Positions 1 to 64,000 of a stretch of DNA of 64,000 nucleotides are shown in pieces. A program made the position numbers and the translations under genes. The stretch comes from Hemileia vastatrix (Eukaryota > Basidiomycota > Pucciniomycetes > Pucciniales > Zaghouaniaceae). Location: positions 9,092,656 to 9,156,655 of the forward strand of contig JASXTE010000014.1 of the NCBI GenBank assembly GCA_030280995.1. Reading direction: 5' to 3'. Position 1 is the first letter of the stretch. Every line of letters starts with the position of its first letter. The notes under the pieces are model-generated. The model was not told where the DNA came from. It did no database searches and saw nothing but the letters and a program-made list of their open reading frames with translations.

Positions 1-1589
1 CTACCCTCACTTAAGACAGCTTCAAACCATAATAAAGCAACATCCTTAAATAAAGAAATTAATTTTGATGTTATCTCTTCATCTGGTAACTTATATGAGA
101 ATTTCAAGTTGTCAATTCTTTGAATAAAATGTTGCCAATCAGAGCTGGCTTCCCCATCATAAGTTGGGTACTGATCTATTTTAGGCCAGTTCTTCTGATT
201 GGATTTTATCTCACTAATCTTAGGTAAATTCAACAACTCATTCACTTTTGATAAATGGTCTTGTATTTCTTCCTGCACGGATTTGTGACTTACATTTTCA
301 GATTTGACACTACCACCAGATGGTTTTAATTGTGGTGGTACAGGGAAGGAATGAGATTCACTTTTGCCAATGAAAGGATTATTATTATATTGATTATACT
401 TATGATTATCCTGGTTCATTAGTAGATTGGCAGTTTCAATCTCAACTTTAGTTAATCTTTGTAGCAGCTCAGAGACACTTTGATTTTTCTGTGCAAAAGA
501 TAACTTTGTTCTTGATTCAGTTTTTAATAAGTGTGTTTCATATAATTTTTCTAACTCACAAAATTTGTTTGAAAGGTCATTATATTTATTACTCAATGAA
601 TCATATTTAAGAGTTAGAGACAAATGTTCTTTCTCTAATTCTTTATTACGTGTTGCTAATTGAGAAATGTTCAATGTTAAGGATGAAATTGTATCACTAG
701 TGAGCTTAACTGTCTGTTCCTCACAATCAGTCATTCTATTCCACAATGCTGAAACAATTCTATGGACAGTTGGATTATTGATAAAATATTCCATGTCCTC
801 CTTTTCAATTCTCTCACTCTCCTGTGAACTTCTCATCTCACTAGTAGGTGGTTGCAACTGAGGATTAACTGTATTATCATTGTATATAGTACTGTTATTA
901 TGGACAAAAGACAAGTCAGGTGTATCTACTCTAAAACCTAAATTTCTTAAATCCTCCTCTATTTGTTGTACAGATTTAACATCAATAGAATTATCTATAT
1001 TGTAATTATCAGTATTATGTCTAATCTGAGAGGGTAAGTTACTTACCAAGGGATGGTTGCCAGTCCTGATTTTTGGCGCTTTTTTCCCTTGTAAGGGTGA
1101 GCTGAGGAAGTCAGATGAGGGGGCGGATCCCTGTTGCAACTGTGGCTTGTCCACTGTTGGTGAAACCAGTCCCATTTCCATTTGTCTACCAGGATTTTCT
1201 CCTGGGAGTGAGTGGACCCTCCTTGGGTAGGGGGTTGCTGATTTGATTGACTGGGCTGGCCTCCCTTTAATTCTGCCATTGCCTGATTCATCTGCTGAAA
1301 TCCTAACTTGCAATTGTTTTGCAACTGCTCTACTTCTTTGAACATGAGAGATTTTGATTCCTCCAACTTCAGAACCTGTTTGGCCAGGTGGGAAAGTTGA
1401 TCCTGAAGAGGAGGAGACTTCTTTTTGATAGTTATCTTTTTTAAGAGGGCGTCCTTTTCCTCTATACTCATGCTTTCTGGCTGGGGGTACTGTTGTCCCT
1501 CCATGGTGATGTCCTGGAAAGTTTTTATTAGCTTTAGACCTGGTATTATAAGCAGGCTGTTCACTTACACTATCCTGGGGAGCACTCAT
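1..1589 (-). CDS. gag: Gag (N-terminal part of Gag-Pol) of Ty3/Gypsy element E1, runs off left edge
   Basis: Reading leftwards from an ATG at 1589-1587 (MSAPQDS...), one frame stays open to base 1, at least 529 codons. The first about 185 residues are basic and low complexity. A heptad-rich stretch follows at about 650-450. The segment at 220-1 matches the capsid region of the other elements here (QKNWP.., QYPTYDG, SSDW, KLPDEE, LLWFEAVL). The same region in E4 lies upstream of the zinc knuckle, so the rest of gag and pol should lie left of the window. I found no stop or frameshift in my hand translation, unlike every other gag here except the part of E6 not visible. The start was chosen because it is the first ATG after the leader and has a splice donor seven codons in, as in E4. 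Gag forms the virus-like particle. Capsid homology is seen; activity is inferred. Confidence 0.8.
   Translation of the reverse strand, partial: MSAPQDSVSEQPAYNTRSKANKNFPGHHHGGTTVPPARKHEYRGKGRPLKKDNYQKEVSSSSGSTFPPGQTGSEVGGIKISHVQRSRAVAKQLQVRISADESGNGRIKGRPAQSIKSATPYPRRVHSLPGENPGRQMEMGLVSPTVDKPQLQQGSAPSSDFLSSPLQGKKAPKIRTGNHPLVSNLPSQIRHNTDNYNIDNSIDVKSVQQIEEDLRNLGFRVDTPDLSFVHNNSTIYNDNTVNPQLQPPTSEMRSSQESERIEKEDMEYFINNPTVHRIVSALWNRMTDCEEQTVKLTSDTISSLTLNISQLATRNKELEKEHLSLTLKYDSLSNKYNDLSNKFCELEKLYETHLLKTESRTKLSFAQKNQSVSELLQRLTKVEIETANLLMNQDNHKYNQYNNNPFIGKSESHSFPVPPQLKPSGGSVKSENVSHKSVQEEIQDHLSKVNELLNLPKISEIKSNQKNWPKIDQYPTYDGEASSDWQHFIQRIDNLKFSYKLPDEEITSKLISLFKDVALLWFEAVLSEG
1043..1589 (-). CDS. Overlapping alternative-frame protein of E1 (ORF A), predicted spliced product
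   Basis: Joining 1589-1569 to 1513-1043 across a 55-nt GTAAGT...TTTCCAG intron moves translation out of the gag frame into a frame open for 157 codons, ending TGG TAA at 1043. The predicted protein is about 163 aa. It has an acidic start (MEGQQYPQPESMSIEEKDAL), a coiled-coil-like stretch (LSHLAKQVLKLEES, LMFKEVEQLQNN), a KWKWDW motif and a basic HPYKGKKRQK end. Alternative-frame products of R2, R4, E4 and E5 have the same order of parts. The gag frame is open through the same bases, so both frames carry sequence. I recognise no known domain. Splicing is inferred; the two open frames and conserved donor/acceptor are seen. It could also be made by internal initiation. Confidence 0.55.
1514..1568 (-). 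other. Predicted 55-nt frame-changing intron in E1 gag
   Basis: The donor is AGT|GTAAGT (1568 leftwards) and the acceptor TTTCCAG|GAC (ends 1514). Length 55 is 1 mod 3, so retention gives Gag and removal gives ORF A. The position and GA-starting second exon match the 58-nt counterparts in R2 (10065-10122), E4 (29156-29213) and E5 (44262-44319). Confidence 0.5.
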
Positions 1590-2100
1590 ATTGTTCAGAA
1601 TAACAATATTTTACGTCTACAAAAGGAAAAAACTCTGTGGAATTAGTAGACAAATAATATTAGCAATTATATTACTAATAAAAAAGCAATGGAGCTTACC
1701 CTGAATTTATATCTTTATTTATTTAAATAAAATATAAGAAAAATTCGAAAAAATCTGTTAAAAATATAATAATAAGTTTAACTAGACCTCTATAAGGGTG
1801 AATAATTAGCTTACCAAGCTTTAGCCAAATACCAATTTAATTGGGTGTTATATTGGTGTCCAAATACCAAGTGAAATTGGGTTTATATTGGGTACAGTTA
1901 CTACTGTAAATATCTAATTTTTATGATAAAAAATTAGTACAATTATTTTAAGGGTTCTTTTCCGCAATCAATGAGCTATGATGACCCACTAATATGCAGC
2001 AGACCCAAATATTTGGTTAATTTTGAGTTGTACTAAGGTAAAAATCACGTCCCAAGGCTTATACTAAATAATAAGTAAAATATAAGGAAAGACCCCCAAT
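1590..2100 (-). other. 5' leader of E1
   Basis: This AT-rich untranslated stretch lies between the LTR and the gag ATG. The bases next to the LTR read, on the element strand, ATTGGGGGTCTTTCC (2099 leftwards). E4 and E5 have a near-identical string in the same place, so this is the candidate primer-binding site. I could not match it to a tRNA. The TTGAC/TCCTG leader repeats of E4 and E5 are not evident. Confidence 0.5.
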
Positions 2101-3277
2101 TGTCAGTATAGTCTAATATATAAGTATGATATAATAGTGTTATTTTATGGTCCTACTACTTATTAATAAATGATTTAGTTTTTAAACCTCAGGGGAAGAC
2201 TAATAGAATAGTTATACTCAAATAAAACTCACAATACTTGGATTTAAATGCGTGCTAGTGGTGGAAAATAGAAGAATAAAATATAGTTATAGCTATTATA
2301 AAGATAATATCAATTTATAAGGGCTTTATAATATATTTCTGAATACTAATAATTGTAGTTTAGTGTTTGTTTGAAGTGTACTAATTGAATGATTATAATA
2401 AACCGTCAAAATCCCTCCTTACTTATACCCAAATCCACTGGAGTGCACAGACCTTCAATCCAGATGATGTCACTGCTATCCCCGGCAATTACAGCACTGT
2501 GAGGGCCCATCACCTCCCCATGGCGTCCACTTCAAGAAGTTTCAACACCCAGACCTCCAGTAAGGACACTCCATCACTATTAATAATAACACAGAGTCAT
2601 ACCATAAATAGAAAACCCAGATAAAAGCGGATACCATAAAGAAACAGGTAAAATAAATGATCAAAAAGAGATTTAATGAAACTAAAAGCATATAAAGGGA
2701 ACAAATAAAATGTCCAAGCCCCCAATAACATCCCCAAGCATCCACATTAACCCAAAAACATCTTTCCAACCCATAAATCCGTGAATAACCATCCAAGGAA
2801 GTAATTTTAGTTGTCCAAACTGGGTGTATGCGCCTGATATAGGTGTCTATGCTTCTGTAGGCGTTGTGAGTCCACTGATTTCGTCCATATGACCTAAAAT
2901 AAGCAGAAAAACAAAGGTTATAGGCTATTAAGGGGCTAAAACCCACTTATATACCTAAATATACATAATATACTGCATATTTCACTGAATATGAGATTTA
3001 TGTATACATATAAGCTTATGTATGTCAATAATTACTTCATATCACTTAAGATAAGTATATTATGACTCCATTAACACCTTAATAAGTATTATTAGGCCAT
3101 GGATAAGCTATTTAAACTATTATAAATTATATAATAGAATAATAATTATATATATATATAATAAAATAATATATATTATTATTTTAACCTTATTTTTAAG
3201 ATATAAGCTTAATCTAGTTAAGGTTATCTTATTTTAAGCATAAGAAATACTCAGTCCTAAGGATATTTAGGCTGAAA
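2101..3277 (-). repeat. 5' LTR of E1 (family C, about 1.18 kb)
   Basis: On the plus strand the LTR begins TGTCAGTATAG at 2101 and ends GGCTGAAA at 3277, one base from the TG...GGCTGACA pattern of the other LTRs. The E1 leader and gag follow on its left, so it is a 5' LTR of a minus-strand element. It interrupts an older pol remnant whose reading resumes at 3278 (VK, MKLSLYLP). The other LTR is outside the window, so no target-site duplication can be tested. Short minus- and plus-strand open frames inside it look fortuitous. Confidence 0.75.
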
Positions 3278-3704
3278 TGAACTATGACTGGTAAAAGATG
3301 ATATGAAACTTTCATTATATTTACCATTTACAGAAATACCACCTAGTTTAAAGAACAAACTATATTCTGCTTCACCCAAAAAGAGAAAAGATATTGAGGA
3401 CAATATCTCTACCCTTTTAAAAATTAATATTATTGAAAAGGTAGTTGAAACACCTAAATATTGTGTTATCTCACCTGTGTTAATTTCTTATGAGAAAGAC
3501 AAAGCCAGGTTATGTGGTGATTATAGAGCATTAAATACTTATACAGTAGATGATATCTATCTTTTAGCAAGTATTAGAACTATCCATGCTACCTTAAAGG
3601 GTGCTATATATATCAGATTTATAGATGGTAATAAAGGAAATCACCAGGTACCAGTTGAGAAGAACTCCCAGAATTTTAAAATGATTGCTACTCATATGGG
3701 TATT
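3278..3704 (+). pseudogene. Ty3/Gypsy pol remnant R1, reverse transcriptase part 1
   Basis: Reads like the protease-RT linker and N-terminal RT of E4: MKLSLYLPFTEIPPSLK, KRKDIEDNISTLLK, EKVVETPKYCVISPVLI, KARLCGDYRALNTYTVDDIY, then IATHMGI. It is cut on the left by the E1 LTR and on the right by the solo LTR, inside the codons for HMGI|YK. Changes such as NFLMI to NFKMI and the lost PLPR motif show decay. It continues at 5204. Confidence 0.8.
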
Positions 3705-5203
3705 TGTCAGCCTTTATATCCCCAGGACTGAGTAAAAAGTACTTATAGGTTATGTTAAACACATGAACTATACATGGGAATAATAATTAAGAGTACACAA
3801 ACAGTATACATAAGTAAAATTATGATAATGTACAAAATATGCCATTATAACACCTTATATACATGCATATATCCACCTTTTATAAGTCTTATGTAGTTAA
3901 TATTAAGTTGGAATATGTTAGAGTAATCTTAAGAACCTTAAGTATTAGGCTAAATAATTTTAAAGTACACTTAAAGCTGTTATTTTCACTGTTTTATGCA
4001 AAAAACAAGAAATGCGCTTTATTTCACTTAAAAGTTGACTATATGCACTATAAAATTGAGAATATCAAAAATGCGCTTTGACAAATCAATTTGTCTCATT
4101 TGGGAGTATTGATTTGGCTATTTTAATGTATAAAAATAATACTTTTCAATTTTGGGGTTTTTTATGCCAGAAATGGCTTCTGTGTACTGGCCACATACTG
4201 CCTGCTTTTTTCCCATGTAAATAGCTTCATTTTTAGCAAAGTTAGCTTTTTCACACTATAATTACCCCACATTCTACGCCCACTGTGGGAAACACACTAA
4301 AATAGGCGACAGGCGCTTATTTAGTGTCCTAGCTTAATTAATAATGCATTGACCCTGTTTATATGCACTAATTTCATTAACAACCTCACTCTTGGCGTCT
4401 TATTTTATCACCACGTTTAAATTCGCCTAATTTTAGTCAAGGATTTACCCGTGCAAGCGCCTGCCAAGGACTGCATGTAGTTACCCCACATCTCACGCTC
4501 TTTTTTGAGTTTTTGGGTGGTTTCTCAGTCAATATTGGTTATTTTTGGATGGGAATTTCACGTAGTATAATGTCAGGATAAGCCCCTCCGTTTCTACAGT
4601 TAATCCCCCTTATTATTAAGCTATTATTAACCTGAAAAAGTCTCCTTTAGTCTTTTATATTATTTTTTTATACGCGTATACTCTCTTTTTGTCTTTTTCT
4701 TTAATTTTGATGGATTTCCCTTATTATTACAGGATTTTGATGGTTGTTCCTTGTCTAATTATGTCATGGGTTATTAGGGATGTTTATGGGAAGGTCTATT
4801 AGTTTTTTTGAGGCGTCCTTAACTGTTTATTGGATGGTACATCAAGGGAAATATTGGGAAATTCAGTGTGTATAAAAGGAGGAGGTTTTAGGGTCTTGTT
4901 TCTACATTCTTTATCATTTATAATTTACCAATATAACCAAATAAATTACAATACATATCAATTAGTACTTTTATAAGACTTTTGAATAGTATCTGAAATA
5001 TAAAATCTATTTTTCTACCAACTACAAAGATTGTAAGCCATATATAAAAATAGTGAGAATTATATTACTGAGACCTTTAATTTTGATTATATTTTACTAC
5101 TTATTGGATTTAGATTACAGTATTCATATAGGACCATTAAAATCTTCTAGAAAACTGACCATTCAATCTAGTTCACGTCTTTGTACTTGACCTCAGCCTG
5201 ACA
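3705..5203 (+). repeat. Solo LTR, family B (1499 bp)
   Basis: It starts TGTCAGCC at 3705 and ends GCCTGACA at 5203. It matches, inverted, the 1500-bp LTR of E6 at 60655-62154 over its whole length. It sits in the RT coding sequence of R1. The flanks are GTATT (3700-3704) and GTTTT (5204-5208), a 5-bp target-site duplication with one substitution. No internal element sequence remains, so it is best explained by LTR-LTR recombination. A TATA-like TATAAAA lies at 4871-4877. Confidence 0.85.
4871..4877 (+). promoter_or_regulatory. TATA-like box in solo LTR
   Basis: TATAAAA followed by a purine-rich GGAGGAGG stretch, at the position equivalent to the TATA-like motif of the E6 LTR (minus strand, 60981-60987). 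Confidence 0.4.
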
Positions 5204-5702
5204 GTTTTTATAAGTGTGTTAGGATGCCATTTGGCCACAAAAATTCCCCTTAAGGTTTTCAAAAATTATGGATAATACATTCAATCAAGAAATATTTGAG
5301 GGATGGCTGATGGTTTACATTGATGATATCATCATATTCTCCAAATAATTTGAGGACAACCATAACCACCTATGTCAAGTCTTTTATAAAATAGATGAGA
5401 TAAATAGGACACTTGCCTTGAAAAAATGCAAAATTGGCTTTCATTCCTTGAAAGTAATTGGTCATGTTATCTCAGGATTACAGATATGTGTTGACCAAAA
5501 CAAAGTGGCAGCCATAATAGGGGTAAAAGCTCCTACTACAGTTAGAGAGCTCCAAAGTTTCTTGGGAATGTGTGGATACCATAGACAATATATTAAAAAA
5601 TATTAGGTCATAGAATTACCCCTAGCCCAATTCACTAGTAAAGATGTTGCTTTTATCTGGAACAGTGAAAGTAAAAGAGCTTTTAACACTATGAAATTGT
5701 CA
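5204..5702 (+). pseudogene. Ty3/Gypsy pol remnant R1, reverse transcriptase part 2
   Basis: Continues R1 after the solo LTR: VRMPFGHKNSP, the QEIFEGWLMVYIDDIIIFS active-site block with YIDD at about 5318-5329, KKCKIGFHSLKVIGHV, VRELQSFLGMCGYHRQYIKK, then the start of the RNase H linker. In-frame stops include TAA after FSK (about 5346) and TAG at 5604. At about 5697-5703 the plus-strand sequence stops and minus-strand R2 begins, with a few bases of possible microhomology. No function expected. Confidence 0.75.
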
Positions 5703-7860
5703 GTTGGTGATGGGCGGTAGAAAGTTTCAGATCAAGACCACAAACATCCATCAGAGAAATCCAAAATTCAGATGTAAATTTAGGGTCTCTGTCAGAGATT
5801 GGTAACCTTGATAACATATCCACATTATAGTGAACAATACCAGCCCTTTGAATAATTTTCATTCTCCCTTTGTATTCCTGAACAGCTAACTGCCATCTAA
5901 ACATATGTCAGTTAGGTGTTTTCAAGTATAAAAGGAATTTAACTACACTACAGTCAGTGAAAAATTCAGATTTTTGGTCATCAGGTAATAATTTAACTTT
6001 TCTAGAGCCCACACTAAGGCTAAACATTCAAGATGAGTGGCACTATACTTCAATTCACTATTTCTCAAGATTCTTGAAATTTAAAGAATTAATGCTTCTG
6101 ATACTTTATCATTCATCACTTTTTTTGATGGAGGGCAGCACCAAGGCCAATTCAACTGGAATAAGTGTACAAAAAAATGGTTGATTAAAGTCAGCTAAAG
6201 CAAGAATTGGTGCTGACATCAAACAGTCTTTCATAGTGTCAAAATATCTCTGTATTTCACTATTCAAGACAAAAGTAACATCCTTTCTAGTCAGTTGGGT
6301 AAGAGGTAATGCTATGACTTAGTAATTTTTAATATACTGACTATAGTATCCACACATTCCCAAATACTCTGGAGCTCTCTAACTGTGGTAGGAGCCTTCA
6401 CCTGATGTATGGCTGCCACTTTGTTTTGGTCAACACATATCTGTAACCCTGATACAACATGACCAAGCACTTTAAGGGAATGAAAATAAAATTTACATTT
6501 CTTCAAAGAAAGTGTCATATTTATTTCATCCATTTTGTGGAAAACTTTACACAGGTTGTTAAGACGGTCCTCAAATGTTTTTGAGAATATAATGATATCT
6601 TCAATATAAACCATCAGCCATCCTTCAATTATCTCTTGATGGAATGTGTTATCCATAACTTTTTGAAAAACCAAAGGGGCATTTTTAGGGCCAAATGGCA
6701 TCCTAATATACTTATAAATACCCATATGAGAAGAAATCATCAGAAAATTCTGGGAATTCTTCTCAACAGGTACCTGGTGATATTCCTTGTTACCATACAG
6801 ACAGCTGATATATTTAGCACCTTGTAAGCTGGTATGTATAGAGCTAATTCTAGGTAAAGGGTAGATATCATCATCAGTATAAGTATTTAAGGCTCTTTAA
6901 TCACCACTTAACCTGGATTTATCTTTCTCATAAGAAATTAGGACAGGTGAGATAATACAATATTTAGGTGTCTCAACTACCTTTTTAAAAATATTCATTT
7001 TCAAAAGGGTAGAGATATTAACCTCAATATCTTTTCTTTTTGTGGGAGAAGCAGGAGAAGGCTTCTTCTTCAAACTAGGTTGTATGTCAGTTAATGTAGA
7101 AGATAATGAAAGTTTCATTTCTTCCTTAACTAATCCTAGTTCATGTGACCCATGAGCAAAGGCCATAGGAAAAGATTTTATCAATTTAATGATGGAATCT
7201 TTATCATCACCAGAAAGTTTTTCTCCAAAAGAAGCATTGTCAATTTAAGACATAAGGGAATGCATTTCCTTTTTAGATATTTGTTTATATTGAATCACAG
7301 AATTACATGTATTCAATTCTGGGTTTAAAAATTTTTTGGGGGAGGAGATCTTAAATTTTCTCTTCCCATTTGTTTCCATTGTGAAGCATTCATTTGAAGG
7401 ATCCAATTTTATGCCATATTTGGTTAAAATGTCATTTCTTATAATAAACCAACTGCTCAAGTTATCATTTTTCATGACAACAAAATCACCAATAGCCCTT
7501 ACAAAACCATGGTTATATTTAAAAAACACTGTGGCTTTGTATTTACCGATGGGGGACAAAACAGAGCCATAACCTCTCCAATTTTCAAAAATGATAGCAA
7601 TCAGTTTTAATTTATAGTCCTGATCCACTGAAGTAAGTGCTTTTTTAGATACTACACTTCCTCCAGCTCCAGAATCCAGAACAACTTCAATGCTGATTCC
7701 ATTGATCAAGACTGGTGCTTTGAGAGGGTCAATAACTATTGAGCTATCCTCAATGTTCCTTATGATTTCAGCATCCCCAACTGTAGATAAATCATTATTA
7801 TCAATATCAATAGTATTTAAAAAATGAATATCTTCTTCCAGCGTCAATATTTCTTGTTGA
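5700..7860 (-). pseudogene. pol remnant of element R2 (protease, RT, RNase H, stub of integrase)
   Basis: Read leftwards, this gives a protease segment (VVLDSGAGGSVVS at about 7690-7640), RT with RMPFGPKNAPLVFQ and a mutated active site YIEDIIIFS in place of YIDD (about 6615-6590), KFYFHSLKVLGHVVSGLQ, and RNase H pieces to VDMLSRLP. The frame then jumps directly to the integrase core string SDRDPKFTSEFW at about 5795. An internal deletion of roughly 0.7 kb (by comparison with E4) therefore removed the HHCC domain and the first catalytic Asp. The rest of integrase and the chromodomain are missing. Stops and frameshifts occur throughout. Confidence 0.8.
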
Positions 7861-10195
7861 GATTCATATGAAATATTTCTGGCACAATCACTTGAAGTAT
7901 CATCCAGTGCTATTGTGTCATCAGCCTGCTCCTCAGTTTGTCTAAAAAGATTTATCTTCTTGTCACAAACATGGCCTTTCTAACAAGGCTTGTTGCACTT
8001 GAAGCAAGTGTTTTTTGCATACTTTTTAGGTTCAAAAGGGGCAGAAGGTTTTCCAACCTTTTCCAGAGGTTTCTGTTGGTAAGTGGAGGTTTTCTCCAAA
8101 GGGGTTCTATGAATGAATCTTCTGAAATCATACTTGTTGTTTAGAAGGCTCTCATTACAAGTATTAATTAAGGAAGAAGGTTTCCTGGAGAGCTCAGTCC
8201 TAGCCACTATCAAATCTCTCAAAGACATTGGTAATTTATAAAGGATCCTGTCCTTCCATAGCTCAAACTCCATATTTGGGTCCATTGCCCTCAAGATTTC
8301 TAAAAGTTTCATTAAGAAATCAATAGGTTAATCAGTTGAAGAGCTATATCTAGCTTCCTCATACTGCCTTTGTTCAGCCATCCTAAACTTGGAGCCACCG
8401 AATTGTGCTTTAATCAATTTTTTCCAATATTCCCATGAGTAGTCATTCCTATCCAGTAGAAGAGATTCATACCACATAAGGGATACATTGGTAAACAAAG
8501 AAAATAACTTAGACACAATTTTCTCATCTGGGAGTTTTTAAGAATTTTTTAAGTAATCAATTCTGCAAATGAATTTCTGCCAATAAGAAGAAGAATCACC
8601 ATAAAATGTTGGATACTGGTCAATTCTTGGCTGATTCTTTTGAATTGAAGGAGTCTCCTTAGTATGAGCTTGTTTCTGAGTAAGAAGCAGCTGTAACTTC
8701 TCAAATTGTGCAGTAATCTTGTTGTTTAATTCTTCTGTTGACAATCCTGGTGCATCATCAATTTTGATGGAAACTCAGTGGTATCAACAGGAATTTCTGA
8801 ATCTAATTTTACTTTTGATGAACTAGCAACAGGTAAACTTGAAACATCCTGTACCATATGTTCCTTCAAAGAAATTTCAGAATATTTCTATCATTAAACA
8901 ATGAATTTAATTTTTCTTCAATGGTTGTTAGTCTGGGTTTCACTCTTGGAAGACTAGATAAACTCTCATTGATTTTTGCAAAAGATAACTGGGTTTTATT
9001 TTGAAAAGATGAATAATGATCACTCAGTCTTTTCAGGTTCATCTTATCTACCTCTAGCTCCTGGAAACAGGCAGACACAGTATCTTGTAGTTTAGTTAAA
9101 TCATTTTTGATATTTTTCCATAAAGCAACTTTCTTTTCATGAGTTGCTTTTTAATGAAACAAATCATCAGAAACTCTCTGTAACTCACTCCTTCATGCTT
9201 GATAACCCTTTTCAGTTAATAAACTATTATATTTCTGAGTTAATTGAATGGTGTTTATGATATGATTTTGTTTAGCTATAATATCTCTCAAATATTCATC
9301 ATTAATTTTTGCTACATCTTGAGTGTTTCTCAATAAAGAAACAGAGTAAATTTCCAGATTCTCATAAAACTCAGGCTCGAGTGTTTAATCAATAATAGCC
9401 ATATCAGGATTCATCATTGAAGTAGCAATTAAAACTAAAGGATTAGATACATTATAAAATTGAGTGATTTGTCTACTCTTATTAACCTCCACTGGTCTCA
9501 TAGTTTAATCCCCTCTGACAGAATTACCTGAAGGAACAGGATCAGTAAAAAGAAATGGTACTTGAGATTCAATAGAGGGACTTACCAAGGCTTGGGCAAG
9601 ATCTGAATATTTTTTTTCTTTTTCTGCCTCCTTGATAAGGGTGAGGATGTGTTGGGTTGAATTGACTGGGTCTTGACGGACCTGCCTGAGGTATCTGAGG
9701 TTTCTGCTGTTGAGACAGATAATCCCACTGGGTGTTTAACCAATCCCACTGCCACTTTGGCACTTCCACTATATCTGGTTTCTGGGGAGCCAATTGTGGA
9801 AGATCCCTGGGAGGAGAAGGTCTCCTCTTCACTTGAAGAAAGGCATCTATTATTCTTATCTTTTCTTCTAGTAAGTCTATTCTTGCTCTCAGGATTAAGT
9901 TTTCTGTCCTCAGTTCCTTTATGTGGGTGAATACTTTCTTTACTTGCTGAGGTAAAGGAATTTCTTTTGAAGCCTTTGGGAAGTCCTTTTGGGGGGTTGA
10001 TTGTAGGATTTTGTTCTTGGGCATTTGTCTCTACCAGAATCTCCACTTCCTCCATTTCCACATCCTGATTGGTTCAATGATTTATTAATTTGAGCCGATT
10101 TTGTAGTTAAAGGAGAACTCACAGAAGTAGCCTCATAATAATCAATCAGATTTAATTCCTCATCACGTGCATTAGAAACACCTTGGTCAGTCGTT
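7861..10195 (-). pseudogene. gag remnant of element R2
   Basis: The knuckle region is decayed (CFKCNKP at about 8010 followed by TGT then stop). Capsid blocks are recognisable (KLPMSLRDLIVARTE, AQFGGSKFRMA, PTFYGDSSSYWQKFICRID). A heptad-rich N-terminal region spans about 9080-8870 and helical sequence continues to 9500. The initiator ATG appears as ACG at about 10193. Multiple stops and small indels break the frame. Both overlapping frames of the E1/E4 type remain partly open between 10061 and 9569. Confidence 0.75.
9569..10064 (-). pseudogene. ORF A remnant in R2 (alternative frame)
   Basis: After the acceptor CAATCAG|GATGTGG (exon starts 10064) the predicted exon encodes an acidic start (VEMEEVEILVE). 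After a one-base shift come PLPQQVKKVFTHIKELRTEN, LRARIDLLEEKIR, PPRDLPQLAPQ, KWQWDWLNTQWDYL and HPYQGGRKRKK. These blocks line up with ORF A of E1, E4 and E5. The 58-nt intron with GTGAGT donor is at 10065-10122. Confidence 0.5.
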
Positions 10196-10983
10196 AATTT
10201 AAATTTAACCTGAAGTGAGGGAAGGAAACAATAAGATGATTTTGTTTTATTTTTTCTTTTAAAAGAATATATAATTCTTCAGGACAAAAATCAACTGAAA
10301 ATAATAATCAATTATTTATTAATTCAAAAGTATCTTATAACCAGGATTAAAAGAAAAAAACTGAAGAAAACTAATTAATTTATGATAATTATCAGGATTT
10401 AAATCAAATAAAAGATATTTAATTATCAGGACTTAATTTCAACTGAAATAATTTAATATAATTTATTTTTTTATTAATTATTAAAATTTATTGTCAGGAA
10501 AATTTGTCAACTAGAACAAAAAAAATATAATTTATCAGGACAAAGTCAACTGAAATATATAATTAATTTAAAAAAAATTTATTACTTCTAGAACTAAGAA
10601 CAAAATGGCTCTATCTTTTCAACTAGGAAAAAATAAAAAAAAAAATTTTAATTAACCAGACACCTCCCCCTGTAAAATGAGCAAATTAATGCCACTTACA
10701 GAGTGCTGAGTAAAAGGAACTATGTAGAGTATGAAGAGTGCAAAGTGAACCATGAATAGTAATCAATAATTACCACAAAAATATATAACTATAGTTAATA
10801 TATAAGCCTAAGTTTTGGAGCGCGGTTAGATTCCTGTTTGCAGCAAAAAATAAGTCACGTAATTGATGACGTTCATGGTTTTTGTTGCCCACTCGTCCTT
10901 ATTGGTACCTCAATGGCAATGGTCCCACACTCTCCTGCCTCAAGATAACAATGCGCCGTCAAAGATAAGGAAAGGCCGCCAAC
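10196..10983 (-). other. 5' leader of R2
   Basis: AT-rich leader with degenerate repeats related to those of E4: element-strand TTGAC/TTGAA...TCCTG units on the plus strand as CAGGA...GTCAACT at about 10280-10660. It also carries an antisense tRNA T-arm-like stretch (plus strand GGTTAGATTCC near 10824). The LTR-proximal bases read GTTGGCGGCCTTTCC on the element strand (10983 leftwards), related to the E1, E4 and E5 candidate primer-binding site. Confidence 0.45.
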
Positions 10984-11790
10984 TGTTGGTGGTACTATTG
11001 GTCTAGAAGGTAAAGCTTGAGGTCCTACAAGGGTTTAGATGGGTTTAATGGGCTCTCAACAATTTGGTACGTATTTCTTATAACTTTTGATTGTTCTACT
11101 CAGTTAATAAGAGGTTTGTTACAATATTATTGTAGATTATAGATTAGATTACATTGTTGTAAATACTAATATAATAAAATATAGTAATAGAGGTTTTAAA
11201 TAATATGTAGTAAAATATGTTTGGTAAGTAAGGAATGAATGAAAAGTACAAAAAGAGAGGGCCTTTTATAGGAAAAGATGTGAGAAATTAAGACACAGAG
11301 TTAACACCACCTGATACAAGGGTGTGAGAAAATAAAAATAAATGAAGAGTGTATGTGAAATAATAAAAGATATACTAAATAATGCGTAAATAAAGGTATC
11401 ATTTTATTTGAAATAAAACTTAAGATCCCTTGGACCATCACATTTAGTACAAAATATTTGATTTAAAATGTTGATTTCAACAAAATCTAAATTACTTAAT
11501 TAAGGAATTTGAAAATTTTCTTCCTTTTATAATTTTTATATTTTTTTAATACTATTTTTATTTCCTCTCATCTGTATTATTGAGCACGGTGTTAGAGATT
11601 AAAAATGTGTGTGACAATCACTTATTTTTATTAATTATTTAAATTACTTATTGTACATAGCTAGTTAGTTGTAAGTAATACATAAGTAGGTAGTAAATAA
11701 TAAATTATTGATAAGGATTTAAAAGGTGTGGCTACATCTCAGTAAGATAATTAATTATTTTACTGGATAAGTCTAGTAGCCTGGATGACA
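10984..11790 (-). repeat. 5' LTR of R2 (family A, 807 bp)
   Basis: Plus strand begins TGTTGGTGG and ends CCTGGATGACA. The landmark GAGCACGGTGTTAGAG near 11582 and the GGAAAAG/TATAG block near 11266 are shared with the E4 and E5 LTRs. It interrupts the gag of R3, which resumes at 11791. Confidence 0.75.
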
Positions 11791-14700
11791 TTAATGTTGT
11801 ATGAATCTGTCTTACTGGACAATCACTATTATACTTGGAAAGAGTGGAAAAAATTGATTGAAAATCAATTTGGTGGTTTCAAGTTCAGGTTTTCCAAGTG
11901 GAGATTATATGAAAATGGTAAATATGCATCCTCATCCCCTGAAAACCTATTGTTTTCCTTATGAAAATTACAAAAATTCTTAGAGCCATGGATTCTAAAA
12001 TGGATTATGATGTTTGGAGAGATAAGATTCTCTACAAATTACCAAATTCTCTGAGAGATTGGATTGTGGCAACGACTGAGCATGTGAGAGAAAATTCTTC
12101 CTTTATTAATATCTGTAATGAAGTACTACTAAATCATAGATATGAACCAAGGAATTATCCTGTTAAATCTTATCATGACCATCAAAAGCCTTCCACAAAA
12201 CTTGCAGACAAAACTGGTAGACCTTCTGCGCCAGTTTCATCAAAGAAATATGCAAAAAATACTTGTTTTGAATGTAACAACCCATGGCGGAAAGGACATA
12301 GTTGTGACAAGCAAATTCATCTTTTTGAAAAAACTGAGGAATCTTAAAATACTCAAGCTGATCTTGATGATTCCTCTAGTGACTGTAAACAATATCTCTT
12401 ATAACCATCAGTCTTCTCAGGAAGTTCTAGTTTTAGAAAACGATATATATAATATTTAGATAATTGGTCTGATAATTGTGATATTTCCTTGTCTTCTGTA
12501 GAAAATGCTTAAGTAATTAAAGATATAACTGACAGTTCCATATTTATATCACTTTTAAGAGCACCAGTTATCATAAATGGTAAAAATGTTGAGGTTATTC
12601 TTGACTCTGGTGCTTGAGTAAGTGTAGTGCCTGAGAAAGCACTGGCTTCTGTGGATAAGGATTATTAAGGCAAATTATAACCTATATCATCTGAAAAATG
12701 GAGAGGATATGGTTCTGTTTTATGTCCAATTGGTAAATACAAAACCACTGTATTCTTTAAAAATAATTTTGGTTTTGTTAGAGCTATTTGTGAACTTTTT
12801 GTGATGAAAAATTACAATTTAAGCAATTGGTTCATCATGGGAAATGACATTTCAACCATGTTTGGCATTAAATTGGATCCTGTAAAAAATTTTTTTACCT
12901 TGGGCATGAATGGGAAAATAAAATTTGAAATTTCTTCTACTAAAAAGCATTCTGCACCCTTATTAAAATCTTGTCATTCTTTGATCCAATGTAAAGGCAG
13001 AAAAACTGAGGAAATGGATATATTACTGCCTGAAATTGAAACAGCTTCATTTGGTAATCAATTAACTGATACTCAAAAAGATTCAATAGTAGCCTTAATC
13101 ACATCTTTCTTAATGGCTTTTGCTCATGGTTCCCATGTGTTAGTATTGGTTAAAGATGAAATGAAAATTTCTTTATCTTGAAATTTAGATGAAATTCCTC
13201 CTAGCCTAAAGAAAAAAATTTACCCTGCTTCTCCCACAAAGAGAAATGATATAGAAGATAATATCTCAACTTTACTATGTATGAAGATTATTTAAAAAGT
13301 AGATGTTACACCCAAATACCTTGTCATTTCTCCAGTTTTAATCTCTTATGAGAAGGATAAAGCTAGACTTTGTGGAGATTATAGAGCTTTGAATACTTAT
13401 ACTGTGGATAATATTTACCCCTCACCCAGAATTAACTCTATACATTCTACCTTGCAAGGTGAAAAATTCATAAGCTTACTGGATGGGAATAAGGGTTATC
13501 ATCAAATACCTGTTGCGAATTCTTCCCAAATTTTTTTGCTAATTTCTACTCATATGGGAATTTACAAATATGTTAGGATGCCTTTTGGCCCTAAAAATTC
13601 CCCCTTAGTATTCCAAAAAGTAATGGATAATACATTTCACCAGGAAATAATTGAAGGATGCTTAATGGTTTATATTGATGACACCATAGTTTTTTAAAAA
13701 CTTTTGATGAACATATCCAACACTTAAATAGAGTCTTTTAGAAAATGGATGAAATTAACATGACTTTATCCTTAAAAAAGTGTAAATTTTGGTTTCAATC
13801 CTTAAAAGTCCTAGGTCATGTAGTTTCTGGCTTACAAATCTGGGTTGACAAAGGAAAAGTTGCTGCTATCCAAAATGTGTCAGCACCAACTTCTGTAAAT
13901 GAAATACAGAGTTTCTTGATAAAGGTGTGGCTACTATAGACAATATAAAAAAATTATAAAGTCTTAGCCTTACCACATACCAAACTAACAAGAAAAGATG
14001 TGCCTTATATATGGAATGAGGATACTCAAAAAGCTTTTGATACATTAAAAAGTGTTTAATGTCAGAACCAATCCTTGCCCTTCCAGATTTTAATAAGCCT
14101 TTTGTTCTTTATACAGATGCAAGTTTTATTGGACTTGGAGCTGCTCTGCATCAAAAACAAATTATTAATGAAAACGTTTAAGAAGTAGTAATTTTTTATA
14201 TTTCAAGAACCTTAAGAGAAAGTGAATTGAAGTATGGCGCCACTCAATTAGAGTGCCTAGCAGTTGTGTGGGCATAAGAAAAGCTTCATTATTCCTTCGA
14301 TTATCAAAAGTATGAATTAGTTACTGATTTCAGTGCTGTGAAATCCCTCCTAAAGTTGAAAAAACCAAATCGACATATGTTTAGATGGCAACTAGCTGTT
14401 CAAGAATACAGAGGTAGGATGAATATTATTCACAGGGCTGAAAATGTACATTCTAATGTTGATATGTTGTCCAGATTACCTCTTCCAATTAATGTATCCA
14501 ATTCAGCCTATGTACCTGAAGATGATACAGTACATATACATGGTATATACATTGTTGATATGGAAGAGGAACTGTTACAATTAGTTCTGGATTCAGATGA
14601 AAATTATTCTGATTTAAATAAATTTATTACAATCTTGAATGATCCAAAGAATGCTTCTATTCAAGCATTGATAAAAACTCTTCCTCCAAAGTACCAGAGT

Positions 14701-16108
14701 GCTTTGAGTAAGGGAAATTTTTCAATTGAAGATGGTTATATTTATTACAGGAGAAAACTGACCAATGTCATTGTTATTCCTCCTTCGATGAAAGAAACAA
14801 TTTTAAAATTTTTCATGATGACACATTAGCAGGAAATTTTTTCTTGAGAAAACCATTATCAGAATTAAAAACACTGCTTGGTGGGCTAATAGGTCTGAAG
14901 ACACTAAATTATATGTTGAATCATGTGATTCTTGTCAAAAATCTAAAAAAACTGACAGATAAAAGAGCAGGATTGTTATAACAAATTGAAGCACCTGATG
15001 CTCCTTGGAAAATCATTAGCATGGATTTTGTCACTGGTCTTCCTGTAGCAGATAAAGACAGTTATAACTCTTGTTAAGTAATAGTGGATAGGTTCACCAA
15101 GATGTGAAAATTTATTCCCACCCACAAAGATGTGCCCACAAAAGAACTAGCTTTCTTATGGTGTACTTACATGTTTAATTTTGTTGGATTTCCTAAAACC
15201 ATTATCTCTGATAGATACCCAAAATTTACATCAGAATTTTGGACATCTTTGATGGATATTTGTGGCTGTGAGTTTAAATTGTCTACAGCTCACCACCCTC
15301 AGACTGATGGTCTAGCTGATAGAATGATTCAAACTCTGGAATATATGATTAGAAGGTATTGTGCCTTTGGATTGGAATATAAAGAGAATGACAGATTTAC
15401 TCATGACTGTGTTCCTCTATTACCAGGTCTTGAATTTTCTTATAATAGCACTGTTTATTCTGTCACAGAGAAAAAGCCTTTTAACCTTTGGTTAGGTTAT
15501 GTACCAAATACTCATGCTCATATTCTAAATAATAAATTACCTAAATTGGAACTAAACCCTGGTGTAAAATCTTTTATTCAAATTTAACAGCTATGCAGAA
15601 AACATGCTCAAATCTTTATTGATAAAGCATTTGAATATGAAAAGAAAATATAGGATAAATACCATAAAGAATACACATTTAACAAGGGTGATGAAGTGCT
15701 TATATCTACTGTCCATCTCAATATACAAGGCAATAACAAAATAAAAGATCCTTTTGTGGACCATTTGTTGTTAAAAGAATGGTTGGAGATAATGCAGTAG
15801 AAGTTGTATTGTATTCTCCTTATGATAGAAAACACCCTGCTTTCCCCATTTCCTTGCTTAAACCTTATACTTCCAACAGTGACTTATTACACAAAAGAAG
15901 GGTAAGACCTAAGAAAAACCCTCAGGAAGTCACAGAAACTTCAGAAATTGATGAAACTCTCAATGATAGAATTATCACTTCTGAAAGAGGTATTGAATAT
16001 TTATTGAGATATAAGAACAAGTCATCTGAACATGATGCAGGGATACATGAAAAAGAAATTTCAAATCTTCCTATTCTGTCAAAAAATTATAAAAGGAAAA
16101 AATTTTAG
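11791..16108 (+). pseudogene. gag-pol remnant of element R3 (5'-truncated, family D)
   Basis: Starts inside gag (LYESVLLD) and runs to the end of pol. Blocks in order are: capsid (KLPNSLRDWIVATTEH), knuckle CFECNNPWRKGHSC at about 12267-12308, protease DSGA followed by a stop at about 12603-12617, RT with YIDD at about 13672-13683, RNase H (YTDASFIGLGAALHQKQ, 14112), integrase (CDSCQKS near 14930; SDRYPKFTSEFW with the second catalytic Asp near 15210; HHPQTDGLADRM where the catalytic Glu is now Asp), and a chromodomain-like C-terminus (ILNDRIITSERG...). Many stops and frameshifts make it non-functional. Confidence 0.85.
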
Positions 16109-16141
16109 AATTTTTTTATTGTTTTTTTTAAAGTGAGTAAG

Positions 16142-17215
16142 TGTCAGCCAGGCTATCTCAGGAGCACAGTAATTTATATAATAAATTAATGAAATTATGC
16201 AAGGGAATAACATTATGTAGTTTAAATAAATTATCTTATTAAATAATAAAATTATAAATATTTTATGAATAAATGAAATAATTACTACATTTTATTTTAT
16301 TATTAAATAAGTTTTATTACATAATAAAATATTATATTCTATAAAACCATGCCGCATTACTATGTATTTAATATTTCTAAAAAAATTAGTTAATTTAATT
16401 ATGATATTATAAGCTTAATTATAAGTAACTTAAAATGGAATTAAAAATAAATTAATATAACTTAGATATTAAATCCAACTAATCATATAATATTATCCAT
16501 AAATATTTGGTGATTTTTTGACCCTTAAATGTGTCAGTAAATTACCAAATAACTTAAAAATCATATTTTATATAATAATCTTAAATTTGCACATTAAATT
16601 AGTTATTAAACTACTAAGATAGTTTAAATAATTAATTAAATTCTCTGGATAACTGAATAAATTTGATTCAATAAATCATTGGTGTGAAAATAATTTTATT
16701 TGTCTTAATTAAACCCTTTTCATCTTATTATAATATTTGTTTAGGATATATTTTCTCATAGTTCTCATGGTCTCATCCTCATTTAGTTACTCATTATATT
16801 AATTAATTGTTTGGGACTTTATGATGGGAAAATTATTCACTTATTTACGGGTTTAATTGTTGTTTCATTTTTTTTCCTCAAAGTGTATGTTTTAATTAAA
16901 TTCCTTTGATCTTTGTATTTCTCATGCTATTTCTTTTGTATATACATTGAAAGTGCCTCAGAAGTATCCTTGCCTATAAAAGGATCTTGTAATTCCTCTT
17001 TGTTGACTATCACTTACATCACACATTTTATAAAACTTAAATTACATTGTTTTTTTATTCTTATTATCATTATATAGTTCTAATATTAATATTCAATAAT
17101 AAATCTATGGTTGCTCTAAGTTTATTAATAATAAATTTTGATTTCCGTGCAGGAAAGAAATTTTTTACATAAAATTTAAAATCTTTTACCAATAAATTCA
17201 AACTCACTGTTGTAG
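16142..17215 (+). repeat. 3' LTR of R3 (family D, about 1.07 kb)
   Basis: Begins TGTCAGCCAGGC right after a purine run (AAAGTGAGTAAG) that is the likely polypurine tract. The end at about 17215 is set by comparison with R4: the shared stretch ...CTCACTGTTGT is where similarity and the R4 leader meet. A TATAAAA lies at about 16975. The exact terminus is uncertain. Confidence 0.65.
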
Positions 17216-17379
17216 TTCTCATAAATTTCTGTTGTACTTTCCTATATTGGTTTAATTATTTTATTACTTTTTTATTGATTTCCCATTTTTTTATTACCCT
17301 TTAGTTCTTCCTTTTCCTCTATTCCCTTTTTTTCTTCTTTCCTTCCTTCTTCTAGACAATCCTCTGACAATATTACAAT
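17216..17379. other. Junction between R3 LTR and R4
   Basis: Pyrimidine-rich sequence with no gene. It includes a short inverted repeat TCTGACAAT...ATTGTCAGA at about 17362-17385, at the edge of recognisable R4 gag. Confidence 0.3.
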
Positions 17380-19850
17380 TGTCAGACCGATTATCTAAAT
17401 TTTGGATATTGCTTTCTAAAACTAGAACTTCTTGAGAAGAATCATGGTCTTAGGAGATATTGATATTAAAGTCACTTGAGGAATTATCAAGATCAGCTTG
17501 AGTATTTTATGATTCCTCATTATGTTCAACAAGATGATGTTTCTTGTCACAAATATGTCCTTTTTGCCTAGGTTTGTTACATTTAAAACAATTTTTAGTT
17601 TTATATTTCTTTGGTACAACAGGGGCAGAAGGTCTACCAGTTTTATCTGCAAGTTTTGTGGAAGGATTTTGTTGTTCATGATAAGATATAACAGGATAGT
17701 TCCTTGGTTCATATCTATGATTTAGTAGGACTTCATTACAGATATTAATAAAGAAGAATTCTCTCTCACATTTCCAGTCCTTGCCTCAATCCAATCCCTC
17801 AGAGAATTTGGTAATTTGTAGAGAATTTTATCTCTCCAAACATCATAATCAATTTTAGGATCAATGGCTCTAAGAAGTTTTGTAATTTTCATAAGGAATA
17901 AAATAGGTTTTTCAGGGGAGGAGGACATATATCTAGAATTCTCATATAATCTCTGCTTGGAGAGCCTAAATTTGGAACCACCAAATTGATTTTACATCAA
18001 TGTCTTCCATTATGTTTATTGTCCATTAAGACAGATTCATACCACATTAAAGCTATAATGAAAAATGAAGAAATTATTTTAGAAACAATTTCTTCATCTG
18101 GTAATTTATAAGAGTTTTTTAGATTATCAATTCTCTGAACAAAGTTTTGCCAGTCAGATGAAAAGTCACCATCAAAAGTGAGATATTGATCCAGTTTGGG
18201 CCAATTCTTCTGGCTAGTGGGATGGTCTATCGTTTGATTTGCATTATTAAACATTAATAATTCTTGAAATTTAGACAGGTGTTCAGAAATTTCATTATTT
18301 ACAGAAACAGCTGGTTTATGACCATTAAAGATTTTAAAGACTCATTGTCAGTTTTTTTAATGGTTGAAGTATGTGGAAGGAAAGAGCTGCTTTGTTCAGG
18401 TCCCTTTACTTTATTTTTATGCAACTTATGGGCAGCATATTCATGTACAACATAATGATTGACAGCAAGTCTGAGAATTTTTCCTGTAGGCCAGACAAAG
18501 GATTTGTTATCCTTGAAATTTCAGACATCTGTCCAATTATTTTTGCAAGGGATAAAACATTTCTGTTCTCAAAAACTGTGTATTTGGTACTCAAAGCTTA
18601 GAAATCATTTTTCAGATTTTTCAACTCATTGTTTAGAGACTTAATTTCATTTTTCAATGAATAATTCTTTTCAATAAGGGGTTTTCATTCACTCAAAGTT
18701 CTATGCAGATGAATATTTTTATCTGAGATAGATCTATGATCACTTCTCATTTATTTTTTTGCCTAAGAACAATATTCTAAGTTTCTTTGATTTTAAAATA
18801 GGCTGTCTCTCACACAGAAGAGCTCATTTTACAAGGTAAGTGCAAATTATTAAATCTATCACTCTCATGTACTAATACATCTCACAAATTTTTGTCTTTT
18901 AAAAAATTAAAATCAAGTGTATCTTTCAATATATCCTCAGAAGTTTTCTTAAGCAAGGTATAGACTTCAAGTGAAACAGAATCTTTTTTAATTGCAAGAG
19001 AAGGATTGATTAAAGAAGTAGAAGTTAAATATAAAGGTTCATCAAATGATAATTTTCAAATTACATCATTAGGGCTACTCATTAAAGGAAGTTGTCCCTT
19101 TATGGTTTTAACTTTTTATTAACCATGATCCACAATAATACCTGTGGGAGAAGATTTGTTATTATACATAACAACATGCTTATCAAACAAATTACTTACC
19201 ATGGAAAGGGAGGAAATTTCCCCTGTGCCTTCTTTCTTCTGCCTCCCTGATAAGGATGGGCCTGAGAAAATTAATGGTAGGTTTGTGTCCTGGATGGGCC
19301 AGGGTGTTGAGCTGCTGGCTGCTGAACATTGTGTTGGTAATGGCTCATCAGGTAGTCCCATTTCCACCTTTTCACTTGTAGAGTTTTTTGACTTTGAGTG
19401 AAAGAGCTGGGTGCCTGATGGGGCTGAGGCTGAGGCTGAGGCTGAGAAGCTGGGAAAGGAGGAGTTTGAACCTGCTTGTGATTTTAGATCCCTGAATCTG
19501 TTTCCAGAGTGTGTCTACTCTTGACTTGTACTTCATGCTTTCTGCTTTCATTTCTTTTATATTTCTCAAATGATTGTTTATTTGTTGCATCAGAGGGATC
19601 ATTTTTATTTTTATACCCTTTAGAGGATTTTCCTGATTGATCTGAGGCTTTAATTCTTTCAGAGTAGTTTGGTGAGGGGGGTTTTCCACTTCTGCATATA
19701 TATCTATGTCTTGAGGAGTATGAATATTTTTTTAGCTGAAGAAAACTTGTAATTTAATTTTGATGCACCTATAGATAAATTATCAACATCCACATCAGTT
19801 TTTTCATCTACATGAAAATTACCCATGCTGTTTGTCAAACTACTGGACAT
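17380..19850 (-). pseudogene. gag remnant of element R4 (family D)
   Basis: An ATG at 19850 (MSSSLTNSMGN) opens a gag related to R3. Downstream come a coiled-coil region, capsid blocks (QKNWPKLDQYLTFDGDFSSD, KLPDEEIVSK, KLPNSLRDWIEARTG), basic linker and a knuckle with decayed ligands (about 17590-17540). The reading stops near 17380 without protease or pol. In-frame stops are frequent. An alternative-frame ORF A remnant is visible at 19690-19370. Confidence 0.7.
19119..19740 (-). pseudogene. ORF A remnant in R4
   Basis: Alternative frame with DIDIYAEVENPPHQ, PLMQQINNHLRNIKEMKAES, KYKSRVDTLWKQ, and KWKWDYLMSHYQ at about 19365. It aligns block by block with ORF A of E4 (VEMEEVEILV, PLSQQIKNLSTHIKELK, KVRVDALEE, KWQWDWLNTQW) although the nucleotide sequences have diverged. 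The gag frame over the same bases ends SMVSN at a conserved GTAAGT (about 19198). Confidence 0.45.
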
Positions 19851-20710
19851 GATACTGTGAATAAAAAATCAAATGGTTTTAATGATTTAAATATATATTT
19901 ACAATCAAAAAATAATCAAATTATTTGTTAAAGAAAAATTTAAAATTTTATTCAAAAAAAATTTAATTAATTAACAATAAAAATGTAATACAAAAAATAT
20001 TTAATTACAAATTATATTATTAAGAAATAAAAATAATTATTAAGGGACCAACAAAAAAGGTTTTATAAGTTAACCAAAATAATTAATACCAAAAATATAT
20101 CTTGGTAATATTGGGACTAAGTACTGAGTACTATTATGGTCAACCAATAAATCAAATATATAATTTTAATAAAATTAGTTTAATAATTTATTTAAAAAGA
20201 TTTTTAATGATCCTTGAGGACTAAGAATATGACTCTTTTATTGTCAACTAGGAAAAAAAAATTTAAAAATTAATGATCACTTACACTTAGTGATTCAGCA
20301 ATTAAGCAAAAAACGCTGTTATTGCAATAAAGATTTAATAATATATTTGAGAGGTGCAAAGGTTTAATTACTATAATTATCAAGAAATCACTTTAAAATA
20401 TATATACTTTAATATATTATGAAACCAAAAAGATCAAACACAATTTTGAAACACAGTAACGGCAAAAATTATCATTTTGCGCTATGTGGTCTGTGCATTA
20501 TGATGTTTGTTGAAAAAAGGTCATTGTCGTTCAGAAAGGTCCTAGAATGTCGGCAGGTTGTCTAGAAGAAGGTGAATAAGATGAGTATGATGGAATGGAG
20601 GACAATGAAGTAATAAATAGAGAGTAACTAAAGGGTGAGACAAATGTAATTGATAGAACTAAAAATATTTAAATCAAAATAATAGAAATGCAACAACAAA
20701 TTATAAGAAT
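19851..20710 (-). other. 5' leader of R4
   Basis: AT-rich, with two degenerate copies of the family leader repeat (element strand TTGAC.ATAA...TTAGTCC) at about 20105-20150 and 20210-20255. No gene seen. Confidence 0.4.
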
Positions 20711-21595
20711 TGACACAACAGTGAGGTTCTAGTTTATTTGTGAAAATTTATTTAAGTAAGTAAATTCTTCTCTGGGCAGCTTACAATTTTATTACTAATA
20801 AACTTAATGCAACCTTAGATTACTTATTGAATATTTAGATTAGATTTGTAATACTAATAAAAAAATAATAACATATTATAAGTAATTAAAAGTTTTGTAT
20901 TGTAAGTGATGATCTACAAAGAGGAATTTCAAGCCCCTTTTATACGCAAGGATACCTCTGAGGTGCTTCAAATATATATACAAGAGTAATAGTAATGTGA
21001 AACAAAAGATTAAAGGAAATTAATTAAAACATACAATGTAAAAGGAAAAAATGAAACAAAAAAAAACCCCTGAATATATAAATATCTTTAACATATTAAA
21101 GTTTCAAAACAAGTAATTATCATAATGAATAACTAACTAAATATGAGACCATGAGATCTTTGAGAAAAAACATCCTAAACAAGTATTATAATGAGATGTA
21201 AAGGTTTTAATTAAAACAAATAGAATTATTTTCATGCCAAAATTTATGTAAACAATTTAATTCAGTTATAAAGAGAAATTGATTAATTTTTTTAAATACT
21301 TTCAGTAATTAATTTAATTGAAACAAATAATAAATTTAATTGTAACTTAATTAAAGTAAGAATTTAATATTAATATATTAAATATGTGTTTTAATTTATT
21401 TAGTAATTTTACTGACACAGTTAAGGGTCAAAAAAGCGCTTAATATTTATGGATAATATTTTATGATGAGTTGGATTTAATATTGAAATGATATTAATTT
21501 ATTTGTAATTACATTATAAGTTAAATATAATTAAGCTTGTAATATCATAATTAATTTAATTAATTTTTTAGAAATATTAAATACATACACCATGG
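20711..21595 (-). repeat. Truncated 5' LTR of R4 (family D)
   Basis: Plus strand begins TGACACAACAGTGAGG. Inverted similarity to the R3 LTR runs through the TATA-like region (CCTTTTATACG at about 20936) to the AAATATTAAATACAT block near 21590. The last about 215 bp present in R3 are missing. R3 and R4 thus form an imperfect inverted pair. Confidence 0.6.
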
Positions 21596-24500
21596 GAAAT
21601 ATAGGGGTGAATTGCTAGCAATCCCCTCTCCTGAAATTTAGAGTGTCCCTTAATTATGCCACGTTTATGAATACTTTATAAACATAAGTAAATTAGAGTT
21701 AGATTTACATTTACTCTCAGATTGGTCTGAAAATGAACCTCAACTGATCTCAAGTTATGCATAAGTTGATCAACTATAACAATGATTTTATCCTTCATTC
21801 AGCACACATTGAGCACACATTGATCCAACATAAGCTTTTGAATATACAATATTTTTATCAATTTAGAGGAAGAAAATTATTCTTTAAAATACCTAATCAT
21901 TACTTTGCATTCAAAAGATAAACCATAAAATTATGAAAGTAAATTTAATTTACAATAATAATATCTTTTACTACATAATTGTAACAATAAATAAATTTAG
22001 CAAATTTTTTTATCACAAATATTAATAACTATAGGAATTAAAGTAACTAATGCCATTCCTATTTTCAAAATTTAAAAATATTATAGTCACTTCTCACTTC
22101 TAATCTGTTAATTCTTTGCAAAACTAAATTTTGTATAATTTTTTAAATTTTACCAAAAATATAAGACCTACAGGCTATTGAAAATAAAATCTTCAGTTAC
22201 TCAACTAAAAGAAATATTTATATTTAAATAAAAATAAAAATAGTCCTTAAAGTGTATAACATGAAAGGTTTTTATGGAAATTAATATGCAAGTTTTCCTT
22301 TTTAAATATTTAATGCTTATATAAATCACTTTCCCAAGTTTTGGTATGAGTACATGTGAAATAGTAACAGCATTTAAAAGTGGAAACCAATATAATGACA
22401 AAAATATTTACAAAATTTATTTCAATTTAATATTTATCTGTAAAGAATTTTGAAAGTAATATTTTATTCATCTTCTTAAGGATCTCTTCCTCCTCCTCTA
22501 CCCATCTACTTTTTAATAGGGGGTCTCAAACTTGAACAAATATGCCTGGTGGATTTAATTTGAAAACCACCACATAAACACACCATGAAACATGGCTGAT
22601 TTGGTACATGAGATTATAAACATGGGGTCAAATATGTCCTACTTTAGTGAAAATTTTACAACCACAGCACAGGCAACCAATCTAAAGATCCTCCTAATTC
22701 ACCACACATCACATCTTTCCCAACCCACTTTTTTGATACAAATTTTTACACATGGTGCCCCAGTAAATTTTGAGCTTTTCATTACTTTCTTTATCAACAA
22801 TTCCTGAACAAATTTATATCCTCAAAACTCAGTCATCATGCCAAGAACACTACAAAATTGTCAACACAACCCTTTTAAATCCTTTTTTCATGCTCTCAAA
22901 ATGATAAAGTTGCATGTACTTTCCACTTGGTTTTGTTTTATTTTTGCATATTAAATTTTATTTTGAATTTTCACTGAAAGCATAATTTTTCCCTTCCTGA
23001 TTCATTTTGGTTAATCATCTCAACATGAAGTTGGATATTTCAGAAATTGCATAATTTTTCATTCTTTCTGTTTTTCAATGATCCCTCATATCCTTTTATT
23101 CATCTTCTCTCACTTCCTTAACTCTTCTTCTATTTTTTTTATCCATCACTTCCTGAACTTTTATCTGGTCCTTTTACATCTTTGAAGACATCTCATCAGG
23201 TAAGTCATCCTCCCACAATCTTTTTTTCAATTTTAACTGAAGTTCTTTTTCTGAATTTGTTTTTGTTTTGTTTTTTCTATTTCTTTTTTTGTTTTCTCAA
23301 ATCACATTTCTACTTTTAAGAAGGTTCTACAGAAGCCTAGCTCTCATATCCACCAAGCAACATCTGATTTGGCTCACTGGTTAATGAGATATTTATTATT
23401 TACTTGGCTCAAACTTCCATCAACTTTATTTTAATCTTCTCAAGTAGGTCTTACTCTGGAACAAATATAATACTTATAAATAACATAGGTAGCTAAAATA
23501 GATCTTTTTAGACCATTGATAATACCTGACTTTAATTTTTATAACCCTTTTTTGATTTTCTTTTAAGTCAAAAATAAAAGGTCAGAAATAGGATTGGGGT
23601 TTTTTAAATAATATATACTTTTTTAGGAAGAATCTCAAGAATCATTTATTCTATTTCCAGAAAATGGTGTTGAATTTGGTCTAGTGGTTGCTGAGATAAC
23701 TTCTTCCAAAGTTGAATCTTGTTTCATAGACTAATTTACATTTTTTAAGTTCAATGTTGCATAATATGCATATAGGGCTTATGCAATCTATTTCAAATAA
23801 TACTTCAGGCTTTTGGCTCTGATTTGATCAGCTAAATATCAGTTTTGGATGAGTCCTTCCTATTTTTTAATTTTTTCATGAGGATGAATATTAACATTTG
23901 ATGAATTTTAGCTCATTCAAATCTCACATTATTTTGATTACAGGTTCTCTATAGGCATGAATTTCACTTCCAGAAAGCATAATCAATTTTGGCTCAGAAA
24001 TTTCTGAGATATCTACTTTTAAAGTTGAGTCATTTTATGTAAACTAATTTAATTTTTTGAATTTTGATATTCTGTAATATGCATGTTTTTTCTGATACTT
24101 TTCATTGTACCACTCCCAAGGTATGTCAATTCCTCAACTGTTTTTTATCATTTGTTTCCTCAATTTTTCTTCTTTATAAATCATTTTTTTCCCTGATTTG
24201 TTGATGTTTTGGATTTTTTTCAGGAGATGGTATCATCAAATCTATTTGGATCTCTTCTCAGCATAATCATCAATCAAAAATCCAAGAGATAATCATCCAA
24301 CTACCAAGGAAACTCCTGGTTTGATATCTTGTAAAAAATTTTCTCATTTTTTTGGAATCTTGTGAAGCACTTACTCATTTTTGTTTTTCATTCCAGATCA
24401 ACCAAAGTCTGATAAACCAGGTAAGTAAAGCAAGGGGGAAGGGCCCTATTTATAGTAAATCTTTAGGGAGGGGTTCCAAATAGGGTAATTAGAAGATTTT

Positions 24501-24780
24501 CCATTTTTTTTTATTTCATAAATTTTTAAATTATCAATTATTAAATATACTCAATCAAATAAAATGTTGGTGCAATTGAGCCTTGCTGCTGTATAAATTT
24601 GTTCATTTAATTATTTATTTGTATTGAATGGATGAATTGTCAATAAATTGCTTGTCATATGATTTTTTTGGCTTTGGTCACATCTGAAATCATTAGCAGG
24701 TGGAATTGTGAATCCCATTACTTTTACTTGGCTGATTATATTTTTTTATTGATTTATATAAGAATTTATGAAATTAAAAT
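21596..24780. other. Gene-poor AT-rich intergenic DNA
   Basis: I see no convincing gene. The plus strand is pyrimidine-rich from about 22450 to 24400, with many short open frames but no recognisable protein. Two CAGGTAAGT-like donor strings occur (about 23197 and 24418) without supporting coding exons. An old duplication is listed separately. Confidence 0.4.
23665..24095 (+). repeat. Degenerate duplication, about 310-bp spacing
   Basis: The stretch at about 23687-23775 (TGAGATAACTTCTTCC... to AATATGCAT) recurs at about 24005-24087 (TGAGATATCTACTTTT... to AATATGCAT). By eye, clearly related with many substitutions. Origin unknown. Confidence 0.4.
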
Positions 24781-24789
24781 GAAAATTCG

Positions 24790-25025
24790 GTAATCTTTAC
24801 CCCCTCCCACAGTAAGTTTCAGGGGGTGGTATTGTAAATTTTTTTTTCTTACATAAATATTTTTTTTGACATGAAAAAAAATGGCAATCTCCACCCCCTC
24901 CCACAGTAAAATTCAGGATGAGGTATTGCCATTTTTTTTCAGACATAAAAAATTTTTTTGACATGAAAAAAATGGCGATCACCACCCCCTAATATAGTGA
25001 AATGCAGGGGAGGGTATTGCCAAAT
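24790..25025 (+). repeat. Three tandem units of about 92-95 bp, each with an inverted repeat
   Basis: Each unit has a C-rich arm (ACCCCCTCCCACAG at 24798 and about 24893, ACCCCCTAATATAG at about 24984), a short loop, a G-rich arm (GGGGGTGGTATTG, GATGAGGTATTGCC, GGGGAGGGTATTGCC) and a T/A-run linker with TTTTTTTGACATG. The outer TGGCAAT/ATTGCCA arms also pair in the middle unit. Short peptides predicted across it are repeat artefacts. Confidence 0.65.
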
Positions 25026-25930
25026 TTCTAGATTTAGAAAAATAAGATTTGTTAATTTATGTATCTTCTGCATAAGGTTTGGTTAATGAAGCTGTTGAAA
25101 AACCATATTTAACCAAATTATTAATTGAAATCCAGAATGAATTTTAGTCAAGTAGATATGGAGAAAAACATTACTTATAATTTAAATACAAAACATTTAA
25201 TTAACTGGAATCCTAAAAAATAGCAAGAGTAGAAGCATGCAATGTATATAAGAGAGATTCAAAGCATTTTTTTACAATCAAAATATTTATTTCCATCTCT
25301 GATCTGGAAGAGGTTTTCAATATGGGTAAACGTGCCACCATTTCAATTTGAACTAAAATGACAAAGTGCAACACAGATTTGAATAGGAGGATCTCTTTAT
25401 GAACAACAAGAATCATTTCTGAAAATTGAGTGATATTTTATCAGTTCACGTAACTGAGAAATCCAGGCAAGGTTGTGCAAAATATCTGTTTAAACCTAAT
25501 TTAAGGAATGCTTTAAAGAACCTCAAGGTTAAATTGTGATTGGTGTTGTATGGAAAGTGTTCTGGAATATAAGTAGTGATTCTTCAGCATGTCACACATG
25601 TAAGCCAAGTCAATTTCAGCATTGGAGTTGGTATCTGAGTTAACCAATAGATCCAGGGCTAGAGTGGTAGCAGTTATTTCTAGTTTACAATGGACTGAAA
25701 GAGGAATTTTAGTGAATGGTGATTAAGACTAAGGGTGAGTGTATGATGAAGTGGCTGCTTAAGTGGTGGGGGGTCATGTTTTTCACATGTTGAATAATAA
25801 GCCCTTAAGAATTAGGCGGAAAAGAATCTAAAGAGATGGCTTGTCTGTACCTACTGCTGACTAATCAAGATGAAGGAGAAAAGTGTTTTGATGGCTTTTT
25901 TTACCAAAAGAAGTTGTGTTTGAGGAGAAA
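25026..25930. other. Intergenic DNA without recognisable feature
   Basis: AT-rich, no protein similarity recognised and no clear repeat. Confidence 0.3.
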
Positions 25931-25988
25931 CACACCATCAAAATACACCTGTCCAGGGCAGGTGTATTTCATTTTCTGATGGAGTGTT
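25931..25988. repeat. Single two-level hairpin
   Basis: The inner stem AAATACACCTG/CAGGTGTATTT (25941-25969) has a 7-nt loop. Flanking ACACCATCA (from 25932) pairs with TGATGGAGTGT (to about 25988). Same style of compact stem as the arrays, but a single copy. Confidence 0.55.
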
Positions 25989-26229
25989 TGGTACTTTTTT
26001 TGTGGTGTTTTTATGTGGGATATTTGATCAAGTTTGATATGCTCTAATGTACTCCATCCCATCTAATTTTCATAGATAATCTCTATTGTTCTAGAACTCT
26101 CCTTATAAGCAATGGCCAATTTTCTTTTTGAGCCATTAATCCCTTCATCAATCCTTTACCACTCATAATTCTTAATATATCAAAGAATATGCTTTTTTTA
26201 TTTCATATAATGTTTTTTTCAAGCTTTCA
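25989..26229. other. Spacer before palindrome array I
   Basis: No gene or clear repeat seen. Confidence 0.3.
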
Positions 26230-27118
26230 AATGTCAGATAACACTACCAGAAAGATGGAGCCTAGCTTGTAGTAGTTTGAAAATCCATACAAAAATAAAC
26301 CAAGCCACAGGAAGTGACTTAGGTTTGAAAATAAAATAGAATATTTTGCTACCAGCTTTGTAAGCTGGCAGCGCTTATTGTAACATAAAAAAAATTGACC
26401 AAAGCCACTTTTAGTGGCTTTGGTCAATTTAATAATACATCTTGAAGGCAGTTTAAAACTGCCTGCAAGATGTTGTGTTTAAAAGTGAGCGAAGTTGCAT
26501 GTAGCAACTTCGCTCACCTTTTTTTTTACATTATTGATTTGCAGCCAGGAATAAACTGGCTGAAAGTCAATAAATAAAGCAACCAAAGTTGCTTGTAGCA
26601 ACTTTGGTTTCAAGCTCATTTTTGCACCCCCCAGACAGATAACACTAACTGGGAGGTTGTAGGTAAGGTTTAAGCAGCCAATTTGCTTAAGGAAAATTGG
26701 CTGCTTAAAACATAAACTACCAGCCAGTGGGAGCCTGGCTGGTAGTAATTTATAATTACATAAAAAAAAAGAACCCAAGCCACAGGAAGTGGCTCGGGAT
26801 TGAAAAAAAAAAATTGCTGCCAGCTTTAAGCTGGCAGCGTTTAATAAAAAATAAATAAAAAAATGGCCAAAGCCACTAAAAGTGGCTTTGGCCAATTTTA
26901 TAATACATCTTGCAGGCAGTTTAAAACTGCCTGCAAGATTTGGTGTTTAAAAGCGAGCAAAGTTGCATGCAGCAACTTTGCTCACTTTTTTTTATATTAA
27001 TGACTTGCAGCCAGTATAAAACTGGCTGCAAGTCTTTTTTTAAAGCAAACAAAGTTGCTACAAGTGACTTTGGTTTAAATAATTTTTTTTTCATCTCCCA
27101 GCCAGATAACACTGGATG
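26230..27118. repeat. Palindrome array I, left part: higher-order repeat of ten different hairpins
   Basis: Short inverted repeats of about 25-35 nt follow each other, separated by AT-rich or T-run linkers. Stems in order, second period, are: CTACCAGCCAG (26717), CC(C/G)AGCCAC (26773), GCTGCCAGC (26815), TGGCCAAAGCCAC (26864), ATCTTGCAGGCAG (26907), GAGCAAAGTTGC (26955), GACTTGCAGCCAG (27002), AACAAAGTTGC (27047), CTCCCAGCCAG (27094). Each is followed by its complement after 3-7 nt. The first, more decayed period starts near 26230 with the same order (for example TTGACCAAAGCCAC at 26395, GTGAGCGAAGTTGC at 26485, GCAGCCAATTT at 26674). The period is about 470 bp. E4 interrupts the array at 27118. 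Confidence 0.85.
27114..27118. repeat. Target-site duplication of E4 (left)
   Basis: GGATG directly before TGTCAGCC; repeated exactly at 35965-35969. Confidence 0.9.
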
Positions 27119-27941
27119 TGTCAGCCAGGCTACTAGACTTACCCAGTGAAATAAGTAATTATTTACTGGATGAAGCTGCACCTTATCATCTTTAATTATT
27201 ATTTAATTATCATTTAGTTACATTAAAATTAGTTATAAATTAACTAGTTACAGAATGTTAAAATTAAATTAATTAATTAAATAAATAAGTAAAATTAAAA
27301 TTATTTTGTCCCTTATATTTTTCTCTAACACCGTGCTCAATTGACAGGTTGGGAAAAATAAAACTTTATATTTAAAAAAAATAAAATACAAAGATAAAAT
27401 AAGATTTAAATATTCACATAATATTAAATATATACAAAAAAAAATCAAATTTCTTATTTGGGATTGACATTTACAGTAAATATTAAAAATATTGATGTAT
27501 TTCTGACATACTCTGTAAATACATCTTTTTGACACCTTCTTTTTGGAATAACTTTATTATTTGAAATACTCTTTCTGGAATGTTCTTTTTTCTCTCTCTT
27601 TTCCTACTGTTTTTAGAATTTGATTTCCGTGCTTTGTCTCTCCTTTGCCTATAAAAGGCCTCTCTTTTTGTTGTCTTTTGATCATTCTATCTTACCACAC
27701 CATTTTATTACAACAATTAACCAAATAAACACTTATTCTTATATTCTATATCATTAGTATTTACAATAGCGTAATTCTAATTTATAAATTATATTAATAT
27801 TTTAATCCTACCTCTTTTATTGAGTAAAACATTCATCTTTGAATTAAAAATACGTACAAATTTGTTGAGAACCCATTTAAGCCTTTAAAATCCTCGTAGA
27901 ACTACGTACCAAATCTTCTAGACTAAAAGTGTACCTTGAAA
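27119..27941 (+). repeat. 5' LTR of E4
   Basis: TGTCAGCC...TACCTTGAAA; the expected terminal CA reads AA by one substitution. Differences from the 3' LTR are few (for example GAAGCTGC vs GAAGCCGC, AATTTGATT vs AATTTTATT). The minus-strand 88-aa open frame at 27269-27535 is repeated exactly in the 3' LTR only because the LTR is. Confidence 0.9.
27650..27656 (+). promoter_or_regulatory. TATA-like box of the E4 5' LTR
   Basis: TATAAAA in CTTTGCCTATAAAAGGCC, about 290 nt before the LTR end. The same motif is at 35672-35678 in the 3' LTR. Confidence 0.45.
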
Positions 27942-27959
27942 ATTGGGATCCTTTCCGAA
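27942..27959 (+). other. Candidate primer-binding site of E4
   Basis: The sequence directly after the LTR, ATTGGGATCCTTTCCGAA, corresponds to ATTGGGGGCCTTTCC in E5 and ATTGGGGGTCTTTCC in E1. Conservation across families at this position supports a role in priming; the tRNA or self-priming partner was not identified. Confidence 0.4.
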
Positions 27960-28080
27960 ATATCGACGGCGCAACGTTACTGGAGGCGTAATCAAGAGGA
28001 CCATCGGCGTAGAAGCACCTGTAAAGGACGAGTGGAGGCAAGAAAACGACGAACGTCATACGTCACGTGATAAAAGTTTT

Positions 28081-28130
28081 TGCTGCGAACGGGAATTGAA
28101 CCGCGCTCCAAAACTTAAGTTCATATACTG
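28081..28130 (-). other. Antisense tRNA T-arm-like segment in the E4 leader
   Basis: Read on the minus strand it contains GGTTCAATTCC (28102-28092), an excellent tRNA T-loop/B-box string, followed by CGTTCGCAGCA. R2 and E5 carry the same block. The 5' half does not fold as a full tRNA by eye, so I do not call a tRNA gene. Confidence 0.4.
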
Positions 28131-28317
28131 ACTAAAGATTGTATATATCGTGGTAATTATTGTGATTACTATTTGTGGGTTACTCTTCACTCTTCATTTG
28201 CTACGTATTTCCTTTTACTCAGCACTCTGTAAGTGGCATTAATTTGCTCATTTTGCAGGGGGAGGTGTCTGGTAATTGGAATTTATTTTTATTATTATAT
28301 TTTTTTTTTATTTTTCC

Positions 28318-28980
28318 TGGTTGACCATAATAGAGCAATACCTGTTCTTAGTCCCAGAGGTAATAAAATAATTATATATTAATATTAATTATTATCATTT
28401 TTCAGTTGACAATTGTCCTGATTAAATTGAATTTTAATTGTTCCAGTTGACAAACTGTCCTGACAATAATATTTTTTATTAAATAAAATAATTATTATAA
28501 TTTTTCAGTTGACATTTGTCCTGATTAATTCATTGTTCCAGTTGACAAATTATCCTGACAATTATAATTTTTTAATAAATAATTAACATTTCATTACTTC
28601 AGTTGACTTTGAGTCCTGGTAATCCTATAAATCTTTTTAATTAATAAATCTCATATTTAATTACTTCAGTTGACATTAAGTCCTGGTAGTTAAGTGATCA
28701 GTAATAAAAATTTTAAAATAAAACTTCATATTTAATTACTTCAGTTGACATTAAGTCCTGGTAGTTAAGTGATCAGTCAAAATAATTTTTTTTTTTAATT
28801 AATAAAGATTCATATTTGATTATTTCAGTTGACAATAAATCCTGGTAATAAATTAGTTGATTTAAATCCTGAAAATAAAAATTAATAGAAATTCTAATTT
28901 ATTTCTACAGTTGATTGCATTATCCTGGTTTTAAATTTTTTTTTATTAATTTTATTTAAGTTGATTTTTATCCTAACAAG
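28318..28980 (+). repeat. Leader repeat cluster of E4: about 11 units around TTGAC-N-TCCTG
   Basis: Core units begin TTGAC (or TTGAT) just after CAG and end TCCTG or TCCTA, mostly 15-17 nt long, at 28406, 28447, 28509, 28542, 28603, 28670, 28745, 28829, 28857, 28911 and 28961. A longer related unit (GGTTGACCATAATAG...TTAGTCC) is at 28319. Five cores run on into GGTAA, GGTAG or GGTTT. Units are separated by 13-60 nt of A/T-only DNA. E5 and R2 have the same cluster, inverted with the element. Confidence 0.7.
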
Positions 28981-29083
28981 ATTTTTTTATCATTTTTATT
29001 TTATTTCTTCTGTTAAATAAAAATTAAAAATAAAGACTAATTAATTTTTTGTCTCTTTTCCTTCATTTCAGTAGAATCTTAAG

Positions 29084-29782
29084 ATGACTGATCAAAGTGG
29101 CTTTGCTTCACGTGAAGAAGAACTAGACTTAATTGATTATGATGAGCCTACTTCTGTAAGTTCTCCTTTAACAAGAAGAATTTCTCAAACTAATAAATCC
29201 TTGCCCCAAACAGGATGTGGAAATGGAAGAAGTAGAAATCCTAGTGGACAATACTCAGGATCAGAAACCCAGGACAAACCCACCAGAAGAGCTTCCAAGA
29301 GGCTTCAAAATAAAAAAGATGCCGTTGTCCCAGCAGATAAAGAATCTGTCAACCCACATAAAGGAGTTAAAGACAGACAGCTTAAAACTAAAGGTAAGGG
29401 TAGATGCCTTGGAAGAATGGGAGAAAAGAAAAAATACTTCTCCCAAGAGAAAAGGAAACCTCTTCCTCCCAGGGATCAACAACAATTGGCTCCCCAATCC
29501 CAAGAGATGGTAGAAGTGTCCAAGTGGCAGTGGGACTGGCTCAACACACAGTGGGACTACTTAGCTCAAAATCAGCATCAGTTACCTCAGGTAGGTCCAT
29601 CAAGGCCCACCCAGGTCAACCCCACTCCTCCCCACCCTTATCAAGGAGGCAAAAGAAGAAGGAAGCCCAATATGGTGATACCCAGCAAACCCTGGTACGT
29701 CCCTCTATTGATTCTCAAGTGCCTTTTCTTGTGGCTGACTCTGTTCCTTCAGGTAAATCTGGAAGGCAGGATGAAACCTTGA
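29084..29782 (+). pseudogene. ORF A of E4 (alternative-frame product), frame disturbed
   Basis: Exon 1 is 29084-29155 (24 codons, acidic: EEELDLIDYDEP). After the 58-nt intron, exon 2 opens at 29214 with VEMEEVEILVDN, PLSQQIKNLSTHIKELK and KVRVDALEE. The one-base deletion near 29415 then throws translation off. The matching continuation (KWQWDWLNTQWDYL, HPYQGGKRRRK, SKPW) lies in the frame ending at 29782. In E1 and R2 the frame containing PW ends TGG TAA. Here that codon is TAC (A to C at 29698), adding a hydrophobic tail that is probably a stop-loss artefact. Confidence 0.5.
29156..29213 (+). other. Predicted 58-nt frame-changing intron in E4 gag
   Basis: Donor ACTTCT|GTAAGT and acceptor CCAAACAG|GATGTGG. 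Length is 1 mod 3, so splicing switches from Gag to ORF A. E5 has the same intron at 44262-44319 and R2 at 10065-10122. Confidence 0.5.
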
Positions 29783-32700
29783 GACCTATAGAGGCTGGGA
29801 ATAGTAGACAGTTATCTCATGTATCCAATCCATTACTTTTAATTGCTACCTCAATGATTAATCCTGATATGGCTGTGATTGATGAAAATCTTGACCCTGA
29901 GTTCTATGAGAGCCTGGAAAGTTACTCAGTTTCCTTATTGAGAAACACTCCAGATGTAGCAAGAATTAATGATGAGCACTTGAGAGATATTATTGCCAAG
30001 CAAAATCATATAATGAACAATATGCAATTGACTCAGAGATATAATAGTTTGTTAACTGATCAGGGTTATCAAGCATTAAAAAGTGAAGCACAGAGAGTCT
30101 CTGATGAATTGTCTCATTACAAAGCAACCCATGAAAAGAAAATTGCTTTATGGCAAAATATAAAAAATGATTTGTCTAAACTAAAAGATACTGTATCTGC
30201 CTGTTGCCAGTAGGTAGAAATAGATAAGATAAATCTGAAAAGATTGAGTGACCATTTGTCATCTTTTCAACATAAAAATCAATTATCTTTTGCAACTGTC
30301 AATGAAAGTTTATCTAGTCTTCCAAGAATGAAAACAAGACTAACAACCATTGAAGAAACATTGAACTCATTGTTAAATGACCAAAAATATTCTGACAATT
30401 CTGTGAAGGAACATATAGTGCAGGATTCTCAACCAGTACCTGTGGCTAGTTCATCTAAAATAAAAATTGATCCAGAAATACCTGTTGATAACACTGAGTT
30501 TCCATCAAAAACTGATGATGCACCAGGATCTGCAACAGAAGGATTAAACAATGAGATTTCAGCACAATTAGAGAAATTACAGCTGCTTCTTACTCAGAAA
30601 CAAGCTAGTACTAAGGAGACTCCTTCAAATCAAAAGAATTGGCCAAAACTTGACCAGTACCCAACATTTGATGGTGATTCTTCCTCTGATTGGCAACAAT
30701 TTATTTGCAGAATTGATAATTTAAAAAATTCTTACAAACTCCCAGATGAGGAAATTGTGTCCAAATTAATTTCTTTGTTCACTAATGTTGCCCTGATGTG
30801 GTATGAATCTGTTCTCCTGGATGGGAATGACTACTCATGGGAGGATTGGAAGAAATTAATTAAAGCACAATTTGGTGGCTCCAAGTTCAGAATGGCTCAA
30901 CAAAGGCAGTATGAGGAAACTAGATATAGCTCTTCTACTGATAAACCTATTGAGTTTTTAATGAAACTTGTAAAAATCATAAGGGCAATGGACCCAAATA
31001 TGGAGTTTGATTTATGGAAGGACAGGATCCTCTATAAATTACCAATGTCTCTGAGAGACTTGATTGTGGCTAGGACTGAGTTCTCCAAAGAACCCTCTTC
31101 TTTCATTAATACTTGCAATGAGATACTTCTAAACAATAAGTATGATGCAAGAAGATTCATTCCTAGGACCCCTTTGGAGAAACCCTCCACTTACCAACAA
31201 AAACCTCTGGAAAAGGTTGGTAAACCTTCTGCCCCTGTTGCACCAAAGAAGTATGCAACAAACACTTGCTTCAAGTGCAACAAGCCTTGGCAGAAAGGCC
31301 ATGTTTGTGACAAGAAGATAAATCTTGTGGAACAAACAGAGGAGCATGCTGATGACACAGTGGCACTGGATGATACATCAAGTGATTGTGCCAGCAATAT
31401 TTCATATGAATCTCAACAAGAAATCTTGATGCTGGAAGAAGATATTCATTATTTAAATACTATTGACATTGATAATAATGATTTATCTACAGTTGAGGAT
31501 GCTGAGATCATAAAGAACATTGAGGATAACTCAATTGTTATTGCCCCTCTTAAGGCACCAGTCTTGATTAATGGAACCAGCATTGAAGTTGTTCTGGATT
31601 CTGGAGCTGGAGGAAGTGTGGTATCTGAAAGAGCACTTGCCTCAGTAGATCAAGACTATAAATCTAAACTGTTGCCTATCATTTCTGAAAATTGGAGAGG
31701 GTATGGCTCTGTTTTGTCCCCCATTGGTAAATACAAAGCCACAGTGTTTTTTAAATATAACCATGGTTTTGTAAGAGCTATTTGTGATTTTGTTGTCATG
31801 AAAAATGATAACTTGAGCAATTGGTTTATTGTAGGGAATGATATTTTAACCAAGTATGGCATAAAATTGGATCCTTCAAACCAATGTTTCACAATGGGGT
31901 TGAATGGGAAGAGAAAATTTAAAATTTCCTCCCCTAAAAAATTATTAAAACCAGAATTGAACACATGTAATTCTGTGGTTCAATATAAAGGAGGATCTAC
32001 AAAGGAAATGCATGCCCTTATGTCTGAAATTGACAATGCATCTTTTGGAGAACAACTTTCTGGTGAGGATAAAGATTCCATCATTAACTTGATAAAATCT
32101 TTTCTTATGGCCTTTGCTCATGGGTCACATGAACTGGGATTAGTTAAAGAGGAAATGAAACTTTCATTGTCTTGCCCATTAACTGATATACCACCTAGTT
32201 TAAAGAAGAAGCCTTATCCTGCTTCTCCAACAAAGAGAAAAGATATTGAAGATAATATCTCTACCCTTTTAAAAATGAATATTATTGAAAAGGTAGTTGA
32301 AACACCTAAATATTGTGTTATCTCACCTGTCCTAATTTCTTATGAGAAAGATAAAGCCAGGTTATGTGGTGATTATAGAGCACTAAATACTTATACTGTT
32401 GATGATATCTATCCTTTACCTAGAATCAGCTCTATACATGCTACTTTACAGGGTGCTAAATATATCAGCTGTTTGGATGGTAATAAGGGATATCACCAGG
32501 TACCTGTTGAGAAAAACTCTCAGAACTTTCTGATGATTGCCACTCATATGGGTATTTATAAGTATATTAGGATGCCATTTGGCCCTAAAAATGCCCCTTC
32601 TGTTTTCCAAAAAGTAATGGATAACACATTCCATCAAGAGATAATTGAAGGTTGGCTGATGGTTTATATTGATGATATCATTATATTCTCAAAAACATTT

Positions 32701-35130
32701 GAGGACCATCTTAAACACCTGTGTAAAGTATTCCAGAAAATGGACGAAATAAATATGACACTTGCTTTGAAGAAATGTAAATTTGGTTTCCATTCTTTAA
32801 AAGTTCTAGGCCATGTTGTTTCAGGCTTACAGATATGTGTTGACCAGAACAAAGTGGCAGCCATACAACAGGTGAAAGCTCCTACAACAGTAAGAGAGCT
32901 CCAAAATTTTTTGGGAATGTGTGGGTACTATAGACAGTATATTAAAAATTACCAAGTCATAGCTTTACCCCTTACCCAATTAACTAGAAAGGATGTTGCT
33001 TTTGTCTGGAATAGTGAAAGACAAAGAGCCTTTGACACCATGAAACACTGTTTGATGTCAGCACCAATTCTTGCTTTACCTGACTTTGATAAACCATTTG
33101 TTTTGTACACTGATGCCAGTTTCATTGGTCTTGGTGCTGCCCTCCATCAAAAACAAGTGATAAATGATAAAGTTTAAGAAGTAGTAATTTGTTATATTTC
33201 AAGAACCTTGAGAAATAGTGAATTGAAATATGGTGCTACTCAATTAGAGTGTTTAGCTGTAGTATTGGGTCTAGAAAAGCTTCATTATTACCTAGATGAC
33301 CAGAAATTTGAAATTGTCACTGACTGCAGTGCAGTTAAATCCCTTTTAAACTTGAAAACACCTAATAGACATATGTTTAGATGGCAGCTGGCTGTTCAAG
33401 AGTACAGAGGGAGAATGACAATTATTCACAGAGCTGGTATTGGTCACTCAAATGTGGATATGTTATCAAGGTTACCCTTACCAAATGATGACTCAAATCC
33501 TGCTTATGATCCTGAGGATGAAATTATCCATATCCATGGGATATATGTGGTTGATATGGAGGAAGAGCTATTACAGCTTATTCTGGAATCATATGATAAG
33601 GACACTGACTTGAAAAAGTTATGCACCATATTAAATGATCCAAAGAATGCTTCAATACAAGCATTAATTAAAACCCTTCCACCAAAGTACCAAAAAGGGT
33701 TGGAAAAAGGAAAATTTTCAATTGATGAAGGATATCTATATTATAGAAGAAAGTTGAGTAATGTTATTGTTATTCCTCCTTCTATGAAAGAAATCATCTT
33801 GAAAATTTGTCATGATGACATATTAACTGGACATTTTGATCTTAACAAAACAATGATCAGAATTAAGAACACTGCTTGGTGGGCTAATATGTCTGAGGAC
33901 ACAAAATTATATGTTGAATCCTGTGATTCATGCCAAAAATCAAAAAGATTAACTGGTAAAAGAGCAGGATTAATGCAACATATTGAACCTCCTGATGCCC
34001 CATGGCAAATAATAAACATGGATTTTGTAACAGGATTACCTATTGCTGGTAAAGACAGTTATAGCTCTTGTTGGGTTATTGTAGACAGATTCACAAAAAT
34101 GTGTAAATTTATCCCTACCCACAAGGATGTTTCCACTAAAGAATTAGCTTTCTTATGGTGGTCTCATATGTTTAATACTGCTGGTTTTCCTAAAGCCATA
34201 ATCTCTGACAGAGACCCTAAATTTACTTCTGAATTTTGGATGTCTCTGATGGATGTTTGTGGTTGTGATCTGAAACTTTCTACTGCCCATCACCCTCAGA
34301 CTGATGGTTTAGCTGAAAGAATGATTCAGACTTTAGAGGACATGATAAGAAGATATTGTGCCTTTGGCCTTGAGTATAAAGATAATGACAGATTCACTCA
34401 TGATTGGGTTACCTTACTTCCTGGGTTAGAATTTGCTTATAATAGCACTGTTCATTCTGTTACTCAAAGAAAGCCTTTTGAGCTCTGGCTTGGATATGTT
34501 CCTAATACTCCTGCCCAAATTCTCAATAACAAAATACCTAAATTGGATATACATCCTGGTGTAAAATCTTTTCTTCAAATGCAACAACTATGTAGAAATC
34601 ATGCTCAAAAATGTATTGAAAAATCATTTGAATATGAGAAGAAAAGATGGGACAAATCCCATAAAGAATACACTTTTAAAAAGGGTGATGAAGTGTTGAT
34701 TTCTACAGTCCACTTCAACTTACAAGGTAATAACAAATTAAAAGATCCATTTGTTGGTCCTTTTTTTTTCAGAAGAATGATTGGAGATAATGCAGTTGAA
34801 GTTATTCTGTATTCCCCATATGACAGAAAACATCCTGTTTTTCCAATATCTCTTTTGAAACCTTACACATCCAATAGTAATTTGTTTCCAAGAAGGAGGG
34901 GTAGACCAAAGAAAACCCCAAATGAAATCACTGAGACAGCAGAAATTGAAAAAATATTAAATGACAGAATAGTCACTGCTGAGAAAGGTACAGAATACTT
35001 ATTGAGATTCAAGAATAAATCATCTGAATATGATTCTTGGATACCTGGGAAGGAGATATCTAATCTTCCTACTCTACTAAAAAAGTATAAGAAGAAAAAA
35101 TCATAGCATTTTTTTTATTATTTTTTTTAG

Positions 35131-35140
35131 AGTAAGGGAG
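35131..35140 (+). other. Polypurine tract of E4
   Basis: AGTAAGGGAG directly before the 3' LTR, preceded by a long T run; the standard plus-strand primer position. The E5 equivalent is CTCCCTCACT at 38335-38344 on the plus strand. Confidence 0.6.
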
Positions 35141-35964
35141 TGTCAGCCAGGCTACTAGACTTACCCAGTGAAATAAGTAATTATTTACTGGATGAAGCCG
35201 CACCTTATCATCTTTAATTATTATTTAATTATCATTTAGTTACATTAAAATTAGTTATAAATTAACTAGTTACAGAATGTTAAAATTAAATTAATTAATT
35301 AAATAAATAAGTAAAATTAAAATTATTTTGTCCCTTATATTTTTCTCTAACACCGTGCTCAATTGACAGGTTGGGAAAAATAAAACTTTATATTTAAAAA
35401 AAATAAAATACAAAGATAAAATAAGATTTAAATATTCACATAATATTAAATATATACAAAAAAAAATCAAATTTCTTATTTGGGATTGACATTTACAGTA
35501 AATATTAAAAATATTGATGTATTTCTGACATACTCTGTAAATACATCTTTTTGACACCTTCTTTTTGGAATAACTTTATTATTTGAAATACTCTTTCTGG
35601 AATGTTCTTTTTTCTCTCTCTTTTCCTACTGTTTTTAGAATTTTATTTCCGTGCTTTGTCTCTCCTTTGCCTATAAAAGGCCTCTCTTTTTGTTGTCTTT
35701 TGATCATTCTATCTTACCACACCATTTTATTACAACAATTAACCAAATAAACACTTATTCTTATATTCTATATCATTAGTATTTACAATAGCGTAATTCT
35801 AATTTATAAATTATATTAATATTTTAATCCTACCTCTTTTATTGAGTAAAACAATCATCTTTGAATTAAGAAATACGTACAAATTTGTTGAGAACCCATT
35901 TAAGCCTTTTAAATCCTCGTAGAACTACGTACCAAATCTTCTAGACTAAAAGTGTACCTTGACA
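35141..35964 (+). repeat. 3' LTR of E4
   Basis: TGTCAGCC...CCTTGACA, 824 bp, with intact TG/CA ends. Followed by the GGATG duplication. Confidence 0.92.
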
Positions 35965-35969
35965 GGATG
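35965..35969. repeat. Target-site duplication of E4 (right)
   Basis: GGATG, identical to 27114-27118. Removing E4 and one copy restores a CTCCCAGCCAG...GGATGGGAGG palindrome. Confidence 0.9.
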
Positions 35970-36535
35970 GGAGGTCTTAAGGTGATTGATCAGCCAATTT
36001 TGCTTTAAGCAAAATTGGCTGCTTAAAACATAAACTACCAGCCAGGGGGAGCCTGGCTGGTAGTAATTTATAATTACATAAAAAAAAAGAACCCGAGCCA
36101 CAGGAAGTGGCTCCGGATTGAAAAAAAAAAATTGCTGCCAGCTTTAAGCTGGCAGAGTTTAATAAAAAATTAAAAAAAAATTGGCCAGAGCCACTTTTAG
36201 TGGCTTTGGCCAATTTTATAATACATCTTGCAGGCAGTTTAAACTGCCTGCAAGATTTTGTGTTTAAAAGCGAGCAAAGTTGCATGCAGCAACTTTGCTC
36301 ACTTTTTTTTATATTAATGACTTGCAGCCAGTATAAAACTGGCTGCAAGTCATTTAATAAAGCAACCAAAGTCGCTTGCAGCGACTTTGGTTGCAAACTG
36401 TTTTTCGCATCTCCCAGCCAGATAACACTGGCTGGGAGGTTTGATGGTGAGATTTGAGCAGCCAATGTTGCTTAAAGGAACATTGGCTACTATAAAAATA
36501 AACTACCAGTCAGGGCGAGCCTGGCTGGTTTGAAT
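35970..36535. repeat. Palindrome array I, right part
   Basis: Continues the order interrupted by E4: GCAGCCAATTTTGC (35990), then a third full period. Its stems are CTACCAGCCAG (36035), GAGCCAC (36095), GCTGCCAGC (36134), GGCCAGAGCCAC (36182), CTTGCAGGCAG (36227), GAGCAAAGTTGC (36271), GACTTGCAGCCAG (36319), AACCAAAGTCGC (36363), CTCCCAGCCAG (36411), GCAGCCAATGTTGC (36459). It ends with a partial CTACCAGTCAG (36501). Each has its complement after a short loop. Several arms carry compensating changes, such as AGTCGC paired with GCGACT where other periods have AGTTGC/GCAACT. Confidence 0.85.
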
Positions 36536-37522
36536 TAATAAGAAATAAGATGAAAGTTGATATACATTTAAATTTGTGCTACTCTTTTACATGCCATTTG
36601 CCATTAGTTTTTTGACAGTGTGAAATGTATATGTGCAAAATAAAAAATCAAAGCCAAAAAAAGAGGTATTGGATATTTTTAAATGACAAAACTTATATGC
36701 CCAGTTTTAAAATGTTTGAAATTTAAGAATACTGATTTTGTGTGTAGATTGTTTTTCAGAAATGCATACTTGGTTGTTAACTCTTTTTTAGCCAAATTTC
36801 AACTTAGTGGCAAAAAAAATAATAAGTGATAAAAAATGGGTCCATAACATCTGAAGGTTAGTTTTCCAACCTTATGTGAACAAATAATATGGATAAGTGG
36901 ATTGATTTTGTAAAATAAGTGAATGTAAATATTAATTGCATCTGTGTGAAACTATCTGAGGCTTTGGTTCCTTGAATTATACTTTGTGAAACCCTATAAA
37001 AATAAGCTGTAAAAACGATATGTAAGTTTTAATTAAAAGCATGTGAAAATTTTTAGTCATCATTTGTAAAATATATTTCTGTCTAAAAACCTGTTGCATA
37101 TATGCCTTATGCAAGTCACTGCATGCCATGCAACCGGCTTCAGTAACTTGCATGTTTCTATACGCATAACTGTAAGCAAATTTTCATCCGAGTGGCAAAT
37201 TTTCTACTTCTCTCCTTCAACTTAGAAGAGACAGGTTATTATAATAATTAGCTTTCCATCTGTTTCAATTAAGAGTTTTTTATTTTGGTTTGTCCCTTAT
37301 ACTTGTTTCTTAAGTAAAAATATTAATTTCACTTTAAATATAAGTTCAACTTTTAGGGAATCCATTTTTCTCAATCATTAGGTTTGCCACCAAAGTAACT
37401 TGTTTACATATTACTAACTTGGATTTTTGATATTTTTCTCTCCTTTTTAATCTCTTTAAAAAATAAAATAAATTAGAACTGATAATTGTTTTTAACTCTT
37501 GGCAGCTTGATCTCAAACTTTT
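36536..37522. other. Intergenic DNA between array I and E5
   Basis: No gene or structured repeat recognised. Confidence 0.3.
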
Positions 37523-37527
37523 CATAG

Positions 37528-38334
37528 TGTCAAGGTGCACTTTTGGTCTAGAAGATTTGGTATGAAGTTTTACAAGGATTTTAAAGGTATAAATGGTCTC
37601 TCAAAAAAATTTGTACGTATTTATTAATTCAAGGATGATTATTTTTACTTAATTAAAAGAGGTAGGATTAAAATATTGATATAATTTATAAATTAGAATT
37701 ATGTTATTGGAAATACTAATGATATAGAATATAAGAATAAGTTTGATTGGTTATTGTTGTAATAAAATGTTGTAGTAAAGGAATGATGAAAAGACAACAA
37801 AAAGAGAGGCCTTATATAGGAAAAGGAGAGACAAAGCACGGAAATCAAATTCTAAAAACAGTAGTATGAGAGAGAGAAAAGAATATTCCAGAAGGAGTAT
37901 TTTCAAATAATAAAGTTATTCTAAAAAGAAGGCGTCAAAAAGATGTATTTACAGAGTATGTCAGAAATACATCAATTTATTTAATATTTACTGTAGAAGT
38001 CAATTCTAAATAAGAAATTTGAAATTTTTGTATATATTTAATATTATTTGAATATTAAAATCTTATTCTATCTTAATATCTATTTTTTAATATAAATTTT
38101 TATTTTTTCCAACCTGTCAAATGAGCACGGTGTTAGAGAAAAATATAAGGGACAATTTTATATTTTTAATTTTAATTATTTATTTAATTTTATCATTCTG
38201 TAATTAGTTAATTTATTATAACTAATTTTAATGTAACTAAATTATAATTAAATAATAATTAAAATGATAAGGTGCGGCTTCATCCAGTTAATAATTAATT
38301 ATTTCACTGGGTAATTCTAGTAGCCTGGCTGACA
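37528..38334 (-). repeat. 3' LTR of E5
   Basis: Plus strand TGTCAAGG...GGCTGACA. The polypurine tract lies directly to the right on the minus strand. A TATATAGG motif is at about 37814. Confidence 0.9.
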
Positions 38335-41300
38335 CTCCCTCACTCTAAAAAAAATAATAAAAAAAATGCTATGATTTTTTCTTTTTATACTTTTTTAGTA
38401 GAGTAGGAAGATTAGATATCTCCTTCCCAGGTATCCAAGAATCATATTCAGATGATTTATTCTTGAATCTCAATAAGTATTCTGTACCTTTCTCAGCAGT
38501 GACTATTCTGTCATTTAAAAATTTTTCAATTTCTGCTGTCTCAGTGATTTCATTTGGGGTTTTATTTGGTCTACCCATCCTTTTTGGAAATAAATCACTA
38601 TTGGATGTGTAAGGTTTCAAAAGAGATATTGGAAAAACAGGATGTTTTCTGTCATATGGAGAATACAGAATAACTTCAACTGCATTATCTCCAATCATTC
38701 TTCTGACAACAAATGGACCAACAAATGGATCATTCAATTTGTTATTACCTTGTAAGTTGAAGTGGACTGTAGAAATCAACCCTTCATCACCCTTTTTAAA
38801 AGTGTATTCTTTATGGGATTTGTCCCATCTTTTCTTCTCATATTCAAATGATTTTTCAATAAATTTTTGAGCATGATTTCTACATAGTTGTTGCATTTGA
38901 AGAAAAGATTTTACACCAGGATGTATATCCAATTTAGGTATTTTGTTATTGAGAATTTGGGCAGGAGTATTAGGAACATATCCAAGCCAGAGCTCAAAAG
39001 GCTTTCTTTGAGTAACAGAATGAACAGTGCTATTATAAGCAAATTCTAACCCAGGAAGTAAGGTAACCCAATCATGAGTGAATCTGTCATTATCTTTATA
39101 CTCAAGGCCAAAGGCACAATATCTTCTTATCATGTCCTCTAAAGTCTGAATCAGTCTTTCAGCTAAACCATCAGTCTGAGGGTGATGGGCAGTAGAAAGT
39201 TTCAGATCACAACCACAAACATCCATCAGAGACATCCAAAATTCAGAAGTAAATTTAGGGTCTCTGTCAGAGATTATGGCTTTAGGAAAACGAGCAGTAT
39301 TAAACATATGAGACCACCATAAGAAAGCTAATTCTTTAGTGGAAACATCCTTGTGGGTAGGGATAAATTTACATTTTTTTGTGAATCTGTCCACAATAAC
39401 CCAACAAGAGCTATAACTGTCTTTACCAGCAATAGGTAATCCTGTTACAAAATCCATGTTTATTATTTGCCATGGAGCATCAGGAGGTTCAATATGTTGC
39501 ATTAATCCTGCTCTTTTACCAGTTAATCTTTTTGATTTTTGGCAAGAATCACAAGATTCAACATATAATTTTGTGTCTTCAGACATATTAGCCCACCAAG
39601 CAGTGTTCTTAATTCTGATCATTGTTTTGTCAAGATCAAAATGTCCAGCTAATATGTCATCATGACAAATTTTCAAGATGATTTCTTTCATAGAAGGAGG
39701 AATAACAATAACATTACTCAACTTTCTTCTATAATATAGATATCCTTCATCAATTGAAAATTTTCCTTTTTACAAAGCTTTTTGGTACTTTGGTGGAAGG
39801 GTTTTAATTAATGCTTGTATTGAAGCATTCTTTGGATCATTTAATATGGTGCACAACTTTTTCAAGTCAGTGTCCTTATCATATGATTCCAGAATAAGCT
39901 GTAATAGCTCTTCCTCCATATCAACCACATATATCCCATGAATATGAATAATTTCATCCTCAGGATCATAAGCAGGATTAGAGTCATCATTTGGTAAAGG
40001 TAACCTTGATAACATATCCACATTTGAGTGAACAATACCAGCCCTATGAATAATTGTCATTCTCCCTCTGTACTCTTGAACAGCCAGCTGCCATCTGAAT
40101 ATATGTCTGTTAGGTGTTTTCAAGTTTAAAAGGGATTTAACTGCACTGCAGTCAGTGACAAGTTCAAATTTCTGGTCATCTAGGTAATAATGAAGCTTTT
40201 CTAGAGCCCATACTACAGCTAAACACTCTAATTGAGTAGCACCATATTTCAATTCACTACTTCTCAGGGTTCTTGAAATATAACAAATTACTACTTCTGA
40301 AACTTTATCATTCATCACTTGTTTTTGATGGAGGGCAGCACCAAGACCAATGAAACTGGCATCAGTGTACAAAAAAAATGGTTGATTAAAGTCAGTTAAA
40401 GCAAGAATTGGTGCTGACATCAAACAGTGTTTCATAGTGTCAAAGGCTCTTTGTCTTTCACTATTCCAGACAAAAGCAACATCCTTTCTAGTTAATTGGG
40501 TAAGGGGTAAAGCAATGACCTGGTAATTTTTAATATACTGTCTATAGTATCCACACATTCCCAATAAACTTTGGAGCTCTCTCACTGTTATAGGAGCTTT
40601 CACCTGTTGTATGGCTGCCACTTTGTTCTGGTCAACACATATCTGTAATCCTGAAACAACATGACCAAGAACTTTTAAAGAATGGAAACCAAATTTACAT
40701 TTCTTCAAAGCAAGTGTCATATTTATTTCATCCATTTTCTGGAATACTTTACACAGGTGTTTAAGATGGTCCTCAAATGTTTTTGAGAATATAATGATAT
40801 CATAAATATAAACCATCACCCATCCTTCAATTATCTCTTGATGGAATGTGTTATCCATTACTTTTTGGAAAACAGAAGGGGCATTTTTAGGGACAAATAG
40901 CATCTTAATATACTTATAAATACCCATATGAGTGGCAATCATTAGAAAGTTCTGAGAATATTTCTCAACAGGTACCTGGTGATATCCTTTATTACCATCC
41001 AAACAGCTGATATATTTAGCACCCTGTAAAGTAGCATGTATAGAGGTGATTCTAGGTAAAGGGTAGATATCATCAACATTATAAGTGTTTAGTGCTCTAT
41101 AATCACCACATAACCTGTCTTTATCTTTCTCATAAGAAATTAGGACAGGTGAGATAACACAATATTTAGGTGTTTCAACTACCTTTTCAATAATATTCAT
41201 TTTTAAAAGGGTAGAGATATTGTCTTAAATATATTTTCTCTTTGTGGGAGAGGCAGGATAAGGCTTCTTCTTTAAACTAGGTGGTATATCAGTTAATGGG

Positions 41301-43692
41301 CAAGACAATGAAAGTTTCATTTCCTCTTTAACTAATCCCAGTTCATGTGACCCATGAGCAAAGGCCATAGGAAAAGATTTTATTAAGTTAATGATGGAAT
41401 CTTTATCCTCACCAGAAAGTTGTTCTCCAAAAGAAGCATTGTCAATTTCAGACTTAAGGGCATGAATTTCCTTTGTAGATCTTCCTTTATATTGAGCCAC
41501 AGAATTACATGTGTCCAATTCTGGTTTTAATAATTTTTTAGGGGAGGAAATCTTAAATTTTCTCTTCCCATTCATCCCCATTTTGAAACATTGGTTTGAA
41601 GGATCCAATTTTATGCCATACTTGGTTAAAATTTCATTCCCTACAATAAACCAATTGCTCAAGTTATCATTTTTCATGACAACAAAATCACAAATAGCTC
41701 TTACAAAACCATGGTTAAATTTAAAAAACACTTTGGCTTTGTATTTACCAATGGGGAACAAAACAGAGCCATACCCTCTCCAATTTTCAGAAATGATAGG
41801 CATCAGTTTAGATTTATAGTCTTGATCTACTGAAACAAGTGCTCTTTCAGATACTACACTTCCTCCAGCTCCAGAATCCAGAACAACTTCAATGCTGGTT
41901 CCATTGATCAAGACTGGTGCCTGAAGAGGGGCAATAACAATTGAGTTATCCTCAATGTTCTTTATGATCTCAGCATCCTCAACTGTAGATAAAGCATTAT
42001 TATCAATATCAATAGTATTTAAATAATGAATATCCTCTTCCAGCATCAAGATTTCTTGTTGAGATTCATATGAAATATTGCTGGCACAATCACTTGATGT
42101 ATCATCCAGTGCCACTGTGTCATCAGCATGCTCCTCTGTTTGTTCCACAAGATTTATCTTCTTGTCACAAACATGGCCTTTCTGCCAAGGCTTGTTGCAC
42201 TTGAAGCAAGTGTTTGTTGCATACTTCTTTGGTGCAACAGGGGCAGAAGGTTTACCAACCTTTTCCAGAGGTTTTTGTTGGTAAGTGGAGGGTTTCTCCA
42301 AAGGGGTCCTAGGAATGAATCTTCTTGCATCATACTTATTGTTTAGAAGTATCTCATTGCAAGTATTAATGAAAGAAGAGGGTTCTTTGGAGAACTCAGT
42401 CCTAGCCACAATCAAGTCTCTCAGAGACATTGGTAATTTATAGAGGATCCTGTCCTTCCATAAATCAAACTCCATATTTGGGTCCATTGCCCTTATGATT
42501 TTTACAAGTTTCATTAAAAACTCAATAGGTTTATCAGTAGAAGAGCTATATCTAGTTTCCTCATACTGCCTTTGTTGAGCCATTCTGAACTTGGAGCCAC
42601 CAAATTGTGCTTTAATTAATTTCTTCCAATCCTCCCATGAGTAGTCATTCCCATCCAGGAGAACAGATTCATACCACATCAGGGCAACATTAGTGAACAA
42701 AGAAATTAATTTGGACACAATTTCCTCATCTGGGAGTTTGTAAGAATTTTTTAAATTATCAATTCTGCAAATAAATTGTTGCCAATCAGAGGAAGAATCA
42801 CCATCAAATGTTGGGTACTGGTCAAGTTTTGGCCAATTCTTTTGATTTGAAGGAGTCTCCTTAGTACTAGCTTGTTTCTGAGTAAGAAGCAGCTGTAATT
42901 TCTCTAATTGTGCTGAAATCTCATTGTTTAATCCTTCTGTTGCAGATCCTGGTGCATCATCAGTTTTTGATAGAAACTCAGTGTTATCAACAGGTATTTC
43001 TGGATCTATTTTTATTTTAGATGAACTAGCCACAGGTACTATTTGAGCATCCTGCACTATATGTTCCTTCACAGAAATGTCAGAATATTTTTGGTCATTT
43101 AAAAATGAGTTCAATTTTTTTTCAATGGTTGTTAGTCTTGTTTTCATTCTTGGAAGACTAGATAAACTCTCATTGATAGTTGCAAAAGATAATTGATTTT
43201 TATGTTGAAAAGATGACAAATGGTCACTCAATCTTTTCAGATTTATCTTATCTATCTCTACCTCCTGGAAACAGGCGGATACAGTATCTTTTAGTTTAGA
43301 CAATTCATTTTTTATATTTTGCCATAAAGCAAATTTCTTTTCATGGGTTGCTTTGTAATGAGACAATTCATCAGAGACTCTCTGTGCTTCACTTTTTAAT
43401 TCTTAATAACCCTGATCAGTTAACAAACTATTATATCTCTGATTCAATTGCATATTGTTCATTATATGATTTTTTTTGGCAATAATATCTCTCAAGTGCT
43501 CATCATTAATTCTTGCTACATCTGGAGTGTTTCTCAATAAGGAAACTGAGTATTTTTCCAGACTCTCATAGAACTCAGGGTCAATTGTTTCATCAATCAC
43601 GGCCATATCAGGATTAATCATTGATGTAGCAATTAAAAGTAATGGATTAGATACATGAGATATCTGTCTACTATTCCAAGCCTCTATAGGTA

Positions 43693-44274
43693 TCAAAGTT
43701 TCATTCTCCCTTCCAGATTTACCTGAAGGAACAGAGTCAGCCACAAGAAAAGGCACTTGAGAATCAATAGAGGGACGTACCAGGGTTTGCTGGGTATCAC
43801 CATATTGGGCTTCCTTCTTCTTTTGCCTCCTTGATAAGGGTGAGGAGGAGTGGGGTTGACCTGGGTGGGCCTTGATGGACCTACCTGAGGTAACTGATGC
43901 TGGTTTTGAGCCAAGTAGTCCCACTGAGTGTTGAGCCAGTCCCACTGCCACTTGGACACTTCCACCTTCTCTTGGGACGGGGGAGCCAATTGTTGTTGAT
44001 CCCTGGGAGGAAGAGGTTTCTTCTTCTCTTGGAGAAAAGTATCTGTTTTTCTCACCTTTTCTTCCAAGGCATCTACCCTTACCTTTAGTCTCAAGCTTTC
44101 TGTCCTTAACTCCTTTATGTGAGGGACAGATTCTTTACCTGCTGAGACAACGGCATCTTTTTTATCCTGAAGCCTTTTGGAAGCTCTTCTGGTGGGTTTA
44201 TCATGGGCTTCTGATCCTGAGTTGTGTCCACTAGGATTTCTACTTCTTACATTTCTACATCCTGTTTGGGGCAA
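43693..44274 (-). pseudogene. ORF A of E5 (alternative frame)
   Basis: After a one-base loss near 44125 the open frame passes through HIKELRTESLRLKVRVDALE, LPPRDQQQLAPPSQEKVEV, KWQWDWLNTQWDYLAQ and HPYQGGKRRRK. The stop after PW is lost, as in E4, leaving a hydrophobic tail. The 58-nt intron is intact at 44262-44319. Confidence 0.45.
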
Positions 44275-44319
44275 GGATTTATTAGTTTGAGAAATTCTTC
44301 TTGTTAAAGGAGAACTTAC
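44262..44319 (-). other. Predicted 58-nt frame-changing intron in E5 gag
   Basis: Donor TTCT|GTAAGT, acceptor CCAAACAG|GATGTAG; same length and phase as in E4 and R2. Confidence 0.5.
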
Positions 44320-44479
44320 AGAAGTAGCTCATCATAATCAATTAAGTCTAGTTCTTCTTCACGTGCAGAAAAACCACTTTGGTCAGTCATTTTAAGATTT
44401 AACCGAAATGAAAAAAGAGACAAATTAATTAGTCTTTTATTTTTAATTTTTATTTAACAGAAATAAAATAAAAATAAAT

Positions 44480-45080
44480 AAATAAAAAAATTTTTTAGGA
44501 TAAAAATCAACTTAAATAAAATTAATTTATTAGTAAAAAAATTTAAAACCAGGATTATAATATAATCAACTGTAGAAATAAATTAAAATTTTTATTAATA
44601 ATTATTTATTTTCAGGATTTAAATCAACTAATTTATTACCAAGACTTATTGTCAACTGAAGTAATCAAATATGAAACTTTATTAATTTAACAAAATTTTA
44701 TTAAACTGATATCTTAACTACCAGGACTTAATGTCAACTGAAGTAATTAAATATAAATTTTTTATTTTAAAATTTTATTAAACTGATCACTTAACTACCA
44801 GGACTTAATGTCAACTGAAGTAATTAAATATGAGTTTTATTAATTAAAAAAAATTTGTTGAACTACCAGGACTCAAGGTCAACTGAAGTAATTAAATATT
44901 ATTTATTAATTAAAAAAAATATTATTGCAAGGACAATTTGTCAACTGGAACAATTAAAATTCAAATTAATCAGGACAATTGTCAACTGAAAAATGATAAT
45001 AATTAATATTAAAATATAATTATTTTATTACTTCTGGGACTAAGAACAGTTATTACTCTATTATGGTCAACCAGGAAAAA
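44480..45080 (-). repeat. Leader repeat cluster of E5
   Basis: The same TTGAC-N-TCCTG units as E4, seen on the plus strand as CAGGACTTAATGTCAACTG and variants (about 44640, 44715, 44800, 44868, 44938, 44968). The longer unit ACTAAGAACAG...GGTCAACCAGG is at about 45030-45075. Confidence 0.65.
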
Positions 45081-45255
45081 TAAAATAAAAATATAATAAT
45101 AAAATTAAATTCCAAATTACCAGACACCTCCCCCTGCAAAATGAGCAAATTAATGCCACTTACAGAGTGCTGAGTAAAAGGAAATACGTAGCAAATGAAG
45201 AGTGAAGAGTAACCCACTAATAGTAATAACAATAATTACCACAATATATACGACG

Positions 45256-45310
45256 TTTAGTCAGTATATGAACCTAAGTTTTGGAGTGCGGTTCGATTCC
45301 CGTTTGCAGA
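45256..45310 (+). other. tRNA T-arm-like segment in the E5 leader (antisense to the element)
   Basis: GGTTCGATTCC at 45290-45300 is a perfect B-box string followed by CGTTTGCAG. TTTAGTCAGTATATGA upstream weakly resembles a D-arm. Spacing is short for a tRNA and the T-stem does not pair well, so not called a gene. Confidence 0.35.
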
Positions 45311-45450
45311 AAAAACTTTTGTCACATGACCTATGACATTCGTCGTTTTCTCGCCTCTCTCGTCCTTTACAGGTACTTTGCACACCGATTGTCCCCTTGA
45401 TTACGCCTCAAGTAACGTTACGCTGTCAATATTTCGGAAAGGCCCCCAAT

Positions 45451-46256
45451 TGTCAAGGTACGCTTTTGGTCTAGAAGATTTGGTATGAAGTTTTACAAGG
45501 ATTTTAAAGGTATAAATGGTCTCTCAAAAAATTTGTACGTATTTATTAACTCAAGGATGATTATTTTTACTCAATTAAAAGAGGTAGGATTAAAATATTG
45601 ATATAATTTATAAATTAGAATTACGTTATTGGAAATACTAATGATATAGAATATAAGAATAAGTTTGATTGGTTATTGTTGTAATAAAATGTTGTAGTAA
45701 AGGAATGATGAAAAGACAACAAAAAGAGAGGCCTTATATAGGAAAAGGAGAGACAAAGCACGGCAATCAAATTCTAAAAACAGTAGTATGAGAGAGAGAA
45801 AAGAATATTCCAGAAGGAGTATTTTTAAATAATAAAGTTATTCTAAAAATAAGGCGTCAAAAAGATGTATTTACAGAGTATGTCAGAAATACATCAATTT
45901 ATTTAATATTTACTGTAGAAGTCAATTCTAAATAAGAAATTTGAATTTTTTGTATATATTTAATATTATTTGAATATTAAAATCTTATTCTATCTTAATA
46001 TCTATTTTTTAATATAAATTTTTATTTTTTCCAACCTGTCAAATGAGCACGGTGTTAGAGAAAAATATAAGGGACAATTTTATATTTTTAATTTTAATTA
46101 TTTATTTAACTTTATCATTCTGTAATTAGTTAATTTATTATAACTAATTTTAATGTAACTAAATTATAATTAAATAATAATTAAAATGATAAGGTGCGGC
46201 TTCATCCAGTTAATAATTAATTATTTCACTGGGTAAGTCTAGTAGCCTGGCTGACA
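45451..46256 (-). repeat. 5' LTR of E5
   Basis: Plus strand TGTCAAGGTACGC...GGCTGACA. Preceded on the plus strand by GGCCCCCAAT, i.e. ATTGGGGGCC as candidate primer-binding site on the element strand. A TATATAGG motif lies near 45735. Confidence 0.9.
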
Positions 46257-46261
46257 CATAG

Positions 46262-47160
46262 TATCATTAAAAAGCTAATTTTTGGTTACCATCCAAATTT
46301 TTTTTTGGTTTGTCTTTCTCTTTTTATTTTTTTCATTCAATAAAAATGATACTTATTTTTCTACAATAATCTATTCCTAAAAATTATAATAAACAGATTA
46401 GTTGTCCATTTATTGATCAATCAACTCCTACCAAAGGATTTTTTTTAAATTTCAAGTAAGAATATCTTTTTTTCAATATTTCATTTTAAAACTTTTTATT
46501 ATTCTCAATAATTATATATTAAATAATTAAATAAAATAAAATATCATAGTATCAACATGTGTATGTGATCAATTTATTTTTACATATCAATAATTTATTG
46601 TATTGGCCTCCTGTAATTCTATTAATGGTAGAGGTATAGTTGATTCTTGTTTAAGGAAACTATACCTTTCAACACTATAAATTATGGATATCTGGCAGTT
46701 TGATATATTATTGATATATGGAGAAAATTTAAATAAAGCATCAACAGATACTTATGTATTATTGCTGTATTTATCATAATAATTGGGCATTGGATTTAAG
46801 CTTCACATTTAATTGTTTATGTTTAGGGTATAGTTGAATCTCGTGTGCCAAATGCATGCAGCAGAATACTATACTTTTAAGCAATAAAATGAAGCTTTAA
46901 TTCGAAATATTTGATTAATATTTTAAATGCAGCTAATACTTATGTTTTCTACATGCATGTTGTATATGATTTTTTGTTCAATATTAAGAATATAATGATT
47001 ATTTTTGGAGGCCTTATTTTTAACCATGGCATTATTTTTCACTTTTTTTTATTTATTTTTGAATTAAATTAATTTCTTATTTAATACACTTCAAGATGCA
47101 GGCTTCACAAAGTTTTTTTATAAAGAAAAATCACCACTGAGGAAAAAAATAAAACAACAA
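46262..47160. other. Intergenic DNA with two related hairpins
   Basis: Inverted repeat AGGTATAGTT...AACTATACCT at 46632-46667, with a weaker relative GGGTATAGTTGAATC...ATACTATACT at about 46826-46874. No gene recognised. Confidence 0.4.
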
Positions 47161-47164
47161 GCAT

Positions 47165-48274
47165 GTGAAAAACATCGAAAATGCATTACTTATGGTTGAA
47201 AATTATGGTGTTGAGACAGATGGAAAGAGGGAAAAATATTTTTCTAGGAGTTTTGTAAAAAATTTAGTTAATCCAGAACGGTATTTGATTTCAAATTCTA
47301 GCTTTTATATTTTCCATCCGATCCACTCCTCAATTCCAAGTGTTATAGTGAAAACATTTTCTATTGAAGATCTCATTTGATTAAACATGCTTGAAGCAAC
47401 AATTCAGTGCATCAAAGACTTCTTGTATTGTGAACATCGAGTTTTGCAAAATAAAGCTCATAAAAATGGTGGTGGATTTCGTAATATGTTTGTTGGTGGT
47501 TGGTGTTTAGATAGGAAAAAGTCTCTATTAATTCGTAAGTATTATATAGTTTTATTTATGAATAGTTTTAATCTTTTATTATTTTAATTACTTTTTTAGG
47601 TAAATATGCTTCTAAGCCCTTAGATTTGGCAGAGTATGTTTGTTGCATGAAGCGAATAGAGTTATTCTTTAAATTTTTTTTATCAAAATATATCTAATGT
47701 TAAGTATCAAGAAGCAGTAAAACTCTTTCAAAAGCTTGGGATTCCTGGGTTTGGAGAAAATTTTAACAATGAAGAAATTGAACCATTTGCTGGCAATGTT
47801 ACTTGGACAACAGGCTCAAATGGAAACGGGTTTTCAAATAGTTCTCACTGTGACTCAGACTGTAGCGAGTATACATTTGGACTTTTCATACCTAAAGACA
47901 CTAAGAAAAATTCTCTTCATCAATCTTATGACTCAAATCAACCACGTCAAAAAGGCGAAGAGCTTCATTTTCCTGAAATAGCTTGCAAAGTAGACATGGA
48001 GGCCACTAATGGCATCACAGCAATTCTATGGCCAGCAAACCTTCTTAAACATTTCACTTCACGATGTTATGAAATTTGTGGATTCACTCGCCTTGGCTGT
48101 TCTATTCAAGTTAGTACAAGACTTTTCAATACATTTAAAAAACTCCAAGAGTTTGAAATATATATTTCTGAGTACTTAAATATAAATGAAGAGTTAGAAA
48201 GATGTAATTTTCTTATGATGAAACTTTCTAAGTACAATGAAAAGACTGATTTAACAAAAACAAAAGAAAGTTAG
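47165..48274 (+). pseudogene. TET/JBP-like 2OG-Fe(II) oxygenase, decayed
   Basis: A two-exon reading is supported: exon 47387-47534, a 65-nt GTAAGT...TTTTTTAG intron (47535-47599), then exon from 47600. One frameshift in a T-run near 47680 and earlier stops break the frame. The open frame 47680-48274 contains YQEAVKLFQKLGIPGF, WTTGSNGNGFSNSSHCDSDC with the Fe-binding H-x-D pattern (HCD), YTFGLFIP, HFPEIACKVDMEATNGITAI, a possible distal His in LLKHFTS, and TRLGCSIQVSTRLFN. This layout (H-x-D, strand, distal His, then TR-x-GCS-x-Q) is what I know from the fungal TET/JBP-like family, which oxidises methylated bases. Family assignment rests on memory of the motif pattern. Confidence 0.5.
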
Positions 48275-50640
48275 TGAATCACTATATATTTAATGCTACT
48301 AATGATATTGAAAAATTAAATACAGAAAATGATTCTGATATACATGTTAATAAAAAAAGTAAAAGACCAATAAGTAGTGATAGGTAAAAATGTGATTTTA
48401 TTGTACAGGTATAGTTTTAGTTTAGTGGTAGAATGATATATTTACACACATGTCTATAAAAACTTTTTAAGAAGCTGATGATTATTTATAATCTGGTGAA
48501 CAACCTAAAACAATAAAAGTATAAAAAAAAATGGATGTAAAAATTGAAAAAACATATTACAATAAAAAATTATCATTGCTACAAGTAAAATAAAATATAA
48601 TAAAATATAATATAAGAAACAAAATATAGCTTTGTAACTTGCTTAATTATTGCAAATGGAAACTAAAAATAAACAATATCTTACAAATCCTTCCTAAAAG
48701 ATCATATGCAACAATATAAATAGATCTGTACTATTAATATTGTTTTTAAAAATATTAAAAATTTGGTAATTTTTGAAATAAGTTTTTTCTTATTAATAAC
48801 TAAAGTAAAACCTTGTATTATTCTATTCTTATTTAAGTAAAAATAAAAAAAAATTAATGGACAATTAAATATTAATTTTTTTCATTGAGTCACTCATTAT
48901 TCATTTTCATATCTAACTAGAATTAATTTAGTGGCATTATTCAATTTTAAATTTACTGAAATTTGTACACTACTGTGACTTATGATTTTTTTTTGATAAA
49001 TTGAATATTTTTCATCACATAATTATATTTTAGTAAAGCATATAACTTTAAAAGTAGAAGTGAAATAATCAATAAAAGGAAATGAGATATCTTGATAATG
49101 AAGAATATATCAATCGATTTAGATCTCCAATAAAAATTAATTCTAATTTTTAAATTTACCTTGTAGAAGAGGAATATATAATTAATATGAATTTCAATTT
49201 CATTGTATATCTTGACTTAGCCTTCATCATCTATCTTTAATTAAGGTGCAGAATTCCAAAATCTGAATTATATGATGATATTTCTATATATCTAATTGAA
49301 TTTTTTTTTTGAATTCATAAAACCAAGTATGTAAAATAGAAACTACTACATCATTTTTAAGTGAATTTTATTATATTATAATAAAATATTAATAATTATA
49401 AAAGGGATTTTACTTTTGTCAGAGAGTGGACCTCAATATATTTTAAGATAAATATAACACAATCAAATTGAAGTTTATTTTAAAGTGTTTGAATATTTAT
49501 CCATTGAATTAATTTTAAGAGTTGTGGAAGAATATTTATTTTTTCCTGGAGTTGAATGAATCTTAAAAACCAAAAAAAATATTGTAGATACATTTTTATT
49601 GAACTTGATCTATTAAGGTAGATGTAAGTAGAATTTGATTCATATGATATTTTAGAAGAAAAATAACATTTCAATAACTTATTATTGACATTTAAGGATG
49701 ACCAAGAAGTATGGCAATCTAAAAAGGGTTTGTTTTAATATTTATAGAAATAATATTTTTAAATTCTTAATAAGGAGTACCCTAGTTGCTTTTTTTTTTT
49801 TTTTGCTTTCATAGAAAGAATTAAATATCTTTTTTACCAAATTATTGAACAAAATTTGATATCTATACATGAATCTGTAAGTGTAAAAAATAATCAATAT
49901 AAAATATGAATCAAAATACAGCAAGCTAAATTATAGATCATCGAAATGTAGAGTAAATATTGTTTTTCAAAACAATTGACACTGATAAAAAGATATTTTT
50001 TAAATTTAACTAGTTTTTCAAAGACACTTTAATATGATTTCATACAAATATGATGGCTTCTCATTATTTAAAAGTCTAGATATTATTTTATCATGGTAAA
50101 TATATATGTTACTATTATTAAATGAATTGAATATTATTTCCAGGAGTTTTTCATAGAGAATACTAAGTATAATTAAGATAAATATGCACCTAGAAATTAT
50201 AGAAATTAGATTAAGAAAAGTCTACTTAAGAAAAAGCTTTGATGAATTGTGAGCAAAAATTCATTACACTTAATATTTTTGACTTTTTAACATGCTGAAA
50301 AGAATTGATAGAAAACTGTTTCATTTTTTTGTAATAATTATCTTAAAATTTGCGACAAATGCTAAGATGTATTGCCATCTTAAAGAAATATATAGTGTTA
50401 TGAGAAAAATGACTTATAATGTATTCTTAATTTTTCTTCAAATTTTTGATCCATCATGATTTTGAGTTATGATTATTGCAATAATATTTACTGAATAGCA
50501 AAAAGGTGTAAGAAATTTATACAATAATATTTATTGATAGTTTAAGCATCTTTATTCAGATTCAGTAATAAATCTCACATAAATAAATAATTTGAGTTAC
50601 ACAAAAAAATGTAGCAATAGGATAAAGTATATATTTACAT
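48275..50640. other. Long AT-rich stretch without recognisable gene
   Basis: Only short fortuitous open frames and homopolymer runs seen. A D-arm-like string at about 48411-48440 lacks the rest of a tRNA. Confidence 0.35.
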
Positions 50641-50658
50641 GAAGTAGGATTATGTATT

Positions 50659-53037
50659 AATTACGTCAACAATAGAGAAAAATGAAGAATTCGGCTTAAT
50701 AAGATTCCAATAATCAAGAAAATTAGCTGCCATTGCTTTAGCAATATGGCTCATGGTGGGAGTATTAAAATTAAGTGGCAAAGGCCCAGAATTATCTATT
50801 AAGGGTTTGATAATATTAAAGATATAAAAATTAAGGTTTTTCCAGATTTTTTCACCGCCCAGATTATTATTATCACAGTATTTTCTAAGGAGGACGAGTT
50901 GTGTTATGAGTTCTAAGCAGTCTGAAGCTGACACAAGCCGGTGGTCCTGTGAGGAAAGAAATAATCCACTAACACCATCAACCAAGTAAAAAGTAAATGA
51001 TTGATATTTATGGTGTGCATATTCTTGATTCATCTTCTGAATAGAATCATTATGAGACTCATCAAATTGCTGCATATCTGTTGTTTTCTTTTTATTCCTC
51101 AAACATTGTCATTTCTTGCTTTCAGCTTGAGTTACATTTGCAGCAGCCTCTCTAGATTTTAAAATAATTATTGAAATTATGACATCAATTATTATGTTTC
51201 TAAATTGGAATAGGGGAGTGATTGAAAAATTTGCAGCAATTAACTGTGATGTTGGGCTGTCAAATGTATTGGGAACTTTGCTTTTCAGATGTGTAAGGCG
51301 GGCTAGAATATGTAGGGCACGTTCAATAGGACAATCTGGATTGAAGTTGGATTCCTCAGCAGGAAGGGTAAACTCTTGAGGAGCAAGATAAAGAGATGAT
51401 GCAACGAGGGATGCCCAAAAAGAACGCTGGTGAACACTTGGGGTAACTAGTCTTGATAGGATGTGTATCATCGATGATTCAGGGTGATCAGTCTTCTTAA
51501 ACGTAGAATTATTATTTGAGTTTGGTTCTTCAGAGTTACAAAAATTTTCCAAATTTTCAAAGTTCAAATTATTGACCACCCAGATCTGCGAAGTGTCAAC
51601 ATTAAGAAAATCCAAAGCTAAAAAAATAACAAAACAATTAGTTATCATAAATTAAATTATCCAACTTCAAGTAAGTGATACATACAGAGTTCATTAATTT
51701 TTGTAAGAATTTTGTCATGAGCAGATTTCATCCATAGAAAATTGAATTTGTGCAAAATTTCTTGTGGCTTTTCAAGAGAAGCAGACAAATAGATTTCAAA
51801 TAACTGATTGATTTCTGGCCATGCCCTAAGTACCTTTTGACCATTGATTCTACCTTCAAAAAATCAATGAATTTCAGCTATTTGCTTCTGTAATTTTGAG
51901 TTTCCAATCATTGTTGGAGTTTAAGGAAGGGAGTTATTAGAAATTTTTATTGATGATGATAGAGACCGTAGGATTTGGGGAATTTCAATTTTAGATTTTA
52001 AAGATACGGAAACTATAAGCTGTTTCTTTGAACTTGAAGTATTTTTTTGTGGCTGGCTAGGTGGATCAATTTTTTCATTTGGTGTTCTCTCAACCTCATC
52101 AGCAGAAGTAGCTTCATCATCTTTTTGAGTTAGAGAAGCTTCATATTTTGAAACTTCATCTTCATTAGAGCAAGATTTGCTATTAGTTGACTCTTTGGAG
52201 TGATTGTCATTTTTAGAGCTGGATTAAAAGATAAGAAAAAGACAAGAAATAATAAATAAGAAAGTAAACAATTTGGAGATAGCTTTAAACACTAATATAA
52301 AATTGATTGCTATATTACTCATGAAAGAAATGACATACCCTTTCAACACATTTTGGCTAGTTTGTTTAGATTTTTGAGATGCTGAGTAAGAGGAATCCTT
52401 GGAAGGAGGAGTTTCAGTAGCACTGAAAAAACTAGAGCCCCTAGAAAGTCTCATTCTTTTTGAACGTCGAAAAATAGTCTTATCTCCCCCTCAAGATGTT
52501 GATGTATAGCCTTCAGCGTCAGGTATTTCATTATTGTCATCATCTTTGATGATAATGACATCATCAGGAGGAATGATCCCTTTTTCATAAGCTGAATTTG
52601 AATAAGTTTTAAAGAAAAAGTGTTGATAATTTATTGTTCTGAGTTTAAAGAATTTAATATAAAATAATTACTTACATTTTTCTAGGTCATCAATGTATTC
52701 AAGTACATTGTTGTAGGCATTCGAAATATAAGATGGCAAAGGCTTCTCGCTAAGAGTTGACAGTAGTTCTTCAGTTTTGCCTTTAGCAAACTCAAGTATC
52801 TTGCCATATTCAGTCCTTTCATTGGAAAGAGAAGGGGTGTTTGGAGACATGCCTAGAGGTAGTTGTTTCTTGAGTTTGAAGGATTCGAATCGAGAATGCT
52901 GATGAGATTTTGTCAAATAACTACTTGGTGTTAATATATCAAATATATTAATGGAAAAGAAAAGTTAGTCTAAGAAGATATAAGAGATAAAGCAATAGAT
53001 CTTACATAAAGGAGGTGTCTGTTTATCACGAGGCATT
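50659..53037 (-). pseudogene. Unrecognised multi-exon locus X1, Ser/Lys-rich N-terminus, broken
   Basis: Begins near ATG 53037 (MPRDKQTPPL). Exonic segments are joined by plausible introns at 52592-52675 (GTAAGT...TTCAG, 84 nt), 52219-52338 (GTATGT...CCAG, 120 nt) and 51618-51685 (GTATGT...TTTAG, 68 nt). The N-terminal half is charged and Ser-rich with basic clusters (RRSKRMR), as in nuclear proteins. The C-terminal half is mixed helical (HILSRLVTPSVHQRSFWASL, LYLAPQEFTLPAEES, YCDNNNLGG). At least two in-frame stops (TGA near 52492, TAA near 51919) and a break near 51105 indicate decay. I do not recognise the family. It may be an accessory gene of the neighbouring DNA transposon or a host gene. 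Confidence 0.45.
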
Positions 53038-54335
53038 TTAATGACTTATTACTTGAAAAAAATGAAAAATTCTTATATCAAGGTAATAAAGAGATAAAAA
53101 ATATATATTGCTATTTGTATTTTCAAGCTTTACTAACACAGATAAATGTGATAACCAAAATATAATAGTAGTAAAATTGAGAGAAATAAACGAATTGAGA
53201 AATGTGGTACTAAACAAGAGGGTTTATATATTACCAGAAGCAGGTTTTTGATAGGGGTTCTTTTACAATGGCATCAAGCTAGCGAGCATATTGTTAAATA
53301 GTCAGATGATAATAATGGGGTTAATAGTAAAAGGGAAGTAACTAGACATAAACATTGGGGGCTTAAAAGGATGACAAACAAAGAAAATTTCCAATTTACA
53401 ATTTGATAATCGCAAAGGGTAAATAGTTGAGAATATAAGTTAAACTAATTTAAATATTTAAATTAATTTGTAAATATCAACATCATGCAATATGACAAAG
53501 GGATCTATTATTGGAAATTTCAGCATCTTTATGTGTTATAAAAAATAGGGGACAAAAACAAAGGAAAAAGATAATTTAAAAAAAGGGGATAAAAAAAGAT
53601 AACACTAAATAGTATTATATAAAATTATTAAAAAAAATTAATTTATTCTATGATAGGAGCTCGTTTGGGCTGCGCTGACACCCCGTGGCACAAACCTAGT
53701 CTAAACTTAGTTAAAGTTAAATTGATATAATAAATCAGAAATAGAAACACTTAAGAATCTTAGCATATGAATAAAGTATAAAATTATTTGAAATTATTGC
53801 CATATAAAATCCAATAACAAACTACCAAAGTCACAAATTTTTTAAAATATTTTACAGATTTGTACAAGGTTACGTACTGTAAACATCATTCAATAGTAAT
53901 TGATGAACACCTTCCACTGAGATAACTAAGTTGAAAAAGAAAATAGATAATGGATATATGTTTCTAACTTGAGCTATTATTGAATAGGAACGGTCAAAAA
54001 AAATATAGCAGGATTAATCAGGGTATTTTTTACATTGATGTAAAGCTTGGTTGATAAAATAGTAAAAACCTTTAAATCAGGAGTAAAAAAAAATCAAATC
54101 AAAGAGGAATATTAGAAATAGGTGTTATAAAAATTACAACCAATATTTTAGAAATATTGAGGGAAATAAATTACTGGTAATCGCAAAAAATATTGTACTC
54201 TTTTACCTTAAAATGGAAATATCAACTACTCATAATATACTCAAAACAACTACCAATAGCTAAAGGTTTCCCTCTTTACCAAAAGACCATGGTAAGGAAT
54301 ATGTAGACAATTAAATCCATCAAACTGTTTTGAGT
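53038..54335. other. Intergenic DNA left of palindrome array II
   Basis: No gene recognised. The array starts abruptly at 54336. Confidence 0.3.
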
Positions 54336-56423
54336 AAAGTGTCCAGCACAAGTTCGGCCGAACTTGTGCTGGACACTTTTATGAGGAAAACCTCACGTCT
54401 CTTAAAAAAAAATACACCTTACCAACTTCAAATTATAAAAGTGTCCAGCATAAGTTCTGCCAAACTTGTGCTAGACACTTTGGCCAAGACCAGTGACTAA
54501 AAATTGCAAGGAAAACCAAAAATAAATAGGCTATAAAAGGAAGTTAATTGATGGCATCAAATTTTTTTTTGGTAAAAGTGTCCAGCACAAGTTCAGCCAA
54601 ACTTGTGCTGGACACTTTTATGAGGAACACCTCACTTCTCTTAAAAAAACATGCACCTTACCAAATTCAAATTGGAAAAGTGTCCAGCACAAGTTTGGCC
54701 GAACTTATGCTGGACACTTTGGCCAAGACCAGTGACTAAAAATTGCAAGGAAAACCAAAAATCAATAGGCTATAAAAGGAAGTTAATTGATGGCATCAAT
54801 ATTTCTTTTGGTAAAAGTGTCCGGCACAAGTTCGGCGGAACTTATGCTGGACACTTTTCCAATTTTAAGTTGGTGAGGTGTATGTTTTTTTGAGAGAAGT
54901 GAGGTGTTCCTCATAAAAGTGTCCAGCACAAGTTTGGCCGAACTTTTGATGGACACTTTTACCAAAAAAAAAAATAGATTCCATTAAATATGTTCATGTT
55001 ATAGCCTAATTATTTTTAATTTCCTTGAAGTAATAAGTTACTGTCCATGACCAAATTGTCCAGCACAAGTTCGGCGGAACTTATGCTGGACACTTTTATA
55101 ATTTGAAGTTGGTAAGGTGCATTTTTTTAGGAGAAGTGAGGTTTTCCTTATAAAAGTGTCCAGCATAAGTTCGGCCAAACTTGTGCTGGACACTTTGGTC
55201 ATGGACAGTAACTTATTAATACAAGGAAATTAAAAAAAAATTAGGCTATAACATGAACATATTTGATGGCATCTATTTTTTTTTTGGTAAAAGTGTCCAG
55301 CACAAGTTTGGCCGAACTTGTGCTGGACACTTTTATGAGGAACACCTCACTTCTCTTAAAAAAAGTTACACCTCCCTAACTTCAAATTATAAAAGTGTCC
55401 AGCATAAGTTTGGCCGAACTTGTGCTGGACACTTTGGCCAAGAACAATGACTAAAAATTGCAAGGAAAACCAATAAAAATAGCCCATATAATGAAGATCA
55501 TTGATGCTATCTAATGTCTTTGGTAAAAGTGTCCAGCACAAGTTTGGCTGAACTTGTGCTGGACAAATTTATAAATAAAACCTCACTTCTCTTAAAAAAA
55601 CATGCACCTTACCAACTTTAAATTATAAAAGTGTCTGGCATAAGTTCGGCCAAAATTGTGCTGGACACTTTGGTCATGGACAGTAACTTATTACTTCAAA
55701 GAAATTAAAAAAAATTGGGCTATAACATGAACATATTTGATAGCATCATTTTTTTTTTTTTTGGTAAAAGTGTCCATCACAAGTTTGGCAGAACTTGTGC
55801 TGGACACTTTTATGAGGAACACCTCACTTCTCTTAAAAAAACATACACCTCACCAACTTCAAATTGGAAAAGAGTCCAGCATAATTTCGGCCAAACTTGT
55901 GCTGGACACTTTTACCAAAAAAAATATTGATGCCATCAATTAACTTCCTTTTATAGCCTATTGATTTTTGGTTTTCCTTGCAATTTTTAGTCACTGGTCT
56001 TGGCCAAAGTGTCCAGCATAAGTTCGGCCGAACTTGTGCTGGACACTTTGGTCATGGACAGCAACTTATTACTTCAAGGAAATTAAAAAAATTTAGGCTA
56101 TAAAATGAACATATTTGATGGCATCTATTTTTTTTTTTGGTAAAAGTGTCCATCACAAGTTTTGCCAAACTTGTGCTGGACACTTTTATGAGGAAGACCT
56201 CACTTCTCTTAAAAAAACATACACCTTACCCACTTCAAATTGGAAAAGTGTCCAGCATAAGTTTGTCCAAGCTTGTGCTGGACACTTTTACCAAAAAAAA
56301 ATTTGATTCCATCAATTAACTTCATTTTATAGCCTATTGATTTTTGGTTTTCCTTGTAATTTTTAGTAACTGGTCTTGGCCAAAGTGTCCAGCACAAGTT
56401 TGGCCGAACTTTTACTGGACACA
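54336..56423. repeat. Palindrome array II: 18 copies of a 44-nt palindrome with spacers in both orientations
   Basis: Unit starts: 54336, 54438, 54575, 54677, 54814, 54916, 55053, 55153, 55290, 55392, 55526, 55628, 55767, 55869, 56006, 56143, 56245, 56392 (last one cut short). The consensus left arm is AAAGTGTCCAGCACAAGTTC, then GG|CC, then the exact complement; the first copy is a perfect dyad without a loop. Steps alternate between about 102 and about 137 nt because spacers alternate short (A, 58 nt: TGAGGAAAACCTCACTTCTC...) and long (B: GGCCAAGACCAGTGAC...; C: GGTCATGGACAGTAAC...). Order and orientation: A+ B+ A+ B+ A- C- A- C+ A+ B+ A+ C+ A+ B- C+ A+ B-. Peptides predicted across it are repeat artefacts. 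Confidence 0.93.
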
Positions 56424-57150
56424 TAGCATAATACTTAAACTCTACTTATGTATGTTTATCAATTACATGTTATTAAATCCTCTTTTATTTTTTTAAGGCA
56501 TGAAAAACAAATATAAATTGATGATTTTTTGGTTTTTAATGATTAATAATTTTCAATTATTGTTGCAAAAAGTGAAGTTTAAAAAAAAAATTCTTAAGAT
56601 CCTTGTGTAAACAATTTTCCATTGTTTGAATGCTTTAATTTTTTGCATATATTTTGTTTATTAACTATGGTAATGGATTTTTGAGTGCCTTTAATGATCT
56701 TTCTTTTTTGGTGAGGGATGGTGTTCACTTTCATTTTTTTTTTCACATGTGCATTTTTATACTAATCATTGGTGGCGTTTAGCCAATAAAAAAGCAATTA
56801 TAATTATTGAAAAACAGGTATTTTAAATTTAAATTTAGATTCTAATTCTATTCTTGTTTTAGGCTTTAATTTGATCATGTTTTAAGTATCTGAGAACAGA
56901 TTCAATTTAATTTATTTTAAGTTCATATATTGTGCATAAAAAATTTCACATTTATTTAATCAAAACGTTTATCATGTCTTAAAGTTTTACAAAAATATAT
57001 ATCTGTTTTTCTAGCCTCAATAATTTTAAAATTGTTAATTCTTTTGCTCTCGTTTATCTTATACATCAATTGGAATTTTTTATAAGAAAGAATAATAATG
57101 TTATATTTAAAAAATGATTACTATCACTCTATATACATGTTTACCAGTGG
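56424..57150. other. Intergenic DNA right of palindrome array II
   Basis: AT-rich, no gene or structured repeat recognised. Confidence 0.3.
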
Positions 57151-57160
57151 GGTAAAAAAT

Positions 57161-58830
57161 TTAAGGTGCTGCTGCTCGATCTAGTGCTTCATTAACTTTG
57201 GCGAAATCTATATCTTCTTGAACGTCAAGTAACTCCCTCTCATTAACCGACAAATTTGCTAAATATCCAGGTGAATAGCAGTTTTTTGGCAGAAATTTGG
57301 GCACATTCAAGATACCATCTGTTGAAGCTGTCTTTTTAGTTGAGCAATCATAAAGTTTCTTCATTGAAGCCTTTTCAACATTTGAATGGGCCGTTATTTT
57401 AGTCAAGTTGTCCATTTTATCTAAAATCTCATCGAGTTTTGGATTTCTCCATCCAGGAACTACTCGTTTAGGATGATTCTCTTCTGGATTGGGTGGGGCT
57501 TCTTCTAAATCAGACATGAGACTTGTATCATGAATAAGTGCTACAAAGCCTGGCTGATCAAAGCACTTTTTTCTTGCAATGTCGTAGCGGTTTTTTGAAA
57601 TCTAAAATCAAATCAAATTAGTAATAGACTTTCTTTAGTTATTATGCTTTGAATAAATACCTTTGTTTGATAACGCTTTATCTGTGCTCTTGATCTCTTT
57701 TCCTTTCTACTTGCCTCAATCACCTCACAGTTTTGACCAGCCACCTTTCAAATCTCCTTTCCATTGTTGACCACCCATTTCTCGACAATGATTGGTGTAA
57801 ACCTGAGTTTTTCTGAATCAATATTTTTCAATGTTGAGAGCCACTTAGTACAATGTTCTGGTACTACACTCCCCATTACTTGATTCCATAGTGAATCAGA
57901 AAAATTTTGACAGTTCCAATCAAAAGCGAGTCGACGAAATCCTTTCTCTTGAAGCTCTCGTTCCAAATGCTGTTTTACAGAGATTGGTACAGAAGCTCCT
58001 CCCTTTAGTCCTTGGGGCTCAGGTGTTGAAATAAAAGCTGGTAGATGAATTTTGAAACGTAAGAATATAGCAGTATTTGTTAAAATAAATTGACGATAAG
58101 CAGCTGAAGTTGCCTGTGGTGCGTTTTGAACCTGTTTTAATGCTGTTTCAATTGTCAATAGCTTGTACTCATGCCAATTTTTCCAATCTGTAAGTTCTTC
58201 ATTTGTTGGGCCTATAGGAAACTCAGATACATTAATGGGTCCACCAAAACAGAACTTCAAAAAGTGATAGATATTTCGGTTAATAGAATCTGAGCTCTTG
58301 GTACATCACACCTCTTAACTATTCTTTTAACCATATGCAAGTTTCGGTCATTTTGAAGTGACTCAGCATCAAGTATTCTGCGCTGATCAGTAGCTCGAAT
58401 TATAAGAGAGGGATTAACTGCAAATTTTTGAAAATAAAAATTGGTAAACCTATTTTAAAACATAAAAGCATGTTGAAAAAGTTTACTCACCAGGTCCACT
58501 GGTACTGGCGGCTGGGTTAGTAGAAGTGGATCCCCCACCGCTTCCAAGAAACTGATTCAACAACATACTAGCCCAATCATTACCTACACTTTCTGCTTCC
58601 TGCTGAAAATTACCAGGTGCGTATCGACCATCTGTATTTGTGATATTAGAAGAGCAATCAGTTGATCAATTTTGGGGATCTGATGAAGACTGAGGAGGAG
58701 GTTAGGGTTTACCTGGATTTTCACTAGGTCTTTCATGGGGAGCAGGACCCGATGGAGGCATTCTAGGATTTTGAGGGGGAGGATTATTTTGCACTCCAAC
58801 ATTACTTTCTAATGGAGGATCAACCTGCAT
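57161..58830 (-). pseudogene. Unrecognised multi-exon locus X2, probable DNA-transposon accessory gene
   Basis: A Pro/Ser/Gly-rich start (MQVDPPLESNVGVQ at 58830) leads to GNDWASMLLNQFLGSGGGS and a GTGAGT donor near 58493. The next exons give RRILDAESLQNDRNLHMVK, a 170-codon segment (58260-57748: YRQFILTNTAIFLRFKIHLP, LERELQEKGFRRLAFDWNCQ) and, after a 59-nt intron (57602-57660), RYDIARKKCFDQPGFVALIH, SLMSDLEEAPPNPEE and VVPGWRNPKLDEILDKMDN. Stops at about 58705 and 58675 and after GKEI (57748) show decay. An acidic SD-x-E-E followed by W-R-N/S resembles accessory proteins I associate with fungal CACTA-like transposons. That link is weak and the function is unknown. Confidence 0.4.
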
Positions 58831-59240
58831 GGCATCACCAGTATTAGAAATTCTGTGCTTTATAAAAAAAAATTATTAACTTTCAGAATATAGACAAGAT
58901 AATATTAAAGAGAAATTAGTTATACATTTTAATTGTGAGTTTAATGAATAAAATATTCAAGCGAAAAAATTAGTGGAAAACTCAGTTTTATTGGCTTGAA
59001 AAATATGGTCCTTAGATTTTTTAACCCTGGTTCTGAACTATTTATAATATTTTTCAAGTATAGGTAGACTTTGTATAGTACATTGAATTCCTTTTAGTAG
59101 GAATTACATTTACTATAAAATGCCACTCATTAATAGCAGGGTTTCTAAACAGTAATGAATGCCCTTGTTATTGTTTTCTTAAATATTTAGGCAACATCTC
59201 AAAAAGTTTTATTTATTAATCTTGCATCTAGCTGTTCAAA
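58831..59240. other. Spacer between X2 and transposase
   Basis: No coding sequence recognised. Confidence 0.3.
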
Positions 59241-60654
59241 AGATCTATTACAAACTTTCCAAATCCTCCAAATTCTTAACAATCCTAAAAAATTTCAACC
59301 ATATTAACAAAAATAAAATGTCCATGTTGTTTAATTTTTTACTTACTAGTTTCTGAAGTCCAACAGCAGTGATAACATCGTACTTTATTCCAAACATTCC
59401 CCTTTGGTGCTGTAAAATGGCGGCATGTCCAATAATTGAATCTTGATTTATCACAATTTGTGTCGCTTTTTCTACTCTTACTAAACGACAATGCACTTGT
59501 GGAAACACCTCATAGGGATCCTTTTTTGTATCTTCTGGTATAAGCTCTTTAAATGGACTAATGATTAGATAGACTTTTTAATTATTGTCCTTTGAGCTAA
59601 AAAGCTGATCAATATGCCCAAACTGACTATCTTTTCCAAAGTAGAATTCAATGGTAGAATTCCCAGGATTCTGGTCATGAGTCATATAACACTTTCCATG
59701 GACCAATATGCTTGCTATATTTTCAACTACCCTGTCTCCTACTTTCTCTGATGGTAACAAAGCCTGTTTAGATGTCTCTTTTCTTAAGCGTGCCCTTACC
59801 CATTTTGTAAATAATGCCTCAGTTAAATGGAAATGTCTTTTTTTGTATTGTACTCAATTTTTTTAATATTAGATCCATACTGAGAATCATCTTCAGCTTC
59901 ACCTAGTTCCAATACCTTAGACTTCCGATGCCAGTGCTTGAGCATGGTCCGTGGTATTTCTTCTATGTTAAATAAAAATAAATTAGCTCATTTACATTTT
60001 TAAGCACACAATTACCAAACTAAATACCTGGATGATGATTGTTTTGAATTTCCGATAACATACCATTAAATCTTTCAGCAGCCCAAGTAGCCATACCTAC
60101 AGGTGGACCAAAACGTTTAATCATTTCTGGAAAATGTTGAGTGAAATGAAGAATTGGCTTAAAGTTGATATTTTTCAAACCTTCTTCCAAGCAGTTACGA
60201 TACTCCAATAGCAGTTATTTTAATTCATCAACCTCATTGGCAGACACATTTTTTAAAGTCAAAAAGTTGGTAATTGAACTTAAAGTGATGAGTTATTTGA
60301 GAAGATAATATTCTCTAGGTTTGTGGTCTGATGTCACGGATGTCTCGGCTGGATTTAATTTTTCTACCCAAAGAGGGATAAGTGACAAAGGAAAGTAAAC
60401 AGTATAAAGTACATGCCACTCCGCAGCTCTGAGGGAACCTGACTTTTTAGATCCTACTTGTTTTGGCACTCGTGAAATCCAGGAAGGCTTTTTTGTTTTC
60501 TCTATCACATTCCACACTGCCTTTAGCTCAGTGGCTGATAATTGTGGATTCCTAGTTCTTTCACTTTCTTTCTCTTTGCCCTTCTTTTTATCTTCCTTAC
60601 TTCTAATAGTCTCAACTGATGAATTAGATCTTTCACTTTCGGATATACTGATAC
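59241..60654 (-). pseudogene. C-terminal part of a CACTA/Plavaka-like transposase, split by E6
   Basis: Read leftwards from 60650: an acidic/Ser-Lys-rich linker, ATELKAVWNVIEKTKKPSWI, AAEWHVLYTVYFPLSLIPLW, then (about 60200) NFKPILHFTQHFPEMIKRFG with FGPPVGMATWAAERFNGMLS. This His-rich segment followed by FGP...ERFNG matches the DUF4218-like region of fungal En/Spm (CACTA, Plavaka) transposases. Further on come TKWVRARLRKE, YMTHDQNPGNSTIEFYFGKD with FGHIDQLF (59760-59590) and VFPQVHCRLVRVEKATQIVI with GMFGIKYDVI (59510-59390). In-frame TAA codons at about 60293 and 60216 and breaks between exons mean it is dead. The N-terminal catalytic part would lie beyond E6, outside the window. Confidence 0.6.
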
Positions 60655-62154
60655 TGTCAGGCTAAGAACAAGTACAAGGACGTGAACTAGCTTGAATAGT
60701 CAGTTGTCTAGAAGATTTTAATGGTCCTATATGAATACTGTAGTTTTAATCCACTAAGTTGTAAAATATAATCAAATATAAAGGTCTCAGTAATATAATT
60801 CTCACTATTCTTATATATGGCTTACAATCTTTGTAGTTGGTAGAAAAATAGATTATTTAATTCAGATATTATTCAAAAGTCTTATAAAAGTACTAATTGA
60901 TATGTATTGTAATTTATTTGGTTATATTGGTTGAATTGTAATGATAAAGAATGAAGAAATACAACCCAAAAACCTCCTCCCTTTATACACACTGAGTTCC
61001 CCAATGATTCCCTTGATGTACCACCCAATACAAAGTTAATGACGCCTCTAAACAACTAATAGACATTCCCATCAACATTCCCAGTAACCCATGACATAAT
61101 TAGAAGAATAACAACCGCCAAAATCCTGTAATAATAAGGGAAATCCATCAAAATTAAAGAAAAAGACAAAAAGAGAGTATATGCGTATAAAACAATAATA
61201 TTAAAGACTAAAGGAGACTTTTTAAGGTTAATAATAGCTTAATAATAAGGGGGATTGACTGTAGAAACAATGGGGCTAATCCTGACATTATACTACGTGA
61301 AATTCCCATTCAAAAATAACCAAAATTGACTGAGAAACCACCCAAAAACTTAAAAAAGAGCGTGAGATGTGGGGTAACTACATGCAGTTCTTGGCAGGCT
61401 CTTGCACGGGTAAATCCTTGACTAAAATTAGGCGAATTTAAGCATGGTGATGAAATAAAGTGCCAAGAGTGAGGTTATTAATGAAATTAGTGCATATAAA
61501 CAAGGTCAATGCATTATTAATTAAGCTAGGACACTAAATAAGCGCCTGTCGCCTATTTTAGTGTTTTTCCCCACAGTCGGCGTAGAATGTGGGGTAATTA
61601 TAGTGTGAAAAAGCTAACTTTGCTAAAAATGAAGCTATTCACACGGGAAAAAAGCAGGCAGTATGTGGCCAGTACACAGAAGCCATTTCTGGCATAAAAA
61701 ACACCAAATTTGAAAAGTGTTATTTTTATGCATTTAAATAGCCAAATCAATAGTTCTAAATGAGCCCAATTGATCTGTCAAAGCGCAATTTTGATATTCT
61801 CAATTTTATAGCGCATATAGTCAACTTTTAAGTGAAATAAAGCACATTTCTTGTTTTTTGCATAAAACAATGAATATAACAGCTTTAAGTGTACTTAAAA
61901 ATTATGTAGCCTTATACTTAAGGTTCTTAAGATTACCCTAACATATTCCAACTTAATATTAAGTACATAAGACCTATAAAAGGTGGATATATGCGTGTAT
62001 ATAAGGTGTTATAATGGCATTTTTTGTGTATTATCATAATTTTACTTATGTATACTATTTGTGTACTCTTATTTATTATTCCCATGTATAGTTCATGTGT
62101 TTAACATAACTTATAATTACTTTTTACTCAGTCCTGGAGATATACAGGCTGACA
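60655..62154 (-). repeat. 3' LTR of E6 (family B, 1500 bp)
   Basis: Plus strand TGTCAGGCTAAG...TACAGGCTGACA. Full-length inverted match to the solo LTR at 3705-5203. A TATA-like TATAAAG is at 60987-60981 on the element strand. Confidence 0.88.
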
Positions 62155-62338
62155 CTTGCCCACCCAAAAAAAACAATAATAAAAAAAATGATAAGTTATA
62201 CATTTTATTTTATTAATTTGTAATTTTCAGGTATTCAGAATAAATCTGTAGCATTAAAGATTCAACTTTAAAGAAATAAAACATAATAAAATATTATGAG
62301 TACTGGTTTTTTAACCCCTCAGCTGGTTGAACAGAAAT
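62155..62338 (-). other. Polypurine tract and 3' untranslated part of E6
   Basis: On the element strand a TTTTTTTGGGTGGGCAAG run (plus 62155-62172) lies directly before the 3' LTR and serves as polypurine tract. The rest is AT-rich. Confidence 0.5.
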
Positions 62339-64000
62339 TTATTTCTGTTTAAATTTTTTAAGAAGGGTGGATAAATTAGAAATTTCTTTTTCAGGTATCC
62401 ATTTATCAAATTCATTTGATTTCCCTTTAAATCTTAGTAAATACTCAGTTCCTTTTTCTTTGGTAAGGATTCTTTTCTTGAGTATTTTTTCAATCTCTGC
62501 TTTTTCCACAATTTCTTCAGGTTGCTTTTTAGGCCTTCCCCTTCTTTTTGGAAATAAGTCAGGATCATTTGCATGGTAAGGTTTCAATAATGAGATAGGG
62601 AAAACTGGATGTTTCCTATCATATGGAGCATATAATATGACTTCCACTGCATTATTCCCAACCATTTTATTTACTACAAAAGGTCCTACAAAGGGATCCT
62701 TTAATTTAACATTACCTTGTAAGCTAAAATGTAGTGTTGATATGAGGACTTCATCTCCCTTTTTAAATTCAAATTTTTTATGAGATTTGTCCCACCTTTT
62801 CTTTTCATATTCAAATGCTTTTTGGATGCATTCTTCTGCATGCTTTCTACACATTTGTTGCATATGAATAAAGGATTTAGTGCCAGGGTGTATATCCAAC
62901 CTTGGTAGTTTATTTAAATGATTTACTGGGGTATTTGGTACATATCCCAGCCAGAGTTCAAATGGTTTCTTCTCTGTTACAGAATGAGTTGTGCTGTTAT
63001 AAGCAAATTCAAGGCCAGGAATTAATGTTACCCAGTCATGTGTAAATTTCTCATTGTCTTTGTATTCTAATCCAAAGGCACAATATCTTCTGATCATGTC
63101 TTCTAGAGTTTGTATCATCCTCTCAGCCAGCCCATCAGTTTGTGGATGGTGTGCTGTAGACAATTTTAATTGACAACCTGATACTTCCATCAAAGATGTC
63201 CAGAACTCTGAAGTAAATATAGGGTCTCTGTCAGAGATTATGGCTTTGGGGAACCCAGCAGTATTCATCATCTGAGTCCACCATAGTAATGCCAAGTCTT
63301 TTGCAGATACCTCTTTATGGGTAGGGATAAACTTACACATTTTTGTTAATCTATCCACTATTACCCAGCAAGAATTGAAACTTTCTTTTCCTGCTAATGG
63401 CAAGCCAGTTACAAAATCCATGTTTATAATTTCCCATGGAGCTTTTGGCTGCTCTATTTGTTGTAACAACCCAGCTCTCTTCCCAGTTAATCTTTTAGAT
63501 TTCTGACAAGAGTCACATGTTTCAATGTATTTTTGTACATCCTCTTTCATGTTTATCCACCAGGCTGTATTTTTAACTCTGGTTAATGTTTTGTTAAAGT
63601 CAAAATGACCAGCTAAGATGTCATCATGACAAGTACTCAACATTAACTCTTTCATAGAAGGTGGTATTACTATTACATTGCTTAACTTTTTCCTGTAATA
63701 TATATATCCATCTTCAATTGATAGTTTACCTTTTTCCAACGCATTTTTATACTTTGGAGGCAAGGTTTTAATTAATGCACTCATGGAGGCATTTGTTGGA
63801 TCATTAAGAATGGTAGATAGCTTAGACAAATCTTTATCAGATGAATAATTTTCCAATATAGTTTGCATAAACTCTTCTTCTAAATCCACTATATAAATCC
63901 CAAATATATGTATAACCTCATTTTCAGGTACATAAGCTGGGTTGTCAGCATCATTTGGCAAAGGACTTCTGGATAATAAATCCACATTTGAATGCAATGT
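62339..64000 (-). CDS. pol: Pol (RNase H end, integrase, chromodomain) of E6, partial
   Basis: Open for over 550 codons, entering from the right edge: LHSNVDLLSRSPLP (end of RNase H), the integrase zinc domain (CHDDILAGHFDFNKT, CDSCQKSKR at about 63510-63490), and the catalytic core with MDFVTGLP, SDRDPIFTSEFW and HHPQTDGLAERM (D, D, E all present). The GPFVVNKMVGNNAVEVILYA segment follows, and a C-terminal chromodomain (EKILKKRILTKEKGTEYLLR ... WIPEKEISNL). Stop at 62339. No break seen in the visible part, in contrast to E4 and E5. The chromodomain is thought to guide integration to marked chromatin in this branch. Confidence 0.88.
   Translation of the reverse strand, partial: TLHSNVDLLSRSPLPNDADNPAYVPENEVIHIFGIYIVDLEEEFMQTILENYSSDKDLSKLSTILNDPTNASMSALIKTLPPKYKNALEKGKLSIEDGYIYYRKKLSNVIVIPPSMKELMLSTCHDDILAGHFDFNKTLTRVKNTAWWINMKEDVQKYIETCDSCQKSKRLTGKRAGLLQQIEQPKAPWEIINMDFVTGLPLAGKESFNSCWVIVDRLTKMCKFIPTHKEVSAKDLALLWWTQMMNTAGFPKAIISDRDPIFTSEFWTSLMEVSGCQLKLSTAHHPQTDGLAERMIQTLEDMIRRYCAFGLEYKDNEKFTHDWVTLIPGLEFAYNSTTHSVTEKKPFELWLGYVPNTPVNHLNKLPRLDIHPGTKSFIHMQQMCRKHAEECIQKAFEYEKKRWDKSHKKFEFKKGDEVLISTLHFSLQGNVKLKDPFVGPFVVNKMVGNNAVEVILYAPYDRKHPVFPISLLKPYHANDPDLFPKRRGRPKKQPEEIVEKAEIEKILKKRILTKEKGTEYLLRFKGKSNEFDKWIPEKEISNLSTLLKKFKQK

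What the first reader, a model, noticed from the sequence alone, without database searches (positions are those of the whole stretch)
54336..56423. Palindrome array whose spacers have been inverted between palindromes
Eighteen copies of a loop-free 44-nt palindrome are separated by spacers that alternate short (A) and long (B or C). Spacers occur in both orientations (A+ B+ A+ B+ A- C- A- C+ A+ B+ A+ C+ A+ B- C+ A+ B-), and every change of orientation falls at a palindrome. This is the pattern expected if palindromes act as inversion breakpoints, like a shufflon-style array, or if cruciform/replication errors flip segments. The palindromes also come in two types (one arm CACAAG throughout, or one arm changed to CATAAG) that largely alternate, so the ancestral unit was probably a 239-bp dimer. 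I know no described element with this layout. Orientation calls were made by reading; the mechanism is inference.
Basis: partly seen in the sequence, partly recalled or inferred. Interest (0 to 1): 0.9.

Follow-up and report, generated by a model that had tools for sequence, protein, structure and literature searches.

The report
Palindrome array in a rust transposon
The flipped repeat array is real, but it looks like an inherited part of a high-copy fungal DNA transposon, shaped by an old mirror-image duplication, and its 44-letter palindrome recurs thousands of times in the genome and may be a conserved signal.

Summary
The reading changes. The array lies inside a dispersed DNA transposon of a 747.6-Mb genome, which I infer to be Hemileia vastatrix. 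Its left flank has 439 candidate places; the 40 scored are at least 97% identical. Copies carry a tnp2/Plavaka-type transposase and a Tet-like dioxygenase. Five copies share one 26-spacer order; spacers 3-11 and 15-23 of it form a 1-kb inverted repeat, 98.5% identical. The window copy is that order minus two blocks. Spacers outside the mirror arms sit in the ancestral orientation in 95 of 100 unique assignments over 38 loci. So I read the flips as mainly an old inverted duplication, not an active shufflon. The palindrome core has 24,771 genome matches, control 0, many in a second array of 609-bp units; 53 of 54 neighbours sampled there share a strand. Neighbouring units are 84% alike (2 cases), but two palindromes differ at 2 of 44 bases, hinting at a constrained binding site. 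Function is inferred; transposon ends were not found.

The parts
54336..56425 (.). Array of 18 near-palindromes (44 bp) with 17 spacers: A (56-58 bp), B (90-93 bp), C (93-95 bp)
54380..54915 (.). Window spacers 1-5 (with their palindromes) = spacers 1-5 of the 26-spacer order
54960..56005 (.). Window spacers 6-14 = spacers 14-22 of the 26-spacer order (6-13 lost)
56050..56381 (.). Window spacers 15-17 = spacers 24-26 of the 26-spacer order (23 lost)
54680..55096 (+). Left arm of the longest inverted repeat found in the window's array (partner 56006-56422, 92%)
   Evidence: I1
56006..56422 (-). Right arm of that inverted repeat
   Evidence: I1
46257..60655 (.). Transposon body around the array; 94-96% identical to two dispersed copies (L031/L032; L033/L034 from 49331 on)
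36944..37528 (.). Further left piece of the same transposon, cut off from the body by a nested LTR retrotransposon
47660..48271 (+). Tet-like 2OG-Fe(II) oxygenase (PF20515, E 4e-20)
60293..60661 (-). Piece of the ORF next to the transposase (by eye the same as ORFs of L032 and L034); the PF02992 domain itself, seen in L034, lies further right and is cut off here by an LTR insertion at 60655
57161..58305 (-). Two transposon ORFs of unknown function right of the array; the related ORF L032:1619-2395 (-), matched by eye to window 57748-58305, had no homologue at E 0.001 in the protein search
50650..52964 (-). Transposon ORFs of unknown function left of the array (two counterparts in L033 scanned, no Pfam family at E 0.001)
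37528..46256 (-). Nested Ty3/gypsy LTR element (CATAG on both sides), not part of the array's transposon

Best explanation
The array is an inherited, largely frozen part of a high-copy TET-carrying DNA transposon of the CACTA/Plavaka kind in a rust fungus. Shown: it has a 26-spacer order present in dispersed copies; that order contains a mirror-image duplication of about 1 kb centred on one short spacer; copies can be written as that order with blocks lost or repeated, joined at palindromes. Inferred, for the flips: two palindromes flanking a 58-93-nt spacer are inverted repeats of each other with a short loop, so a replication fork can switch template there and copy backwards, giving an inverted duplication with the spacer as its centre. 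Inferred, for the losses and gains: recombination or slippage between palindromes, which are direct as well as inverted repeats of one another. Inferred, for function: the palindrome is a dyad binding site for a transposon-encoded protein, either a transposition accessory factor as proposed for CACTA subterminal repeats or an anti-silencing factor as with VANC repeats in Arabidopsis, kept by selection in at least two repeat families.
For: Dispersed transposon: the left flank has 439 candidate places, 40 of 40 scored at 97% or more; a left piece has 451 candidates and a right segment 558, 40 scored each. Transposase in L034: PF02992 9e-18 and PF18759 2.6e-6; dioxygenase in the window: PF20515 4e-20. 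The two best of 29 transposase relatives are Puccinia striiformis proteins, 41-42% identical. Same order in 5 full copies. Mirror: consensus arms of 1011 bp, 98.5% identical, against 61-76% for 5 shifted controls; by spacer type alone 85 of 20,000 shuffles reach a 9-pair mirror. Window = 1-5, 14-22, 24-26 of that order, reversed segments adding nothing. Spacers outside the mirror arms (1, 12, 13, 24, 25) are forward in 95 of 100 unique assignments. Of 18 block junctions that I picked from 15 loci, 9 have the same spacer in register on at least one side and 9 share only the palindrome. Loop length: the same palindrome 609 bp apart keeps one strand in 53 of 54 sampled neighbours. Constraint: the 566-bp rest of the 609-bp unit is 84% identical between neighbouring units (2 cases), while the two palindromes of L067 differ at 2 of 44 bases, one of them in the CpG. 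In the window's array type, palindromes diverge 2.0% at consensus level (sites 14, 20 and 21 left out, better of two orientations taken) against 2.8-8.9% for spacers.
Against: Orientation changes in the left half of the order (between 4 and 5, for example) are not explained by the big mirror and need further events. The innermost pair (12/14) is B against C in the main subfamily. Allowing reversed segments improved the fit in 14 of 38 arrays: 50.5 units in L026, 18.3 in L016, 14.2 in L012, 10.0 in L041 and 2.1-8.1 in ten others. 5 of 100 unique assignments outside the arms are reversed, all spacer-12-like, in L016 and L026, neighbouring stretches of one array. Flips between the mirror arms cannot be seen at all. 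By type alone the mirror is only moderately unlikely (85 of 20,000). The 609-bp arrays may simply be younger, and only 100 places on one contig were sampled, so the loop-length contrast is suggestive. The constraint argument rests on two palindromes and two unit pairs from different loci; palindromes may be alike through gene conversion. No binding protein was identified. The transposon's ends and target-site duplication were not found.
Confidence: 0.6

Rival explanations
1. Active inversion by homologous recombination: any two palindromes are inverted repeats, so spacers or blocks keep flipping in each copy, as in a shufflon without its own enzyme.
For: Every orientation change is at a palindrome. 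Reversed segments improve the fit of 14 of 38 arrays, most in L026 (50.5), L016 (18.3) and L012 (14.2). Flips between the mirror arms would go unseen.
Against: Order is shared by five copies 94-96% alike. 24 of 38 arrays gain nothing from reversed segments. Outside the arms 95 of 100 unique assignments are forward. The same palindrome in 609-bp arrays leaves strand uniform in 53 of 54 sampled neighbours.
Confidence: 0.15
2. Passenger satellite: the array has no function; palindromes persist only because they promote their own duplication.
For: Array length varies widely, from 7 palindromes (L044) to a stretch of 39 in L027. Losses and gains are common.
Against: The palindrome is better conserved than its surroundings in both array types, on limited data, and is shared by two units that are otherwise unrelated.
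Confidence: 0.25
3. The palindrome is itself a tiny mobile element (a loop-less MITE) that has inserted into several repeat families.
For: 24,771 core matches, in two unrelated unit types.
Against: About 10-14 bases on each side also look similar between the two unit types by eye, which points to descent of a longer segment. Empty sites and target duplications were not searched for.
Confidence: 0.1

Closest known systems
TET-carrying EnSpm/CACTA and Plavaka transposons of fungi (Kojima 2025, PMC12730594; abstract, section 3.1 and passages read)
   Same: tnp2/Plavaka-like transposase and a Tet-like dioxygenase in one dispersed unit of a rust fungus.
   Different: That main text has 'palindrom' once (not about an array), 'tandem repeat' and 'Hemileia' not at all; its supplements were not seen. 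The palindrome array is not described in what I read.
Subterminal repeats of plant CACTA elements, e.g. Tgmt* of soybean (PMC2613891; passages read)
   Same: Direct and inverted copies of a motif able to form stem-loops, proposed binding sites of a TNPA-like protein.
   Different: Here a 44-bp loop-less palindrome in an array of about 3 kb in the full 26-spacer order, with at least 8 kb of shared transposon sequence on the left (L031) and about 7.5 kb on the right (L034, its insertion left out); position relative to the ends unknown.
VANC-bound tandem repeats of VANDAL transposons in Arabidopsis (PMC5735166; passages read)
   Same: Dense repeated motif in non-coding parts of a transposon; unit number differs between copies.
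   Different: VANC21 motifs are 9 bp and in one orientation; no binding protein is known here.
Foldback/Galileo elements of Drosophila (PMC4168063, PMC3573991; search listing and start of abstract only)
   Same: Long inverted repeats made of internal repeats.
   Different: There the repeats are terminal; here the inverted repeat is internal.
Shufflons (recalled)
   Same: Segments in both orientations between short repeats.
   Different: No recombinase seen among 20 ORFs scanned; order largely inherited, not shuffled per copy.
[quoted passage not shown] PMC10766183, passages read)
   Same: Inverted duplicates whose junctions lie at short inverted repeats with a loop.
   Different: Shown in yeast; inferred here from anatomy alone.

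Membership tests
TET-carrying CACTA/EnSpm or Plavaka DNA transposon | DDE transposase of the tnp2/Plavaka kind | tested here: met
   L034:5744-6979 (-): PF02992 E 9e-18, PF18759 E 2.6e-6; rust homologues. Catalytic residues not checked; the domain itself is not in the window.
TET-carrying CACTA/EnSpm or Plavaka DNA transposon | TET/JBP-like dioxygenase in the same unit | tested here: met
   PF20515 E 4e-20 in the window and 5e-18 in L031, colinear with the array in the C531 copy. A protein-database search with it found nothing at E 0.001.
TET-carrying CACTA/EnSpm or Plavaka DNA transposon | Termini CAC..GTG with 3-bp TSD (EnSpm) or TGT..ACA / CATCA..TGATG (Plavaka A/B) | tested here: inconclusive
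   Ends not reached: other insertions or unshared sequence interrupt the copies read.
TET-carrying CACTA/EnSpm or Plavaka DNA transposon | High-copy dispersed unit | tested here: met
   439, 451 and 558 candidate places for three segments, 40 scored each.
Shufflon | Copies differ by inversions of segments | tested here: not met
   24 of 38 arrays gain nothing from reversed segments; the other 14 gain 2.1-50.5 units, explained for 6 by a shared subfamily feature and for 7 chiefly by mirror ambiguity, 1 unexplained. Outside the mirror arms 95 of 100 assignments are forward. Flips between the arms and single private inversions are not excluded.
Shufflon | Adjacent site-specific recombinase | tested here: inconclusive
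   None in the 20 ORFs scanned against Pfam; not all ORFs were scanned.
Foldback/Galileo type | Repetitive inverted arms at the element's termini | tested here: not met
   The array is flanked by shared transposon sequence on both sides.
VANC-type anti-silencing target | Motif bound by an element-encoded protein that lowers methylation | not testable with these tools
   No binding or methylation data at hand.

The most novel reading that the evidence does not exclude
One 44-bp palindrome serves as a shared recognition sequence for several transposon families of this rust: thousands of copies in two array designs form docking platforms that bring a transposon-encoded binding protein, and with it the element's TET-like dioxygenase, to keep the elements unmethylated or to assemble transposition complexes.
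Probability: 0.2. Interest if true: 0.8.

Novelty: new variant of a known kind. Interest (0 to 1): 0.55.

Why it matters
Fungal transposons with TET-like enzymes are thought to escape methylation, but how the enzyme would find its own element is unknown to me. An array of CpG-centred palindromes inside such a transposon, and the same palindrome in a second repeat family, gives a concrete candidate address. The two array types (58-93 bp against about 565 bp between palindromes) are also a natural comparison for how loop length governs inverted duplication.

Tried and rejected
Shufflon and ongoing inversion: tested by fitting 38 loci to the 26-spacer order with and without reversed segments and by the orientation of spacers outside the mirror arms; not needed in 24, not excluded in single copies. 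An apparent inverted centre in L005 turned out to be a simple loss of spacers 11-18 when spacers were assigned by sequence. The alternation of two palindrome types is real, but I could not reconstruct the full event history from it.

Gene conversion between the mirror arms within a copy: arms are 92.8-95.9% alike within five copies, about the same as between copies, so no clear sign of extra homogenisation.

Ends of the transposon: several attempts failed. A stretch about 6-10 kb right of one copy's array matched window 22.0-25.25 kb, which did not settle the matter. Protein searches with an unknown ORF and with the dioxygenase gave nothing.

Link of the 609-bp arrays to a transposase: by eye, one of the two tnp2 places listed on C2 below 18.4 Mb (C2:7163228) lies about 4 kb from such an array. 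One case only, so not used as evidence.

CpG decay: site 20 is T in 34% and site 21 A in 11% of folded arms. I take it as weak support for methylation at most, since the two rates differ, a non-CpG site (14) varies as much (30% T), and much of it may be inherited.

Full report
What is there. The window holds 18 near-palindromes of 44 bp between 54336 and 56425, separated by short (A) and long (B or C) spacers. B and C are themselves related (64-76%).

Where it is. The genome search places the window in a 747.6-Mb genome of 791 contigs. Contig C26 is 71,415,227 bp long, exactly the largest scaffold of the Hemileia vastatrix Race I assembly (PMC10652848, part 1 of 2 of the text read). That assembly's total is 747,980,110 bp in 794 scaffolds, close to but not the same as the 747,610,610 bp here. 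I infer that the organism is the coffee leaf rust fungus.

It is part of a transposon. The same array with the same flanks recurs across the genome; of 38 loci analysed, 37 show the left flank and 32 the right flank, some being cut short. For the left flank the first look gave 439 candidate places, of which the 40 scored match at 97% or more. A left piece gave 451 candidates and a right segment 558, 40 scored each. In two copies the match runs from window 46257 or 49331 to 60655 at 94-96%, one with an insertion on the way. In the window the unit is broken by a nested Ty3/gypsy element (37528-46256, CATAG on both sides) and by an LTR insertion at 60655. A copy (L034) carries a transposase with Pfam matches to tnp2 (PF02992) and Plavaka (PF18759), and the window itself has a Tet-like 2OG-Fe(II) oxygenase gene at 47660-48271. 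Among 29 relatives of the transposase the best named are proteins of Puccinia striiformis; Austropuccinia, Phakopsora, Mucor and others follow. Kojima (PMC12730594; abstract, section 3.1 and passages read) describes TET-carrying EnSpm families in rusts and TET-carrying Plavaka in mushrooms; the word Hemileia does not occur in that main text and I saw no array of this kind in what I read. I did not find the element's ends.

The order is inherited. Five copies (L006-L009, L021) have the identical order of 26 spacers. The window is that order without spacers 6-13 and 23. I fitted 38 loci (two of them, L016 and L026, neighbouring stretches of one long array; 11 reached by the left flank alone, the rest best matches to the window array) to the 26-spacer order. 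With forward pieces only, each can be written as kept, lost and repeated blocks, in 1 to 15 pieces. Allowing reversed pieces gains nothing in 24 of 38. It gains 2.1-8.1 units in 10, 10.0 in L041, 14.2 in L012, 18.3 in L016 and 50.5 in L026. Reading the paths by eye, 6 of these 14 (L016, L024, L026, L037, L043, L047) share a reversed piece like spacers 11-12 at positions 8-9, so this looks inherited by a subfamily. In 7 (L002, L010, L012, L018, L020, L025, L048) the reversed pieces are chiefly the mirror partners of the forward ones and cannot tell an inversion from the mirror. L041 is neither. Because of the mirror this test is blind to flips between the arms. Outside the arms, spacers 1, 12, 13, 24 and 25 could be uniquely assigned 100 times: 95 forward, 5 reversed (all spacer 12-like, in L016 and L026); the central spacer 13 is forward in 26 of 26.

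The order is a mirror. Spacers 3-11 and 15-23 of the order match each other in reverse, type by type, around spacer 13. Their consensus arms are 1011 bp long and 98.5% identical, while five shifted pairings give 61-76%; by type alone, 85 of 20,000 shuffles that keep the A/non-A alternation do as well. In the second subfamily the innermost pair (12/14) is mirrored too (strings of L024 and L043, by eye). An inverted duplication makes this; inversion alone does not. Each palindrome pair around one short spacer is an inverted repeat with a short loop, the kind of substrate described for template switching in yeast (PMC10766183, passages read). That this happened here is inference. Changes of orientation inside the left half need further, unresolved events.

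How copies change. Of 18 block junctions that I picked from 15 loci, 9 have the same spacer in register on at least one side and 9 share only the palindrome.

The palindrome is widespread. The 34-bp core has 24,771 matches with up to 3 mismatches, and the reversed control none. Among the 100 places listed many lie about 609 bp apart. One such unit (L067) shows the same palindrome (1 mismatch to consensus in each of two copies) and about 10-14 similar-looking bases on each side, the rest being unrelated to A, B or C. A signature of this unit has 9,756 + 10,430 matches, control 0. Among the first 100 places listed, all on one contig, 53 of 54 neighbours within 5 kb are on one strand. So the palindrome alone does not visibly scramble an array at this spacing; younger age of these arrays is the alternative.

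Constraint. The 566-bp remainder of the unit is 98% identical at the same array position in the copies scored (40 rows, the query itself 100%), but 84% between neighbouring units (2 cases), whereas the two palindromes of L067 differ at 2 of 44 positions, one in the CpG. In the window's array type the palindromes differ by 2.0% at consensus level, leaving out three variable sites and taking the better of two orientations, against 7.2%, 8.9% and 2.8% for A, B and C. In the window 17 of 18 CpGs of the array are in palindromes. This fits a dyad-symmetric binding site, on limited data. CACTA elements of plants have subterminal repeats in both orientations that are proposed TNPA sites (PMC2613891, passages), and Arabidopsis VANDAL elements carry dense motif arrays bound by the anti-silencing VANC proteins (PMC5735166, passages). 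By analogy the array may be a docking platform; I have no binding data.

Verdict. The layout is real and unusual, its home is a known kind of transposon, and its scrambled look is, in my reading, mostly a fossil mirror duplication. A paper search for Hemileia vastatrix with 'palindrom' found 7 papers and listed 6, none on repeats by title; that is one library and one search.

Noticed in passing
L067 (C2:7413000-7413680) and 20,186 signature places genome-wide: Second, more abundant array type: head-to-tail 609-bp units each holding the same palindrome, itself seemingly with fixed-order copies (98% at one position, 84% between neighbours, 2 cases).
   Followed up: partly
window 26238-27118 and 35962-36541; L052, L056, L062: Another repeat region (period about 460-475 bp, with inverted sub-repeats) at the left of the same transposon, split in the window by a gypsy element.
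   Followed up: partly
window 27118-27939 and 35140-35962: LTRs of a Ty3/gypsy element, 99.4% identical, so probably a recent insertion into the transposon.
   Followed up: no
L063:539-1737 (+): Right of the transposase, plus-strand ORFs that by eye resemble the ORFs at window 57161-58305 on the other strand; possible inverted gene duplication within the element.
   Followed up: no
palindrome sites 20 and 21, 795 palindromes: C to T at the CpG (34%) is three times as frequent as G to A (11%) on the folded arm; symmetric CpG methylation would predict equal rates.
   Followed up: no
L014, L019 (twice), L030, L047, L049: Recurring 32-nt form of spacer A, by eye a deletion between two ACACCTCAC repeats.
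   Followed up: partly
C26:65724112-65733494 (L016, L026, L027): Very long array region (about 7 kb); the L026 stretch shows repetition of an 8-spacer block.
   Followed up: partly
window 22012-25251 and C502:26043600-26047099 (L066, L065): A 93-94% identical repeat that lies left of the transposon in the window and about 6 kb right of the array in another copy; identity unknown.
   Followed up: no
G000: The 150 scored PF02992 matches look like two classes by extent (about 4-155 and 4-186), suggesting at least two tnp2 families; one of the first class lies about 4 kb from a 609-bp array.
   Followed up: no
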